Notes under the pieces: model-generated | Database searches by the model: none | The model's input: the letters and a program-made list of their open reading frames with translations, nothing else | Told to the model about the DNA's origin: nothing | Translations under genes and position numbers: made by a program | In this document: positions 1-51,008 of the stretch, in pieces | How the letters are laid out: every line of letters begins with the position of its first letter | How positions within the stretch are numbered: position 1 is the stretch's first letter | Assembly (NCBI GenBank): GCA_030526485.1 | Contig: JAUNCS010000010.1 | Location: 1 to 51,008, forward strand | Source: Erysipelotrichaceae bacterium | GTDB lineage: Bacteria; Bacillota_I; Bacilli_A; Erysipelotrichales; Erysipelotrichaceae | Direction of reading: 5' to 3' | DNA: 51,008 nucleotides

Positions 1-131
1 TCAATAAGGGATTAACCCTTCCGTATTCCACTAAACACGGTTCTTGTCTCCTCAACAAGTTTCGGTCTTTGACCCGGCATTCCGTAGCCTTAGAGCAATT
101 CTTAGCGGTCAAATTCTGTTACAAAAGTAAC
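1..131 (-). ncRNA. candidate structured RNA downstream of groEL, cut by window edge
   Basis: Read on the minus strand, this stretch folds into a row of helices: 118-122 with 127-131 (loop TTTT), 68-74 with 107-113 (7 bp), 43-47 with 55-59, 21-27 with 34-40 (7 bp with one G-U), and 6-10 with 16-20. The bases at 64-67 (GACC in the minus-strand RNA) could compete with the first arm of the 7-bp helix for the same GGTC, which allows a switch. Linkers are purine-rich on the minus strand, which favours that direction. A promoter lies just upstream. The 3' end is outside the window. I do not recognise the family, and no protein-coding reading is convincing. Confidence 0.45.
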
Positions 132-137
132 GAGTTA

Positions 138-166
138 ATATTATCAGTTATATATATTAAAAACAA
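138..166 (-). promoter_or_regulatory. promoter for the candidate RNA at 1-131
   Basis: On the minus strand a TTGTTT -35 (161-166) and a TAATAT -10 (138-143) are 17 bases apart. The -10 is preceded by TGA, giving an extended -10. The predicted start, near 131, coincides with the first helix of the candidate RNA. Confidence 0.45.
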
Positions 167-210
167 CGCTTTTTAAGATATATTCCCATAAAGAATATCT
201 AAAAAGGTAC

Positions 211-235
211 AAAAAAATAGGACTTACGCCCTACC
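211..235 (-). terminator. groESL terminator
   Basis: On the minus strand a TAGGG/TCCTA hairpin with loop CGTAAG is followed by seven T residues. It lies about 110 bases after the groEL stop. A wider pairing (AAAAGGTA with TACCTTTT) encloses it. Confidence 0.6.
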
Positions 236-342
236 TTTTCTTATATAAAGGAAATGAAAAACTTTTAGCTCACCTATAATATAACTATTAATTGTGAAAA
301 CTGTGTGAAAGTTTGTTTCATTTCCTTATGAAAGTGTTTACA

Positions 343-2255
<1,913 letters not shown>

Positions 2256-2282
2256 TTTGTACCTCCTTTAAGCACACTTATA

Positions 2283-2310
2283 ATTATAGTCCTTTCTAGC
2301 AATCTATCAA
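2283..2310 (-). promoter_or_regulatory. groESL promoter
   Basis: On the minus strand TTGATA (2305-2310) and TATAAT (2283-2288) are separated by 16 bases. The -35 lies inside the CIRCE spacer, so HrcA bound at CIRCE would block RNA polymerase. Confidence 0.8.
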
Positions 2311-2332
2311 TAAGAGTGCTAATATTTAGCAC
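2296..2332 (-). promoter_or_regulatory. CIRCE operator (HrcA site) with an extra half-site
   Basis: The minus strand reads TTAGCACTC, nine bases, then GATTGCTAG (2296-2322). The first arm matches the CIRCE consensus perfectly and the second has mismatches. The perfect arm also forms a second, tight inverted repeat with a neighbouring half-site: GTGCTAA at 2316-2322 and TTAGCAC at 2326-2332, only three bases apart. Confidence 0.85.
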
Positions 2333-2350
2333 AAGTTTGGCATATGTCCA

Positions 2351-2378
2351 AAATAAAAAGCCACTTGTGAAAAGTGGC
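2351..2378 (-). terminator. terminator of the candidate pseudoknot RNA
   Basis: On the minus strand GCCACTT and AAGTGGC form a 7-bp stem with a five-base loop, followed by TTTTTATTTT. It ends transcription coming from the acyltransferase-like gene and the RNA before the groES promoter. Confidence 0.75.
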
Positions 2379-2467
2379 GAGGCTACACCTGGTGTGACCA
2401 TCCCAGGATCTTCTTATCTACCATACAGGTGCTATTGCGTCACATTCTCTACCTTGTAGCCTTTTTT
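2351..2467 (-). ncRNA. candidate small RNA with pseudoknot
   Basis: A 90-110-base unit with its own promoter and terminator. Positions 2380-2385 pair with 2457-2462 to close it. Inside, 2393-2398 pairs with 2439-2444 (6 bp) and 2386-2391 pairs with 2426-2431 (6 bp). These two helices cross, which makes an H-type pseudoknot. Unpaired segments are purine-rich on the minus strand, supporting that direction. Short words resemble 5S rRNA (GGTCACACC, TATGGTAG) but are in the wrong order. SRP, 6S and tmRNA signatures are absent. The family is unknown to me. Confidence 0.5.
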
Positions 2468-2469
2468 TC

Positions 2470-3300
2470 TTATATTATACCCTCTGGAAATTCCTTAGTA
2501 ATATCTTCCAGCATCATTTCTGGGTTATCCATCAGATACTTCATATATCTTAAAGACTTGGCAAAATAGAAACCATCGGCAATTCTTTCATCAACATTGA
2601 AAGTAATATCCAGGTTTCTAACACCATTCTCATTAGTAATAGTACCAATAGTAACCATGATGGAATTAGTACCATAGTTGCTTAAGTGATGATAAGCTGA
2701 ACCAGCCTTGATTGAACCCAGATTTGAAACTAAAACTGTTGAAAAGTTAGGGTCACCCTTGGAAATAGCTGTAGGCATCATTCCATAGAAATCCAGGACT
2801 CTCAGCGTTGTGACAACAAAGGAAATCAGAAATCTTGGTAAACTACCCACCAGCTGCATCACCTTATCAAGGTCATTAGAGCCTTCTTTTCTGGCCTTCT
2901 TTACATCACCAATAATCATCCTTGAAAAGTCTTTAACAGTCCATTCTGGCTTGGTAATCATATACATCAGTTTTTCTTCCGCATGATCTTCAAAGCGCTG
3001 CTTGGCAACAAATGATAAAGATATTTCATTTCTCTCCCAGAAATAATTACCCTTAATGAAGTAATTAAGCTTAGGACGATGATAGATAGTCTTGGCCATC
3101 ATATAGCAGAAACAGTGAAAGAACTTCAGTTCGGCATTGTTTTCTTCATTTTATCTATCAATGAAATCCATAACCTTAGTCACATAAAAGGTTTCTCTCA
3201 TCGAAACTTCAGCTTCTGTTCTTTTTGGCATGATATATGGAACTATCATGTGAAAAGGATCAGTCTGCTTAATAAATTTTCCATCTTTTCTCTTTGGCAT
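2470..3300 (-). pseudogene. 2-oxoacid dehydrogenase E2/CAT-like acyltransferase with internal stop
   Basis: The reading frame from the ATG at 3300 to the stop at 2470 would encode 276 residues of the chloramphenicol-acetyltransferase-like fold. It is interrupted in frame by one TAA at 3151-3153 (codon 50), between MDFIDR and NEENNAEL. No frameshift is needed to join the halves. The stop could be a one-base change from AAA, a sequencing error, or readthrough. The family motif DHRxxDG is DERIADG here, so the catalytic His appears replaced by Glu. A restart at the Met near 3102 would give 210 residues without the N-terminus. It lies 30 bases behind the flavoprotein gene. Confidence 0.7.
2474..2501 (-). 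promoter_or_regulatory. promoter for the pseudoknot RNA
   Basis: On the minus strand TTACTA (2496-2501), 16 bases, then a perfect TATAAT (2474-2479). The -10 is embedded in the last codons of the acyltransferase-like gene. The predicted start, near 2467, lies a few bases before the closing stem. Confidence 0.45.
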
Positions 3301-3321
3301 AAATTGTCTTCCCTCTATTTA

Positions 3322-3341
3322 AAAGAGTCTTACGACTCTTT
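3322..3341 (-). terminator. hairpin at the end of the COG2509 gene
   Basis: An 8-bp perfect stem (AAAGAGTC with GACTCTTT, loop GTAA on the minus strand) spans the stop codon of the flavoprotein gene and is followed by TTTAAATAG. The weak T run suggests partial termination before the acyltransferase-like gene. Confidence 0.5.
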
Positions 3342-4712
3342 AACTAAATCAATAATGTGTCTGGCTACATAAACACCGCTTGCTGAAGCATGTGATAAAG
3401 AGTGAGTTACCCCCGAACCATCACCAATTACAAACAGTCCCTTATGTTTAGTTTCCAGATTATTATCCAGTTCAAGTTCCATATTGTAGAACTTAACTTC
3501 TACACCATATAACAGCGTATCATCGCTGGCTGTACCAGGTGCAATCTTATCCAAGGCATAAATCATTTCGATGATGTCATCTAAAATTCGCTTAGGAATA
3601 ACTAAAGACAAGTCACCAGCTGTCGCCTTTAATGTTGGTTCCATAAAACCTTTTTCCAGTCTGTCCTTGGTAGATCTTTGACCTCTTATTAAATCACCAA
3701 ATCTTTGGACAATGACACCACCACCCAGCATATTAGAAAGTCTGGCAATAGATTCACCATAGCCATTAGAATCCTTAAATGGTTCAGTAAACTTCTTAGA
3801 AACCAGTAAGGCAAAGTTGGTGTTATTGGTATGCTTAGCTGGATCTTCATAGCTGTGACCATTTACAGTAACAATACCATTGGTATTTTCATTTACAACC
3901 ACACCCTTAGGATTCATACAGAAAGTTCTAACCTTATCCTGATACTTGCCAGTCTTATAGACAATCTTACTTTCATACAGACTGTCAGTGATATCCTTAA
4001 AGATCAGATATGGAAGCTCTACTCTGACACCAATATCTACTCTGTTTGAACTTGTTTCAATATTTAAGTTCTTACAGATATTTTCCATCCAGTGTGAACC
4101 ACTTCGACCAACTGATACAATACAGTACTTTGATTCATAAGTATCTTTTTCACTGATTACCTCATAGACATCATCCTTATGATTAATCATAGTAACAGCT
4201 TCATTAAAGTAGAAATCAATCTTGTCCTTTAAGAAGTTATAGATATTTTCCAGTACCTCATAGTTAATATCAGTACCAAGATGTCTTACCTCAGCATCCA
4301 GCAAGTGCAGATTATTCTTTAAACAGACATTCTTGAATTCAGAATTAGCAGTTGAATACTTACGAGTTTTTGCGCCTCCATATTCACAATTTATTTCATC
4401 AACATAATTCATTAAATCAATAGCAGTATCCTTACCGATATACTCGTATAATGTACCACCAAAGTCATTTGTAATATTGTATTTGCCATCAGAGAAAGCA
4501 CCTGCTCCACCAAAGCCATTCATGATAGCACAAGACTTACAACCAATACAGCTGGTAATCTTTTTACCATCAATAGGACACTTACGCTTGGCAAGCTCAT
4601 TTCCCTTTTCAATTAAAGCAATTTTTAAGCCCGGATTTTTTAGCGCTAACTCATACGCTGAAAAAATACCTCCAGGGCCAGCACCGATTATTGTTATATC
4701 ATATGTCTTCAT
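3330..4712 (-). CDS. FAD-dependent dehydrogenase, COG2509 type
   Basis: An approximately 460-residue flavoprotein. A Rossmann dinucleotide-binding motif (IGAGPGG) lies at the N-terminus. A Cys-rich stretch CIGCKSC near residue 57 is followed by a Gly-rich FGGAGAFSDGK segment, and a second FAD-contact motif (VIGDGSGVTHS) lies near the C-terminus. COG2509 proteins are uncharacterised, so substrate and partner are unknown. I chose the ATG at 4712 over an upstream TTG at 4718. A TATAAT box ends six bases before the ATG and there is no Shine-Dalgarno sequence, so the mRNA may be leaderless. It is transcribed with the acyltransferase-like pseudogene. Confidence 0.85.
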   Translation of the reverse strand: MKTYDITIIGAGPGGIFSAYELALKNPGLKIALIEKGNELAKRKCPIDGKKITSCIGCKSCAIMNGFGGAGAFSDGKYNITNDFGGTLYEYIGKDTAIDLMNYVDEINCEYGGAKTRKYSTANSEFKNVCLKNNLHLLDAEVRHLGTDINYEVLENIYNFLKDKIDFYFNEAVTMINHKDDVYEVISEKDTYESKYCIVSVGRSGSHWMENICKNLNIETSSNRVDIGVRVELPYLIFKDITDSLYESKIVYKTGKYQDKVRTFCMNPKGVVVNENTNGIVTVNGHSYEDPAKHTNNTNFALLVSKKFTEPFKDSNGYGESIARLSNMLGGGVIVQRFGDLIRGQRSTKDRLEKGFMEPTLKATAGDLSLVIPKRILDDIIEMIYALDKIAPGTASDDTLLYGVEVKFYNMELELDNNLETKHKGLFVIGDGSGVTHSLSHASASGVYVARHIIDLVKES

Positions 4713-4718
4713 ATGCAA

Positions 4719-4724
4719 ATTATA
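4719..4724 (-). promoter_or_regulatory. -10 box for a leaderless COG2509 transcript
   Basis: TATAAT on the minus strand, followed by six bases and the ATG at 4712. No Shine-Dalgarno sequence fits between them. No strong -35 is seen. Confidence 0.5.
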
Positions 4725-4742
4725 TAACGATTAGCAAAATAA

Positions 4743-4769
4743 AAACTGCAGATTTGAAACCTGCAGTTT
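4743..4769 (-). terminator. pgk-tpiA terminator
   Basis: A 9-bp perfect stem (AAACTGCAG with CTGCAGTTT, nine-base loop) is followed on the minus strand by TTATTTTGC. It separates tpiA from the next gene. Confidence 0.8.
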
Positions 4770-4791
4770 AAATTAGTTATTTTAGACTTAC

Positions 4792-5541
4792 TTATTTAGT
4801 AGCGTCGATAATAGCTGTGAAAGAATCAACCTTTAGAGAAGCACCACCGATTAGAGCGCCATCGATATCTTCACAAGCCATGTATTCCTTGATGTTTTCA
4901 GGCTTAACTGAACCACCGTACTGTACTCTTACAGCATCAGCAGCTTCATCACCATACATAACTCTGATCTGGTCACGTACGATATGGCAGCAGTTCTGAG
5001 CGATTTCCTTAGTAGCTGACTTACCAGTACCGATAGCCCAGATTGGTTCGTAAGCGATAACCATCTTGCTTACGCACTTAGGACATAAATCCTTTAAACC
5101 GTTAGCTAACTGAGTTCTGATAACTGTTTCAGTTTCACCAGCATCGTATTGAGCTTCAGTTTCACCAATACAGAAGATTGGAGTCATACCAGCATCAAAT
5201 AATCTCTTAGCCTTTAAGTTTAGTTCTTCATCGTTTTCATTGAACATCTGTCTTCTTTCAGAATGACCGATGATAACGTGAGTTACACCAAGTTCCTGTA
5301 ACATTGGAACAGATACTTCACCAGTATAAGCACCATTGTCCTTGTAGTGGCAGTTTTCAGCAGCTACGATAAGGTTCTTAGCATGAGCACAAGCATCCTT
5401 TAAAGCTGTGAAAGGAGCACCAACACCATAAGTTGCAGCATCATTTTCAGATACTACGTTTTCGATTGCGTCGATGAATTCGATTGTTTCGGCGCAAGTC
5501 TTATTCATTTTCCAGTTACCAACGATAATAGGTTTTCTCAT
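4792..5541 (-). CDS. tpiA: triosephosphate isomerase
   Basis: Interconverts dihydroxyacetone phosphate and glyceraldehyde 3-phosphate in glycolysis. At 249 residues it has the normal length. The substrate Lys is in GNWKMNK at the N-terminus, the catalytic His region is IIGHSERR near residue 94, the catalytic Glu is in AYEPIWAIGTGKSA near residue 165, and the phosphate-binding GGSVK and GALIGGASL segments follow. It lies three bases after pgk on the same strand, so the two glycolytic genes are one operon. Confidence 0.98.
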   Translation of the reverse strand: MRKPIIVGNWKMNKTCAETIEFIDAIENVVSENDAATYGVGAPFTALKDACAHAKNLIVAAENCHYKDNGAYTGEVSVPMLQELGVTHVIIGHSERRQMFNENDEELNLKAKRLFDAGMTPIFCIGETEAQYDAGETETVIRTQLANGLKDLCPKCVSKMVIAYEPIWAIGTGKSATKEIAQNCCHIVRDQIRVMYGDEAADAVRVQYGGSVKPENIKEYMACEDIDGALIGGASLKVDSFTAIIDATK

Positions 5542-5544
5542 TTC

Positions 5545-6765
5545 TTATTTCTCCTCAATAATATCTACACCAGGTAGGCCCTTACCTTCTAGGAATTCTA
5601 GAGAAGCACCACCACCTGTTGAAACGTGGCTTACCTTATCAGCATAACCAAGCTTCTTAATAGCTGCAGCAGAGTCACCACCACCGATGATAGTAGTGCC
5701 TTCAGCTTCTGATAAAGCCTTAGCAACAGCATTTGTACCAGCTGCTAGAGTAGGGTTTTCGAATACGCCCATAGGACCATTCCAAACAACAGTCTTAGCT
5801 GCCTTAACAGCTTCTGCGAACATTTCAGCAGTCTTAGGACCGATATCTAAGCCTTCCTTATCAGCAGGAATCTTATCTGAATCTACAACTTCAGTTGCGA
5901 TTTCAGCATCGATTGGATCAGGGAAACCAGCAGCTACAACTGTATCTACAGGTAATAATAACTTCTTACCTAATTCTTCAGCCTTAGCCATCATTTCCTT
6001 ACAGTAGTCGATCTTTGAATCATCAACAAGTGAGTTACCTACACCAAGACCCTGAGCCTTTAAGAATGTGTAAGCCATACCACCACCGATGATTAAAGTG
6101 TCACACTTTTCAAGTAAGTTAGAGATAACTGCTAACTTATCAGCAACCTTAGCACCACCTAGGATACCAACGAAAGGTCTAACTGGATTTTCAACAGCAT
6201 CACCTAAGAACTTTAATTCTTTTTCAACTAGGAAACCTGTAGCACTTGGTAAGTGTGAAGGGATACCTACAGTTGAAGCATGAGCTCTATGAACTGAACC
6301 GAAAGCATCGATAACGAATAGGTCACCTAGAGAAGCCCAGTAAGCACCTAATTCAGGATCGTTCTTTGATTCACCCTTTTCATAACGAGTGTTCTGCATT
6401 AGTAATACTTCGCCGTCCTGTAATTCAGCAACTGCCTTTTCTAATGCTTCACCTCTAGTAGCATCAACAAATACTACCTTTGTATCAGCTAAATGTTCCT
6501 GAAGTCTAACTGCAACTGGAGCCATGTTGTTCTTCTTCTTAGCAGCAGCGATTTCTTCTTCAGTCTTCTTATAGTCAATCTTACCTAAGTGAGAAAGTAA
6601 GATAACCTTTGCCTTGTTTTCAACTAAGTACTTGATAGTTGGTAAAGCAGCAACGATACGATTGTCATCTGTAATTTCGCCGCCCTTTAGAGGTACGTTA
6701 AAGTCAACTCTGACAATAACTTTTTTACCAGCAACTTGTAAGTCTGTAACTAATTTTTTTGCCAT
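5545..6765 (-). CDS. pgk: phosphoglycerate kinase
   Basis: Makes ATP from 1,3-bisphosphoglycerate and ADP in glycolysis. I start it at [10 protein letters not shown] (6765), giving 406 residues, because AGGAG lies just upstream; a start eight codons earlier is less likely. Family landmarks are RVDFNVPL near residue 20, the substrate-binding LLSHLG and QNTRYEKGE segments, and the C-terminal nucleotide-binding GGGDSAAA. It is the first gene of a pgk-tpiA operon with its own promoter and a palindrome that could be an operator. Confidence 0.97.
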
Positions 6766-6792
6766 AATTTTTCTCCTTTTTATGCACACATT

Positions 6793-6822
6793 ATTATAAC
6801 AATTTATTCACAAAGTGAACAA
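6793..6822 (-). promoter_or_regulatory. pgk-tpiA promoter with internal palindrome
   Basis: On the minus strand TTGTTC (6817-6822), 18 bases, then TATAAT (6793-6798). Between the boxes a 13-base palindrome TTCACTTTGTGAA (6807-6819) occupies an operator-like position. Confidence 0.65.
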
Positions 6823-6847
6823 AGAAAAAAGCCAGTTATTTACCGGC
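6823..6847 (-). terminator. terminator of the 44-residue gene
   Basis: GCCGGT pairs with ACTGGC (one G-U) on the minus strand and TTTTTTC follows. It overlaps the last codons of the small gene and separates it from pgk. Confidence 0.7.
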
Positions 6848-6970
6848 TTCCTCACTGTTTTCCTTGTTTCTTCTCTTTGAAGTTTCCTCGATACCATAGA
6901 GTTCACACTTTTCCTTGAACTCCTTTTCCGCATCATTTAATTCCTTCAAGATTTCATCTAATGTCTTCAT
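6836..6970 (-). CDS. small charged protein, 44 residues, unknown function
   Basis: The frame begins MKTLDEILKELNDAEKEF and ends ENSEEAGK. It is almost entirely Lys, Glu, Asp and short hydrophobics, and the first 30 residues look like one amphipathic helix. No Shine-Dalgarno sequence is obvious. A good terminator overlaps its 3' end, which supports a separate transcript. It is divergent from yigZ, 39 bases away. I do not recognise the family. It could be a short regulatory or structural protein, or a leader segment ahead of pgk. Confidence 0.5.
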   Translation of the reverse strand: MKTLDEILKELNDAEKEFKEKCELYGIEETSKRRNKENSEEAGK

Positions 6971-6997
6971 AACTTTTAATATTCTACCACATTAATC

Positions 6998-7003
6998 TAT
7001 AAT
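6998..7003 (+). promoter_or_regulatory. -10 box for a leaderless yigZ transcript
   Basis: TATAAT is followed by six bases (TAAGAC) and the ATG at 7010. There is no Shine-Dalgarno sequence. Confidence 0.55.
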
Positions 7004-7009
7004 TAAGAC

Positions 7010-7606
7010 ATGTACGTAAAAGAAGAAACGATTAATACTATCGTCATTGAAAAATCCCGCTTTATTACCTATCTAATGCCGGTATTTAATGAAGATCAGT
7101 ATAAAGAATATTTAAAAACCATCAAAAAGAAACACTATGATGCCACTCACGTCTGCTCAGCAGTAATTATTGGTGACATCAAAAGAAGTTCTGATGATGG
7201 TGAACCAAGTGGCACAGCTGGTGTTCCTATTCTAAACGTCTTAGAAAAAAGTGGATTGGATAATACCTGCTGCCTGGTAGTCAGATACTTTGGTGGTATA
7301 AAGCTTGGGGCTGGTGGGCTGATTAGAGCCTACAGCAATTCGGCCAGTGAAGCTATTAAAACAGCCACTAAGATTGAAGATATTCCCTACCCTAAATATC
7401 GTTTAAAACTAAGCTATGAAATAGCCAATAAACTAAACAATATCATGAACAGAAACACTCTTTTCCTGGACTATCAGTATGATGAAGATGTAACTATTGA
7501 CTTTGTGCTGGAAAACGAAAGTGATCTAAAGAAAATCAACGAAATCACCAAGGGCATTGAACCAGCCCTCATTGGCGAAGAGATTATTGAGAAAGTGGTA
7601 GAATAA
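7010..7606 (+). CDS. yigZ: YigZ/IMPACT family protein
   Basis: A 198-residue member of the YigZ/IMPACT (UPF0029) family, whose eukaryotic relative modulates translation control. The bacterial role is unsettled. The signature runs through DDGEPSGTAG near residue 65 and VRYFGGIKLGAGGLIRAYS near residue 91, followed by the usual ferredoxin-like C-terminal domain. It appears to start a leaderless transcript and is followed after four bases by a small membrane protein gene. The shared terminator lies behind that gene. Confidence 0.9.
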   Translation: MYVKEETINTIVIEKSRFITYLMPVFNEDQYKEYLKTIKKKHYDATHVCSAVIIGDIKRSSDDGEPSGTAGVPILNVLEKSGLDNTCCLVVRYFGGIKLGAGGLIRAYSNSASEAIKTATKIEDIPYPKYRLKLSYEIANKLNNIMNRNTLFLDYQYDEDVTIDFVLENESDLKKINEITKGIEPALIGEEIIEKVVE

Positions 7607-7610
7607 AGAT

Positions 7611-7988
7611 ATGGAAGTACTAACTTTAATCAATCAATATATTAAATATGTCTATCTGTTTATGCTGGTGGTAATTGTCATTGCGCTAATCAAGTTAATG
7701 ATGACCTTAGCTCAATTATCAAAAACTGCCAAGCCAATAAATGATGGCTTAAATAATATTAATAATAATGTCGAAGCTCTAAATAAGAAGAGTGAAGAAA
7801 TTAATAATAACCTGAAAGAATCAGTTCCATTCTTCATGAACATCATCTTATCAATCGCTTTACTTAATGCAGTACTGGATGACTTCTTTAAAACCAAGCG
7901 TTCAAAAAGAAGTCTTACCAAGTCATATTCCAAGATGTACAAGTATCACAAAGCTATGCATCCTACAGCTAAACTATTTGGAAAATAA
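7611..7988 (+). CDS. small membrane protein with coiled coil, unknown function
   Basis: 125 residues. A hydrophobic segment at about residues 12-32 (YVYLFMLVVIVIALIKLMM) is followed by a heptad-like Asn/Leu/Glu-rich stretch (LNNINNNVEALNKKSEEI) and a second hydrophobic segment near 70-85. The tail is strongly basic (KTKRSKRSLTKSYSK). The layout resembles DUF948-type membrane proteins, but I cannot assign a function. It is the second gene of the yigZ transcript. Confidence 0.75.
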   Translation: MEVLTLINQYIKYVYLFMLVVIVIALIKLMMTLAQLSKTAKPINDGLNNINNNVEALNKKSEEINNNLKESVPFFMNIILSIALLNAVLDDFFKTKRSKRSLTKSYSKMYKYHKAMHPTAKLFGK

Positions 7989-8018
7989 AACTGTATCGTA
8001 CTCAGATACAGTTTTTTT
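7988..8018 (+). terminator. bidirectional terminator
   Basis: A 10-bp perfect stem (AAACTGTATC with GATACAGTTT, loop of seven) is followed by a T run on the plus strand. The mirror A run on the other side also serves the convergent HTH gene. Confidence 0.85.
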
Positions 8019-8667
8019 AATGCTTGTAATAATTTATCGCATCATCAGCCAGTTCAGCAAACCTTTTACTATACTCTGGTGGAATGTATATCCCTTCAAA
8101 ACTATTGTTATTTGAATAGTAGTATTTGCTTAACGCTTCCGTTATACCCTGCATATCCAACAAATTTTCATTAGCTATCGAATCAATTATTGTTCTATTA
8201 AAAGAAGTATATTTAATCCCGTTTTTACATCTTACATCATATGAACTGATTTCATTGCCCAAAACCACAATCCCATTAAATCTTTTAAGATTGTCGCTTC
8301 CATAAACCCATATTAGAAACTCATCATTTCTGCCGCCAAAAAGTTCCTGACACATCAAAGCTTCATCCAACGCGAAAACAACTTCTTCACCCATTTGTTC
8401 TTTTAAAGATTTAAGCCAAGACGATGTTCCGATGTAATCACTTCTTTTAGGCAAATTAATCTTCTTTTCAGAATAATCAGGTAAAGCTTTGCTTTTCTTA
8501 TTGATCATGTCATTTTCGATACGCTGTTTTAACAACTCAATAACATACTCAGGTGGTTTTCTACTTCCTAACTCCCAGTTTTGAATGGTTCTAAATGGAA
8601 TGTTATATCTCTTAGAAAATTCCATCTGCGTATCGCCCAGCATATCACGCATAGCTTTAACGTCCAT
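8017..8667 (-). CDS. XRE-type HTH protein with AbiEi-like C-terminal region
   Basis: 216 residues from the ATG at 8667. I prefer this start because a TATAAT box at 8688-8693 would otherwise lie inside the gene (an upstream ATG exists at 8694). Residues 1-55 are a helix-turn-helix (DTQMEFSKRYNIPFRTIQNWELGSRKPP). The C-terminal half (TSFNRTIIDSIANENLLDMQGITEAL) recalls AbiEi antitoxin-like domains, though weakly. No toxin gene is adjacent. Repeated GGGTGTATA words at its promoter suggest autorepression. It may be an accessory insertion between housekeeping genes. Confidence 0.7.
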   Translation of the reverse strand: MDVKAMRDMLGDTQMEFSKRYNIPFRTIQNWELGSRKPPEYVIELLKQRIENDMINKKSKALPDYSEKKINLPKRSDYIGTSSWLKSLKEQMGEEVVFALDEALMCQELFGGRNDEFLIWVYGSDNLKRFNGIVVLGNEISSYDVRCKNGIKYTSFNRTIIDSIANENLLDMQGITEALSKYYYSNNNSFEGIYIPPEYSKRFAELADDAINYYKH

Positions 8668-8668
8668 A

Positions 8669-8706
8669 TACACCCTTGCATTATTATTATACACCCATTG
8701 GGTGCA
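8669..8706 (-). promoter_or_regulatory. operator/promoter of the HTH gene
   Basis: A palindrome at 8690-8706 (TGCACCC, AAT, GGGTGTA on the minus strand) runs into a TATAAT box at 8688-8693. A second GGGTGTA copy lies at 8669-8675, just before the start codon. The arrangement fits autoregulation by the encoded HTH protein. Confidence 0.5.
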
Positions 8707-8710
8707 TTAT

Positions 8711-9463
8711 TTATTTCCAAAGAAAGTTTAACCAGATATCTGACTGTTTAGCCCAATCAGCCTCATTATGTTTACCGCCTTCCTGACGATAAAGATAAGT
8801 AGTATAACCAGCCTTATTAGTAGCCTGTTCAATATTGTAGTTTAGCTTAGCCATATAGTCACACCACTTCTTACTGGCTTCGGCAGTGCCATAAGAGAAA
8901 TAAACACGGGTATCCTTATTTAAGTTACCATTTCTGATCTTACGCATTACTTCCTTATTGATGCAGGTTAAGGATGGTGATAATAGACCACCCTTAGAGA
9001 AAACATCATTATGGAAGTAGACACCATAGGCTGCTGCTACCCCGCCAAAAGAAGAACCAGCTATGGCTGTCGCTTCGCGGTGCAAATAAGTACGGTAGTG
9101 ACTATCAATATATGGTTTAAGTTCTCTGATAATCCACTGCATAGTCTTTTCACATTCTCCAAAGACTAAGCCAAAAATACCGGTATTTACTTCAAACGGG
9201 AGATATTCTTTAGCTCTTTGCTCGCCCGTTGAAGCGCACTCAATACCTACCACAATCATCTTTTTATCCCAATTGTCCAGGAAATCTTTTAGGCCCCAGG
9301 AAGTACCAAAGGTAGCGGTATTATCATCAAAGAGATTTTGACCATCAAACATATAGGTTACCGGATATCTTTCATCGCTGTAATCATAGTCATCTGGTAA
9401 ATAGATGAAGATTCTTCGATTATCTTCAAAGGGTGTCAGATACATTTCAATTATTTTAATCAT
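8711..9463 (-). CDS. alpha/beta-hydrolase esterase (putative esterase family)
   Basis: 250 residues without a signal peptide, so cytoplasmic. The N-terminal half shows the family pattern IFIYLPDDY, then VTYMFDGQNLFDD and TFGTSWGL. The nucleophile Ser is in IAGSSFGG near residue 134 and the likely catalytic His is in GGKHNEADW near the C-terminus. It is closely paralogous to the genes at 41092 and 44902, which share the MxDGxNxF and ATxGxSWG motifs. COG2819-type hydrolases act on esters or peptides. The substrate here is unknown. It stands alone between the upp terminator and the HTH gene. Confidence 0.85.
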   Translation of the reverse strand: MIKIIEMYLTPFEDNRRIFIYLPDDYDYSDERYPVTYMFDGQNLFDDNTATFGTSWGLKDFLDNWDKKMIVVGIECASTGEQRAKEYLPFEVNTGIFGLVFGECEKTMQWIIRELKPYIDSHYRTYLHREATAIAGSSFGGVAAAYGVYFHNDVFSKGGLLSPSLTCINKEVMRKIRNGNLNKDTRVYFSYGTAEASKKWCDYMAKLNYNIEQATNKAGYTTYLYRQEGGKHNEADWAKQSDIWLNFLWK

Positions 9464-9480
9464 ATTGTTTGCCTAAAAAT

Positions 9481-9504
9481 AATGAAGGAATTACTTCCTT
9501 CATT
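9481..9504 (-). terminator. upp terminator
   Basis: A 10-bp perfect stem (AATGAAGGAA with TTCCTTCATT, loop GTAA) is followed on the minus strand by ATTTTTAGG. Confidence 0.8.
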
Positions 9505-9516
9505 ATCACTTATTAA

Positions 9517-10134
9517 TTATTTAGTACCGAAGATTCTATCACCAGCATCACCAAGACCTGGAACGATATAACCCTTTTCATTAAGTTTTTCATCAAGAGC
9601 TGCCAGATAAATATCTACATCTGGATGACTTTCTTCAATTCTCTTAACGCCTTCAGGAACACCAACAAGACAAACTAGCTTAATGTTTTTAGCGCCTCTT
9701 TTCTTAACCATTTCAATAGCCGCATCAGCAGAACCGCCTGTTGCCAGCATTGGGTCAAGAATCATAACTGTAGCCTCAGTCATATCAGGACACTTGAAGA
9801 AGTATTCAACTGGCTGAAGAGTTTCTTCATTTCTATATAGACCAACAAAGCCAACCTTAGCTGTAGGGATGATACTTCTGATACCTTCAGTCATACCAAG
9901 ACCTGCTCTTAAAATTGGAACAAGTACTACATCATGAGCCAGTTCAGCAGTATGGCAGATACCAATTGGTGTTTCAACATCTTTTGGTTTAGTAGGAAGG
10001 TCTCTTGAAATTTCAAAAGCCATTAGACTGCCGATTTCATTTAACTGCTGAGCGAAGTCCTTAGTAGGTGTGTTCTTATCTCTCATTAAGGCTAACTTAT
10101 GAGTAATTAGTGGATGATTAAAAACTGTTAACAT
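9517..10134 (-). CDS. upp: uracil phosphoribosyltransferase
   Basis: Salvage enzyme that joins uracil to PRPP to make UMP in the cytoplasm. The length of 205 residues is normal. The PRPP-binding loop [14 protein letters not shown] lies near residue 128 and the uracil-binding C-terminal segment [13 protein letters not shown] closes the protein. An AGGAG sits eight bases before the ATG. It is monocistronic, between its own terminator and that of the lgt-phosphatase gene. Confidence 0.97.
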
Positions 10135-10175
10135 ATTATACTCCTGTTATTTTTCTAAAAAATATTCTATCAAAA

Positions 10176-10196
10176 AAAGTGGTATGTAACCACTTT
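10176..10196 (-). terminator. terminator of the hprK/lgt operon
   Basis: AAAGTGGT pairs with ACCACTTT around a five-base loop, and a run of T follows on the minus strand. It touches the stop codon of the lgt-phosphatase gene. Confidence 0.8.
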
Positions 10197-11656
10197 TACT
10201 TCAAGTTATATGTAAAGTAATGATCTTCCTTTACGATATCTAAAACTTCTGCAATATCAGTAATAACTCTATTTGGTTTTAGGTCCAGAATCTTCTGCTT
10301 CTTTTCCTCTAAAACCAGATAAGCTACTGTATATGCGCCAAATCTCTGACCTGCCAATACATCCGCAGTACTATCACCTACCATCAGGATATCATCGCCA
10401 TTTAAGCCATACTTCTTAACGATCTGGAATAATCCATCAGGATCTGGTTTAGTCTTATTGATACGGTCAACACCCAGAATGATATCGAAGTCATCTTCTT
10501 CAAAGCCGCAGATCTTTAAACACTTCATAGTTGAATCAGTCATTCTGGTAGTCAGGATAGCTGTCTGATATCCAAGCTCCTTTAAAGTTCTAACGGTTTC
10601 TACCGCATTAGGCATTGGCTTTAAAGTTGTTTCAAAAGCCTCATCACATTTAATACGATAGTACTTGCATAGTTCTTCTGGATCCTCATTTGGGAAATAC
10701 TTCATCATCATATCCTGTAAAGGTGGACCCAGCACTTCAATCTGTCTTTGTGGAGTGAAGTCTTCAACATTGCCATACTTTTCATGTACTGCCTTAAAGC
10801 CAGCGATAATACCAGGAGTAGAATCCTGTAAAGTTCCATCTAAGTCAAAGACTACAGTTGGCTTCTTTCTTTTAAAGACCTTTTCATAGGCACCTAAATA
10901 TAGAGCTAAACCAGCTAAGACAAATGCCACTGAAGTTAACTGCGCAGTCTTTAATGGGCCAATATATAAGGAATCAGTACGACCAGCTTCAATAAAGAAA
11001 CGGGCAACACCATACCACATCAGGTAGGCACCAGTAAGTTCACCTCTTCTTTTAGAAGTCTTTCTTAAAAAGAAGTTAATGATAATAAAACCTGTTAAAC
11101 AAGCCATTGATTCATAGAAGAATAAAGGCACATAATAAGAGCCATTAATGCACATACCTTCTTTTAAAGGCTTAAGGATACCATCAAAATATGAGGCATC
11201 AACCATGGCGCCATGACATTCCTTATTAACGAAATTGCCCCATCTGCCAATAGCCTGTCCCAACAATACTGTAGGAGCTACTGAATCAGCCAGTTTAATA
11301 AAAGAAACATTTCTTTTTTTACACAAAACAATCAAAGAAATGCAAGCCAGGATGAAACCACCATGGAAGGCTAAACCACCATCCCAGATTCTGATGACAT
11401 CAAGTGGATGTTTAGAGTAATAAGCGAAATTATTGAAGATGCAAAACCAGAGTCTGGCACCCACAACCGCTGACCACAAGATGGTGATAAAGACATCATC
11501 AAAGAAGTCATTCACATCGATATTTTTATATTCTTTCAGATTTCTTTTTGAAAACAAGTAAGCCAGAAAGGCACCGCTGACAATAAATACGGCATACCAC
11601 TGGACGGTCAGATTACCAATCTGAAGAAAGGTTGTTCTATTTGGAAAAAACTGCAT
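10196..11656 (-). CDS. lgt: Lgt fused to a PpaX-like HAD phosphatase
   Basis: 486 residues in two parts. Residues 1 to about 265 are prolipoprotein diacylglyceryl transferase: multiple membrane segments, the signature ATLLGQAIGRWGNFVNKE-like stretch (here VLLGQAIGRWGNFVNKE) and the late RFFIEAGRTDSLY motif. Lgt attaches diacylglycerol to prelipoproteins at the outer face of the membrane. Residues about 268-486 are a HAD hydrolase with VFDLDGTLQDS, a thresholding TTRM and MVGDSTADV. In Bacillus, lgt and ppaX are separate genes in the hprK operon, so the phosphatase is probably the pyrophosphatase partner of HprK. The join lies at KRKKPTVVFDLDGT. Confidence 0.93.
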   Translation of the reverse strand: MQFFPNRTTFLQIGNLTVQWYAVFIVSGAFLAYLFSKRNLKEYKNIDVNDFFDDVFITILWSAVVGARLWFCIFNNFAYYSKHPLDVIRIWDGGLAFHGGFILACISLIVLCKKRNVSFIKLADSVAPTVLLGQAIGRWGNFVNKECHGAMVDASYFDGILKPLKEGMCINGSYYVPLFFYESMACLTGFIIINFFLRKTSKRRGELTGAYLMWYGVARFFIEAGRTDSLYIGPLKTAQLTSVAFVLAGLALYLGAYEKVFKRKKPTVVFDLDGTLQDSTPGIIAGFKAVHEKYGNVEDFTPQRQIEVLGPPLQDMMMKYFPNEDPEELCKYYRIKCDEAFETTLKPMPNAVETVRTLKELGYQTAILTTRMTDSTMKCLKICGFEEDDFDIILGVDRINKTKPDPDGLFQIVKKYGLNGDDILMVGDSTADVLAGQRFGAYTVAYLVLEEKKQKILDLKPNRVITDIAEVLDIVKEDHYFTYNLK

Positions 11657-11658
11657 AA

Positions 11659-12609
11659 TTAACCCTTATCCTTACTTAATATTTCCTGTTCAATACGATC
11701 AATAAACATCTGGTTAGAGTCAATACCATTTCTGGTCTGGATATACTTCGCTACTGCTGTTTCCACAATTACCGGCATATTCTTACCCTCAGTAACTGGA
11801 ATTTCAATCATATCCTTTTCCATACCGCAGATATTCATCTTACCAACAATTGGATTTAAACGATCAGGATTGGTTTTAATATAGTTCTTATAAGTTAACA
11901 TTCTGATTACGAAGTTGATGTGGTACTTACTCTGATAGCACTGTAAACCGAAAGTTAAGCCGACATCAACAATACCAATACCACGAACTTCAATCATCTT
12001 TTTCAAGTTCTGTGGGGCGGTACCGTAAATTGTGTTGCTGGTCTTATATACTTCAACCAGATCATCGGCGACAAAGACATGGCCTCTTTTAATTAAATCC
12101 AGACAAAGTTCAGACTTACCAATACCGCTGTCACCAATAATAAGTACACCAATACCATAGATATTCATTAACTGGCCATGAATCACTTCTCTTGGAGCCA
12201 GCTTTCTGGTTAGATATGGTACCAGTTCACTTGAAAGTTCATAGGTTTCACCCGGAAATAAGAATACCGGGAAATTCTTAGGTCTGGCTACATCCAGTAA
12301 AGCCTGAGGTGCACTTTGACCATGAGTCAAAATAATACATGGTGTATAAGAATCGGTTAGAAAACCAAAGCGATCAAACTGGGTATTATAGTCCAGGGTA
12401 TCGATATATCTTCTTTCCTTAAAACCAATTACGACAATTCGCTTTAATTCTCCTGTTTCCTTATAACCAGCCAGTTCCAGACCTGGTCTATTAATATCGG
12501 GTGCGATAGTCCATCTGTCTAATGAACTGTCATCACCAGACACCTGTTCCAGATTAAAGTATTCCTTAATACGACGAATACTCAACTGATTTTTTAATTC
12601 ATTCATCAT
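11659..12609 (-). CDS. hprK: HPr kinase/phosphorylase
   Basis: Phosphorylates Ser46 of HPr and removes the phosphate by phosphorolysis, releasing pyrophosphate, to set carbon catabolite repression. The 316 residues are normal. The Walker A loop is GDSGIGKSE near residue 155, and the HprK signature VEVRGIGIVDVGL follows near residue 203. It lies two bases before the lgt-phosphatase gene and one base behind uvrA. The phosphatase fused to Lgt downstream would consume the pyrophosphate made by the phosphorolysis reaction. Confidence 0.97.
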   Translation of the reverse strand: MMNELKNQLSIRRIKEYFNLEQVSGDDSSLDRWTIAPDINRPGLELAGYKETGELKRIVVIGFKERRYIDTLDYNTQFDRFGFLTDSYTPCIILTHGQSAPQALLDVARPKNFPVFLFPGETYELSSELVPYLTRKLAPREVIHGQLMNIYGIGVLIIGDSGIGKSELCLDLIKRGHVFVADDLVEVYKTSNTIYGTAPQNLKKMIEVRGIGIVDVGLTFGLQCYQSKYHINFVIRMLTYKNYIKTNPDRLNPIVGKMNICGMEKDMIEIPVTEGKNMPVIVETAVAKYIQTRNGIDSNQMFIDRIEQEILSKDKG

Positions 12610-12610
12610 T

Positions 12611-15433
12611 TTATTTCTCCAACAGTTTCTTCAGGTATTGACCTGTATAACTCTTTTGATTTTCTGCAATCTTTTCTGGTGTACCAGTGGCAACAATTGT
12701 ACCACCACCCTGGCCACCTTCTGGTCCTAAGTCAATTATATAGTCTGCACACTTAATGACATCCAGGTTATGTTCAATAATTACCACAGTATCGCCATTA
12801 TCGACAATGCGGTTAATAATCTTAATAAGCTTAGCTACATCTTCGCTGTGTAAACCGGTAGTTGGTTCATCCAGGATAAACATAGTCTTACCAGTAGCTT
12901 TTTTCTGTAATTCACTAGCCAGCTTAACTCTTTGCGCCTCACCACCTGATAAAGTAGTAGCACTCTGACCAAGCTCAATATAGCCCAGACCTACATCATA
13001 TAAAGTCTGTAACTTGTCTCTGATCTTAGGCATATTCTTAAAGAATTCCAGGGCTTCCTTAACATTCATCTTTAAGACATCATAGATATTCTTGCCCTTA
13101 TACTTAACTTCCAGCGTTTCCGCATTATAGCGCTTGCCATGACACTGTTCGCATTCCACATATACATCCGGTACAAACAGCATGCTTATCTTCTTAACGC
13201 CATCGCCCTGGCAGCACTCACATCGACCACCCTGGACATTGAATGAGAAACGGCCCTTTTCATATCCTCTTTCCTTGGCATCTGGTGTTAGGGCATATAA
13301 GTCTCTGATATCATCAAAGACCCCGGTATAAGTAGCTGGATTAGAACGTGGTGTACGACCAATTGGGTTCTGGTCAATAGCCACTATCTTATCAATATTA
13401 TCCAAGCCCTCAATTTTCTTATGAGCGCCTGGCTTAACACGTGAACGATTCAGATATTTCATAATACTGTTACACAGTATTTCATTTACTAAAGTAGATT
13501 TACCTGAACCGGAAACACCAGTTACACAAATGAAATTACCCAGTGGGAATTCCACATCAATATTCTTTAGATTATTTTCGCAAGCACCAAGAATCTTGAT
13601 AAACTTGCCATTGCCCTCTCTTCTCTTTTCAGGAGTTTCAATCTTCTTTCTGCCAGAAAGATACTGTCCAGTTAAAGAAACATCAGACTTCACAATTTCC
13701 TCTGGAGTACCAAAGAAGACAATATTACCGCCATCCTTACCAGCACCTGGACCAACATCAACAATGTAGTCACTTTCCATCATTGTCTCTTCATCATGTT
13801 CAACAACGATGACGGTATTGCCTAAGTCACGCATATTCTTTAAAGTCTGAATAAGCTTGCCATTATCTCGCTGGTGTAAACCAATTGACGGTTCATCCAG
13901 TACATACAGGACACCAGTTAAAGTTGAACCAATCTGGGTAGCCAGTCTGATTCTTTGCGCCTCACCACCAGAAAGTGTTCCCGCATTTCTTTCAAGACTC
14001 AAATAATCCAAACCGACATCAATCAAAAACTTCAGTCTTGATTTAAGTTCTATTAATAATAATCTGGCAATCTCTTCTTGGGCCTTAGTAAGTTTTAATT
14101 CATTTAAGAAATCCAGGGCATCCCTTATTGACATCTGGGTAAATTCATAGATGTTTTTACCACCTACTTTTACCGCCAGTACCTGATCACTTAATCTGGC
14201 ACCATGACACTTTTCACAGACTGATTCACTCATATATGAGTAATACCATTCCTTACTCATCTTGGAAGTTGTTTCTGCATATCTTCTTTCGATTAAAGCT
14301 TTTACACCCTCGATATAGTTATTCTTGGAATAACGGTTACCACTTGAAGACTCAATATCATACTTAATTGGTTTATCAGAACCATATAAGATAATCTGCA
14401 TCTCTTTCTTAGTCATATCTTTAAGTGGCTTATCCAAAGAAATCTTATAGTGCTTTAAAAGTTCATAGAAATTCTGCCACTCAATATTGCTGGTACCGAT
14501 AATATTCTTGTAGTATCTGATACCACCCTCATTAATACTTAAACTCTTATCAGGCATTAAGTAATCAAGATCTACTTCAAGAGTAATACCCAAACCCTTA
14601 CAGCAGTCACAGGCTCCAATTGGTGAGTTAAAAGAGAAAAGTCTAGGTTCCAGTTTAGGCACTGTAAAACCACATTTTGGACAGGCAAAATTAGAAGACA
14701 TCAGTTCCTTTTCTTCGCCACATTTAATGACACAGGTACCATCAGTCAGTTTTAATGCCTGTTCAATAGAATCAGTTAATCTGGTCTCAATATTTTCTTT
14801 AACGACAATTCTATCAACTACCAAATCGATATTATGTCTCTTATTCTTGTCTAAAACGATTTCTTCATCCAAAGTTCTAAGTTCACCATCGACATATAGT
14901 CTTATGTAACCCTCATTCTTTAGTTTTTCAAAATAATCCGCAAAAGTACCCTTGCGATCAGTTACTACATTAGCCAGTATTTCAATACGGCTGTTTAAAG
15001 GATAATTCTTAACCTTTTCTACCATCGCATCAACACTCATAGCCGTAATTGGTTCATTGTGGATTGGACAATAAGCTACCCCACATCTGGCATATAAAAG
15101 ACGCAGATAGTCATAGATTTCCGTGATAGTACCCACCGTAGAACGTGGGTTATTATTAGTAGTCTTCTGGTCAATCGCAATTGATGGTGATAGGCCTTCA
15201 ATCAAATCGACATCCGGCTTTTCAATGCCACCTAAAAACTGTCTTGCGTAAGAAGACAAAGACTCAACATATCTTCTCTGCCCCTCAGCATAAATAGTGT
15301 CAAAAGCCAAAGAAGTCTTACCTGAACCTGAAAGTCCAGTCATTACAATCATCTTGTTTCTAGGCAGTGTAATATCAACATTTTTCAGATTATTTACACG
15401 TGCCCCTTTTATTACAATGTTATCGTTCGCCAT
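12611..15433 (-). CDS. uvrA: UvrABC excinuclease subunit A
   Basis: DNA-damage recognition ATPase of nucleotide excision repair. The 940 residues hold two ABC modules: Walker A loops GLSGSGKTS near residue 32 and GVSGSGKST near 640, LSGGEAQR signatures near 486 and 825, and Cys4 zinc motifs (CPKCGF, CEKCHGAR and CECCQGDG with CEQCHGKR). It heads the uvrA-hprK-lgt operon. The start ATG lies seven bases after a TAAAAT box without a Shine-Dalgarno sequence, and ung begins only 39 bases away on the other strand. Confidence 0.98.
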   Translation of the reverse strand: MANDNIVIKGARVNNLKNVDITLPRNKMIVMTGLSGSGKTSLAFDTIYAEGQRRYVESLSSYARQFLGGIEKPDVDLIEGLSPSIAIDQKTTNNNPRSTVGTITEIYDYLRLLYARCGVAYCPIHNEPITAMSVDAMVEKVKNYPLNSRIEILANVVTDRKGTFADYFEKLKNEGYIRLYVDGELRTLDEEIVLDKNKRHNIDLVVDRIVVKENIETRLTDSIEQALKLTDGTCVIKCGEEKELMSSNFACPKCGFTVPKLEPRLFSFNSPIGACDCCKGLGITLEVDLDYLMPDKSLSINEGGIRYYKNIIGTSNIEWQNFYELLKHYKISLDKPLKDMTKKEMQIILYGSDKPIKYDIESSSGNRYSKNNYIEGVKALIERRYAETTSKMSKEWYYSYMSESVCEKCHGARLSDQVLAVKVGGKNIYEFTQMSIRDALDFLNELKLTKAQEEIARLLLIELKSRLKFLIDVGLDYLSLERNAGTLSGGEAQRIRLATQIGSTLTGVLYVLDEPSIGLHQRDNGKLIQTLKNMRDLGNTVIVVEHDEETMMESDYIVDVGPGAGKDGGNIVFFGTPEEIVKSDVSLTGQYLSGRKKIETPEKRREGNGKFIKILGACENNLKNIDVEFPLGNFICVTGVSGSGKSTLVNEILCNSIMKYLNRSRVKPGAHKKIEGLDNIDKIVAIDQNPIGRTPRSNPATYTGVFDDIRDLYALTPDAKERGYEKGRFSFNVQGGRCECCQGDGVKKISMLFVPDVYVECEQCHGKRYNAETLEVKYKGKNIYDVLKMNVKEALEFFKNMPKIRDKLQTLYDVGLGYIELGQSATTLSGGEAQRVKLASELQKKATGKTMFILDEPTTGLHSEDVAKLIKIINRIVDNGDTVVIIEHNLDVIKCADYIIDLGPEGGQGGGTIVATGTPEKIAENQKSYTGQYLKKLLEK

Positions 15434-15440
15434 ATTGTTT

Positions 15441-15446
15441 ATTTTA
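15441..15446 (-). promoter_or_regulatory. -10 box for a leaderless uvrA transcript
   Basis: TAAAAT on the minus strand, seven bases before the uvrA ATG. No Shine-Dalgarno sequence is present. Confidence 0.45.
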
Positions 15447-15460
15447 ACCCATTTATCCCT

Positions 15461-15466
15461 TAAAAT
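15461..15466 (+). promoter_or_regulatory. -10 box for a leaderless ung transcript
   Basis: TAAAAT on the plus strand, six bases before the GTG start of ung. The two divergent -10 boxes lie within 26 bases, so the uvrA and ung promoters overlap. Confidence 0.45.
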
Positions 15467-15472
15467 ATATGT

Positions 15473-16147
15473 GTGAAACTCATAGGAAATGACTGGGATA
15501 ATATATTAGAAGAAGAGTTTGGCAAAGACTACTATCAAAGGCTTCGCTCTTTTCTTGATGAAGAATACAAGACTAAAACTATCTTCCCACTACCACAAAA
15601 TATTTATGCCGCTTTAAGATATACAAGCTATAAAGATGTAAAGGTCGTCATACTGGGACAGGATCCCTACCATGATGTCGGACAGGCCCATGGCTTATCC
15701 TTCTCTGTTAATAAAGGAATAGCCATCCCACCTTCTTTACTTAATATCTATAAGGAATTAAACAGTGACTTAAACTGTTATATTCCTAATAACGGCTATC
15801 TTGTAAAGTGGGCTAATCAGGGTGTTTTATTATTAAATGCTGTCTTAACAGTTGAAGCTCATAAGGCCAATTCTCATAAAGGAAAAGGCTGGGAGAAACT
15901 GACTGATAAGATTATTGAAAAACTAAATGAGAAAGAAGAACCGGTAGTCTTCATTCTTTGGGGAAACAATGCCCGTTTGAAGAAGAAATATATCACCAAT
16001 GACAGACACCTAATCATTGAATCGGTTCACCCATCACCTCTAAGTGCCTATAATGGTTTCTTTGGTTCTAAACCATTTTCCAAGACTAATGAGTTTTTAA
16101 AAAAGAATAATTTAAATGCCATTGACTGGCAAATTGAAAATATATAG
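15473..16147 (+). CDS. ung: uracil-DNA glycosylase, family 1
   Basis: Removes uracil from DNA to start base-excision repair. The 224 residues include the catalytic Asp motif [18 protein letters not shown] near residue 61 and the catalytic His motif [14 protein letters not shown] near residue 184. The start is GTG at 15473, followed directly by [11 protein letters not shown]. There is no Shine-Dalgarno sequence, and the -10 box ends six bases upstream, so a leaderless message is likely. It is divergent from uvrA, pairing two repair genes at one promoter region, and is followed after nine bases by a hypothetical gene. Confidence 0.96.
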
Positions 16148-16156
16148 GAGACTACT

Positions 16157-16603
16157 ATGCTTACACATAATATGCCACTTAAAAAGATGTTGCTGTTTAA
16201 ACCAAATGGCGAAGACATGGCCATGTTGCCACTGGATGTCGTTTTATATCTAAAGGTTTCAATGGTATCTCTTTCTAAAGAAGATAACTACAACTTCTTA
16301 AGATTTTTCTTTAATGATGAAGAAGTAAATAACTATTTCAAGAATGTAGCCAACACTGTTGTCTATGACTTCGATGGCTCACAAACTGTTCAGGAAAGAG
16401 TAGTTACCATCTTTGAATTATATGGAACTAAAAACTATACTGAGACTTCCATGTATCTAAAGGAAATGCTGGAATTCTATACTCATGAAGCTGATGTTTT
16501 AATTGACATTTATACTCATGATGACCGCGAATACCGTCTTTCAAATCTTGATGGTATCGTTAAACTTGAAGAGCTTGATAAAAACGTTGAACTAAAGTTT
16601 TAA
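16157..16603 (+). CDS. hypothetical cytoplasmic protein, 148 residues
   Basis: I do not recognise this protein. It has no signal peptide or membrane helix and is acidic, with a mixed alpha/beta composition; the first third (KMLLFKPNGEDMAMLPLDVVLYLK) is hydrophobic and the rest is Asp/Glu-rich. A clear AGGAG precedes the ATG. It lies between ung and a nucleoside hydrolase gene, with only a two-base gap to the latter, so it is part of a four-gene plus-strand operon. That context hints at nucleotide metabolism but proves nothing. Confidence 0.75.
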   Translation: MLTHNMPLKKMLLFKPNGEDMAMLPLDVVLYLKVSMVSLSKEDNYNFLRFFFNDEEVNNYFKNVANTVVYDFDGSQTVQERVVTIFELYGTKNYTETSMYLKEMLEFYTHEADVLIDIYTHDDREYRLSNLDGIVKLEELDKNVELKF

Positions 16604-16605
16604 TT

Positions 16606-17541
16606 ATGAAACTGATACTTGATTTAGATACTGGCATTGATGATGCCTTAGCCCTGGTCTATGCCTTAGGCCATAAAGATATTGATTTAATCGGTGTTAC
16701 CAATGTCTTTGGTAATGTAACTGTTGAAACAGCTAATAAAAATACTATTAATATCCTGGATTTGTTTAATCGTAGTGATGTCCCTGTTTTTAAGGGTGCA
16801 GCTAAGCCTCTAAACAAAGAACTTTTCATGCATGAAAAGAAATATCAGATTCATGGTTTAAATGGTATTGGCAATGTTGAACTGGGAGAAGCTAAAAGAG
16901 CAGTTGATAAAAGAGAGGCCAGTGACTTTATTGTTGAAATGGCCAGACAATATAAGGATGAACTATGCATTGTAGCTGTAGCTCCTTTAACTAATATTGC
17001 GAATGCTATTTCCAAGGATAAGGAAGCAATGGAATCTGTTGGCAAGATTGTCATTATGGGCGGTGCTCTTACTGTTCAAGGTAATGCCACTCCTTATGCG
17101 GAAGCTAATATTTATGGTGATCCGGAAGCTGCCAAGATAGTCTTTGAAAGCGGTGTTCATACCACTATGGTAGGTCTGGATGTAACCTTTAAGACTTTCT
17201 TATATGCCAAGGACATTGAAAGCTGGAAACTGGATAATCCAAGAGCTAAAGCTCTTTATGATATGGCTTATTATTACTATGAAAATGAAATTGAAGGAAG
17301 TCTTGGTGGAGCAATGCATGATCCACTGGCTGTGGATATCGCCTTACATCCTGAAGTATTAAAAGATTCCTTTGATATGAGTTTAACTGTGGAAACTGAT
17401 GGTCTATCAGCAGGCAGAACCATCGGACTAAAAGAAAGAGTAAATGATGAAATAAAGTCGACAACTGTCTGCATTGATGTCGATGGCAAAGACTTTATCA
17501 ATCGTTTTGTGAATACAATAAATGAAATCATCAAAGAATAA
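16606..17541 (+). CDS. inosine-uridine preferring nucleoside hydrolase
   Basis: Cleaves the N-glycosidic bond of ribonucleosides to free base and ribose for salvage. The 311 residues carry the calcium-binding DLDTGIDDALAL motif at the N-terminus, the GNV and LNGIGN segments, the MGGAL motif near residue 149, and the C-terminal HDPLAV with the active-site His near residue 240. Base preference cannot be told from sequence alone. Its last 20 bases overlap the start of the GH25 lysozyme gene. Confidence 0.92.
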   Translation: MKLILDLDTGIDDALALVYALGHKDIDLIGVTNVFGNVTVETANKNTINILDLFNRSDVPVFKGAAKPLNKELFMHEKKYQIHGLNGIGNVELGEAKRAVDKREASDFIVEMARQYKDELCIVAVAPLTNIANAISKDKEAMESVGKIVIMGGALTVQGNATPYAEANIYGDPEAAKIVFESGVHTTMVGLDVTFKTFLYAKDIESWKLDNPRAKALYDMAYYYYENEIEGSLGGAMHDPLAVDIALHPEVLKDSFDMSLTVETDGLSAGRTIGLKERVNDEIKSTTVCIDVDGKDFINRFVNTINEIIKE

Positions 17542-18343
17542 AAGAAGAAAAAAGAAGAAACAGCATTATTATTACAACGCGATAGTTGCCATTGTCTCTC
17601 TGTTATTAGTGAGTGGACTCGCATATCTCTTGGCTCCTGAAAGAGAAAAAGAAACAATGGATGAGATATCAATTATTCCTAACTATATGAATATCAATCG
17701 TGAAGGTTTCTATACCTATGAAGATGATATGTATACTTCTAGATTTGGTATTGATGTCTCAGAACATAATGGCGATATCGACTTTAAGAAAGTAAAGGAA
17801 GAAGGCGTGGAATTTGTCTTTATCAGAATTGGCTGGCGTGGCTATTCTGAAGGACGTTTATATGAAGATAATCGCTTCGAAGAATTCTATAAAGCGGCTA
17901 AGGAAAATGGTCTGGATGTCGGTGTTTACTTCTTCTCCCAGGCTATAAATGAAAAAGAAGCTTTGGAAGAAGCGGACTTTGTCTTAAAAACCTTAAATAA
18001 AAGAAAACTGGACTTACCGGTTGTCTATGACTTTGAAACCATTGACTATGATGAAGCTCGAAGTGATAATCTGAGCAACGAAGAAAGAACAGCTAATGCG
18101 AAAGCTTTCCTGGAAAGAGTTAGTACCCGCTATGAAGCTATGCTTTATGGCAATCACAGCATGTTTAGAGACCTGCTTTATATGGAAGAATTAATGGACT
18201 ATCCGCTATGGTATGCCCAGTATAACAGTGAGCCTCAATATGGTAATCCCATCAATATCTGGCAATATTCCGAGAATGGTGTCATTGAAGGCATTCAAGA
18301 AAAGACTGATTTAAATATTATGTTTGTGAAGAAGGACAGTTAG
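17522..18343 (+). CDS. membrane-anchored GH25 lysozyme-like muramidase
   Basis: 273 residues. A very basic N-terminus (KNKRRKKKKQ) and one membrane segment at about 21-39 (AIVAIVSLLLVSGLAYLLA) place the rest outside the cell. Residues about 75-270 are a glycoside hydrolase 25 domain with FGIDVSEHNGDIDF, FIRIGWRGY, the catalytic YDFETIDYD and the late INIWQYS. Such enzymes cut the beta-1,4 bond between N-acetylmuramic acid and N-acetylglucosamine. It overlaps the nucleoside hydrolase gene by 20 bases, so expression is probably coupled. It is the last gene of the ung operon. Confidence 0.9.
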   Translation: MKSSKNKRRKKKKQHYYYNAIVAIVSLLLVSGLAYLLAPEREKETMDEISIIPNYMNINREGFYTYEDDMYTSRFGIDVSEHNGDIDFKKVKEEGVEFVFIRIGWRGYSEGRLYEDNRFEEFYKAAKENGLDVGVYFFSQAINEKEALEEADFVLKTLNKRKLDLPVVYDFETIDYDEARSDNLSNEERTANAKAFLERVSTRYEAMLYGNHSMFRDLLYMEELMDYPLWYAQYNSEPQYGNPINIWQYSENGVIEGIQEKTDLNIMFVKKDS

Positions 18344-18358
18344 CCCTTCTTTTTTTAC
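18329..18358 (+). terminator. GH25 gene terminator
   Basis: AAGAAGG pairs with CCTTCTT across the stop codon and is followed by TTTTTTT on the plus strand. Confidence 0.7.
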
Positions 18359-18360
18359 GC

Positions 18361-18395
18361 CACAAAAAAAGAAGAAACTATTTAGTTTCTTCTTT
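18361..18395 (-). terminator. jag terminator
   Basis: A 13-bp perfect stem (18368-18380 with 18383-18395) spans the last codons of jag and is followed by a T run on the minus strand. Confidence 0.8.
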
Positions 18396-19031
18396 GTGTT
18401 CTTTATTCTTAGGAACGTATTTGATTACAAGATGACGTTTAGCACCTTCACCGATAGATACTGTCTGAACTCCCTTGAAGTCCTGTAAGTACTGGTGAAT
18501 TACTTTTCTTTCATCATTTGGCATTGGATCAAGTTCAGCATCAACGTGAGTCTTAACAACTTCTCTAGCTACACGATGAGCAATGCTCTTAACCTTCTTG
18601 TAACGGTCTTCCTTGTAGTGGTTAACATCAACTACGATGTTTACTCTACGCTTGAAAGTAGCGTTAACTGCAGCCTTTAGAACTGTAGAAATAGCTCTTA
18701 AAGTCTGACCATTCTTACCGATAATAATAGCGTTGTTTTCAGCATCCAGTACTACGCGATATAGATTAGCAGCATCATCTTTCTGCTTATCAACAATGAT
18801 TTCAATAGAAACACCCTGGTCTAATTCAGTGAAATAGTTGCCAAGATATTCAAAGATGAATTCCTTGATATCAGTTGCAGTGTAAGCTTCAATAGTTACA
18901 CTTGTACCAATACCGAAGATACCTCTTTTTTCTTCTAATACATTGTAAGTAATATCTTCAATCGAACAGTTCTGAGCTGAAGCAATACCATTAAGCACTT
19001 CATTAAGTGTCTTGCCTGTATATTGTTTCAT
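18378..19031 (-). CDS. jag: Jag/KhpB-like RNA-binding protein
   Basis: 217 residues with the typical order: a Jag-N domain (about 1-50, ITYNVLEEKRGIFGIGTSV), a KH domain (about 80-145, IIIGKNGQTLRAI) and an R3H domain (about 150-210, ending SIGEGAKRHLVIKY). KhpB/Jag proteins bind RNA and influence cell elongation and division in related Firmicutes. Downstream position after yidC, eight bases away, is conserved across the phylum. A Shine-Dalgarno sequence (AGGAG) precedes the ATG. Confidence 0.93.
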   Translation of the reverse strand: MKQYTGKTLNEVLNGIASAQNCSIEDITYNVLEEKRGIFGIGTSVTIEAYTATDIKEFIFEYLGNYFTELDQGVSIEIIVDKQKDDAANLYRVVLDAENNAIIIGKNGQTLRAISTVLKAAVNATFKRRVNIVVDVNHYKEDRYKKVKSIAHRVAREVVKTHVDAELDPMPNDERKVIHQYLQDFKGVQTVSIGEGAKRHLVIKYVPKNKEHKEETK

Positions 19032-19039
19032 AGTTACTC

Positions 19040-19876
19040 CTATTCTTTATGTGTTAATTTGTCGATAACGATTGTCTTAACGATATTGATTACAGAATAA
19101 ATCAAATAGTATAGAGACAATGCTGTTGGCCAAGAAATCATAATAACAGCGATTAGACCAACCATACCATAAGTCATCATAGCCTGAGAGTTAGGCTGCT
19201 TTTCATAATGCTTATGTCTCTTTTCAGCTTCCTTCTTAGCTCTAGCTTCCTGAGTCCATCTGATGATACCAGTTGAAACAAACTGAGCAGCAATCATTAA
19301 TACATAGATAGCGATGATTACCCAAGTCTTTGAAGCCCAAGCCTGACCAGGAGTCATTTCCAGGTTAGCACCAAGGAAAGTACCTGTAGCTACAGCTGAA
19401 GATCTTCTAACAGCAGCATACATTGAGAATAATACTGGTAACTGGATAAATGTTACTAGCATTGGTCCCATAGGGTTTACACCATGCTTTGTGTAAACGT
19501 TCTGCAGTTCCATAGCCATACGCTGCTTACTGGCATTATCTGTACGGCCTTCATATTTTAACTGAATCTTCTGAAGTTCAGGCTGGATTTCCTGCATCTT
19601 CTGCATCTGAACATTTGACTTGAATGTTAATGCGATTACGACAGCATTCAGGGCAACAGTTACGATTGTAATACCCCAGAATACGCCGATTTTACTACTA
19701 ATAAAGTTAATAGCCTGTGCTAGCGGATAAGTTAATAAAACTGTGAAAATACCATCATTCTTTACTGCAGCAACCGGTGTATCTAGTGCAATTAATTCAT
19801 TGCTTACTGTACAACCACTTAAAAGAAATACTGCACAAATGAAACTTACTGCTAGTGTAAGACGTTTTTTATTCAT
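19040..19876 (-). CDS. yidC: membrane protein insertase YidC/SpoIIIJ, lipoprotein form
   Basis: Inserts membrane proteins with or without SecYEG. The start is MNKKRLTLA (19876), placed after AAGGAG, which gives 278 residues. A lipoprotein signal with lipobox LLSG-Cys at residue 22 is followed by membrane segments near 55, 155, 195 and 240 and a basic cytoplasmic stretch (KKEAEKRHKHYEKQ). The PMGPMLVTFIQLPVLFSMY region is the conserved hydrophobic core. It lies between rnpA and jag as usual. Confidence 0.95.
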   Translation of the reverse strand: MNKKRLTLAVSFICAVFLLSGCTVSNELIALDTPVAAVKNDGIFTVLLTYPLAQAINFISSKIGVFWGITIVTVALNAVVIALTFKSNVQMQKMQEIQPELQKIQLKYEGRTDNASKQRMAMELQNVYTKHGVNPMGPMLVTFIQLPVLFSMYAAVRRSSAVATGTFLGANLEMTPGQAWASKTWVIIAIYVLMIAAQFVSTGIIRWTQEARAKKEAEKRHKHYEKQPNSQAMMTYGMVGLIAVIMISWPTALSLYYLIYSVINIVKTIVIDKLTHKE

Positions 19877-19896
19877 ACTAATCTCCTTAATCATAC

Positions 19897-20229
19897 TTAT
19901 CTATTATAGCTTTTTCTAATTAGCTTTTCCAAATTTAATTGGTTTTCAGCGAAGGAATTTTCCAAAAAGCTATTACGAACAATAATAATGAAATCATGAG
20001 TTTCCTCATCAAACTTATAAAAGTTAGCTATCATCATTCTCACCTGTCGTTTAATCTTGTTTCTGACAACCGCATTGCCCAGTTTCTTGGAAACTGAGAT
20101 ACCAATACGAGAATGATCTTGTGCCCTTTTATCAAAATACACAACAAAACTGCTGTTTGCACAGCTTTTTCGTTTACTGATTATGCGCGAAAACTCTTCG
20201 TTTTTTCTGATTCTATTCTCTTTTACCAT
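19897..20229 (-). CDS. rnpA: ribonuclease P protein component
   Basis: Protein subunit that helps RNase P RNA bind precursor tRNA. At 110 residues it fits the family, with the start KENRIRKNEEF, the ISVSKKLGNAVVRNKIKRQVR motif near residue 45-65 and a basic character. It follows rpmH and precedes yidC. No clear Shine-Dalgarno sequence is seen, since the rpmH terminator runs right up to the ATG. A short transcript from within that region or read-through is likely. Confidence 0.95.
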   Translation of the reverse strand: MVKENRIRKNEEFSRIISKRKSCANSSFVVYFDKRAQDHSRIGISVSKKLGNAVVRNKIKRQVRMMIANFYKFDEETHDFIIIVRNSFLENSFAENQLNLEKLIRKSYNR

Positions 20230-20230
20230 A

Positions 20231-20256
20231 AAACAAAAGCCACATGACGTGGCTTT
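20231..20256 (-). terminator. rpmH attenuating terminator
   Basis: AAAGCCAC pairs with GTGGCTTT around a short loop, followed by TGTTTT on the minus strand. It lies between rpmH and rnpA and would lower rnpA relative to rpmH. Confidence 0.7.
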
Positions 20257-20262
20257 AAATTC

Positions 20263-20397
20263 TTAAGCAGCTAATACTTTTCTTCCCTTAGCTCTTCTTC
20301 TAGCGATAACCTTACGGCCACCAACTGTTTTCATACGAGCTCTGAAACCACAAGTATTCTGGTGCTTTCTCTTACTTGGCTGATAAGTTCTTTTCAT
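20263..20397 (-). CDS. rpmH: 50S ribosomal protein L34
   Basis: 44 residues: [13 protein letters not shown] at the start, then [27 protein letters not shown]. It is too short for most ORF searches but complete, with AAAGGTGG upstream. L34 sits near the exit region of the large ribosomal subunit. The middle reads NTCGFRARM where KTHGFRARM is usual, so a Cys replaces the common His. It is the first gene of the rpmH-rnpA-yidC-jag block and has a strong promoter. dnaA is not next to it, unlike in many relatives. Confidence 0.97.
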
Positions 20398-20432
20398 ACA
20401 TAGCCACCTTTCTTTTTGACAATTACTCCTCT

Positions 20433-20461
20433 ATTTTATTTGTTATGGAATTATTTGTCAA
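20433..20461 (-). promoter_or_regulatory. rpmH promoter
   Basis: On the minus strand a consensus TTGACA (20456-20461), 17 bases, then TAAAAT (20433-20438), about 40 bases before the rpmH ATG. It is the best sigma-A-type promoter in the window. Confidence 0.85.
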
Positions 20462-20476
20462 TGAAACTTGACTAAT

Positions 20477-22012
20477 TTATCTGTCAAACTCTTTAAGGAC
20501 ATTTCTAACCATTTTAGAAATGATATAGCTTGAAGAACCAAACTCAATTGCGATACCGGTTTTAGTCTCAGTAATGGTATTTACACCTAAAGCCTGCAGC
20601 TTTTCAATAGAAGCATTTTCGTTATTGAACAAATTAAAGTTTACTCTAAAGAAACCTGAACCCACACTTTCAACATTATCATAGCCGCCCAGTGCCTCAA
20701 CAGTCTGATCAACAATCATTGCATCTCTATTAGAATTGATCAGATTGAATGTTAAAGTGCGGTAATATAAACGGGCAAACAGATAAATGACTGCGCCAGC
20801 TATAAGACCAATTAAAACAATCTTTAATAATGAGTCATAATGGATTACACTTCTTAAATTGATGATAAAGTCTGGGAAGTTTCCTGGTAAAGCAGTTATT
20901 GGACTGGCATTGGCCGCAATATTTGAACCAAGATAGATTTCCGCAAAACTCATATAAGCGAAGACTGCGCCAACCACAATTAGATAAGCAAGCAATAATA
21001 CCGGACTTGTAAAAACCAGTATCATTTCCAGTGGTAACGGGTTACCTGCCACAACTGATAGGATTATTCCCAAAGCAATAGGCATGGCATATTTAACCTT
21101 TTCCTGACGACCAGAAATAGAACTGTAAATTCCTAAATATAATGCCGGAATAATAAACATATTAATTGCGTAGTAAGGTGTAATGAAACGACCAGCGCCA
21201 CGATAAGTAGTAATACTGTCCTTAGTCAGATTCCAGATATTCACATCACCCACGATAGCCTGACCAGATAAAGACTGATAAGAACCGCCCATGGCAGTAA
21301 ACCAGAATGGATATCTGATAAAGTTGCCTAAGCCCAGAATTGATAAGACTCTATCAAATACACCATAAATCGCCAGGCGATATGGGTCACTTAAATCCTT
21401 GGAAATATAAGTTACCAGGCTTGATAAACCGGTATAGATAAATGGGAAGATATAAGAAATTCCCATACCAGCAATAATACAGAAGACAACGTTATAAATA
21501 AGGGCTGCTGAATCCTTATGTAAGAAGCCAAGGACACTATGTGCTGTACGATGTCTGCTTCTGATAAATGAATAACGGGTAATGTAGGCCACAATAAAGG
21601 AACCAATCATACCAGTTTCCAAAGGGTACTTAGAGATACCACTAATAGGTGAAATTGTATTAATGCCTGAACTATTCGCATAGGCATAGGTTGATAAGGC
21701 CTGTGGGGCAAAGATGGCGGTAGTAATCATAAAAGAGAAATAACCGATTAATGCCAGGGCAATTGGTACACCACTGTTGGCCTTTTTACATACCAGATAA
21801 ATCATAAAAATCAGTGGCAGGTTATTGATAATGGTTCGACCAAGACCCAGACACCATTCACCAATCATTAGAATATAGGTATTAGTAAAGGTATAGAAAA
21901 TATTTACGCTTTCGTTTTGAATAAGAAAGCCAATCGCAATCAGAATAAAGCCAAAATAAGTCATTCTGATTGGCAATTTACAACTGTCATATATACTTAT
22001 TAATTTTTTCAT
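20477..22012 (-). CDS. PTS glucose-family EIIC with Cys-less EIIB domain
   Basis: 511 residues. Residues 1 to about 425 are a PTS EIIC permease of the glucose/maltose/N-acetylglucosamine family, with about ten membrane segments. The C-terminal 85 residues have the EIIB outline (VEALGGYDNVESV, then a LQALGVNTI and ITETKTGIAIEFG pattern). The CxTRLR phosphorylation loop is replaced by GSGFFRVNF, and no Cys occurs anywhere in that domain. It cannot pass phosphate the usual way and may act as a sensor or a facilitator. No EIIA is nearby. Confidence 0.85.
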   Translation of the reverse strand: MKKLISIYDSCKLPIRMTYFGFILIAIGFLIQNESVNIFYTFTNTYILMIGEWCLGLGRTIINNLPLIFMIYLVCKKANSGVPIALALIGYFSFMITTAIFAPQALSTYAYANSSGINTISPISGISKYPLETGMIGSFIVAYITRYSFIRSRHRTAHSVLGFLHKDSAALIYNVVFCIIAGMGISYIFPFIYTGLSSLVTYISKDLSDPYRLAIYGVFDRVLSILGLGNFIRYPFWFTAMGGSYQSLSGQAIVGDVNIWNLTKDSITTYRGAGRFITPYYAINMFIIPALYLGIYSSISGRQEKVKYAMPIALGIILSVVAGNPLPLEMILVFTSPVLLLAYLIVVGAVFAYMSFAEIYLGSNIAANASPITALPGNFPDFIINLRSVIHYDSLLKIVLIGLIAGAVIYLFARLYYRTLTFNLINSNRDAMIVDQTVEALGGYDNVESVGSGFFRVNFNLFNNENASIEKLQALGVNTITETKTGIAIEFGSSSYIISKMVRNVLKEFDR

Positions 22013-22019
22013 TGACTCT

Positions 22020-22025
22020 ATTTTA
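22020..22025 (-). promoter_or_regulatory. -10 box for a leaderless PTS-permease transcript
   Basis: TAAAAT on the minus strand ends seven bases before the ATG at 22012, with no Shine-Dalgarno sequence. Confidence 0.4.
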
Positions 22026-22060
22026 CAACAGACCGCCTATAATAGAAACAGGAGGAAAGA

Positions 22061-22591
22061 ATGATGAAAGTAGGAATTTTATGTGCTCCGGGCATGGAAG
22101 AATGTGAAGGCTTAATTGTCTATGATTTATTATTTCGTGCCGGCATTGAAGTTAAATTAATTGGCTTAGAAAAAGAAATCACCTCAAGTCATAACCTGAC
22201 ATTTAAAACTGATTTATTAATTGATGAATTCGATGGCAAAGAATATGATTGTGTAGTTTTACCTGGTGGTCTACCGGGAACTAAAAATCTTGAAGCTGAT
22301 ACAAGAGTTCAAAATATCATTGATGAATTTGTTAAGGAAGATAAATATATTGCCGCAATCTGTGCAGCTCCATCTATTTTAAATCACAAGGGTTTGTTAA
22401 AAGATGAAAAATTCACTTGCTTCCCAGGTTGGGAATGTGAACTAAAGTCTAGTGGTCAAAAAGCAGTAAAAGAAGGAAAGATTATTACTGGTAAGGGATT
22501 AGGTGCAACATTTGAATTTGCCTATGAAATTATCAAGGCTTTAGACTCTGAAGAAAAAGCACAAAGTGTATTAAAAACTATTCAGTATTAA
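22061..22591 (+). CDS. DJ-1/PfpI family protein
   Basis: 176 residues of the DJ-1/ThiJ/PfpI glutamine-amidotransferase-like fold. The reactive Cys at the nucleophile elbow is in IAAICAAPSIL near residue 100, and a Glu near the start (EECEGL) completes the usual acid partner. Members act as stress-linked deglycases, chaperones or proteases, and the role here is open. A strong AGGAGG precedes the start ATG-ATG. The -10 TATAAT is at about 22039. It is convergent with the next gene and overlaps it by 14 bases. Confidence 0.88.
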   Translation: MMKVGILCAPGMEECEGLIVYDLLFRAGIEVKLIGLEKEITSSHNLTFKTDLLIDEFDGKEYDCVVLPGGLPGTKNLEADTRVQNIIDEFVKEDKYIAAICAAPSILNHKGLLKDEKFTCFPGWECELKSSGQKAVKEGKIITGKGLGATFEFAYEIIKALDSEEKAQSVLKTIQY

Positions 22592-23285
22592 AAGCTTTCT
22601 TAGCCTGTGAAAACTGATGCTTGCGCGGTATCTTATAAAGCTTATTATCAACAATCAAATTGGCACCTGTTTGATGGAAATAAAAACGGATGCCTTTTTT
22701 AATACATTCATTTCGAATTTTCTTTACCCAGTCAAAATTAATTACGCGAGCATTAGGGCCAGACTCACCGCCTACCGTCACTGCTTCAAGTTCCTTATCA
22801 AGACAATAAGAAATATCTACTTCTTCCAGCATTGGTTCAATAACTATCCCCTTGTGCTTTAAAGGGAGATTTAAATAGATAGGTGCCCTTTCATCAAAAC
22901 GCTTCTGATTCTCCATTGTGCAATAAATAGCCAGGTTATCATAGTCACCAATATCGGGAATACATTCCAGAATTCTTTCTGGTCTTTTGGTTATACAGAA
23001 GAAGCGACAGTCACTTCTTTCCTTAATCATAGCCATGACATCTTTTCGCCATTCATCTGCCTCTTCAATAAAGAAGTCACTGGAAAAGCACATATCAAAG
23101 GTTGTACCACTTGGATACTTATAATTACCCTGTCTATCTTTTTTAATTGGCATATCAAAAGACCTGGTCTTATAGACAAGATCAGCATTCTTCCCTATTG
23201 AATCATCACGACGGTGAACATAGCAGTTCTTGCAGCCCTCAGACTTGCGATGACAGCCATGCCAGCAGTTGTAGCCTACTTCCAT
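22578..23285 (-). CDS. DUF5131-like (phage Gp37/Gp68) protein
   Basis: 235 residues. The N-terminus holds a Cys cluster, GYNCWHGCHRKSEGCKNCYV, followed by a TIM-barrel-like pattern (TFDMCFSSDFF, FFCITKRPERI, VEPMLEEVDISYCLDKELEAVTVGGESGPNARV). This matches DUF5131 proteins, which resemble radical-SAM folds and include phage Gp37/Gp68. The function is not established. It lies between the DJ-1 gene, with a 14-base overlap at its 3' end, and gatD, from which it is separated by a terminator-like hairpin. Confidence 0.75.
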   Translation of the reverse strand: MEVGYNCWHGCHRKSEGCKNCYVHRRDDSIGKNADLVYKTRSFDMPIKKDRQGNYKYPSGTTFDMCFSSDFFIEEADEWRKDVMAMIKERSDCRFFCITKRPERILECIPDIGDYDNLAIYCTMENQKRFDERAPIYLNLPLKHKGIVIEPMLEEVDISYCLDKELEAVTVGGESGPNARVINFDWVKKIRNECIKKGIRFYFHQTGANLIVDNKLYKIPRKHQFSQAKKAFNTE

Positions 23286-23289
23286 AATT

Positions 23290-23315
23290 AAAAAATGATA
23301 GTTTACACTACCATT
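23290..23315 (-). terminator. murT-gatD terminator
   Basis: AATGGTAG pairs with CTATCATT (one G-U, loop TGTAAA) and is followed by TTTTTAATT on the minus strand, directly after the gatD stop. Confidence 0.65.
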
Positions 23316-23999
23316 TTATTTCATTCTTTCTTTTAAAGCTTTTAAAGTTACATTGTAGCTATCTTCTTCAAAAAGATAAACAATTTCCTTATAGTCAGAC
23401 ACAAACATCTTAACGATATACTTCATGAAGTTAGGATTTTTTACCAGCACCGGGCCAATCACATGGGTACCAAAGCAGTTCTTAAATCTAAAGCCTTCGA
23501 CTTCACCATCGTTTAAAGTATTGTCCTTAAAGATATAAGTGAATAAAGAATTATCTTTGTCAGTTGTAATAGAAGTACACTTATTGATAAAACCTACTAC
23601 TTCGCCAAAGTCCTTATTATTTAAGATGACATCGCCAGTATAGCGGTCCTTACTTGAAACAGTCTTCATATCAACAAGATTTAAAGCTTCATTATCATCT
23701 ATTGAAGTACCTAATAATTCCATCGCATTACCGGTAAATAAGATTACCGCTTTATCTGTTGCCTTAACAAAGTTATCTTTTCTTTTTAATAAATCTTTTA
23801 AAGCTATAAGCTGGTTCTTTTCAGTACCTGAACCGCAATAGATAAAATCATAATTATTGAAATCTATCTCATCATTCAATGTTTTCTTATCTACTTCAAC
23901 TTCTAAACCCTGATCTGTTAGATGCTTCTTTAAAACGACCACATTGCCATAATCGCCATACAGATTCATTAAATCGTAATATAAGTGCAGTATTCTCAT
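23316..23999 (-). CDS. gatD: GatD-like amidotransferase subunit, catalytic residues missing
   Basis: In related species GatD releases ammonia from glutamine so that MurT can amidate lipid II. The 227 residues align with that fold: YYDLMNLYGDYGNVVVL at the start, TGDVILNNKDFGEVVGF in the middle, a C-terminal KNCFGTHVIGPVLVKNP. However, the catalytic ICGGYQ loop reads LFTGNAMELLG, without Cys, and the catalytic His of LHGP is Ile in THVIGP. The gene overlaps murT by four bases and is clearly paired with it. It may be a structural subunit or may use free ammonia. Confidence 0.85.
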   Translation of the reverse strand: MRILHLYYDLMNLYGDYGNVVVLKKHLTDQGLEVEVDKKTLNDEIDFNNYDFIYCGSGTEKNQLIALKDLLKRKDNFVKATDKAVILFTGNAMELLGTSIDDNEALNLVDMKTVSSKDRYTGDVILNNKDFGEVVGFINKCTSITTDKDNSLFTYIFKDNTLNDGEVEGFRFKNCFGTHVIGPVLVKNPNFMKYIVKMFVSDYKEIVYLFEEDSYNVTLKALKERMK

Positions 24000-25318
24000 T
24001 TTACAATCTCCACTCTATTTAACAGTTTGTGCTGATCAGAGAAACAGGTAATCGCAAAGATGTGACCAATAGCCTCTTCACCAAGATATTCAATAGCCTT
24101 CGGAATGTCCTTCTCAATATGAACCTTATTAAAATTCATTTTTGCATACTGCAGTCTTTCAGCCAGATCACTAGCATACTGACCACAAAGAATTACTTCC
24201 TTGATATTATCAGAGCCTAGGAAATCAAAGTCGATGTCCCATAACCAGGAAGTTTCGGAAGTGAAATACTTTCTGCTGATAGCATCAACCATGATGATTG
24301 CTGTGACATAACCCTTATAATTAGCCGCTACACGTAATGACTGATTATAAGAAATAGAATTTTCATGTTTAGAAGTAAGTAAGGTACCTCTTTTACCATT
24401 GATAGTAAACTCTACGACACGACCATTCTTTAAGATATAGTTATTAAGTGATTCAACAATTGTTTCACTCTTAATATTTAATTCTCTGCATAAGGCATAG
24501 GCAGCCAGAATATTGTAGGCATTATAAATAGATTTAAGAGCCAGATTAATGCGATACTTTTCATCAATAATCAGATAGCCATCATCAAGATTTACATCAG
24601 TGATCTTATAATCAGGTTCATGACGTTTATAGTCACAAGCTGTACATTCATACTTACCAATATGATTGTAATGACGATATTCATATCTCATCTTGCCCTT
24701 ACACTTTGGACAATAAGCACCATCATCATAAACACTGGTATTGATATCAGTTGAATCCTTATAGCGATCAATACCAAAGTAAACATTAGAACTTGTGGCA
24801 TAGGAATTAATCAATGGATCATCACAGTTAAGGATTAACTTTGAACCCTCATGGATACTATCCTGGATGATGTCATAAATCCATTCGTGATGACCATTTC
24901 TGGTTAACTGGTCACGATAAAGATTAGTAATTACATAATGAGTAGGAATGAAATGCTTAAAAGAATGACGGGCATATCTTTCATCCGATTCCAGTAAGAC
25001 CGCATCAGCCTTTACTTCACCACTTAAATTACAGTTACTTAAAAGTAGAGTTGTCACCCCTTCAATCTGATTAGAACCTTCAGAGTTTACTGCTACCTTT
25101 AGACCGGCATTTTCCATAATCTGCTTAATCATTTCCACGGTAGAAGTCTTACCATTAGAACCAGTCACGGCAATGACATATTTTGGCAGTTTTACTTCAC
25201 TTAATATATTCTTATCAATCTTAAGAGCCCACTTACCTGGTAAGCTTGAGCCCTTGCCCAGAGCCTTACCAACCACTCTTAAAACTTTACAGGTAATTAT
25301 CGCTAATAGTTTTCTCAT
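23996..25318 (-). CDS. murT: lipid II isoglutaminyl synthase subunit MurT
   Basis: Mur-ligase-like partner of GatD that amidates the D-glutamate of lipid II. I take MRKLLAIITCK (25318) as start. The Walker A motif is AVTGSNGKTSTVEMI near residue 56, a Cys4 zinc ribbon (CPKC ... CTAC) inserts near 205-230, and the DUF1727 region ends with CFSDQHKLLNRVEI. The 440 residues are normal. A TACAAT box ends six bases before this ATG and no Shine-Dalgarno sequence is present. It overlaps gatD by four bases. Confidence 0.92.
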   Translation of the reverse strand: MRKLLAIITCKVLRVVGKALGKGSSLPGKWALKIDKNILSEVKLPKYVIAVTGSNGKTSTVEMIKQIMENAGLKVAVNSEGSNQIEGVTTLLLSNCNLSGEVKADAVLLESDERYARHSFKHFIPTHYVITNLYRDQLTRNGHHEWIYDIIQDSIHEGSKLILNCDDPLINSYATSSNVYFGIDRYKDSTDINTSVYDDGAYCPKCKGKMRYEYRHYNHIGKYECTACDYKRHEPDYKITDVNLDDGYLIIDEKYRINLALKSIYNAYNILAAYALCRELNIKSETIVESLNNYILKNGRVVEFTINGKRGTLLTSKHENSISYNQSLRVAANYKGYVTAIIMVDAISRKYFTSETSWLWDIDFDFLGSDNIKEVILCGQYASDLAERLQYAKMNFNKVHIEKDIPKAIEYLGEEAIGHIFAITCFSDQHKLLNRVEIVK

Positions 25319-25324
25319 AAGACT

Positions 25325-25330
25325 ATTGTA
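25325..25330 (-). promoter_or_regulatory. -10 box for a leaderless murT transcript
   Basis: TACAAT on the minus strand, six bases before the ATG. It lies just after the metG terminator hairpin and gives a plausible separate start for murT-gatD. Confidence 0.45.
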
Positions 25331-25337
25331 CAAGAAA

Positions 25338-25359
25338 AAAGAAGACCTAAGTCTTCTTT
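25338..25359 (-). terminator. metG terminator
   Basis: AAAGAAGAC pairs with GTCTTCTTT (loop TTAG) and TTTTTTC follows on the minus strand. Confidence 0.75.
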
Positions 25360-27272
25360 TATCTTAATTTACTGCCAACTGGAAGGCTTGAAGTGATTAC
25401 TTCAATTTCCTTGCCATTTTCAGCGCAGACTACCATACCCTCTGAGTCTACACCTCTGATCTTAACTGGCTTTAAGTTAGTAACGACGATTACCTTCTTG
25501 CCAACAAATTCTTCTGGTTTTACATGTTCAGCAATACCAGAAACAATCTGTCTGATTTCGCCATTACCGATATCAATCTTAGAAACAAGCAGCTTATCAG
25601 CCTTTTCATGTTTCTTAGATTCCTTAACTTCACCAACAGTCATTTCTACCTTGGCAAAGTCTTCAATACCGATTTCAGGTAAGTGTTCAATTACTGGAGC
25701 TGCTGCTTCTTTTTCAGCTTCTTCAAGCTTTTTTGCAAGTTCCTTTTCATCAATTCTCGCAAACAGAATTTCTGGCTTTTCAACTACCTTATAGCTATCA
25801 GTATTACCAAACTGATTATTTGCGAAAGATGAACCTTCAACATTTAACTGTCTGTAGATATTCGCAACAGTACTTGGAATGAAGGCTTCAAGTTCAACAG
25901 CACATAATCTAACGCCTTCTAAGATTGTATATAAAACATCATTTAGACGAGGAAGACTAGCTTCATCCTTAGCCAGTTTCCAAGGTTCTGTTTCATCAAT
26001 ATATTTATTTAAACGCTGTAATCTGTCAAAGATTAAAGATAAGGCATTTGGAATATTTAAAGCTTCAACCTTTTCATCTACTTCCTTATCCATAGCTTCA
26101 AGATAAGCAATTACTTCCTTATCAAGATCAGTAAGATTTACATTCTTAGAAACAGTACCACCAAAGTACTTGTTAGCCATTGAAATAGTTCTATTAACCA
26201 GGTTACCTAAAACGTTACATAAATCAGAATTTCTTCTTTCAACCATTAACAGTTCAGAGAAGTTACCATCTGAACCAAATGGAACTTCACTTAATAAGAA
26301 GTATCTTACTGCATCAACGCCATAATCCTTAACAAATTCTCTAGGATCCTTGTAGTTACCCTTAGACTTAGAAATCTTACCGCCACCGATAGTTAACCAG
26401 CCGTGACCATAAACCTTTTGAGGTAGAGGGATGTTTAATGCCATCAGCATAATAGGCCAGATGATAGTGTGGAATCTGAAGATTTCCTTACCAACTAAAT
26501 GAAGATTAGCTGGCCAGTATTTCTGGAATAGGGAATCATCATCACTTAAATAACCTAAAGCTGAAATATAGTTAGATAAGGCATCAACCCAAACATAAAC
26601 AGTCTGTTCTGGATCAAAGGTTACTGGAATACCCCACTTAACAGAAGTTCTTGAAACACATAAGTCCTTTAGGCCTGGCTTTAAGAAGTTATTGTACATT
26701 TCGTTATAACGGGTTTCAGGCTGCATTAATTCTGGATGTTCCTTTAAGTAAGCTTCTAACTGAGGCTGATACTTAGATAACTTTAAGAAATAAGCATCTT
26801 CCTTCATTAGTTTTACTTCTCTGCCACAGTCAGGACACTTGCCATCAACAAGCTGTGATTCAGTCCAGAAAGATTCACATGGTGTACAATACCAGCCTTC
26901 ATAAGCACCCTTATAGATGTCACCCTGGTCATATAGCTTCTGCATGATTTTCTGTACGCAAGCTACATGTTCCTCATCAGTTGTACGGATGAACTTGTCA
27001 TAGTTGATATCTAATGACTTCCATAAGTCCTTGGCATTATCGATGATTGGATCGATGAATTCCTTAGGTGTACAACCAGCCTTCTTGGCACGGTCTTCAA
27101 TCTTCTGACCATGTTCATCAGAACCAGTTAAGAAATATACATCGTAGCCCTTTAGCTTTTTATATCTGGCTAAGGCATCGGCAGTTACTGTGGTGTAGCA
27201 GTGACCGATGTGGAAATTATCACTTGGATAATAGATAGGTGTTGTAATGTAATAAGTTTTATTTTCGCTCAT
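25359..27272 (-). CDS. metG: methionyl-tRNA synthetase
   Basis: Charges tRNA-Met with methionine. The 637 residues hold the class I HIGH motif (HIGHCY) near residue 22, a zinc-binding pair of Cys motifs (CTPCESFW and CPDCGR) near 127-150, the KISKSKG loop near 298, and a C-terminal tRNA-binding (EMAP-like) domain from about 540 ending TSSLPVGSKLR. An AGGAGG precedes the ATG. A T-box leader with an ATG specifier precedes it, so uncharged tRNA-Met should raise its expression. Confidence 0.97.
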   Translation of the reverse strand: MSENKTYYITTPIYYPSDNFHIGHCYTTVTADALARYKKLKGYDVYFLTGSDEHGQKIEDRAKKAGCTPKEFIDPIIDNAKDLWKSLDINYDKFIRTTDEEHVACVQKIMQKLYDQGDIYKGAYEGWYCTPCESFWTESQLVDGKCPDCGREVKLMKEDAYFLKLSKYQPQLEAYLKEHPELMQPETRYNEMYNNFLKPGLKDLCVSRTSVKWGIPVTFDPEQTVYVWVDALSNYISALGYLSDDDSLFQKYWPANLHLVGKEIFRFHTIIWPIMLMALNIPLPQKVYGHGWLTIGGGKISKSKGNYKDPREFVKDYGVDAVRYFLLSEVPFGSDGNFSELLMVERRNSDLCNVLGNLVNRTISMANKYFGGTVSKNVNLTDLDKEVIAYLEAMDKEVDEKVEALNIPNALSLIFDRLQRLNKYIDETEPWKLAKDEASLPRLNDVLYTILEGVRLCAVELEAFIPSTVANIYRQLNVEGSSFANNQFGNTDSYKVVEKPEILFARIDEKELAKKLEEAEKEAAAPVIEHLPEIGIEDFAKVEMTVGEVKESKKHEKADKLLVSKIDIGNGEIRQIVSGIAEHVKPEEFVGKKVIVVTNLKPVKIRGVDSEGMVVCAENGKEIEVITSSLPVGSKLR

Positions 27273-27283
27273 ACTATCCTCCT

Positions 27284-27490
27284 AAAAAAATAAAAAAGGT
27301 GACACAAGGGTGCATAGTGCACGGTACCACCTTAACTTTTTACTCAAATTCTTTAACGCAGAACTACGTCCTGGCCTACCTATCGACCAGAAAGCTCAAG
27401 ATCCATCTTCTTCGCTTCAACTGTTCTTTTCCACCAAACAAGAACTCTCTATATAGTCTATGACGAATACTCTATCCTTCTTTGCCATTT
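27284..27490 (-). promoter_or_regulatory. T-box riboswitch (Met) before metG
   Basis: The minus-strand leader has the T-box hallmarks. A stem I carries the distal GGTGGAA loop (near 27430), an ATG specifier occurs in GAAGATGGATC (27404-27406), and the antiterminator word AAGGTGGTACCGTGC lies at 27318-27333. A terminator hairpin then ends in a T run before metG. Uncharged tRNA-Met would stabilise the antiterminator. The T-box word differs from the usual ACCGCG ending by reading ACCGTG. Confidence 0.88.
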
Positions 27491-27491
27491 A

Positions 27492-27521
27492 ATTATACTC
27501 GTTCTATTTCAAAATCGTAAA
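27492..27521 (-). promoter_or_regulatory. metG leader promoter
   Basis: TTTACG (27516-27521), 18 bases, then TATAAT (27492-27497) on the minus strand. It follows directly after the last small gene of the pilus operon. Confidence 0.6.
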
Positions 27522-27526
27522 GAAAA

Positions 27527-27634
27527 CTAGATATTAAAGATAATTTTTGCGATATTGGCCATCACTTTGATAAAGGCTAAAACCACTGTCATTTCCACAA
27601 ATGCCGAAACATATTCATCAATAAGTTCTTTCAT
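27527..27634 (-). CDS. 35-residue pilin-like membrane peptide
   Basis: MKELIDEYVSAFVEMTVVLAF then IKVMANIAKIIFNI. The reading frame is complete and starts inside the stop codon of the preceding gene (ATGA overlap), which argues that it is translated. It has the same N-terminal plan as four other small genes of this operon: Met-Lys, short hydrophobic/acidic stretch, Glu-Tyr, then a membrane helix. There is no leader peptide or Gly cleavage site. It is the last gene of the Tad-like operon. The function is inferred from position and shape. Confidence 0.6.
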   Translation of the reverse strand: MKELIDEYVSAFVEMTVVLAFIKVMANIAKIIFNI

Positions 27635-27957
27635 TTTACATAACCGCTGATACGTCCATTAATAGTATTACTTTTAAAGAAAGGCATACTTACAGAGTAA
27701 TGAAGAATGACTTCCATGTCTTTCCTGGTCTTTACAGAACTCAGTTCTTTTACTTCAAAACGCCAGCCCTCTTTTAGACTTCTATTTAAGTCGTCTGCGC
27801 TGACCAGATAATAAGAAGCCTGTATCTTATTGATTGCTTCATTATGGATAGTACGGGCATTAAGCATTTGTAAACTCACACCAATAATACCCGTAAAGAC
27901 AAAGACCAGAATCATGGTGATGATCATCGTTGTCAGATATTCAAAGAGATTCTTCAT
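27631..27957 (-). CDS. pilin-like/pseudopilin protein, 108 residues
   Basis: Begins MKNLFEYLTTMIITMILVFVF, so a Phe-Glu-Tyr group sits right before one membrane segment (about residues 9-30). The rest is an extracellular-looking domain with a beta-strand pattern (RFEVKELSSVKTRKDMEVILHYSVSMPFF). It overlaps the preceding pilin-like gene by 17 bases and the next by the ATGA. The architecture resembles TadE/TadF pseudopilins, except for the missing leader peptide. Confidence 0.65.
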   Translation of the reverse strand: MKNLFEYLTTMIITMILVFVFTGIIGVSLQMLNARTIHNEAINKIQASYYLVSADDLNRSLKEGWRFEVKELSSVKTRKDMEVILHYSVSMPFFKSNTINGRISGYVK

Positions 27958-28381
27958 CGCTGCTGATACCTCTTTGATCTACCACATACAGTTTGGCAGA
28001 ACTGCTATATTCTTCGCCATTATAGTAAAGTGTATATCTTAAATCCATTTCACCTTCATTGCTCGTATCAATATTTCTGGTATTAAGTATTACAAAGTCA
28101 CTGATATCTTCACCAATACTGTTAAAAGCTGATACATGTTCCTGATAGTTAAATGCTTCATTTAAATCAATGACGGCATCTTTAACTACAAAACGATTTT
28201 CATCAATACTTACTGTCTCGTAGTCCTCAATCAAAGTGGGGACTCTTGAACACATATTGATGGAGTCAATATTGGTATTTAAAAGATTTAGAAGAAAGGC
28301 GCTTAAGAAACTTGAAAGAATCAGGAAACCGACAGTAATCGCAATTAACGCATCAGCATATTCATCAAATAAATGTTTCAT
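27941..28381 (-). CDS. pilin-like/TadE-like protein, 146 residues
   Basis: Begins MKHLFDEYADALIAITVGFL, with Glu-Tyr at residues 7-8 and one membrane segment at about 11-34. A roughly 110-residue domain follows with several beta-strand-like stretches (DENRFVVKDAVIDLNEAF, MDLRYTLYYNGEEY). It is one base downstream of the 48-residue pilin-like gene and overlaps the next. TadE-type minor pilins have a single N-terminal helix and a small external domain of this size. No cleavage site is visible. Confidence 0.65.
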   Translation of the reverse strand: MKHLFDEYADALIAITVGFLILSSFLSAFLLNLLNTNIDSINMCSRVPTLIEDYETVSIDENRFVVKDAVIDLNEAFNYQEHVSAFNSIGEDISDFVILNTRNIDTSNEGEMDLRYTLYYNGEEYSSSAKLYVVDQRGISSDEESL

Positions 28382-28382
28382 C

Positions 28383-28529
28383 TTACATTAAGTTGCTGGT
28401 AAAAGACTCAATCGCTGATTTGACTGATATCGTATTGGTCAGAAATGATTCAATAATCATTTCAATGCAGATAACGCCAATTATTAATGCCAGTATCATT
28501 AGGCCATACTCCGAAAACAGTTTACGCAT
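28383..28529 (-). CDS. pilin-like membrane peptide, 48 residues
   Basis: Too short for a standard search but complete: MRKLFSEYGLMILALIIGVI, then CIEMIIESFLTNTISVKSAIESF. The Glu-Tyr-Gly at residues 7-9 followed by hydrophobic residues is the signature of mature Flp pilins, which normally start after a processed leader. Here the Met begins only six residues before that Glu. One base separates it from both neighbouring genes. I take it as a Flp-type subunit. Confidence 0.65.
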   Translation of the reverse strand: MRKLFSEYGLMILALIIGVICIEMIIESFLTNTISVKSAIESFTSNLM

Positions 28530-28530
28530 A

Positions 28531-29871
28531 CTAGCCCGCCTTTTCTATCGCCTTCATTAATTCTTCGTTATAGTAGCCATCCTTAAAGATGGAATTATCT
28601 TTTAATGTATCTAAGTAATCTTTATCAATATAGCGGGAATAAATCTTCACGCCATCATTCACCTCCTTTATTTCGCCTGTACCCAGAATATGAAATCTTC
28701 TTGTAACAGTAACTGTTACATTACCTGAATTGGTAATAGAAAACTGTGCTACAAAACTCTGGGCATCATTCAGTATCAGTTCATTAGGATTTAGTATTTT
28801 ATTATTATCTTTTTCATAAAGCAGATAATCGACTTTTATATTATTTGTGATATCACCATCAAGTTCATCACTGGCCTTGGCATTTACCATTTGAATAAAA
28901 TCTTTGATAGGTATACTATCATCTTTTTGATCAAAGTACTGATAGCCAACAAAAAGTATTGGTGGCTTTCGCTTATAGTGAGCCTTTAGATTTAAATCAC
29001 CATAAGAACCCTTCTCAATTCTTTCATACTTCTTATCATTTTCATCAAACCAGCCAAGAAATTCATAACCCTTCTTAGATGCTGAAGGTAAAGTCAGTTC
29101 TTCCAGGATGGTATATTCCTTTTTAACTTCACCAACAAATTTACCTCCATCAAGATCATAATTAATCTGATACTTGATAGGTCTTGAATATACTTCTCTT
29201 TCAACTGGCAGCTGACAGTTTTCACCAATGATATGCTCATATGGAGTATCAAAACGCCAGTCCTGACCATCAGTCCAACTCGTTACATAGGAATATTCTG
29301 TAGTAAGGGTTGTTGCCCAGGTACCAACCATTGAAGTAGTATTGCGACCATCGGTATTGTTGCTCGACATATTTAAAGTTAAGTAACGGCAGTTGCAGTC
29401 AAGCTGCGGATTCCAGTTCAACATTGGATCATGTCTACCAACAGAAGCTATCAGATTGCCATCGCAATAAAGCTGTAAAGGTGGGCCCTCATAATTAGTC
29501 CAGGAATAATTGATATAGGTATCAACGTCCGCATAAAAGAAAACGATGCGGGCCGGATACTTAAAGTCCCAGGTAAATAAAGATTTACCATTGGCTTCAT
29601 ACCAGAACTTCTGCTGTCCATCATAAGAATAATAGTTGGTGCGCCCCTCTCTGCTTCTGCGATAAAGCGAAGTTGGTATTTCACTTGACCATTCTGACCA
29701 GGTCTTAGGAAGCTGCCTTCCATACTGGATAGCTGATATTTCATTTGGATCGCCAGTCTTTTCCGTTGACCACTCGGTATAACCTAGCTCTACATTTTCC
29801 GCTAAAACATTGGTACGGGTATTTGAAATTAAGAGAAAAAGAAACGCAACTAAAATTATTATTTTCTTCAT
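28531..29871 (-). CDS. secreted protein with InlB/Listeria-Bacteroides type repeat
   Basis: 446 residues. A signal peptide (MKKIIILVAFLFLLISNTRT) is followed by an external region with many Trp and Tyr. Around residues 245-300 a beta-grasp repeat reads YQINYDLDGGKFVGEVKKEYTILEEL then KKGYEFLGWFDENDKKYERI, matching InlB B-repeat/Flg_new type modules. A C-terminal part has beta-sandwich-like strands (SFVAQFSITNSGNVTVTVTRRF). No LPXTG or membrane anchor is seen. It overlaps the next upstream gene by four bases. It is probably the adhesin or a pilus-associated surface protein. Confidence 0.75.
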   Translation of the reverse strand: MKKIIILVAFLFLLISNTRTNVLAENVELGYTEWSTEKTGDPNEISAIQYGRQLPKTWSEWSSEIPTSLYRRSREGRTNYYSYDGQQKFWYEANGKSLFTWDFKYPARIVFFYADVDTYINYSWTNYEGPPLQLYCDGNLIASVGRHDPMLNWNPQLDCNCRYLTLNMSSNNTDGRNTTSMVGTWATTLTTEYSYVTSWTDGQDWRFDTPYEHIIGENCQLPVEREVYSRPIKYQINYDLDGGKFVGEVKKEYTILEELTLPSASKKGYEFLGWFDENDKKYERIEKGSYGDLNLKAHYKRKPPILFVGYQYFDQKDDSIPIKDFIQMVNAKASDELDGDITNNIKVDYLLYEKDNNKILNPNELILNDAQSFVAQFSITNSGNVTVTVTRRFHILGTGEIKEVNDGVKIYSRYIDKDYLDTLKDNSIFKDGYYNEELMKAIEKAG

Positions 29872-30275
29872 ACCAGTACATCAATAAAGTTAATCAGCTT
29901 GCGGTCAATGTAGCGATAGTTTCCTGTTAAACTCTTGTATTTGCAACGCACCAGTACATAGAGTAGACCACTGTTATAGTCAGCATAATAATCGCTTACT
30001 TCATAATCACTGTTAGTTGAAACCAGCTTATTTAAGTTCTCTTTATAAATATTTAAATAAGTATCATTATCATCTATATTGACGCGGGCATTACTGGTGC
30101 CAAAATACTTATCTTCAATATTCTCCTGCATCAGAATCTGGGTATTAGCCATGGCTATCGTTGAAATGCGATTTAGCTCATCATAACGGATATTTAAGTC
30201 ATAGACATAAAACAGCATCAGGCAGACATAAACACCCATCACTGTTAAGCCAAAAGATCTAATCAAGATTTTCAT
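29868..30275 (-). CDS. TadE-like minor pilin protein, 135 residues
   Basis: A single N-terminal membrane segment (MKILIRSFGLTVMGVYVCLMLFYVY) is followed by an external domain of about 105 residues. This fits a TadE-like pseudopilin. Unlike its five smaller relatives in the operon, it lacks the Glu-Tyr group before the helix. It overlaps the TadB/TadC-like gene and the repeat-protein gene by four bases each, so translation is probably coupled. Confidence 0.6.
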   Translation of the reverse strand: MKILIRSFGLTVMGVYVCLMLFYVYDLNIRYDELNRISTIAMANTQILMQENIEDKYFGTSNARVNIDDNDTYLNIYKENLNKLVSTNSDYEVSDYYADYNSGLLYVLVRCKYKSLTGNYRYIDRKLINFIDVLV

Positions 30276-31768
30276 AGATTAATAGCTCCATTGATATTGC
30301 TCATCATGTAGCCAAACATCCCAAACATGGAAATTATCATCTGAAAACAAAACAGTACTGTCGGCACATAACCTAAGGCCTCGATGCCACCAATCGAATC
30401 ATTATTGCGGATACTTTCAGCCTTATCCAGCATTTCCTGATTTCTGATAATCAGATTGGAAATGCGATCACCCACATCTTCCTTGCCAATATTTTGAATT
30501 GCATATAAAACCTTCATACTTGATCTGGCATCTTCCAGGTCAAAGTCTGATAGAAATTCATTGTAAGGCTTAATTGATGTTGGATCCTTCTTTACCTCAT
30601 TCAAGAACTTTCGGATTTCCTTTCTTAAAGGATAAGAAGCCATATTCTGTGATAATTCAATCGCATTGATTACTGTTAAATTATTCAAAGACAAAGAAAT
30701 TTCTCTAAGCCAGATAGGGAACTCAACTATTAAAGCTTTATTCACAATACGATATGCTCTCTTGTATCTTCTCTTATAGTTAAAAAGAATCATTAATCCA
30801 AGCACAAGACAAATAAGCATATAAAGATATTCTTTCTGAATAAACAGATAAACAGCTCCCGCAATCGATAAGACCGTCATGATGTAATCAGCTATTTTAG
30901 GTTTCTTTAATCCTCCACGATAAATCTCATAATACTTTTTAAGATATTCATCATCACTGCTGCTTAAGTCATTGATCAGCCATTCACCATGCAGCTTAAT
31001 AGAAAGAATAGTAATGGTAATCATAACTGAAGCTATAAACAATAGAGTAATAATCTGATATAAATTCGTTTTAGTAAAACCGATAAAGAATTCATTGCTG
31101 ACATAAAGATAGGCGAACAAAGAATTCATCATTAAAGTCACCAGACAAAGAACTATCAGCTTTGTCCTTCGATTCTTTAAGTCTTTCTGAAACTTGTAAA
31201 TTCTTTTAATCCAGCATTCAATGTCCTCGTACATATTTTGACAGACATCTTCATAGACCACTGAATTCTGTGACTCAATACTTAAGAGCAGCTTATGAAC
31301 TGACCTGACTCGGGAATTAGGAAAGTCTTCTTCAATAATTCTTAAGGCATTCTTGGATAAATCCGGGTCACTTGTTGTATTGTCCAGATAATGAATAGCC
31401 TTCTTAATACTTTCTTTCATATTAGAACTGGCTATATCAAAGAGCTCGCCCAGGGTATATCTGATCTTGGTCTTTTGGGTGAAGATGGGAATGATATTGC
31501 CGAGATAATCCGTCAGCATATTAAACTTCTGAATGCTGTAAGCCTGTTTACAGAAGGATAAGATAATCATTGGTAAAACAATGAGACTCAACATAATCAG
31601 AAGCAGCATGTATTCAATTTTTAAATAAGAAATATAGGAAATCAGAAAGATGAAGGTCATCAGTAAGATAGTACTTAAAAAGAAACTTTTGTAAGAGAAA
31701 TTAAAGCCATACTTGTTTACTGATGTCTTTAAATATTTAAGATTGTACTTCTTTAGAAATTCTTTCAT
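30272..31768 (-). CDS. fused TadB/TadC-like pilus platform protein
   Basis: 498 residues with an N-terminal membrane pair (about 25-70), a cytoplasmic T2SSF-like domain, a membrane pair (about 205-250), a second membrane pair (about 290-335), a second T2SSF-like domain and a C-terminal helix. This is the layout expected if TadB and TadC, usually two proteins near 300 residues, were joined. It forms the inner-membrane platform on which CpaF acts. It overlaps the ATPase gene by 32 bases and the next gene by four. Confidence 0.75.
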   Translation of the reverse strand: MKEFLKKYNLKYLKTSVNKYGFNFSYKSFFLSTILLMTFIFLISYISYLKIEYMLLLIMLSLIVLPMIILSFCKQAYSIQKFNMLTDYLGNIIPIFTQKTKIRYTLGELFDIASSNMKESIKKAIHYLDNTTSDPDLSKNALRIIEEDFPNSRVRSVHKLLLSIESQNSVVYEDVCQNMYEDIECWIKRIYKFQKDLKNRRTKLIVLCLVTLMMNSLFAYLYVSNEFFIGFTKTNLYQIITLLFIASVMITITILSIKLHGEWLINDLSSSDDEYLKKYYEIYRGGLKKPKIADYIMTVLSIAGAVYLFIQKEYLYMLICLVLGLMILFNYKRRYKRAYRIVNKALIVEFPIWLREISLSLNNLTVINAIELSQNMASYPLRKEIRKFLNEVKKDPTSIKPYNEFLSDFDLEDARSSMKVLYAIQNIGKEDVGDRISNLIIRNQEMLDKAESIRNNDSIGGIEALGYVPTVLFCFQMIISMFGMFGYMMSNINGAINL

Positions 31769-32816
31769 TATTCATTTCCTCTTTTAAAAAACTTATATAA
31801 AGATTCAAAAATTCATTCTCCCTGTTATCCTTAAATTTCTGATAGATATTCTCCGGAATGATTACTCTTTGCGGTTTACCATTCTTCACAATTGTCTTAA
31901 TCGAATTCTTTTTATCACTGCGGTCAAAGAAACAGACCTGATCTATAGAACGCTTAATACCCTTAGGTGAATAAGTAGCCTTAACCTTGATTGCATAATC
32001 AAAGAAGGTATAGACATCATTTTCAAAACCTGTACGCGAATTATCACCTGCCATATTTACAATGCGGTCAGGGATCTCCCAGACATTTTCCGCATGTATT
32101 GAAGTAAGAGCTACACAACCCGAAGAAGCACCTTCCATAATTCTTAAGATTTCTCTTCCTCGTGATTCGGAAATAATCAGCCACTTGGTATTTAATCTAA
32201 GAGCATCTCTAATTGCCTGCTCAGCCGAATAGTTTTCAGATATCTTTAGGGGATAGATATCCTTCTTTGGATAGAGCTGATCAAGTTTCATTTCCAATGT
32301 ATCCTCAACAGTTACAATTGGGTCATTATTTGGAATAAAGTTACACAAATACTTTTCCAGTTCGGTCTTACCAGCACCAACATCACCGGTTATGACACCC
32401 GATAGACGGCTGCGCATTAAACAAGGCAATAACTTGGCAACAAATTCATTCACATAGCCATTGGCAATCAAATCCTGTTTCAAGAGTCTGGCCACCTTCG
32501 GGGTTTTTCTGATAGCCAGACAGATAGAAGTATTGCCCGAAACACTGCTGTGTACCGCCTGAATTCTTAATTCGTCTGTTTCCGCTTTTAAAGATGGCTT
32601 AGACATATTAAAGTTTTCATTTACGGAATTTGCCACAATATTCGTAAATATTTTCAGCCACTCTTCGCTTAATTTAATACTCTCCTCCAGGTACCTGCCC
32701 TTGTTTAAGTCAGTCACCCAAAGAGCCTTCCCATTCCACTTAAGATCCGTCACATTATCATCAATAATGTACGGCCATAATTCTTTAAATAATTCTTCAC
32801 TGATTTCTAATGCCAT
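31737..32816 (-). CDS. cpaF: Tad pilus assembly ATPase CpaF/TadA
   Basis: 359-residue type II/IV secretion ATPase. Walker A is GDVGAGKTE near residue 147, the Asp box is VTVEDTLEM, and the His box is ALTSIHAENVWEIPDRI near 240. No FHA or N-terminal extension is present, so it is shorter than many CpaF proteins. It provides the energy for pilus assembly. It is the second gene of the operon, after a 58-residue pilin, and overlaps the platform gene by 32 bases. It lacks a clear Shine-Dalgarno sequence. Confidence 0.92.
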   Translation of the reverse strand: MALEISEELFKELWPYIIDDNVTDLKWNGKALWVTDLNKGRYLEESIKLSEEWLKIFTNIVANSVNENFNMSKPSLKAETDELRIQAVHSSVSGNTSICLAIRKTPKVARLLKQDLIANGYVNEFVAKLLPCLMRSRLSGVITGDVGAGKTELEKYLCNFIPNNDPIVTVEDTLEMKLDQLYPKKDIYPLKISENYSAEQAIRDALRLNTKWLIISESRGREILRIMEGASSGCVALTSIHAENVWEIPDRIVNMAGDNSRTGFENDVYTFFDYAIKVKATYSPKGIKRSIDQVCFFDRSDKKNSIKTIVKNGKPQRVIIPENIYQKFKDNRENEFLNLYISFLKEEMNNERISKEVQS

Positions 32817-32836
32817 CTTTTAGTCCCTTGAAATCC

Positions 32837-33013
32837 TTAGCCCTTGTTTCCAAGATTAGTTAAATCGCCACTGACCTTAGTAGAAAAACTATTCATGGTA
32901 GTAGTGATATTACTCTGGACAGTATTGGCAATTGGTGATGCCATTGCGATAAGAGCAATTAAGACCACTGCTGCCAGCATTACAAATCCGTATTCTTCAA
33001 AAAATGATTTCAT
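32837..33013 (-). CDS. Flp-like major pilin candidate, 58 residues
   Basis: MKSFFEEYGFVMLAAVVLIA continues as ALIAMASPIANTVQSNITTTMNSFSTKVSGDLTNLGNKG. This is the length and shape of a mature Flp pilin: Glu-Tyr-Gly, a 20-residue helix, then a short polar tail. The Met lies only five residues before the first Glu, so there is no leader and no Gly cleavage site. A strong AAAGGAG precedes the ATG. It is the first gene of the operon, consistent with the most abundant subunit. Confidence 0.75.
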   Translation of the reverse strand: MKSFFEEYGFVMLAAVVLIALIAMASPIANTVQSNITTTMNSFSTKVSGDLTNLGNKG

Positions 33014-33063
33014 ATTTTAAACTCCTTTCTTACCCCCTCTATATCTTTATTGTGTTTTTAAAT

Positions 33064-33094
33064 AAAAAAATCCTCACTTTTCGTGAAGATTTTT
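33064..33094 (-). terminator. aldo/keto reductase terminator
   Basis: A 12-bp stem with one mismatch (33066-33077 with 33083-33094) is followed by a T run on the minus strand. It insulates the pilus operon, whose promoter I could not place with confidence in the 50 bases that remain. Confidence 0.8.
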
Positions 33095-33114
33095 GAAAAA
33101 ACTTTAAATTTTTA

Positions 33115-34242
33115 TTATTTTTCGAAGGTTTCAGCCACTTTTTGAAGCAATTCTCTGATATTCAGGTGTTGTGGACAGACTCTTTCACACATTCCACACC
33201 TGATACAATCAGAAGCCTTATTGCCCTCACTGGTATACAAACTGTAGTAATAAGTACCGGAGCTATCCTTGAACATTTCTTTGGCATTCTTGGTAGAGAA
33301 TAAACCTGGAATATCAATATTTTTAGGACACTTGTTTTCAGTGATACAGTACTTGCAACCTGTGCAGTTAATAAGAGACATCGACTTAAATACCTCAGCT
33401 ACTTTAAACAGACATTCCCTTTCTTTATTGTTTAAAGGAGTAAAGCTCTTCATAAAAGAAAGATTATCATTCATCTGTAAAAGATTTGACATACCCGATA
33501 AAGTCATAAAGACCTGTTCTTCTGATGCGGCAAATCTGATCGCATAAGAAGCATTAGATCCTCCATCTAGTTCATCAATTAAAGACTGAGCCTTTTCTGG
33601 CAGATTAATCAATCTTCCACCCTTGACCGGTTCCATTACAATGACTGGTTTATTATGCTTGATACAGACATCTAAAACAGCTTTGGATTGAATGGCACTG
33701 TCATCATAATCAAGATAATTAAACTGAATCTGAACTGCTTCCACTTCGGGATATGTACTTAAGATTTCATCCAGGACTTCTGGCTTATCATGGAAAGATA
33801 AACCGACGTGTTTAATCTTGCCTTCTTCTTTTAGCTTAAAAGCTGTTTCATAGGCCTTGCATTCCTTGTATTGTTTAAAGTTGGTAGCTGATTGGGCATG
33901 CATCAGATAGAAATCAAAGTAATCAACACCACAGGCATTTAGCTGTTTTTCAAATAAGGGCCTGATATCTTCTTCTTTCTTAAAGAAAGCAGCCGTTAAC
34001 TTATTAGTCAGAATATATTTATCTCTTGGGTAACGGTCACTTAAACATTCCTTGATAGCTTTTTCTGATAAACCATTTAGATAACCATGAGCAGTATCAA
34101 AGTAGTTGAAACCTGCATCTAAGAAGGCATCAACCATCTTATTGCATTCTTCAATATCAACGCTCTCACCTTTCATTGGTAAGCGCATATAGCCAAAGCC
34201 AAAATTACCCTTTATTTCATTGAAAATTTTGTTAGTTTCCAT
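33115..34242 (-). CDS. aldo/keto reductase with C-terminal 4Fe-4S clusters (COG1453)
   Basis: 375 residues. The first 280 form an aldo/keto reductase barrel with the active-site Tyr in FNYFDTAHGY near residue 47 and the following catalytic Lys in LTNKL near 76. Two 4Fe-4S motifs follow: CTGCKYCITENKCPKNIDIP near 295 and CIRCGMCERVCPQHLNI near 345. Ferredoxin-fused reductases of this kind are common in anaerobes and may take electrons from reduced ferredoxin. The substrate is unknown. An AAGGA precedes the ATG. Confidence 0.9.
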   Translation of the reverse strand: METNKIFNEIKGNFGFGYMRLPMKGESVDIEECNKMVDAFLDAGFNYFDTAHGYLNGLSEKAIKECLSDRYPRDKYILTNKLTAAFFKKEEDIRPLFEKQLNACGVDYFDFYLMHAQSATNFKQYKECKAYETAFKLKEEGKIKHVGLSFHDKPEVLDEILSTYPEVEAVQIQFNYLDYDDSAIQSKAVLDVCIKHNKPVIVMEPVKGGRLINLPEKAQSLIDELDGGSNASYAIRFAASEEQVFMTLSGMSNLLQMNDNLSFMKSFTPLNNKERECLFKVAEVFKSMSLINCTGCKYCITENKCPKNIDIPGLFSTKNAKEMFKDSSGTYYYSLYTSEGNKASDCIRCGMCERVCPQHLNIRELLQKVAETFEK

Positions 34243-34257
34243 ATTGTTCCTTTAAAA

Positions 34258-34281
34258 AAGTCTCAAATTGCTTTGAGACTT
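34258..34281 (-). terminator. M18 aminopeptidase terminator
   Basis: A 10-bp perfect stem (AAGTCTCAAA with TTTGAGACTT, loop GCAA) is followed by TTTT on the minus strand. Confidence 0.85.
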
Positions 34282-34286
34282 AATGA

Positions 34287-35660
34287 TTATTTAATATTTT
34301 CTAAGAAAGCTTTGTAAGCGCGGTATGCTTCATAGATATCAACCTTGCTGGCAACTTCATAACATGCATGCATATTCTGAACTGCGATACCAGCATCGAT
34401 AACATCAACATCCATATTAGCCAGGATATAAGCGATAGTACCGCCGCCTCCCTGGTCTACCTTGCCTAATTCAGAAGTCTGGAAACTGATATCATTATCA
34501 TCCCAAACCTTTCTGATCTTAGCGATAAATTCAGGGTTAGCATCATTAGAACCACTCTTACCTCTAGAACCAGTGTACTTATTTAATACGATACCTTTAC
34601 CAAAGTAAGCGTTGTTGTTGTTTGGTGAAGATACACTTGGGTAGTTTGGATCAAAAGCAGCTGATACATCACTTGAAAGCATCATTGAGTTTCTTAAGCA
34701 GTGTCTGATAGTTAACTCAGAGTATTTGCCCATCTTGTCTAACAAGTCAGCTAAAGCATTTTCGAAAGCTCTTGAATGCATACCTGTATTACCATTTGAA
34801 CCAACTTCTTCCTTATCACTCAGGATTAGGCATGCAGTTCTTTCTGGCTTTTCAATTTCTAGAGCAGCTCTTAAAGAGGTGTAGGCACAGATTCTATCAT
34901 CATGACCATAGCCGATAACCATACTTCTATCTAAGCCATAATCTCTAGCCTTACCAGCTGGAACGATTTCCAGTTCAGCTGAAATGAAATCATCTTCTTC
35001 AATGTCGTATTTTTCTTTTAAGATATTCAAGATATTCTTCTTAACCAGATTCTTTTCATCCTTCTTGCTGGCAGCAGGGATAGAACCAAACATAACGTTT
35101 AAGTCTTCACCTTCTACTACCTTAGCACCAGACTTCTGCATCTGATCAGCAGATAAGTGGATCAATAAATCAGAAATACCCAATACTGGATCATCATCCT
35201 TTTCACCAATAACGATCTCTACAGTTGTACCATCTTTTTTGCAGACAACACCGTGTAGGGCCATTGGTTGAGCAACCCACTGATACTTCTTAATACCACC
35301 ATAGTAGTGAGTATCAAGCAATACAAGACCAGCATCTTCATATAAAGGATGCTGTTTTAAGTCGATACGTGGAGAATCGATATGAGCACCTAAGATATTC
35401 ATACCTTCTTCTAAATCTTTCTTACCCACAACAAACATTAATAATGATTTGCCACGGTTATTGAAATACAGCTTATCGCCAGCCTTTACTTTCTTAACTT
35501 CATTTAAATCCTTGAAGCCAGCATTCTTAGCTAAAGCGATAGCATTTGTAACAGATTCTCTTTCTGTCTTTGAATTTGATAAATATTCAATATAGTCGGC
35601 ATTGAAGTCCATTACTGGTTTTAACTTCTTGCCTTCATATTTTTTCCAAGCAGTTTCCAT
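34287..35660 (-). CDS. M18 family zinc aminopeptidase
   Basis: 457 residues with the M18 metal-ligand pattern: HIDSPR near residue 92, an Asp in GYGHDDR near 247, the catalytic KEEVGSNGNTG near 285, and a C-terminal His (GGGG ... NMHACYE). M18 enzymes form large cytoplasmic shells that remove N-terminal acidic or hydrophobic residues from peptides. A GGAG precedes the ATG. It is monocistronic between two terminators. Confidence 0.93.
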   Translation of the reverse strand: METAWKKYEGKKLKPVMDFNADYIEYLSNSKTERESVTNAIALAKNAGFKDLNEVKKVKAGDKLYFNNRGKSLLMFVVGKKDLEEGMNILGAHIDSPRIDLKQHPLYEDAGLVLLDTHYYGGIKKYQWVAQPMALHGVVCKKDGTTVEIVIGEKDDDPVLGISDLLIHLSADQMQKSGAKVVEGEDLNVMFGSIPAASKKDEKNLVKKNILNILKEKYDIEEDDFISAELEIVPAGKARDYGLDRSMVIGYGHDDRICAYTSLRAALEIEKPERTACLILSDKEEVGSNGNTGMHSRAFENALADLLDKMGKYSELTIRHCLRNSMMLSSDVSAAFDPNYPSVSSPNNNNAYFGKGIVLNKYTGSRGKSGSNDANPEFIAKIRKVWDDNDISFQTSELGKVDQGGGGTIAYILANMDVDVIDAGIAVQNMHACYEVASKVDIYEAYRAYKAFLENIK

Positions 35661-35677
35661 TTTTTCTCCCTCTTTTC

Positions 35678-36421
35678 TTAATCATTATACATTTTATATT
35701 CTTTTAAATATTCGCTAACCGATCTTTGCATCTCTTTTGAAAAATCAGAATTATACTTACGCTTGCAGAAAGCATTCACCCATTCATCAAGTTTTTCATC
35801 TTCTTCGATATTCTGCTTGTCCTTAAACAGTTTATTTAAATCTTCTTCATTTAATACTTTATATGTGTTTTCACAAACTATCGTATCCAAAGATTCTCTT
35901 TTTGGTTTCTTTCCATTGATAACCGCTTCATTAGGATAACCAAAGACAATACATACCGCCGGGCAGACATGTTCTGGCAGTTTTAACAGTTCACACATCT
36001 TTTCCTTATTTTCCAGAATATCCCCGATATAGCAGGAACCAATACCTAAGGATTCAGCAGCTGTAACCGCATTTTGCGCAGCTATTGTGGTATCGATTAA
36101 AGATAAGACAAAGTCACCCTGACCCATTTCTCTTGGCTCAGCATTATGATATTTAAAAATGTCATACCACTTCTTGAAGTCAATACAGTAAACAAGAACC
36201 ATCTTGGCCTGATTCATGAATGGCTGATTATCACATAAAACAGATAGTTCTTTAACAATCTCTTTATCAGTTACATCGATGATGCGATAAGGTTCCTGAT
36301 TACCAGCACTTGGTGCATTAATGGAAGCTAAAAGAATCTGTTTCTTGTCTTCTTCACTTATTTCTTTATCACTAAATGATCTGATTGATTTTCTTTTGAT
36401 TAATTCTTCAATAGTACTCAT
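35678..36421 (-). CDS. nitroreductase family protein
   Basis: FMN-dependent oxidoreductase of about 247 residues. The start is MSTIEELIKRKSIRSF at 36421, after AGGAGG; an earlier in-frame start at 36463 would place the tRNA terminator inside the gene. Family features are RKSIRSFSDKEI near 10-22, APSAGNQEPYRI near 40-51 and GSCYIGDI near 137. Nitroreductases reduce nitro compounds, quinones or flavin with NAD(P)H. The tail of about 55 residues after the core is longer than usual and rich in Lys/Glu. Confidence 0.88.
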   Translation of the reverse strand: MSTIEELIKRKSIRSFSDKEISEEDKKQILLASINAPSAGNQEPYRIIDVTDKEIVKELSVLCDNQPFMNQAKMVLVYCIDFKKWYDIFKYHNAEPREMGQGDFVLSLIDTTIAAQNAVTAAESLGIGSCYIGDILENKEKMCELLKLPEHVCPAVCIVFGYPNEAVINGKKPKRESLDTIVCENTYKVLNEEDLNKLFKDKQNIEEDEKLDEWVNAFCKRKYNSDFSKEMQRSVSEYLKEYKMYND

Positions 36422-36438
36422 TGTCCCTCCTAAAGAAA

Positions 36439-36460
36439 AGAACTTTGATGTCAAAGTTCT
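36439..36460 (-). terminator. dut/tRNA-Arg terminator
   Basis: A 10-bp perfect stem (36439-36448 with 36451-36460) has a two-base loop and is followed by TTTCTTT on the minus strand. Confidence 0.8.
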
Positions 36461-36471
36461 CATTTATAATC

Positions 36472-36547
36472 TGGCGCGCCCAATAGGAATCGAACCTACA
36501 ACCTTTTGAGTCGGAGTCAAACGCTCTATCCATTGAGCTATGGGCGC
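36472..36547 (-). tRNA. tRNA-Arg (anticodon CCG)
   Basis: On the minus strand the acceptor arm GCGCCCA pairs with TGGGCGC, followed by G and an encoded CCA. The D arm, the anticodon stem TTTGA/TCAAA with loop CTCCGAC (anticodon CCG) and the T arm GGTTCGATTCC are clear. It begins one base after the dut stop codon, so it is probably processed from the dut transcript. Confidence 0.93.
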
Positions 36548-36548
36548 A

Positions 36549-37034
36549 TTAGTTACTAGAACCAAAGCCGCCTGTTCTTTCTTTATCAACTAATTCTTCT
36601 TCTGCTGTAAAGAATTCAAAGAAAATGCCCTGAACAAAACGATCACCCTTATTGATCACGATATCCTTAGTGCCTCTATTTACTAAAGCCACAATAATAT
36701 GACCCTCATTCTTAGCTCCATAGTAGTCAGCGTCAATAATGCCGGTTGTATTAGCTAAGCACAGCTGATACTTAAAGCCTAAAGAAGAACGTGGGTAGAT
36801 ATTTAAGACATAGCCATCTTCAATAAAACATCTGATACCGCTGGGAATCTTTACCAGTTCATTAGGCTTGATAGTGATATCAACTGGACAAGTAAAGTCA
36901 TAGCCAGCTGAACCTTTTGTTGCGCGGGCTGGAATGACGATATTATCGTAATAGTCACCTTCAAGGTTTAATAGATCTTTTAAATCTTTGTCAAATTGGT
37001 TTTTACTTACTTTTTCAAATCTTGCAATACTCAT
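36549..37034 (-). CDS. dut: deoxyuridine triphosphate nucleotidohydrolase
   Basis: Trimeric dUTPase that keeps uracil out of DNA by converting dUTP to dUMP. The 161 residues carry the five motifs: GSAGYDFTCP, PRSSLGF, the substrate loop NTTGIIDADYYGAKNEG, RFVQGIFFEF and the C-terminal RTGGFGSSN. The N-terminus has an extra 35 residues before motif 1. The TATAAT at 37041-37046 ends six bases before the ATG and no Shine-Dalgarno sequence is present. The tRNA-Arg gene starts one base after its stop. Confidence 0.93.
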   Translation of the reverse strand: MSIARFEKVSKNQFDKDLKDLLNLEGDYYDNIVIPARATKGSAGYDFTCPVDITIKPNELVKIPSGIRCFIEDGYVLNIYPRSSLGFKYQLCLANTTGIIDADYYGAKNEGHIIVALVNRGTKDIVINKGDRFVQGIFFEFFTAEEELVDKERTGGFGSSN

Positions 37035-37040
37035 GAATAA

Positions 37041-37046
37041 ATTATA
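37041..37046 (-). promoter_or_regulatory. -10 box for a leaderless dut transcript
   Basis: TATAAT on the minus strand, six bases (TTATTC) before the ATG at 37034. No Shine-Dalgarno sequence is present. Confidence 0.55.
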
Positions 37047-37048
37047 AC

Positions 37049-37978
37049 CTACAACTCTCTTTCCAAGAATGCATATACATTTTCAAAACAAATCTTTCTG
37101 ATTTCTTCCTCACTAAAATCATAGGCTCTTAAAGCTTCGACAATATTTTGCGAATCAGCCGCTGAATTTAAGTCCAGGGCATTATCATCGCTACTGAAGC
37201 CATCCAGAAAATTCATATAGTCAAAGCCACAGGCGATATGTTCAACGCCTACCAGATCTGCCATATAACGGGCATGTGAAGCCAAGCCCAGTGCTGTCTG
37301 CTTTTCTCTTTTTTCATCAATAAAATGACTGGCTGAATTTAAGCCAATTAAACCACCCTTTAAGGCAATAGCCTTGCATTGCTGATCAGTCAGATTTCTT
37401 TGATGATTACAGATAGTTCTACTGTTTGAATGAGTGGCAATCACCGGTCTTTTTGAAGCGTTGATAATCTGCCAGAAACCAAGTTCATTGATATGAGATA
37501 CATCAATTATCATCTTTAACTCATTCATTTTTCTGATTGCTTTAAAGCCTTCTTCACTTAAGCCATGTAAAGGATTATTAGGCCAGCCACTAGCCAGAGC
37601 ATTTTCATCATTCCAGCAAAGCGAAGCTACACGTACATTGTGTTTATAAAACCATTCCAGTTTTTCTGCAACATTATCACGCACGCCACACATTCCTTCT
37701 AACGAAATTAATGTTAATAACTTATCAGACTTTAAATCTTTAGGACCGGTAATTATTGCGACATCATTACTATTAAGTTCTTCATTGCAGTTATAAACCA
37801 TTTCCTGCATGGTTTCATAATCTTCACTGCCATCAAAAAAGCAGGCTGTAAATACACCTCTGACATTTCCTTTTCTTAATTCGGGATAATGAACATTTTT
37901 GAAAACATCACTTTTTCCCTGTTTCTTTCTTTGCAGTAAATTGGTGCCAATATCGGCATGCATATCAAATATTTTCAT
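37049..37978 (-). CDS. M19 family membrane-dipeptidase-like protein
   Basis: 309 residues of the M19 (renal dipeptidase) metallo-hydrolase family. Metal-binding elements are DMHADIG at the start, SLEGMCG near residue 93, DVSHIN near 160, ATHSNSR near 181 and GFDYMN near 250. There is no signal peptide, so it acts in the cytoplasm. It cleaves dipeptides, including D-residue-containing ones in some members. AGGAG precedes the ATG. The dut -10 box starts inside its last bases. Confidence 0.9.
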   Translation of the reverse strand: MKIFDMHADIGTNLLQRKKQGKSDVFKNVHYPELRKGNVRGVFTACFFDGSEDYETMQEMVYNCNEELNSNDVAIITGPKDLKSDKLLTLISLEGMCGVRDNVAEKLEWFYKHNVRVASLCWNDENALASGWPNNPLHGLSEEGFKAIRKMNELKMIIDVSHINELGFWQIINASKRPVIATHSNSRTICNHQRNLTDQQCKAIALKGGLIGLNSASHFIDEKREKQTALGLASHARYMADLVGVEHIACGFDYMNFLDGFSSDDNALDLNSAADSQNIVEALRAYDFSEEEIRKICFENVYAFLEREL

Positions 37979-37990
37979 ACTCTTTCTCCT

Positions 37991-38013
37991 AAAAAGAGGT
38001 GATAATCACCTCT
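37991..38013 (-). terminator. SPFH/ribbon-helix-helix operon terminator
   Basis: AAGAGGTGAT pairs with ATCACCTCTT around a short loop, followed by a T run on the minus strand. Confidence 0.8.
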
Positions 38014-38218
38014 TAGTAAACTTCTTGATATCAACATCAAGTGGTGCATCTATATCTTCAGAGATATAACGACCATTCTTTTTTCTTTGTTTTACGCACT
38101 CAGTTAAAAGATACTCAATCTGTCCATTGATGCTGCGAAAGTCATCTTCGGCCCAGGCAGCTAAATCAGCAAACAGTTTTTCACTGATACGTAATGGTAC
38201 CTGTTTCTTCTCTGCCAT
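38006..38218 (-). CDS. Arc-like ribbon-helix-helix protein
   Basis: 70 residues: MAEKKQVPLRISEKLFADLA, then AWAEDDFRSINGQIEYLLTECV and a basic tail. This is the Arc/ribbon-helix-helix DNA-binding motif with a strand (VPLRIS) and two helices. The C-terminal 20 residues (SEDIDAPLDVDIKKF) extend beyond a minimal Arc repressor. It lies one base after the SPFH gene and is almost certainly transcribed with it. Small Arc-like proteins paired with SPFH genes occur elsewhere in Bacillota. The targets are unknown. Confidence 0.85.
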   Translation of the reverse strand: MAEKKQVPLRISEKLFADLAAWAEDDFRSINGQIEYLLTECVKQRKKNGRYISEDIDAPLDVDIKKFTKR

Positions 38219-38219
38219 C

Positions 38220-39239
38220 TTAGTAAAGTGTACCAGAATTTACTATTGGTGTAGCATCCTTGTTACCACAAAGAACTACAAGCAAGTTAGAAACCATCTG
38301 AGCCTTTCTTTCATCATCCAGATCAACCACATTATTAGCTGATAAGCGATCAAGCGCCATTTCAACCATGCCTACTGCACCATCAACAATCATCTTTCTG
38401 GCATCAATAATTGCTGAAGCCTGCTGTCTTTGTAACATAACAGCTGCAATTTCTGGGGCATAGGCCAGATAAGTGATTCTGGCTTCTACGATTTCCAGAC
38501 CCGCTTCATTTACCTTTGACTGAATTTCTTCTTTGATACGATTAGCTACCACATCACTTGATCCTCTTAAAGAGCCATCATCTGATACGCCATCACCAGT
38601 TGTATCCACATTTTGGGCTACATCATATGGATATAGACGAACAATATTTCTTAGAGCTGCATCACATTGTAAAGACAGATATTCCTTATAGTTATCGACA
38701 TTAAATACCGCCTTGGCTGTATCGCTTACCTGCCAGATTACCGCAATTCCAATTTCTATCGGATTACCAAGACAGTCATTGATTTTCTGCTTGGCATTAT
38801 TTAAAGTCATCATCTTTAAAGAAATCTTTTTGCCGCCATCAATCTCAAGATTAGCCTGAGGCTGTAAAGAGACAGTGAATTTCTTATTTTCATTATCAAT
38901 ATCACCACTTTGATTTAGCTTTGTCTTGGCAGCCGGATTAACTGCAACACAGAATGGATTTACAAAGTAATAGCCTTCTTCCTTTAAGGTGCCAACATAC
39001 TTACCAAATAAAGTAAGAACTAATGCTTCCTGAGGTTTTAAAACCTTAAAGCCTGGTAACATAATAGAAGCCAAAATAATTGAAGCAATCATAATAATGA
39101 ACGGGAATACAGCTAAGCTGCCATCTTTTATTCTTGTTTGAACAACAATAAAGCAAACCATTGGCCCAATCCATAAAAAGATATTAAGGCATAACATTGC
39201 AAGACCATTTTTCTTTTTGTTTAATACTATTTCTTTCAT
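38220..39239 (-). CDS. SPFH/Band 7 (stomatin-like) membrane protein
   Basis: 339 residues from MKEIVLNKKKNG (39239), chosen for the AGGAG upstream. Two hydrophobic segments (about 10-35 and 45-65) are followed by an SPFH domain (about 75-265, including GKYVGTLKEEGYYFVNPF and VNEAGLEIVEARITYLAYAP) and a C-terminal helix. SPFH proteins form membrane microdomain oligomers that scaffold other proteins. It shares an operon with the Arc-like gene. Its promoter region is divergent from rho. Confidence 0.9.
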   Translation of the reverse strand: MKEIVLNKKKNGLAMLCLNIFLWIGPMVCFIVVQTRIKDGSLAVFPFIIMIASIILASIMLPGFKVLKPQEALVLTLFGKYVGTLKEEGYYFVNPFCVAVNPAAKTKLNQSGDIDNENKKFTVSLQPQANLEIDGGKKISLKMMTLNNAKQKINDCLGNPIEIGIAVIWQVSDTAKAVFNVDNYKEYLSLQCDAALRNIVRLYPYDVAQNVDTTGDGVSDDGSLRGSSDVVANRIKEEIQSKVNEAGLEIVEARITYLAYAPEIAAVMLQRQQASAIIDARKMIVDGAVGMVEMALDRLSANNVVDLDDERKAQMVSNLLVVLCGNKDATPIVNSGTLY

Positions 39240-39338
39240 AGTTGATTTCTCCTTTGATATCATTATGATATCATTTTAATCTCATAAATAAAATGTTTAA
39301 GATATGCCTGTATAATACTTTTGAGGATTAAATAAATA

Positions 39339-40625
39339 ATGAATAAAGAAGAATTATCTGCATTAAAAATCAGTGAATTAAAGGCAATGGCTAAAGAAAA
39401 AGAACTTGATGTCTCAGGTTTAAAGAAAGATGAAATCATTTTTAAGCTTTCGCAGCTTGAAGAAGAAGTAAAAGAAGAAGTAAAAGTTGAAAAAAAGGAA
39501 GAAGCTAAAGAAGTAGCTGGTATCCTGACAATTCTTGAAGATGGCTTTGGCTTTATTAGAGGTGATAACTTTGCCAATAATGAAGACAATGTCTATGTAT
39601 CTCCAACTTTCATTAAAAAATTCCGTTTAAGAGTTGGTGATCATATTATCGGCAAGAAAAGAGCTCCTAAAGATAATGAAAGATATAGTTCTCTAATCTA
39701 TATCGATAAGATTAACTATCTTGATACCGATATGATTAGAAATAGAGTTATCTTTGAAGACTTAACACCAGTCTTCCCGGATGAAAGAATCAGACTGGAA
39801 AGACAGGGTGAATCGCTGGCGATGAGAGTCATGGATTTAATTTCACCTATCGGCAAGGGTCAAAGAGGCTTAATCGTTTCTCCACCTAAGGCTGGTAAGA
39901 CAACCATGCTAAAGGATATTGCTCTTTCAATACTAAGAGCCAATCCCAAGACTCACCTTATTGTTTTATTAATTGATGAAAGACCGGAAGAAGTAACCGA
40001 TATTAAAGAAATCGTTCAGGGTGAAAATGTTGAAATCATTTATTCAACTTTTGATGAACCACCAACAAGACATAAATATGTTTCAGAATTAACAATTGAA
40101 CACGCCAAAAGACTGGTTGAGGCAGGAGAAGATGTCTTTATCCTTCTTGATTCAATTACCCGTCTAAGCAGAGCTTACAACCTTACTGAAACAAGCAGTG
40201 GCAAGACATTATCTGGTGGTTTAGATCCAAACGCTCTATATATGCCAAAGAAATTCTTTGGAGCTGCCAGAAAGACCAAGGAAAGAGGATCGCTTACTAT
40301 TCTGGCTACAGCTTTAGTAGACACCGGCAGTAAAATGGATGACGTTATCTATGAAGAATTCAAGGGAACTGGCAATATGGAACTGATTCTTTCAAGAAAA
40401 TTACAGGAAAGAAGATTATTCCCGGCTATTGATATTCCTAAATCTGGTACCAGAAGAGAAGATTTATTATTAAATTCAAAGGAAATGAACGCAGTAAATA
40501 TCATTCGAAGAGAACTTTATGACTATAACAATTCCACTTCGATAGATAATTTAATCTCTCTGTTCATAAAATCTAAAAATAATGAAGAACTTTGCGATTT
40601 AATTATAAAAAATAAAACATTTTAA
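39339..40625 (+). CDS. rho: transcription termination factor Rho
   Basis: RNA-dependent hexameric ATPase that terminates transcripts. The 428 residues include the Rho N-terminal helix bundle ([18 protein letters not shown]), an acidic/Lys-rich linker, the RNA-binding cold-shock domain ([15 protein letters not shown]), and the ATPase core with Walker [11 protein letters not shown] near residue 185 and Walker [10 protein letters not shown] near 210. The last 80 residues carry [24 protein letters not shown] -10 TATAAT lies about 20 bases before the ATG. Confidence 0.96.
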
Positions 40626-40636
40626 GAAATTTTGTG

Positions 40637-40675
40637 TATAATAGTCAGTGCAGTGACAAAGTTGCTGTACTGACT
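40637..40675 (+). other. hairpin behind rho with a -10-like box in front
   Basis: An 11-bp stem with one G-U (40643-40653 with 40665-40675) directly follows a TATAAT box at 40637-40642. There is no T run after it, so it is not a classical terminator. It could be the 3' end structure of rho mRNA or a very short separate RNA. Confidence 0.4.
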
Positions 40676-40716
40676 AATACTTCTTGAAAAAAATTTAAAA
40701 AAATTTCAAAAAGTAC

Positions 40717-40746
40717 TAGACAAACCATCAAAAAGCATGGTATATT
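40717..40746 (+). promoter_or_regulatory. tRNA cluster promoter
   Basis: TAGACA (40717-40722), 18 bases, then TATATT (40741-40746). The predicted start precedes the tRNA-Ser gene by about 27 bases. Confidence 0.65.
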
Positions 40747-40779
40747 AAATAAGCGCTAAGGAACTAAGAGCGTTGGCAT

Positions 40780-40870
40780 GAAGAAGTACTCAAGAGGCCG
40801 AAGAGGAGGCCCTGCTAAGGCCTTAGGTCGGGTTTCCGGCGCGAGGGTTCAAATCCCTCCTTCTTCGCCA
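40780..40870 (+). tRNA. tRNA-Ser (anticodon GCT)
   Basis: 91 bases with a long variable arm as expected for Ser. The anticodon loop CTGCTAA gives GCT, which reads AGC/AGU. The acceptor arm GAAGAAG pairs with CTTCTTC, and the encoded GCCA end is present. It is the first of three tandem tRNAs. Confidence 0.93.
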
Positions 40871-40885
40871 TAAAAATTTATTTAT

Positions 40886-40959
40886 GCAGATGTAGTTCAA
40901 TGGTAGAACGCGACCTTGCCAAGGTCGACACGAGGGTTCGATTCCCTTCATCTGCTCCA
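40886..40959 (+). tRNA. tRNA-Gly (anticodon GCC)
   Basis: 74 bases. Acceptor GCAGATG pairs with CATCTGC, the anticodon loop TTGCCAA gives GCC, the T arm GGTTCGATTCC is standard and CCA is encoded. It is 15 bases after tRNA-Ser. Confidence 0.94.
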
Positions 40960-40962
40960 TCT

Positions 40963-41038
40963 GGTCACGTGGTGTAGCGGTTAACATGCCTCCCTGTCAC
41001 GGAGGAGATCGTGGGTTCGATTCCCATCGTGACCGCCA
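40963..41038 (+). tRNA. tRNA-Asp (anticodon GTC)
   Basis: 76 bases. Acceptor GGTCACG pairs with CGTGACC, the anticodon loop CTGTCAC gives GTC, the T arm is standard and CCA is encoded. Only three bases separate it from tRNA-Gly. Confidence 0.94.
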
Positions 41039-41047
41039 TTAAAAATT

Positions 41048-41071
41048 GAACTCTGGTAGTTCTTTTTTTTT
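41048..41071 (+). terminator. tRNA cluster terminator
   Basis: GAACT pairs with AGTTC (loop CTGGT) and is followed by nine T residues. Confidence 0.85.
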
Positions 41072-41091
41072 ACATAAAAACAGGTATTAAT

Positions 41092-41856
41092 ATGATTATT
41101 AAAGAAAATATTTGGATTGATCCATATAAGTTAAATAGAACTCTTCATATCTACTTACCCGATAATCTTGAGGATGGTGAAAGATTACCAGTACTATATA
41201 TGTTTGATGGTCATAATCTTTTTAATGACGAAGATGCCACTTATGGTACTTCCTGGGGTATTAAAGATTATCTGGATCAGAACAATTTAAGAGTTATGGT
41301 AGTAGGCCTTGAATGTTCACATGAAGATAATGGCAGAGAAAGACTTAGAGAGTTTACTCCCTTCACCTTTGATGATGAACCATGGGGACATATTGAAGAA
41401 AAAGGTATTTCCTTAATCAACTGGATGAATACTTCTTTAAAAAAATACATTGATAATAAGTATCCTACTATTAGTGATAGAGAACATACCTACATCGGTG
41501 GTTCCTCAATGGGTGGTACTATGGCCTTATATATGGCAATTATGCATTCTGACATCTATTCAAAAGCTATATGTGTTTCTCCACACATCTATCCAATGTA
41601 TAAGGATTTCAAGAAAATACTAAATCATCCAATGTCTCCAAATACCGAAGTATATATCAGCTGGGGTGGTTGGGAGTATCCGGAGCACTACATATTCGCG
41701 GTGGCTACCGATCAGAACCTGCAGATTATCAGAGCCCTGTTTAAGAAACCGGGTGTTGATGTCTTGCCACACTGTTTTAAAAATGACGATCATTCTGAAG
41801 CTGCTTGGCGTAAGGAATTGAAAGTCTGGATGAGTGAATTAAAGATTGGACAGTAA
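41092..41856 (+). CDS. alpha/beta-hydrolase esterase A (paralogue)
   Basis: 254 residues, no signal peptide. It shares the pattern of its paralogues: LHIYLPDNL, LYMFDGHNLFNDEDATYGTSWG, GLECSHED, the nucleophile Ser in GGSSMGGTMAL near residue 137, and a C-terminal HSEAAW with the likely catalytic His. The acid residue is probably in the WGGWEYPEH region, but this is a guess. It is one of four esterase-like genes in the window, three of them close paralogues, in a cluster with adenosine deaminase and an ATP-grasp ligase. Confidence 0.85.
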   Translation: MIIKENIWIDPYKLNRTLHIYLPDNLEDGERLPVLYMFDGHNLFNDEDATYGTSWGIKDYLDQNNLRVMVVGLECSHEDNGRERLREFTPFTFDDEPWGHIEEKGISLINWMNTSLKKYIDNKYPTISDREHTYIGGSSMGGTMALYMAIMHSDIYSKAICVSPHIYPMYKDFKKILNHPMSPNTEVYISWGGWEYPEHYIFAVATDQNLQIIRALFKKPGVDVLPHCFKNDDHSEAAWRKELKVWMSELKIGQ

Positions 41857-41880
41857 AGGCCTGCTTACGCAGACCTTTTT
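41857..41880 (+). terminator. terminator of esterase A, convergent with add
   Basis: AGGCCTGC pairs with GCAGACCT (one mismatch, loop TTAC), followed by TTTTTCTTT. Confidence 0.7.
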
Positions 41881-41882
41881 CT

Positions 41883-42860
41883 TTACTCTGATATTTTCTT
41901 TCTTAAATATTCCTTGGTTTCTTCATCACAGAAAGCGACATCAATCGCATTTAATGTGCACTGCATTAATTCCTCTTTACTTAAACTGTATTGTCTTAAT
42001 AAAGAGTGCTCATTAACCAAATCAGTCTGTGAAAAAGTCATATTATCGGTATTGACCGTAACCTTTACACCCGCATCAATCAGTTTTCTGATTGGATGGG
42101 TAGCATATGTATGGCCAAAGTAAGTATTAGAAGATACACAAACCTCCAGGGCTACTCCACTTTCTAAGACAGCCTGCAGATATTCAGGTTTTTGAATGCT
42201 GTTGATACCATGGCCTATGCGGTCCGGTTTCATATTCAAGGCATCCAAGACATGCTGGCCCTCACCCATTTCGCCCGCATGGATAGTTAGTGGTATTCCT
42301 TCTTCCTTGGCTTTGGCAATTACTGGTGCATATTCATTAAAATCACAGTTATTTTCAAAACCTGCCAAATCAATGCCTACTACACCCTTACCCAATAATT
42401 CCTTGGTAACTCTGACTGTTTCCAGATTTTCTTTGAGATTGATCTTAGCACTATCGCCCTTATGCATCAGACAATTGATAATACCAATCTTAATATCACA
42501 TTCTTCTTCTGCTCTTTTAACACCGGCAATCACCGCTTCAACAGCTTCTTTTTGTGTTAAGCCCTTTAGACAGTGCTGTTGTGAGGCGAAACGGATTTCC
42601 GCATAGATTAAACCAATCTCATCAAGTCTTTTTACCAGCTGATAAGCTGCTTCATTCAGATTTTCAGCTGTCTGCAGAATCTGACAAACGTAGTCAAATT
42701 TCTTAAATGGATCATCACCCCAGTTGTAGAATTCATTATAAAACTGTTCGTAAGTGGTATCGTTTGTGATGACACCTTCTTTAATAGCCATCTGATAAGT
42801 CCACATAAAGTTCAAGGAACCATCAAGATGTAAATGTAAATCAATTTTTGCAGTATTCAT
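41883..42860 (-). CDS. add: adenosine deaminase
   Basis: Converts adenosine to inosine for purine salvage. 325 residues with the zinc motif KIDLHLHLDGSL at the N-terminus, HAGE near residue 200, GHGINS near 228 and TVNTDN near 283, where the usual motif is SLNTDDP. It is transcribed on the minus strand from a TAAGAT box that ends six bases before the ATG, without Shine-Dalgarno sequence. Its position inside the esterase cluster may be coincidental. Confidence 0.92.
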   Translation of the reverse strand: MNTAKIDLHLHLDGSLNFMWTYQMAIKEGVITNDTTYEQFYNEFYNWGDDPFKKFDYVCQILQTAENLNEAAYQLVKRLDEIGLIYAEIRFASQQHCLKGLTQKEAVEAVIAGVKRAEEECDIKIGIINCLMHKGDSAKINLKENLETVRVTKELLGKGVVGIDLAGFENNCDFNEYAPVIAKAKEEGIPLTIHAGEMGEGQHVLDALNMKPDRIGHGINSIQKPEYLQAVLESGVALEVCVSSNTYFGHTYATHPIRKLIDAGVKVTVNTDNMTFSQTDLVNEHSLLRQYSLSKEELMQCTLNAIDVAFCDEETKEYLRKKISE

Positions 42861-42866
42861 AAGTTA

Positions 42867-42872
42867 ATCTTA
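42867..42872 (-). promoter_or_regulatory. -10 box for a leaderless add transcript
   Basis: TAAGAT on the minus strand, six bases (TAACTT) before the ATG at 42860. No Shine-Dalgarno sequence is present. Confidence 0.45.
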
Positions 42873-42929
42873 ACATATGGCAAATTGCTTTGGTCTTATA
42901 TATAATGTTTCTATATTTAGGAGAAATTT

Positions 42930-43673
42930 ATGTATATTGAAAGTGTTTTGTATTACAGCAATAATCTTCGCAAGAATATGCGTGTAAACATTTATGGTAC
43001 TGCAGGGCTACCAATTCTATGCTTCCCTGCCCAGGATTCTATGGCTAATAACTATGAAGAATTCGGTTTAGTTAATGAAATCGCTGATTATATCGATGGT
43101 GAAAGAGTACAGTTATACTGTGTAGACTCAAACGATATTGAAAGCTGGTCAAACAAGAATGGCGATCCAGCTTGGAGAGCTAACAGACAGGAAGAATATT
43201 TCAGATTCATCACTGAAGAACTTGTTCCTTATATCAATTCAAGAAAGAGATCTTTCTGTGAACCATTCACATTTGGTGTAAGTATGGGTGCTAATCATGC
43301 CGCTCTTACTTTCTTAAGAAGACCAGACTTATTCTCAGGTATGTTGTCTTTCTCAGGTGTCTTCACTGTTAAGTATTTCTTCAATGATTACTGTGACGGT
43401 ACTTTATATAATAATGCGCCTGAATTATTCATGCCTAATTTACCTAAGGATCATCCATACATCGATTTATATAACCAGAAGAAAATTATCTTCTGTATTG
43501 GCCAGGGTGCTTGGGAAGAAGGTCTTCCAACATATCATCACCTTGAATCAGTATTCAGAGAAAAGGGAATCAATGCCTGGTTTGATTACTGGGGTCATGA
43601 TGTAGCTCACGACTGGCCTTGGTGGTTAGTACAGATCAGATACTTCCTTCCTTACATTCTTGAAGACAAATAA
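42930..43673 (+). CDS. esterase-family alpha/beta hydrolase B
   Basis: 247 residues, no signal peptide. The nucleophile Ser is in FGVSMGANHAA near residue 115, and the likely catalytic His is in WGHDVAHDWPWW near the C-terminus. It belongs to the same superfamily as the three paralogues but is more distant, without the MxDGxNxF motif. It resembles esterase family proteins near COG4947 or antigen-85-like hydrolases. AGGAG lies before the ATG. It converges on the ATP-grasp gene and shares a terminator with it. Confidence 0.82.
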   Translation: MYIESVLYYSNNLRKNMRVNIYGTAGLPILCFPAQDSMANNYEEFGLVNEIADYIDGERVQLYCVDSNDIESWSNKNGDPAWRANRQEEYFRFITEELVPYINSRKRSFCEPFTFGVSMGANHAALTFLRRPDLFSGMLSFSGVFTVKYFFNDYCDGTLYNNAPELFMPNLPKDHPYIDLYNQKKIIFCIGQGAWEEGLPTYHHLESVFREKGINAWFDYWGHDVAHDWPWWLVQIRYFLPYILEDK

Positions 43674-43681
43674 AAAAAAAT

Positions 43682-43707
43682 AGCTGTAAGTTTTAAAACT
43701 TACAGCT
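43682..43707. terminator. bidirectional terminator between esterase B and the ATP-grasp gene
   Basis: A 26-base perfect palindrome (13-bp arms) has a T run on each side in the outgoing direction, so it ends both convergent transcripts. Confidence 0.85.
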
Positions 43708-43713
43708 TTTCTT

Positions 43714-44898
43714 TTACTTTAATAAGTCAGCGTAGAAGGCAAATAATTCTTCTTCTGTATTGAAGTTTGCCACATACATGAAGTTACCCATAGCACCTGA
43801 CAGAGCTTCTTCAACTCTTTGAGCCAACTTCATTTGACTGCCATACTTTTCAATGATTTCATCATGATTCATCTGATGAGCCTTACCATCTCTTCTGCCG
43901 ATGAAACCGCAGTAATACTGCTGCTCAGCCTTTGAGACTAAAGTGCTGTCATAAGCAATCATATCAGCCCAGATCTTATAGATATCGGCACCATTAGCCA
44001 TAATCATCATTTCTGGAGAAATACCGCCACTTGGACGCATATTTACTTCTAGAGCTACAACATCACCCTTCTTACCTAAACGCTGGTCTGAGTTTAAACG
44101 GAAGAATTCAAAGTGAACCATTCTTGATTTAACACCGAAGGCCTTAATTGTTCTTCTACCAGCATCAAGTAAATCTTCAGGCATTTCTTTTCTGATATAG
44201 AATAAAGAATCAGCATTTTCATTAACAACATCAACTAATGAACTAACAGTAACATTACCTGTTTCAAAAATAGGATTACCATTAGAATCAACGATGGCAT
44301 CGTATGAATTTACTGTTGCGTCAATAAATTCTTCCATGATGTATAAGCAATCATGTTTATTTTCAAAGAACTTCACAAGTTCTTCTTCATTTCTGATTTT
44401 ATGAGTATCGCTGGCACCAACACCATTGTCTGGTTTAGCGATTACTGGATAGCCAACTTCTTCAATAAACTTCTTGCAGCCCTTAATATCCTTAACAAGG
44501 TAATACTTAGCTACTGGTACACCAGCTTTTTCATAGTACTTCTTCATCTTAGACTTGTACTTAACTGAATCCATATCCTTTGTATGGAAGCCAGTGTTGA
44601 TATTGAAGTCATCTCTTAGATGAGCATCTCTTTCAAGCCAGTATTCGTTATTTGATTCAAGGTAGTCGATACGACCATACTTAAACGCAAAGAATGCTAC
44701 AGCTCTATATACTTCATCATAATTCTCAAGGCTAGATACCTTGTAGTATTCATGTAAAGCATCTTTTAGTTCAGGATTTAGTTCATCATATGGTGCATCA
44801 CCGATACCCAGAACTCTTAATCCGTTGTTTTTTAATTCCCTACAGAACTTGTAGTAAGTTGAAGGGAAATTAGGCGATAAAAATACAAAATTCTTCAT
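43714..44898 (-). CDS. ATP-grasp ligase (carbamoyl-phosphate-synthase-like)
   Basis: 394 residues. An N-terminal Rossmann-like half (about 1-115) is followed by an ATP-grasp fold: the conserved GYPVIAKPDNGVGASDTHKI segment near residue 150, the MEEFIDAT strand near 185 and the metal-binding EVNMRPSGG near 290. It joins a carboxylate to an amine or thiol using ATP. The substrate is not known. It lies three bases after esterase C on the same strand, and esterase B ends just beyond, which suggests that the esterases act on the ligase product or substrate. Confidence 0.88.
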   Translation of the reverse strand: MKNFVFLSPNFPSTYYKFCRELKNNGLRVLGIGDAPYDELNPELKDALHEYYKVSSLENYDEVYRAVAFFAFKYGRIDYLESNNEYWLERDAHLRDDFNINTGFHTKDMDSVKYKSKMKKYYEKAGVPVAKYYLVKDIKGCKKFIEEVGYPVIAKPDNGVGASDTHKIRNEEELVKFFENKHDCLYIMEEFIDATVNSYDAIVDSNGNPIFETGNVTVSSLVDVVNENADSLFYIRKEMPEDLLDAGRRTIKAFGVKSRMVHFEFFRLNSDQRLGKKGDVVALEVNMRPSGGISPEMMIMANGADIYKIWADMIAYDSTLVSKAEQQYYCGFIGRRDGKAHQMNHDEIIEKYGSQMKLAQRVEEALSGAMGNFMYVANFNTEEELFAFYADLLK

Positions 44899-44901
44899 GA
44901 C

Positions 44902-45663
44902 TTAATCCTCTTTCAATAATAACGGTAAAAATACAGGAAGCTGTCTCTCCCAACTTGCTTCATTATGTTCACCGAACTGTATCGCATGAACATATAAATG
45001 AATCTCTTTTCTTCTTAGAACGTCCACACAGTTCCAGAAGCTATCGTAAGCCATTTTACCAAACTTACCTTTGGTCTCCCTACTTCCATAATCAAGGTAA
45101 ATTGTAGTATTTGGATTACACTTTGTTTTCTTAGCCAGACTTACCAGTTTCATGTTGTCAACCCACAAAGATGGTGATAAACAGGCAGCTTTTCCAAAGA
45201 CGTCGTTTCGAGCCAAACAGGCGTAATAGGAAATTAAACCACCCATTGAAGATCCAGCTATCATTGTATGTTCTCTATCCGCAAGCGTAGGATAGTTTTC
45301 ATCAATGAAAGGCTTTAGTTCTTCAACAATCCAATTGATATAGGTCTTGCCTCTTCCCGTAATTTTTCCGAATTTAAAATCTTTATAACTATATGGCGAA
45401 TACTCACATAGTCTGGTATTGTCAGGGTTTCTACTTGAATCAATACCCACAACAATCAAACGAGTGTTGTGTTTGATGAGATAATCAAACATGCCCCATG
45501 ATTTGCCATAAGTGGCATCTTTATCATAGAAAACATTTTGACCATCCATCATATATATAACCGGTAATCTTTCATCCTTTCTGATAAAGTCTGGAACATA
45601 TACCGTTAAATATCTTTCTTCATCACTTAAACAATCAATCGTAATACTAATTTTTTCAATCAT
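44902..45663 (-). CDS. alpha/beta-hydrolase esterase C (paralogue)
   Basis: 253 residues. It contains LTVYVPDFIRKDERLPVIYMMDGQNVF, DATYGKSWGMFDYL, the nucleophile motif IAGSSMGGLISYY near residue 132 and a C-terminal EHNEASWERQLP with the likely His. It is closest in layout to the genes at 8711 and 41092. It is the first gene of a two-gene operon with the ATP-grasp ligase, three bases apart. No Shine-Dalgarno sequence is evident. Confidence 0.87.
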   Translation of the reverse strand: MIEKISITIDCLSDEERYLTVYVPDFIRKDERLPVIYMMDGQNVFYDKDATYGKSWGMFDYLIKHNTRLIVVGIDSSRNPDNTRLCEYSPYSYKDFKFGKITGRGKTYINWIVEELKPFIDENYPTLADREHTMIAGSSMGGLISYYACLARNDVFGKAACLSPSLWVDNMKLVSLAKKTKCNPNTTIYLDYGSRETKGKFGKMAYDSFWNCVDVLRRKEIHLYVHAIQFGEHNEASWERQLPVFLPLLLKED

Positions 45664-45703
45664 ATAAATACCATTAATATTCTAAGTATATAACAGAATG
45701 ACT

Positions 45704-46018
45704 CTATTTCGTTTCATTTCCATCCTGCCACTGGTATTTTTTTAAATCGACATGATTGCCAACAAGTTCTACCCCGTCTTCTAAAAGTCTTCTTCTTTGC
45801 TCAATAAAGCCACCAAAGCCATAGGCATCTGATAAACGACCCTCATTATTTACAACCTTAAAACAGGGATACCTGACTGGCTCTGTGTTACTGTGAAGGA
45901 TATTGCCTACCGCCCTGCAAGCCTTTGGCCTGTTAAGCGCTCTGGCAATCTGGCTATAGGTAACTACTTTAGCTTTAGGAATCTTTGTAAGATATTCAAA
46001 TACTTCATCTTTAAACAT
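45704..46018 (-). CDS. MGMT/Ogt-like DNA alkyltransferase domain protein
   Basis: 104 residues, only the C-terminal DNA-binding domain of O6-alkylguanine-DNA alkyltransferases. The active-site PCHRV motif reads YPCFKVV: the acceptor Cys is kept, but the following His and Arg are Phe and Lys. It is therefore neither a normal MGMT nor a Trp-type alkyltransferase-like protein. The flanking AYGFGGFIEQRRRLLEDG is typical. The TAAAAT box ends six bases before the ATG and no Shine-Dalgarno sequence is present. It is divergent from hsp20. Confidence 0.82.
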   Translation of the reverse strand: MFKDEVFEYLTKIPKAKVVTYSQIARALNRPKACRAVGNILHSNTEPVRYPCFKVVNNEGRLSDAYGFGGFIEQRRRLLEDGVELVGNHVDLKKYQWQDGNETK

Positions 46019-46024
46019 ACTTAT

Positions 46025-46030
46025 ATTTTA
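46025..46030 (-). promoter_or_regulatory. -10 box for a leaderless MGMT-like transcript
   Basis: TAAAAT on the minus strand, six bases (ATAAGT) before the ATG at 46018. No Shine-Dalgarno sequence is present. Confidence 0.5.
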
Positions 46031-46041
46031 CACACTGATAA

Positions 46042-46103
46042 TTAGCACAACATTATCACTCTTGCTAGCACTCTTGTGTTGACTTTGCTAATGAAGGTGC
46101 TAA
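46042..46103 (+). promoter_or_regulatory. CIRCE-like operator cluster before hsp20
   Basis: CTAGCACTC, nine bases, then CTTTGCTAA (46065-46091) is a degenerate CIRCE element. Two more half-sites flank it: TTAGCAC at 46042-46048 and GTGCTAA at 46097-46103. The groES operator has a similar third half-site, so HrcA control of hsp20 is likely. Confidence 0.7.
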
Positions 46104-46106
46104 GAT
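46079..46106 (+). promoter_or_regulatory. hsp20 promoter
   Basis: TTGACT (46079-46084), 16 bases, then TAAGAT (46101-46106). The boxes are interleaved with the CIRCE-like half-sites. Confidence 0.65.
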
Positions 46107-46147
46107 AAAGGTGTACAAGATATGTACTCAAACTGGAGGTAATTAAA

Positions 46148-46561
46148 ATGTTATATATTCCTAGAAAAAATGATTTATTTGATGATATGTTTGATAGTTT
46201 CTTCTCTGTTGATTCAAGAAGCGTAGATATGATGAAAACTGATATCCGTGAAAAAGACGGCTACTATACTTTAGAAATCGAAGTTCCTGGCTATCGCAAA
46301 GAAGATATTAATTTGGAAATCGCTTCAGGTTATTTAACCGTTAGTGCTAAGCGTGATACAAGTAATGAAGAAACAGATTCTAAGGGTCGTTTATTAAGAT
46401 CTGAAAGAAGCTTTGGAACCTGTTCTAGAAGCTACTATGTTGGTGACACCATTAAGGCCAGTGATATTAAGGCCAGATTTGAAAATGGTATCTTAGAAAT
46501 TATTGTTCCTTCTGTAGAACAGAAACGCATTGATTCAAAAGAAACTATTATGATTGATTAA
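46148..46561 (+). CDS. hsp20: small heat shock protein, Hsp20/alpha-crystallin family
   Basis: 137 residues. The alpha-crystallin domain runs from YTLEIEVPGYRKEDINLEIA near residue 40 to FENGILEIIVPSVEQ near 120, and the C-terminal IxI-like tail holds ETIMID. ATP-independent holdase that binds unfolding proteins. A strong GGAGG precedes the ATG. The CIRCE-type operator ahead of it ties it to the groESL heat-shock regulon. Confidence 0.95.
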   Translation: MLYIPRKNDLFDDMFDSFFSVDSRSVDMMKTDIREKDGYYTLEIEVPGYRKEDINLEIASGYLTVSAKRDTSNEETDSKGRLLRSERSFGTCSRSYYVGDTIKASDIKARFENGILEIIVPSVEQKRIDSKETIMID

Positions 46562-46565
46562 AGAA

Positions 46566-46595
46566 AAATGGAAGCTAGTAAGCTTCCATTTCTTT
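46566..46595 (+). terminator. hsp20 terminator
   Basis: An 11-bp perfect stem (46566-46576 with 46581-46591) is followed by TCTTTTAT. The reverse strand also has a T run, so it may serve hypA too. Confidence 0.8.
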
Positions 46596-46919
46596 TATAT
46601 AAAATTCATTTCCCTGCAGAAGATAGGTATTGGTACTATTGCACTTAGGACAGACCTTTTTATAAATAATCGTGTTATAGTCATTACCGCAGTCTTCACA
46701 ATGTGTGATTGCTTCAATTTTCTCGATTTTTAATTGACAGTTTGTCATTAATTCGCGCTTGCTAACAGCCCAGTTCCAGCAATCAACCAAATAATTATCG
46801 ACAACCCCGCTCACTGTTCCAAGCTGGATAGTGACGGAGTTGACGTGATTTACTTTGTTTTCTTTGGCTATCTTTTCGCATTCATCAATGACGTAGAATA
46901 CTACACCTAACTCGTGCAT
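46575..46919 (-). CDS. hypA: HypA-like nickel/zinc chaperone
   Basis: 114 residues. The nickel-binding N-terminus is MHELG and two CXXC pairs (CEDC near residue 73 and CPKC near 90) form the structural zinc site. HypA hands nickel to the [NiFe]-hydrogenase precursor, working with HypB. The start overlaps the stop codon of the oxidoreductase gene (TAATG). No hydrogenase genes are in the window, so its nickel client is unknown. Confidence 0.9.
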   Translation of the reverse strand: MHELGVVFYVIDECEKIAKENKVNHVNSVTIQLGTVSGVVDNYLVDCWNWAVSKRELMTNCQLKIEKIEAITHCEDCGNDYNTIIYKKVCPKCNSTNTYLLQGNEFYIKEMEAY

Positions 46920-49768
46920 TATTCGTCAACTTCTTTTGGTTTGATATGTAAAGCAATCTTAGCTGCACGCTTAGTAGCGTATGGAATGATATGTTTGAAC
47001 TTATCTTCAGCAGTAACCATGTGAGTGCATTCCGGATGAGTTCTTACCAGGTGAATTGCGTCAAATTCACATCTTGTAGTACATAGACCACAGCCAATAC
47101 ACTTGTGAGGGTCAACAACAGACACACCACAACCCAGACATCTGGAAGTTTCAATCTTAACCTGTTCTTCAGTTAAAGTTAGTCTGTCATCTTCAAATGA
47201 CATGCCAGGTTCCTTGATACCCTTAAGCGGTTCAGCCTGTCTTTGAGCGTGATCGTAATCATCAACTCTGATATCATCTTTATTTAATTCAATGAAGTTG
47301 CGGCAATCAAGACCAATAGTTAAGCTTGCACCATATGGAGCACGGGCATGAACATAACGGTGCAGTCTTTCAGCAGCCATATGTCCTTGTGCAATTGCAT
47401 CAATTACAAACTTCGGACCAGTGTACACATCACCACCAACAAAGATAGATGGATCATCAGTCTGGAAAGTCTTGCTATCAGCCACTGGATAGTTGCCTCT
47501 CCAGAACTTAACATTTGTACCCTCAAGCATATTGCCCCAGACTACAGTCTGACCAATAGCGAAGACAACTTTGTCAGCCTTAACTTCCATTGTTTCTTTT
47601 TCATCGTATTGAGGATTGAACTTACCATCAACGATAGTAGCCAGACATTTCTTGAACACCACAGCAGTAACGCAGCCATTTTCGTCAACCTTAAGTTCCT
47701 TTGGACCCCAGCCATTATTGATTTCAACGTTTTCTTCAAGAGCTTCTTCGATTTCGTCCTTAGCAGCAGGCATTGTCTCTCTTGTTTCTAGAGCAAACAT
47801 TGAAACCTTATTTGCGTGGAAACGATGAGCAGTTCTTGCACAGTCGATAGCTACATTACCACCACCAACAACGATTACATCACCATCAATCTTCTGGCCA
47901 TTATTTTCATATGCTTCTTTTAAGAAGTCGATAGCGATAGCAGTACCTTTTGCATGATCGTTTTCAACACCTGGGTATCTGCCACCCTGACAGCCAATTG
48001 CGATATAGAAGGCAGCATAACCTTCTTCTTTTAGCTGGGCAATAGTTACATCCTTACCAACTTCAACGTTGCAGCGGATGTCTGCACCTAATTCTTTAAT
48101 AATTTCAATTTCCGCATCGATCACATCTTTTTCCAGCTTGTATGATGGGATGCCATATCTTAACATACCGCCTGGTTCAGCATTCTTTTCAAATACCGTT
48201 ACCTTATAACCCATTTCACCAAGGTAATAAGCAGCGGTTAAACCAGCAGGACCAGCACCAATAATCGCGATCTTATCTGGCCATCTTTCAAGTTTGTTTG
48301 TTCTACCTGGAGAAGCCGCAATCTTAACCGGTGGAATGTATCTATTTTCAGCCTTTAATTCCTGTTCAGCAATAAATTTCTTAACCGCATCGATTGATAC
48401 AGCTCTATCAATTGTGCCTCTTGTACAAGCTTCTTCACAACGCTTGTTGCAGATGCGGCCACATACTGCTGGGAATGGATTATCTTTCTTGATTAATTTT
48501 AACGCTTCAAGATAATCACCCTGGGCAGCCTTCTTTAAGTAACCCTGAATAGCGATGTGTGCAGGACATGCACTCTTACATGGTGCAGTACCAGTATCGT
48601 GACACTGAACAGTTCTGGTATCACGATAATTTTCATCCCACTTGTCCTTACCCCACTTAGTCGCATCAGGTAATTCAATGCGCGGGTATTTAATTAATGA
48701 ACCATCTTTCTTGCAAAGTTTCTGGCCAAGTCTGGCAGCACCAGCTGGACATACTTCAACACACTTGCCACAGGCAACACACTTTTCTCTGTCTACTTTT
48801 GCACGATATGCGCTTGCTGACATATTTGGTGTATTAAATAACTGTGAAGTTCTTAGGGCATTACAGATATTTACGTTACAGTTACAGATACCAAAAATCT
48901 TATTATCACCATCGATATTTGTAATCTGGTGTACATAACCCAGTTCTTCACCACGTTTTAAGATGGCTAAAGCCTCTTCCTTGGTGATGTCATGACCCTT
49001 ATGAGTTTCTCTACAATAGTCGGCAAAGTCACCTACACCAATACACCACGCTTCATTATCATCAGCTACGCCTTCTTCCATCTTTCCTCTTGAAGTACGA
49101 CATGAACACTGACCTACACCAATATGGCCTTCGTATTTATCTAACCAGTATGATAACTGTTCAAGATCAACTTTTTTGTTTTCCATTAAAATGGCTTTTT
49201 CAACCGGAATAACATGCATACCAATGCCGGCACCACCTGGAGGAACCAGCTGTGTAATGCCAGCAAGCGGGATATATGTCATTCTTTCAAAGAACGGAGC
49301 TACTTCTGGATGTTCCTCAATTCTTCTGTTTTCACCAGTTTCTGGATCTTCGTGCATGTTGAATAGTTCAGCTGAACCAGGAACAAACATTGGCAGAATG
49401 TATCTTCTTTCAGACTGAGGAGCAGTACGGCCATTATGATCATAGTGATAACCGTAGTCATATTCCAATAGACCAATAAAAGACATTTCGTCTAATAGTT
49501 TCTGTAGTTTTTCCTTATCAAATTGAGGAACCAGTTTGCTGATTTCTTCAAAAGTATAAGGATGACGCATCTTCATGGCCAGACCAATATCCGCCATTTC
49601 ATCAGTCACTAAATCTGCCAGACCCCAGTATTCAGGATCGTCTGAAGTTACCTTGCCCAACTTATGTAGTGCTACGTCAGTAATTTTCTTTCCTAAAGCT
49701 AAAATTTTAGGATTTGGATTCTTTTCACCCATTCTCTTGGGCTTGATTACAGTCGACATCTCAGCCAT
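46919..49768 (-). CDS. large FeS/FAD oxidoreductase, GltD-like with extra FeS domains
   Basis: 949 residues. The first 300 hold a helical, winged-helix-like region and Cys motifs (GQCSCRT near 222, CNCNVNICNAL near 300). A ferredoxin motif CVACGKCVEVCPAG follows near 330. A dihydropyrimidine-dehydrogenase/GltD-type N-terminal FeS region (CKSACPAHIAIQGYL, CGRICNKRCEEAC) spans about 395-450. Residues about 500-830 bind FAD and NAD(P)H (IGAGPAGLTAAYYL, VVVGGGNVAIDCAR). The C-terminus has CIGCGLCTTRCEF. It transfers electrons between NAD(P)H and an unknown acceptor, and lies between hypB and hypA. AGGAG precedes the ATG. Confidence 0.85.
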   Translation of the reverse strand: MAEMSTVIKPKRMGEKNPNPKILALGKKITDVALHKLGKVTSDDPEYWGLADLVTDEMADIGLAMKMRHPYTFEEISKLVPQFDKEKLQKLLDEMSFIGLLEYDYGYHYDHNGRTAPQSERRYILPMFVPGSAELFNMHEDPETGENRRIEEHPEVAPFFERMTYIPLAGITQLVPPGGAGIGMHVIPVEKAILMENKKVDLEQLSYWLDKYEGHIGVGQCSCRTSRGKMEEGVADDNEAWCIGVGDFADYCRETHKGHDITKEEALAILKRGEELGYVHQITNIDGDNKIFGICNCNVNICNALRTSQLFNTPNMSASAYRAKVDREKCVACGKCVEVCPAGAARLGQKLCKKDGSLIKYPRIELPDATKWGKDKWDENYRDTRTVQCHDTGTAPCKSACPAHIAIQGYLKKAAQGDYLEALKLIKKDNPFPAVCGRICNKRCEEACTRGTIDRAVSIDAVKKFIAEQELKAENRYIPPVKIAASPGRTNKLERWPDKIAIIGAGPAGLTAAYYLGEMGYKVTVFEKNAEPGGMLRYGIPSYKLEKDVIDAEIEIIKELGADIRCNVEVGKDVTIAQLKEEGYAAFYIAIGCQGGRYPGVENDHAKGTAIAIDFLKEAYENNGQKIDGDVIVVGGGNVAIDCARTAHRFHANKVSMFALETRETMPAAKDEIEEALEENVEINNGWGPKELKVDENGCVTAVVFKKCLATIVDGKFNPQYDEKETMEVKADKVVFAIGQTVVWGNMLEGTNVKFWRGNYPVADSKTFQTDDPSIFVGGDVYTGPKFVIDAIAQGHMAAERLHRYVHARAPYGASLTIGLDCRNFIELNKDDIRVDDYDHAQRQAEPLKGIKEPGMSFEDDRLTLTEEQVKIETSRCLGCGVSVVDPHKCIGCGLCTTRCEFDAIHLVRTHPECTHMVTAEDKFKHIIPYATKRAAKIALHIKPKEVDE

Positions 49769-49771
49769 GAT

Positions 49772-50440
49772 TTACTCCTTCCAGTTTTTCACTTCGTCTC
49801 TTAGCCAATTTGCAAATTCTTCTATACCCTCACCGGTTTTAGCACTGATTTCCAGTACCTGACAGTGCGGATTTCTTCTTGCGATATATTCTTTACATTT
49901 CTCACTATCGAAATCAAAATATGGTTTTACATCAATTTTGTTGATTAAGACAAGAGAAGATACCTGATACATCAATGGATACTTTAGCGGTTTATCATCA
50001 CCTTCAGGAACCGATAAGATATTAATTGATTTACAAGCTCCTGTATCAAATTCTGCCGGGCACACCAGATTGCCCACGTTTTCCAGAATTATCAAATCAT
50101 AATCCTTCGCTAATTCCGCTATTCCCTGTCTTGTCATTTCTGCATCCAGATGGCACATTCCTCCAGTATGTAGCTGAATAGAATCTACGCCAGTCTCTCT
50201 AACCACTGTTTTAGCATCCTTATCTGAGTCGATATCTGCTTCCATAACGGCGATTCGCATCTCATTTTTAAGCATGTTTATGGTTTTTACCAGTGTTGTT
50301 GTTTTACCTGAACCAGGAGATGACATGACATTCAATAAATATGTTTTCTTCGCTTTTAATTCATCTCTAAGTAAATTAGCCCTTTTATCGTTGTTGGCGA
50401 AAACGGACTGCTTCACTTCAATTACTCTTACTGTATCCAT
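49772..50440 (-). CDS. hypB: HypB-like nickel GTPase
   Basis: 222 residues from MDTVRVIEV (50440), after GGGGG. Walker A is SSPGSGKTTTL near residue 40, and the metal-binding TGGMCHLDAEM follows near 95. The G4-type NKID and G5-like SAKTGEG motifs are near 170 and 200. There is no His-rich N-terminal nickel store. HypB delivers nickel with HypA. It is the first gene of a three-gene operon: hypB, oxidoreductase, hypA, with gaps of three bases or less. Confidence 0.92.
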   Translation of the reverse strand: MDTVRVIEVKQSVFANNDKRANLLRDELKAKKTYLLNVMSSPGSGKTTTLVKTINMLKNEMRIAVMEADIDSDKDAKTVVRETGVDSIQLHTGGMCHLDAEMTRQGIAELAKDYDLIILENVGNLVCPAEFDTGACKSINILSVPEGDDKPLKYPLMYQVSSLVLINKIDVKPYFDFDSEKCKEYIARRNPHCQVLEISAKTGEGIEEFANWLRDEVKNWKE

Positions 50441-50509
50441 TGATTTCCCCCTAATATTCATATTTATTATATAAGTAAAAATTTTACGCATCCCTCTAAG
50501 GGGTTTAGG

Positions 50510-50539
50510 ATTTAGGCATAATCAAAATTTTGCCTAAAT
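50510..50539. repeat. perfect 9-bp inverted repeat between hypB and the acidic-protein gene
   Basis: ATTTAGGCA at 50510-50518 and TGCCTAAAT at 50531-50539, with a 12-base spacer. It lies between divergent promoters, which suggests a regulator binding site, possibly for a metal or redox sensor. No regulator is encoded nearby. Confidence 0.45.
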
Positions 50540-50579
50540 GTAAACTTTTTGTAAAAAGTGGGAGTACAATATATTTTGT

Positions 50580-50939
50580 ATGCATGACAAATTAGTGAAT
50601 GAAAAAGTCTTAAATAAGGATAGCGAAGAATATAAGGAACTCTTGAAACAGATCACTAACGAGGTTGATAAGATGACCAGTTTAGAAATGCGCGAATATA
50701 TCATAAACAGTCGTATCAATGAACATTTTAATTACGTTAAACAAGCCAATCCTTTTTTCTATTCTTATTTTGATGAAAATTTCTCAGATGACCTGGATGA
50801 AAACGAGACTGAAGAAAGAGATTATTTTGATGATTATGAGGACTTAAATCCCTTCATTCCTTCTTATTCGTACGCAGAAGATGATGAACCTTTTTCCGAT
50901 GACATCGATGAGAATTTCTTTGAAGACGATGAAGAATAA
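50580..50939 (+). CDS. very acidic hypothetical protein, 119 residues
   Basis: The first half (MHDKLVNEKVLNKDSEEYKE ... TSLEMREYIINSRINEH) looks helical. The second half is dominated by Asp, Glu, Phe and Tyr (DDYEDLNPFIPSYSYAEDDE and a terminal DEEDD-like run). I do not recognise it, and low complexity makes similarity searches unreliable. A TACAAT box precedes the ATG by about nine bases, and the AGGAG-like GGGAG is too far upstream to serve. It is divergent from hypB, and a terminator follows it. Confidence 0.6.
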   Translation: MHDKLVNEKVLNKDSEEYKELLKQITNEVDKMTSLEMREYIINSRINEHFNYVKQANPFFYSYFDENFSDDLDENETEERDYFDDYEDLNPFIPSYSYAEDDEPFSDDIDENFFEDDEE

Positions 50940-50978
50940 AACAGGCTTGGTCCTTTTGGAACCAAACCTGTTTTCTTT
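50938..50978. terminator. bidirectional terminator near the window end
   Basis: AAACAGG and TTGGT pair with ACCAA and CCTGTTT around a short loop, with a T run following on the plus strand and another in the mirror direction. Confidence 0.75.
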
Positions 50979-50984
50979 TATTGA

Positions 50985-51008
50985 TTATTGTTTAATAAAT
51001 ACCTCGAA
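50985..51008 (-). CDS. possible C-terminal end of a minus-strand gene, truncated
   Basis: Eight codons on the minus strand read FEVFIKQ and a stop at 50985-50987. A bidirectional terminator lies immediately beyond, which suits the end of a convergent gene. Too little is present to name a family. Confidence 0.25.
   Translation of the reverse strand, partial: FEVFIKQ

Follow-up and report, generated by a model that had tools for sequence, protein, structure and literature searches.

The window, a stretch of 51,008 nucleotides from an Erysipelotrichaceae bacterium, a monoderm, carries an operon that probably encodes a divergent pilus machine, Tad-like (type IVc), whose filament is built from unprocessed pilins; we infer both the filament and the state of its N-termini from sequence. 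The operon is a run of nine tightly packed ORFs on the minus strand, from 33013 down to 27527, and all coordinates given here are on that strand. The nine ORFs lie where the initial annotation placed them according to our ORF check, and the five N-termini it quoted (MKSFFEEYG, MRKLFSEYG, MKHLFDEYA, MKNLFEYLT and MKELIDEYV) read exactly as given. It was also right about the tight packing, but the overlaps it gave as 1-32 bases are really 4-32 plus two gaps of 1 nt; in gene order the junctions are a gap of 20, overlaps of 32, 4 and 4, gaps of 1 and 1, and overlaps of 17 and 4. Its list of a pilin, CpaF, a fused TadB/TadC and a secreted repeat protein is sound. Its TadE assignment is not. The 135-aa membrane protein (MKILIRSFGL..., 29868..30275), which has no Pfam match, is TadF-like by alignment across genera, and the TadE-like minor pilin is the 108-aa MKNLFEYLT protein (27631..27957). 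An intrinsic-terminator-like hairpin (33066..33094) separates the operon from the gene upstream of it, and such sites are as numerous in this region as chance would predict. A T-box leader belonging to the metG-like gene that comes next (27303..27491; Rfam RF00230, 101.9 bits) sets the 3' limit of the operon.

The first gene (32837..33013) encodes a Flp-like major pilin of 58 aa, MKSFFEEYGFVMLAAVV..., and a second Flp-like pilin of 48 aa, beginning MRKLFSEYG, is recognizable by sequence at 28383..28529. When the profile of the pilin family was compared with 177,635 PDB sequences the top match was the Caulobacter Tad pilin PilA (8u1k), at an E of 0.55 that is not significant alone. The alignment places the EYG of the family on the mature E5-Y6-G7 of PilA, whose Glu forms bonds between adjacent subunits (PMC11067988). 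The Pfam Flp_Fap model is matched weakly, with a best E of only 0.013 and in 4 of 23 members, and a search of 61 Bacillota genomes for the Flp_Fap family found none. The Glu-Tyr motif and the single-helix architecture are conserved across Flp-like pilins. Of the 196 Erysipelotrichaceae genomes, 59, spread over 19 genera, have a related CpaF gene, and these loci gave 44 distinct leaderless pilins, typically beginning MKAFFEEYG. Genome searches other than the ATPase scan covered the window's own GTDB phylum, and no relatives were found among viral contigs. Profile matches in G521 and G371 were set aside, as they lie in longer proteins and the short stretches examined around them have no ATPase gene next to them.

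None of the nine operon proteins shows the prepilin pattern, (A/G)x4(D/E) leading into a hydrophobic helix, while a similar motif scan elsewhere in the genome recovered six leader-bearing prepilins. The original reading is borne out here: the pilin-like proteins have neither a leader nor a Gly/Ala cleavage site. An in-frame TAA stands two codons upstream of the ATG of the major pilin (33013), which has a Shine-Dalgarno site, AGAAAGGAG, so no leader can be added and an upstream start is ruled out for the 58-aa pilin. Such starts are ruled out for most of its relatives as well: a stop in frame lies at most 10 codons upstream in 30 of the 44 distinct leaderless pilins, 29 of the 44 have no alternative upstream ATG, GTG or TTG, and Shine-Dalgarno sites stand at the Met. 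Within the main motif class (38 distinct pilins) M1, K2, F5, E7 and G9 are invariant, and among close relatives pN is far below pS, as expected under strong purifying selection; the pattern is therefore beyond chance. In the TadE-like proteins, which have 27 distinct members, M1, K2 and E6 are invariant in an alignment of 10 sequences.

The initial annotation saw no peptidase gene. This is correct for the locus, since a search of 58 loci (662 kb) that found its positive controls detected no type A24 peptidase gene, but not for the genome, which holds a single A24/PilD peptidase on another contig, adjoining type IV prepilins with normal leaders. Genome-wide absence is thus rejected. The other pilins of this genome, belonging to the Tad system on C58, to the T4P on C24 and to C19, have G|xxxxE leaders, and these together with the PilD make the loss of leaders specific to the locus. 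Most carrier genomes also have an A24 peptidase. Seven have no A24 match over the cut-off, three of them from one genus (g32). The g32 genomes still hold comG operons with leader-bearing prepilins, so the peptidase-free carriers are not usable as proof; in g32 the gene was probably missed or lies in an assembly gap.

The main rival to unprocessed pilins is a cryptic leader of three residues, in which PilD/ComC would cut after MKA, MKG or MKS to leave a mature protein starting with Phe or Ala. We consider this unlikely, although it is the strongest of the alternatives. In its favour, other genera mostly have Ala as residue 3 of the Flp-like pilins (30 of 38) and Gly or Ala at this place in the TadE-like proteins (20 of 27), the ComG prepilins of one operon-carrying genus have leaders of just four residues (MRKG|FTMLE, for example), and an A24 peptidase is present in most carriers. 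However, the five proteins of the window never have Gly or Ala there but, in the order quoted above, Ser, Lys, His, Asn and Glu, and elsewhere residue 3 may also be Ile, Met, Glu, Thr, Gln or Asn. A cut after residue 3 would put the conserved Glu at +3/+4 instead of +5. The failure to detect an A24 gene in the 58 loci also counts against it. Judged by these N-termini, a leader of this kind is plausible in other genera and poor for the proteins of the window.

The 146-aa minor pilin-like protein with the MKHLFDEYA helix (27941..28381) was assigned by alignment, and its C-terminal domain is possibly Ig-like, to go by a weak match to PF16403 (E 0.078). The last ORF encodes a pilin-like helix protein of 35 aa (MKELIDEYV..., 27527..27634), whose orthologs at the sister loci are 32-35 aa long. 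The 446-aa protein (28531..29871) has a Sec-type signal and one InlB-type repeat (Pfam Flg_new, 3.7e-9), is kept within the genus, and is a candidate adhesin or tip protein; its AF2 model (pLDDT 52.9) is too poor for use. A second alternative is that there is no filament at all, and that the helices remain in the membrane as a short pseudopilus or piston exporting the 446-aa protein and its like in the manner of a stripped type II secretion system. The pilin-like proteins are very short (35-58 aa), secreted-protein genes lie within the operon both here and in locus L126, and subunits staying mostly in the membrane would need no leader removal. But true Tad pili have Flp pilins just as short, and the 446-aa protein, which carries a Sec-type signal of its own, is missing from most sister loci; we regard the pseudopilus as improbable.

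The 359-aa ATPase (31737..32816) is of the CpaF/TadA type, with a Pfam T2SSE match at 3.6e-19, a Walker A motif GDVGAGKT and an IHAEN box; it matches the TadA-family model TIGR03819 at an E of 3e-20, which is under the cut-off of that model. In a CpaF tree the leaderless loci are separate from the C58 Tad of the same genome, and the tree is used for this separation only, as long branches make its deep placement unsure and one row (G023) is a wrong ORF. The 498-aa platform protein (30272..31768) is a fusion of TadB and TadC, which are fused in the window's clade and separate genes in sister genera. By hhalign its residues 5-266 match the separate TadB of sister loci (E 8.9e-33) and its residues 323-490 the separate TadC (E 2.4e-30). 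Its AF2 model has a pLDDT of 84.6, and VIA-align matches the TadB half to PilC/OutF/EpsF domains with Z of 8.0-8.4. Foldseek found no match for the fused model, a direct comparison with the C58 TadC was not significant, and Pfam T2SSF does not recognize the operon's TadB/TadC. The Tad-specific RcpC/CpaB occurs in sister loci, over the cut-off in L100 (E 1.4e-10) and just under it in L053, and the window operon has no candidate for it.

A homologous module is found inside the conjugation operons that pLS20-type plasmids of Bacillus, Listeria, Enterococcus and Brochothrix carry, in the same order of TadF-like, CpaF, TadB, TadC and TadE-like genes (hhalign 1.9e-8 for TadB, 9.5e-12 for TadC, 5.8e-6 for TadE and 1.8e-6 for TadF). 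It includes leaderless helix proteins of 47-51 aa, often in tandem, which match the operon pilins in size, position and lack of a leader but have no detectable similarity to them by hhalign (E 0.016). The module differs in being set inside a DNA-transfer operon and in having a thioester adhesin in place of the 446-aa protein. This location, the VirB11 model being the best NCBIfam match of the ATPase (87.5 bits, far under the cut-off of 250) and the match of the pilin to TrbC/VirB2 (E 0.026) might suggest a relic of a VirB11/VirB2-type type IV secretion system, but this is very improbable and already disfavoured, since the PilC/GspF-fold platform and the RcpC/CpaB of sister loci are parts of type IV filaments, none of the nine operon proteins is a VirB4, VirB6 or VirD4 by Pfam and NCBIfam (sister loci were judged by gene content), and two plasmids bearing the module have separate VirB2-like or CagC-like genes.

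Among known systems the closest is Tad/Flp (type IVc), as in the PilA-CpaF of Caulobacter and the Flp1-TadA of Aggregatibacter. The operon shares with it the CpaF-type ATPase, the TadB plus TadC platform, a candidate pilin of Flp size with one helix and Glu-Tyr-Gly, the TadE/TadF-like proteins and, in sister loci, RcpC/CpaB. It differs in its leaderless pilins with no cleavage site, in having no TadV in the locus and no TadZ or secretin that we could see, and in the TadB-TadC fusion of the window's clade. The C58 Tad is the same type of machine in the same cell, yet its pilins have leaders (NNDG|SLSLEF and NNG|SLSLEM) and its TadB is recognized by Pfam T2SSF. In reviews, the defining mark of a type IV pilin is a leader ending in Gly or Ala that must come off before assembly (PMC10191384), and all well-studied type IV filaments require that removal (PMC10191384, PMC12075869). 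The initial annotation called the design one not seen described. This is nearly so, but Imam et al. (2011) reported Clostridial tad-like loci in which no protein has an apparent prepilin signal motif (PMC3244431), a partial precedent. Those loci keep tadV and tadZ, and no pilin candidates were named for them.

If the pilins are unprocessed, the small ones would insert by their helix with the N-terminus inside, leaving only Met-Lys in the cytoplasm versus a leader of 5-25 residues. Driven by CpaF and the platform, they would then enter a helical filament, short or thin, with no proteolytic step, and the conserved Glu-Tyr-Gly would make contacts between subunits like those that Caulobacter PilA makes through E5-Y6. 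The tip may consist of, or be decorated by, the TadE-like, Ig-like and secreted proteins, which would attach to surfaces or to other cells. PilD, of which the genome has one, would serve its other, leader-bearing pilins and would not be needed for those of the operon. Against this model stand the presence of that PilD, the need for leader removal in all well-studied type IV filaments, the weak match of the pilin to known Flp, the frequent Ala or Gly at residue 3 in other genera, and the place of the conserved Glu, which is residue 6-7 and not residue 5.

More tentatively, and we would put this at somewhat under even odds, there may be a Tad-like lineage across the Bacilli, chromosomal in the Erysipelotrichales and also carried on pLS20-type plasmids, that polymerises full-length pilins retaining their Met with neither leaders nor peptidase. 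If true, leader cleavage is not essential for the assembly of type IV filaments, and a conserved leaderless lineage would make processing a trait of some systems instead of a law of the superfamily. The absence of leaders would account for motif-based pilin finders missing these loci. Gram-positive conjugation systems are said to be without a pilus (PMC11730352, PMC8092201), and they would then have an overlooked one. The pLS20-type module makes the question of unprocessed pilins testable in Bacillus subtilis, and it bears on how Gram-positive donors contact their recipients.

The nine genes reported in the initial annotation are all present on the minus strand (33013-27527). The window is a single contig (C45) of a 1.95 Mb draft genome; among named genomes, those nearest to it are Solobacterium and Erysipelotrichaceae genomes from metagenomes. 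Their junctions are, in order, a gap of 20, overlaps of 32, 4 and 4, gaps of 1 and 1, and overlaps of 17 and 4. The operon is bounded by a terminator-like hairpin at 33094 and by a T-box leader (RF00230, 27491-27303, minus strand), which follows it directly, ahead of a methionyl-tRNA synthetase-like gene. That these genes encode a Tad-like filament machine is well supported by the following evidence. The ATPase is a member of the T2SSE superfamily (3.6e-19). By sequence comparison the 498-aa protein fuses TadB and TadC, which are separate proteins in sister loci (the operon's relatives in other genera): their TadB aligns with residues 5-266 (hhalign E 8.9e-33) and their TadC with residues 323-490 (2.4e-30). 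Its predicted structure (pLDDT 84.6) aligns with PilC, OutF and EpsF platform domains at Z 8.0-8.4 over 100-114 residues; helical proteins can reach such Z fortuitously, yet several of the nine top rows share this one family. The 108-aa and 135-aa proteins are counterparts of the sister-locus TadE-like and TadF-like proteins, and RcpC/CpaB is also found in sister loci (E 1.4e-10, over the cut-off). No secretin was seen, and none is expected in a monoderm.

We agree that the pilin-like proteins of this operon are leaderless. The prepilin rule picks out 0 of the 9 operon proteins, and a similar scan of the same genome recovers six prepilins of normal type from three further filament loci: canonical Tad prepilins on contig C58 (NNDG/SLSLEF and NNG/SLSLEM), type IV pili prepilins on C24 (KKG/FTLAE) and pilins beside PilD on C19 (KSG/MSLGE). 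The major pilin ATG is preceded by AGAAAGGAG, with an in-frame TAA two codons before it, so an upstream start adding a leader is ruled out. The C58 locus (16000-34000) is a second Tad system, of canonical type with leader-bearing pilins; its recent acquisition is suggested by the presence of a close CpaF relative in only 1 other of the 78 family genomes searched.

The claim that there is no prepilin peptidase fails genome-wide, as PilD is present on C19, while the absence of a PilD substrate motif from the operon pilins stands. A profile made from 15 peptidases of the family found no A24 (PilD/ComC/TadV) gene in 58 loci (662 kb), with all controls recovered. Most genomes with the operon do have an A24 gene, but this leaves the question undecided because it is expected anyway if many carriers have competence or other pili. 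One carrier genus that appeared peptidase-free was dropped as evidence; it retains comG prepilins with leaders.

The leaderless start is conserved. A CpaF relative occurs in 59 of 196 family genomes (19 of 60 genera), and the surrounding loci hold 44 distinct short leaderless pilins, 30 with an in-frame stop within 10 codons upstream and 29 lacking an alternative upstream ATG, GTG or TTG. M1, K2, F5, E7 and G9 are invariant across the main motif class (38 pilins), and pairs from close relatives give pN of 0.02-0.16 against pS of 0.64-1.01. The TadE-like proteins have a like pattern, with M1, K2 and E6 in 27/27 distinct sequences, which were chosen by that very start; these residues are also invariant in a TadE-like alignment (A3). 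Across the phylum, here excluding Clostridia, the pilin profile matches 15 of 392 genomes, 12 of them within Erysipelotrichaceae. In a few carriers the stretch examined holds no pilin with the main motif. Five loci (L095, L096, L098, L100, L101) form a second subtype, in which RcpC/CpaB and CpaF are preceded by a pilin, MKEILQEYGGFILS, that is also leaderless. The pilin of L078 (genome G130), read from GTG as MSCIKAFFEEYG, has Ile at the conserved Met position; either its start is non-standard or it is longer by a few residues.

The main rival is a three-residue leader, which is conceivable in other genera, where residue 3 is Ala in 30 of 38 Flp-like and Gly or Ala in 20 of 27 TadE-like proteins. 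The family's comG leaders can be as short as four residues (MRKG/FTMLE, for example, at L158 and L159, from a genus without an A24 profile match over the cut-off). The window proteins, however, carry Ser, Lys, His, Asn and Glu at this position, and such a leader is therefore unlikely there.

Among plasmid sequences, the ATPase has its closest matches on conjugative plasmids from Bacilli, of the pLS20 type and others; the gene order TadF-like, CpaF, TadB, TadC, TadE-like recurs on them. The full module sits in the conjugation operon of a B. subtilis pLS20-type plasmid (L151, 5389-9447) and also in L149 and L152-L157, its proteins mostly annotated as hypothetical. Profile comparison links the chromosomal and plasmid TadB (E 1.9e-8), TadC (9.5e-12), TadE (5.8e-6) and TadF (1.8e-6), and found no likeness between the pilins. 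Before or after each module lie one or more copies of a 47-51 aa protein, e.g. MLDQNADRMYWVIGAVLVVGALIGLA, likewise leaderless; near-identical tandem duplications give three or four copies at L155 (4779-5401) and L157 (3501-4229). Several modules adjoin a thioester adhesin or an isopeptide-forming fimbrial protein. Such Gram-positive conjugation systems are said to lack pili (PMC11730352, PMC8092201). From gene order, we read the virB11 of the plasmid literature as this CpaF-like gene. We found no published description of a Tad module on pLS20-type plasmids in coverage that excluded subscription journals and preprints.

There is partial precedent. Imam et al. (2011) describe a few Clostridial tad-like loci with tadV and no protein bearing an apparent prepilin motif (PMC3244431), and the Tad locus of Bulleidia extructa, of the same order, includes tadV (PMC12786226). 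The present lineage differs in having clearly identifiable pilins that begin at mature-like sequence, and a locus without a peptidase gene.

In the Caulobacter Tad pilus, Glu19 in precursor numbering (residue 5 of the mature pilin) links adjacent subunits by bonding to the backbone of their Ala17 and Tyr20 (PMC11067988). Caulobacter pilin 8u1k is the best match of the leaderless-family profile among all PDB sequences, with Glu-Tyr-Gly in register (E 0.55, alone not significant). We suggest that Met-Lys may stand in for the leader as a positively charged cytoplasmic end; the pilin helix would insert N-in and would be extracted, uncleaved, by CpaF and the platform. Among the other operon products, the Ig-like and the secreted protein are candidates for a tip or adhesion role.
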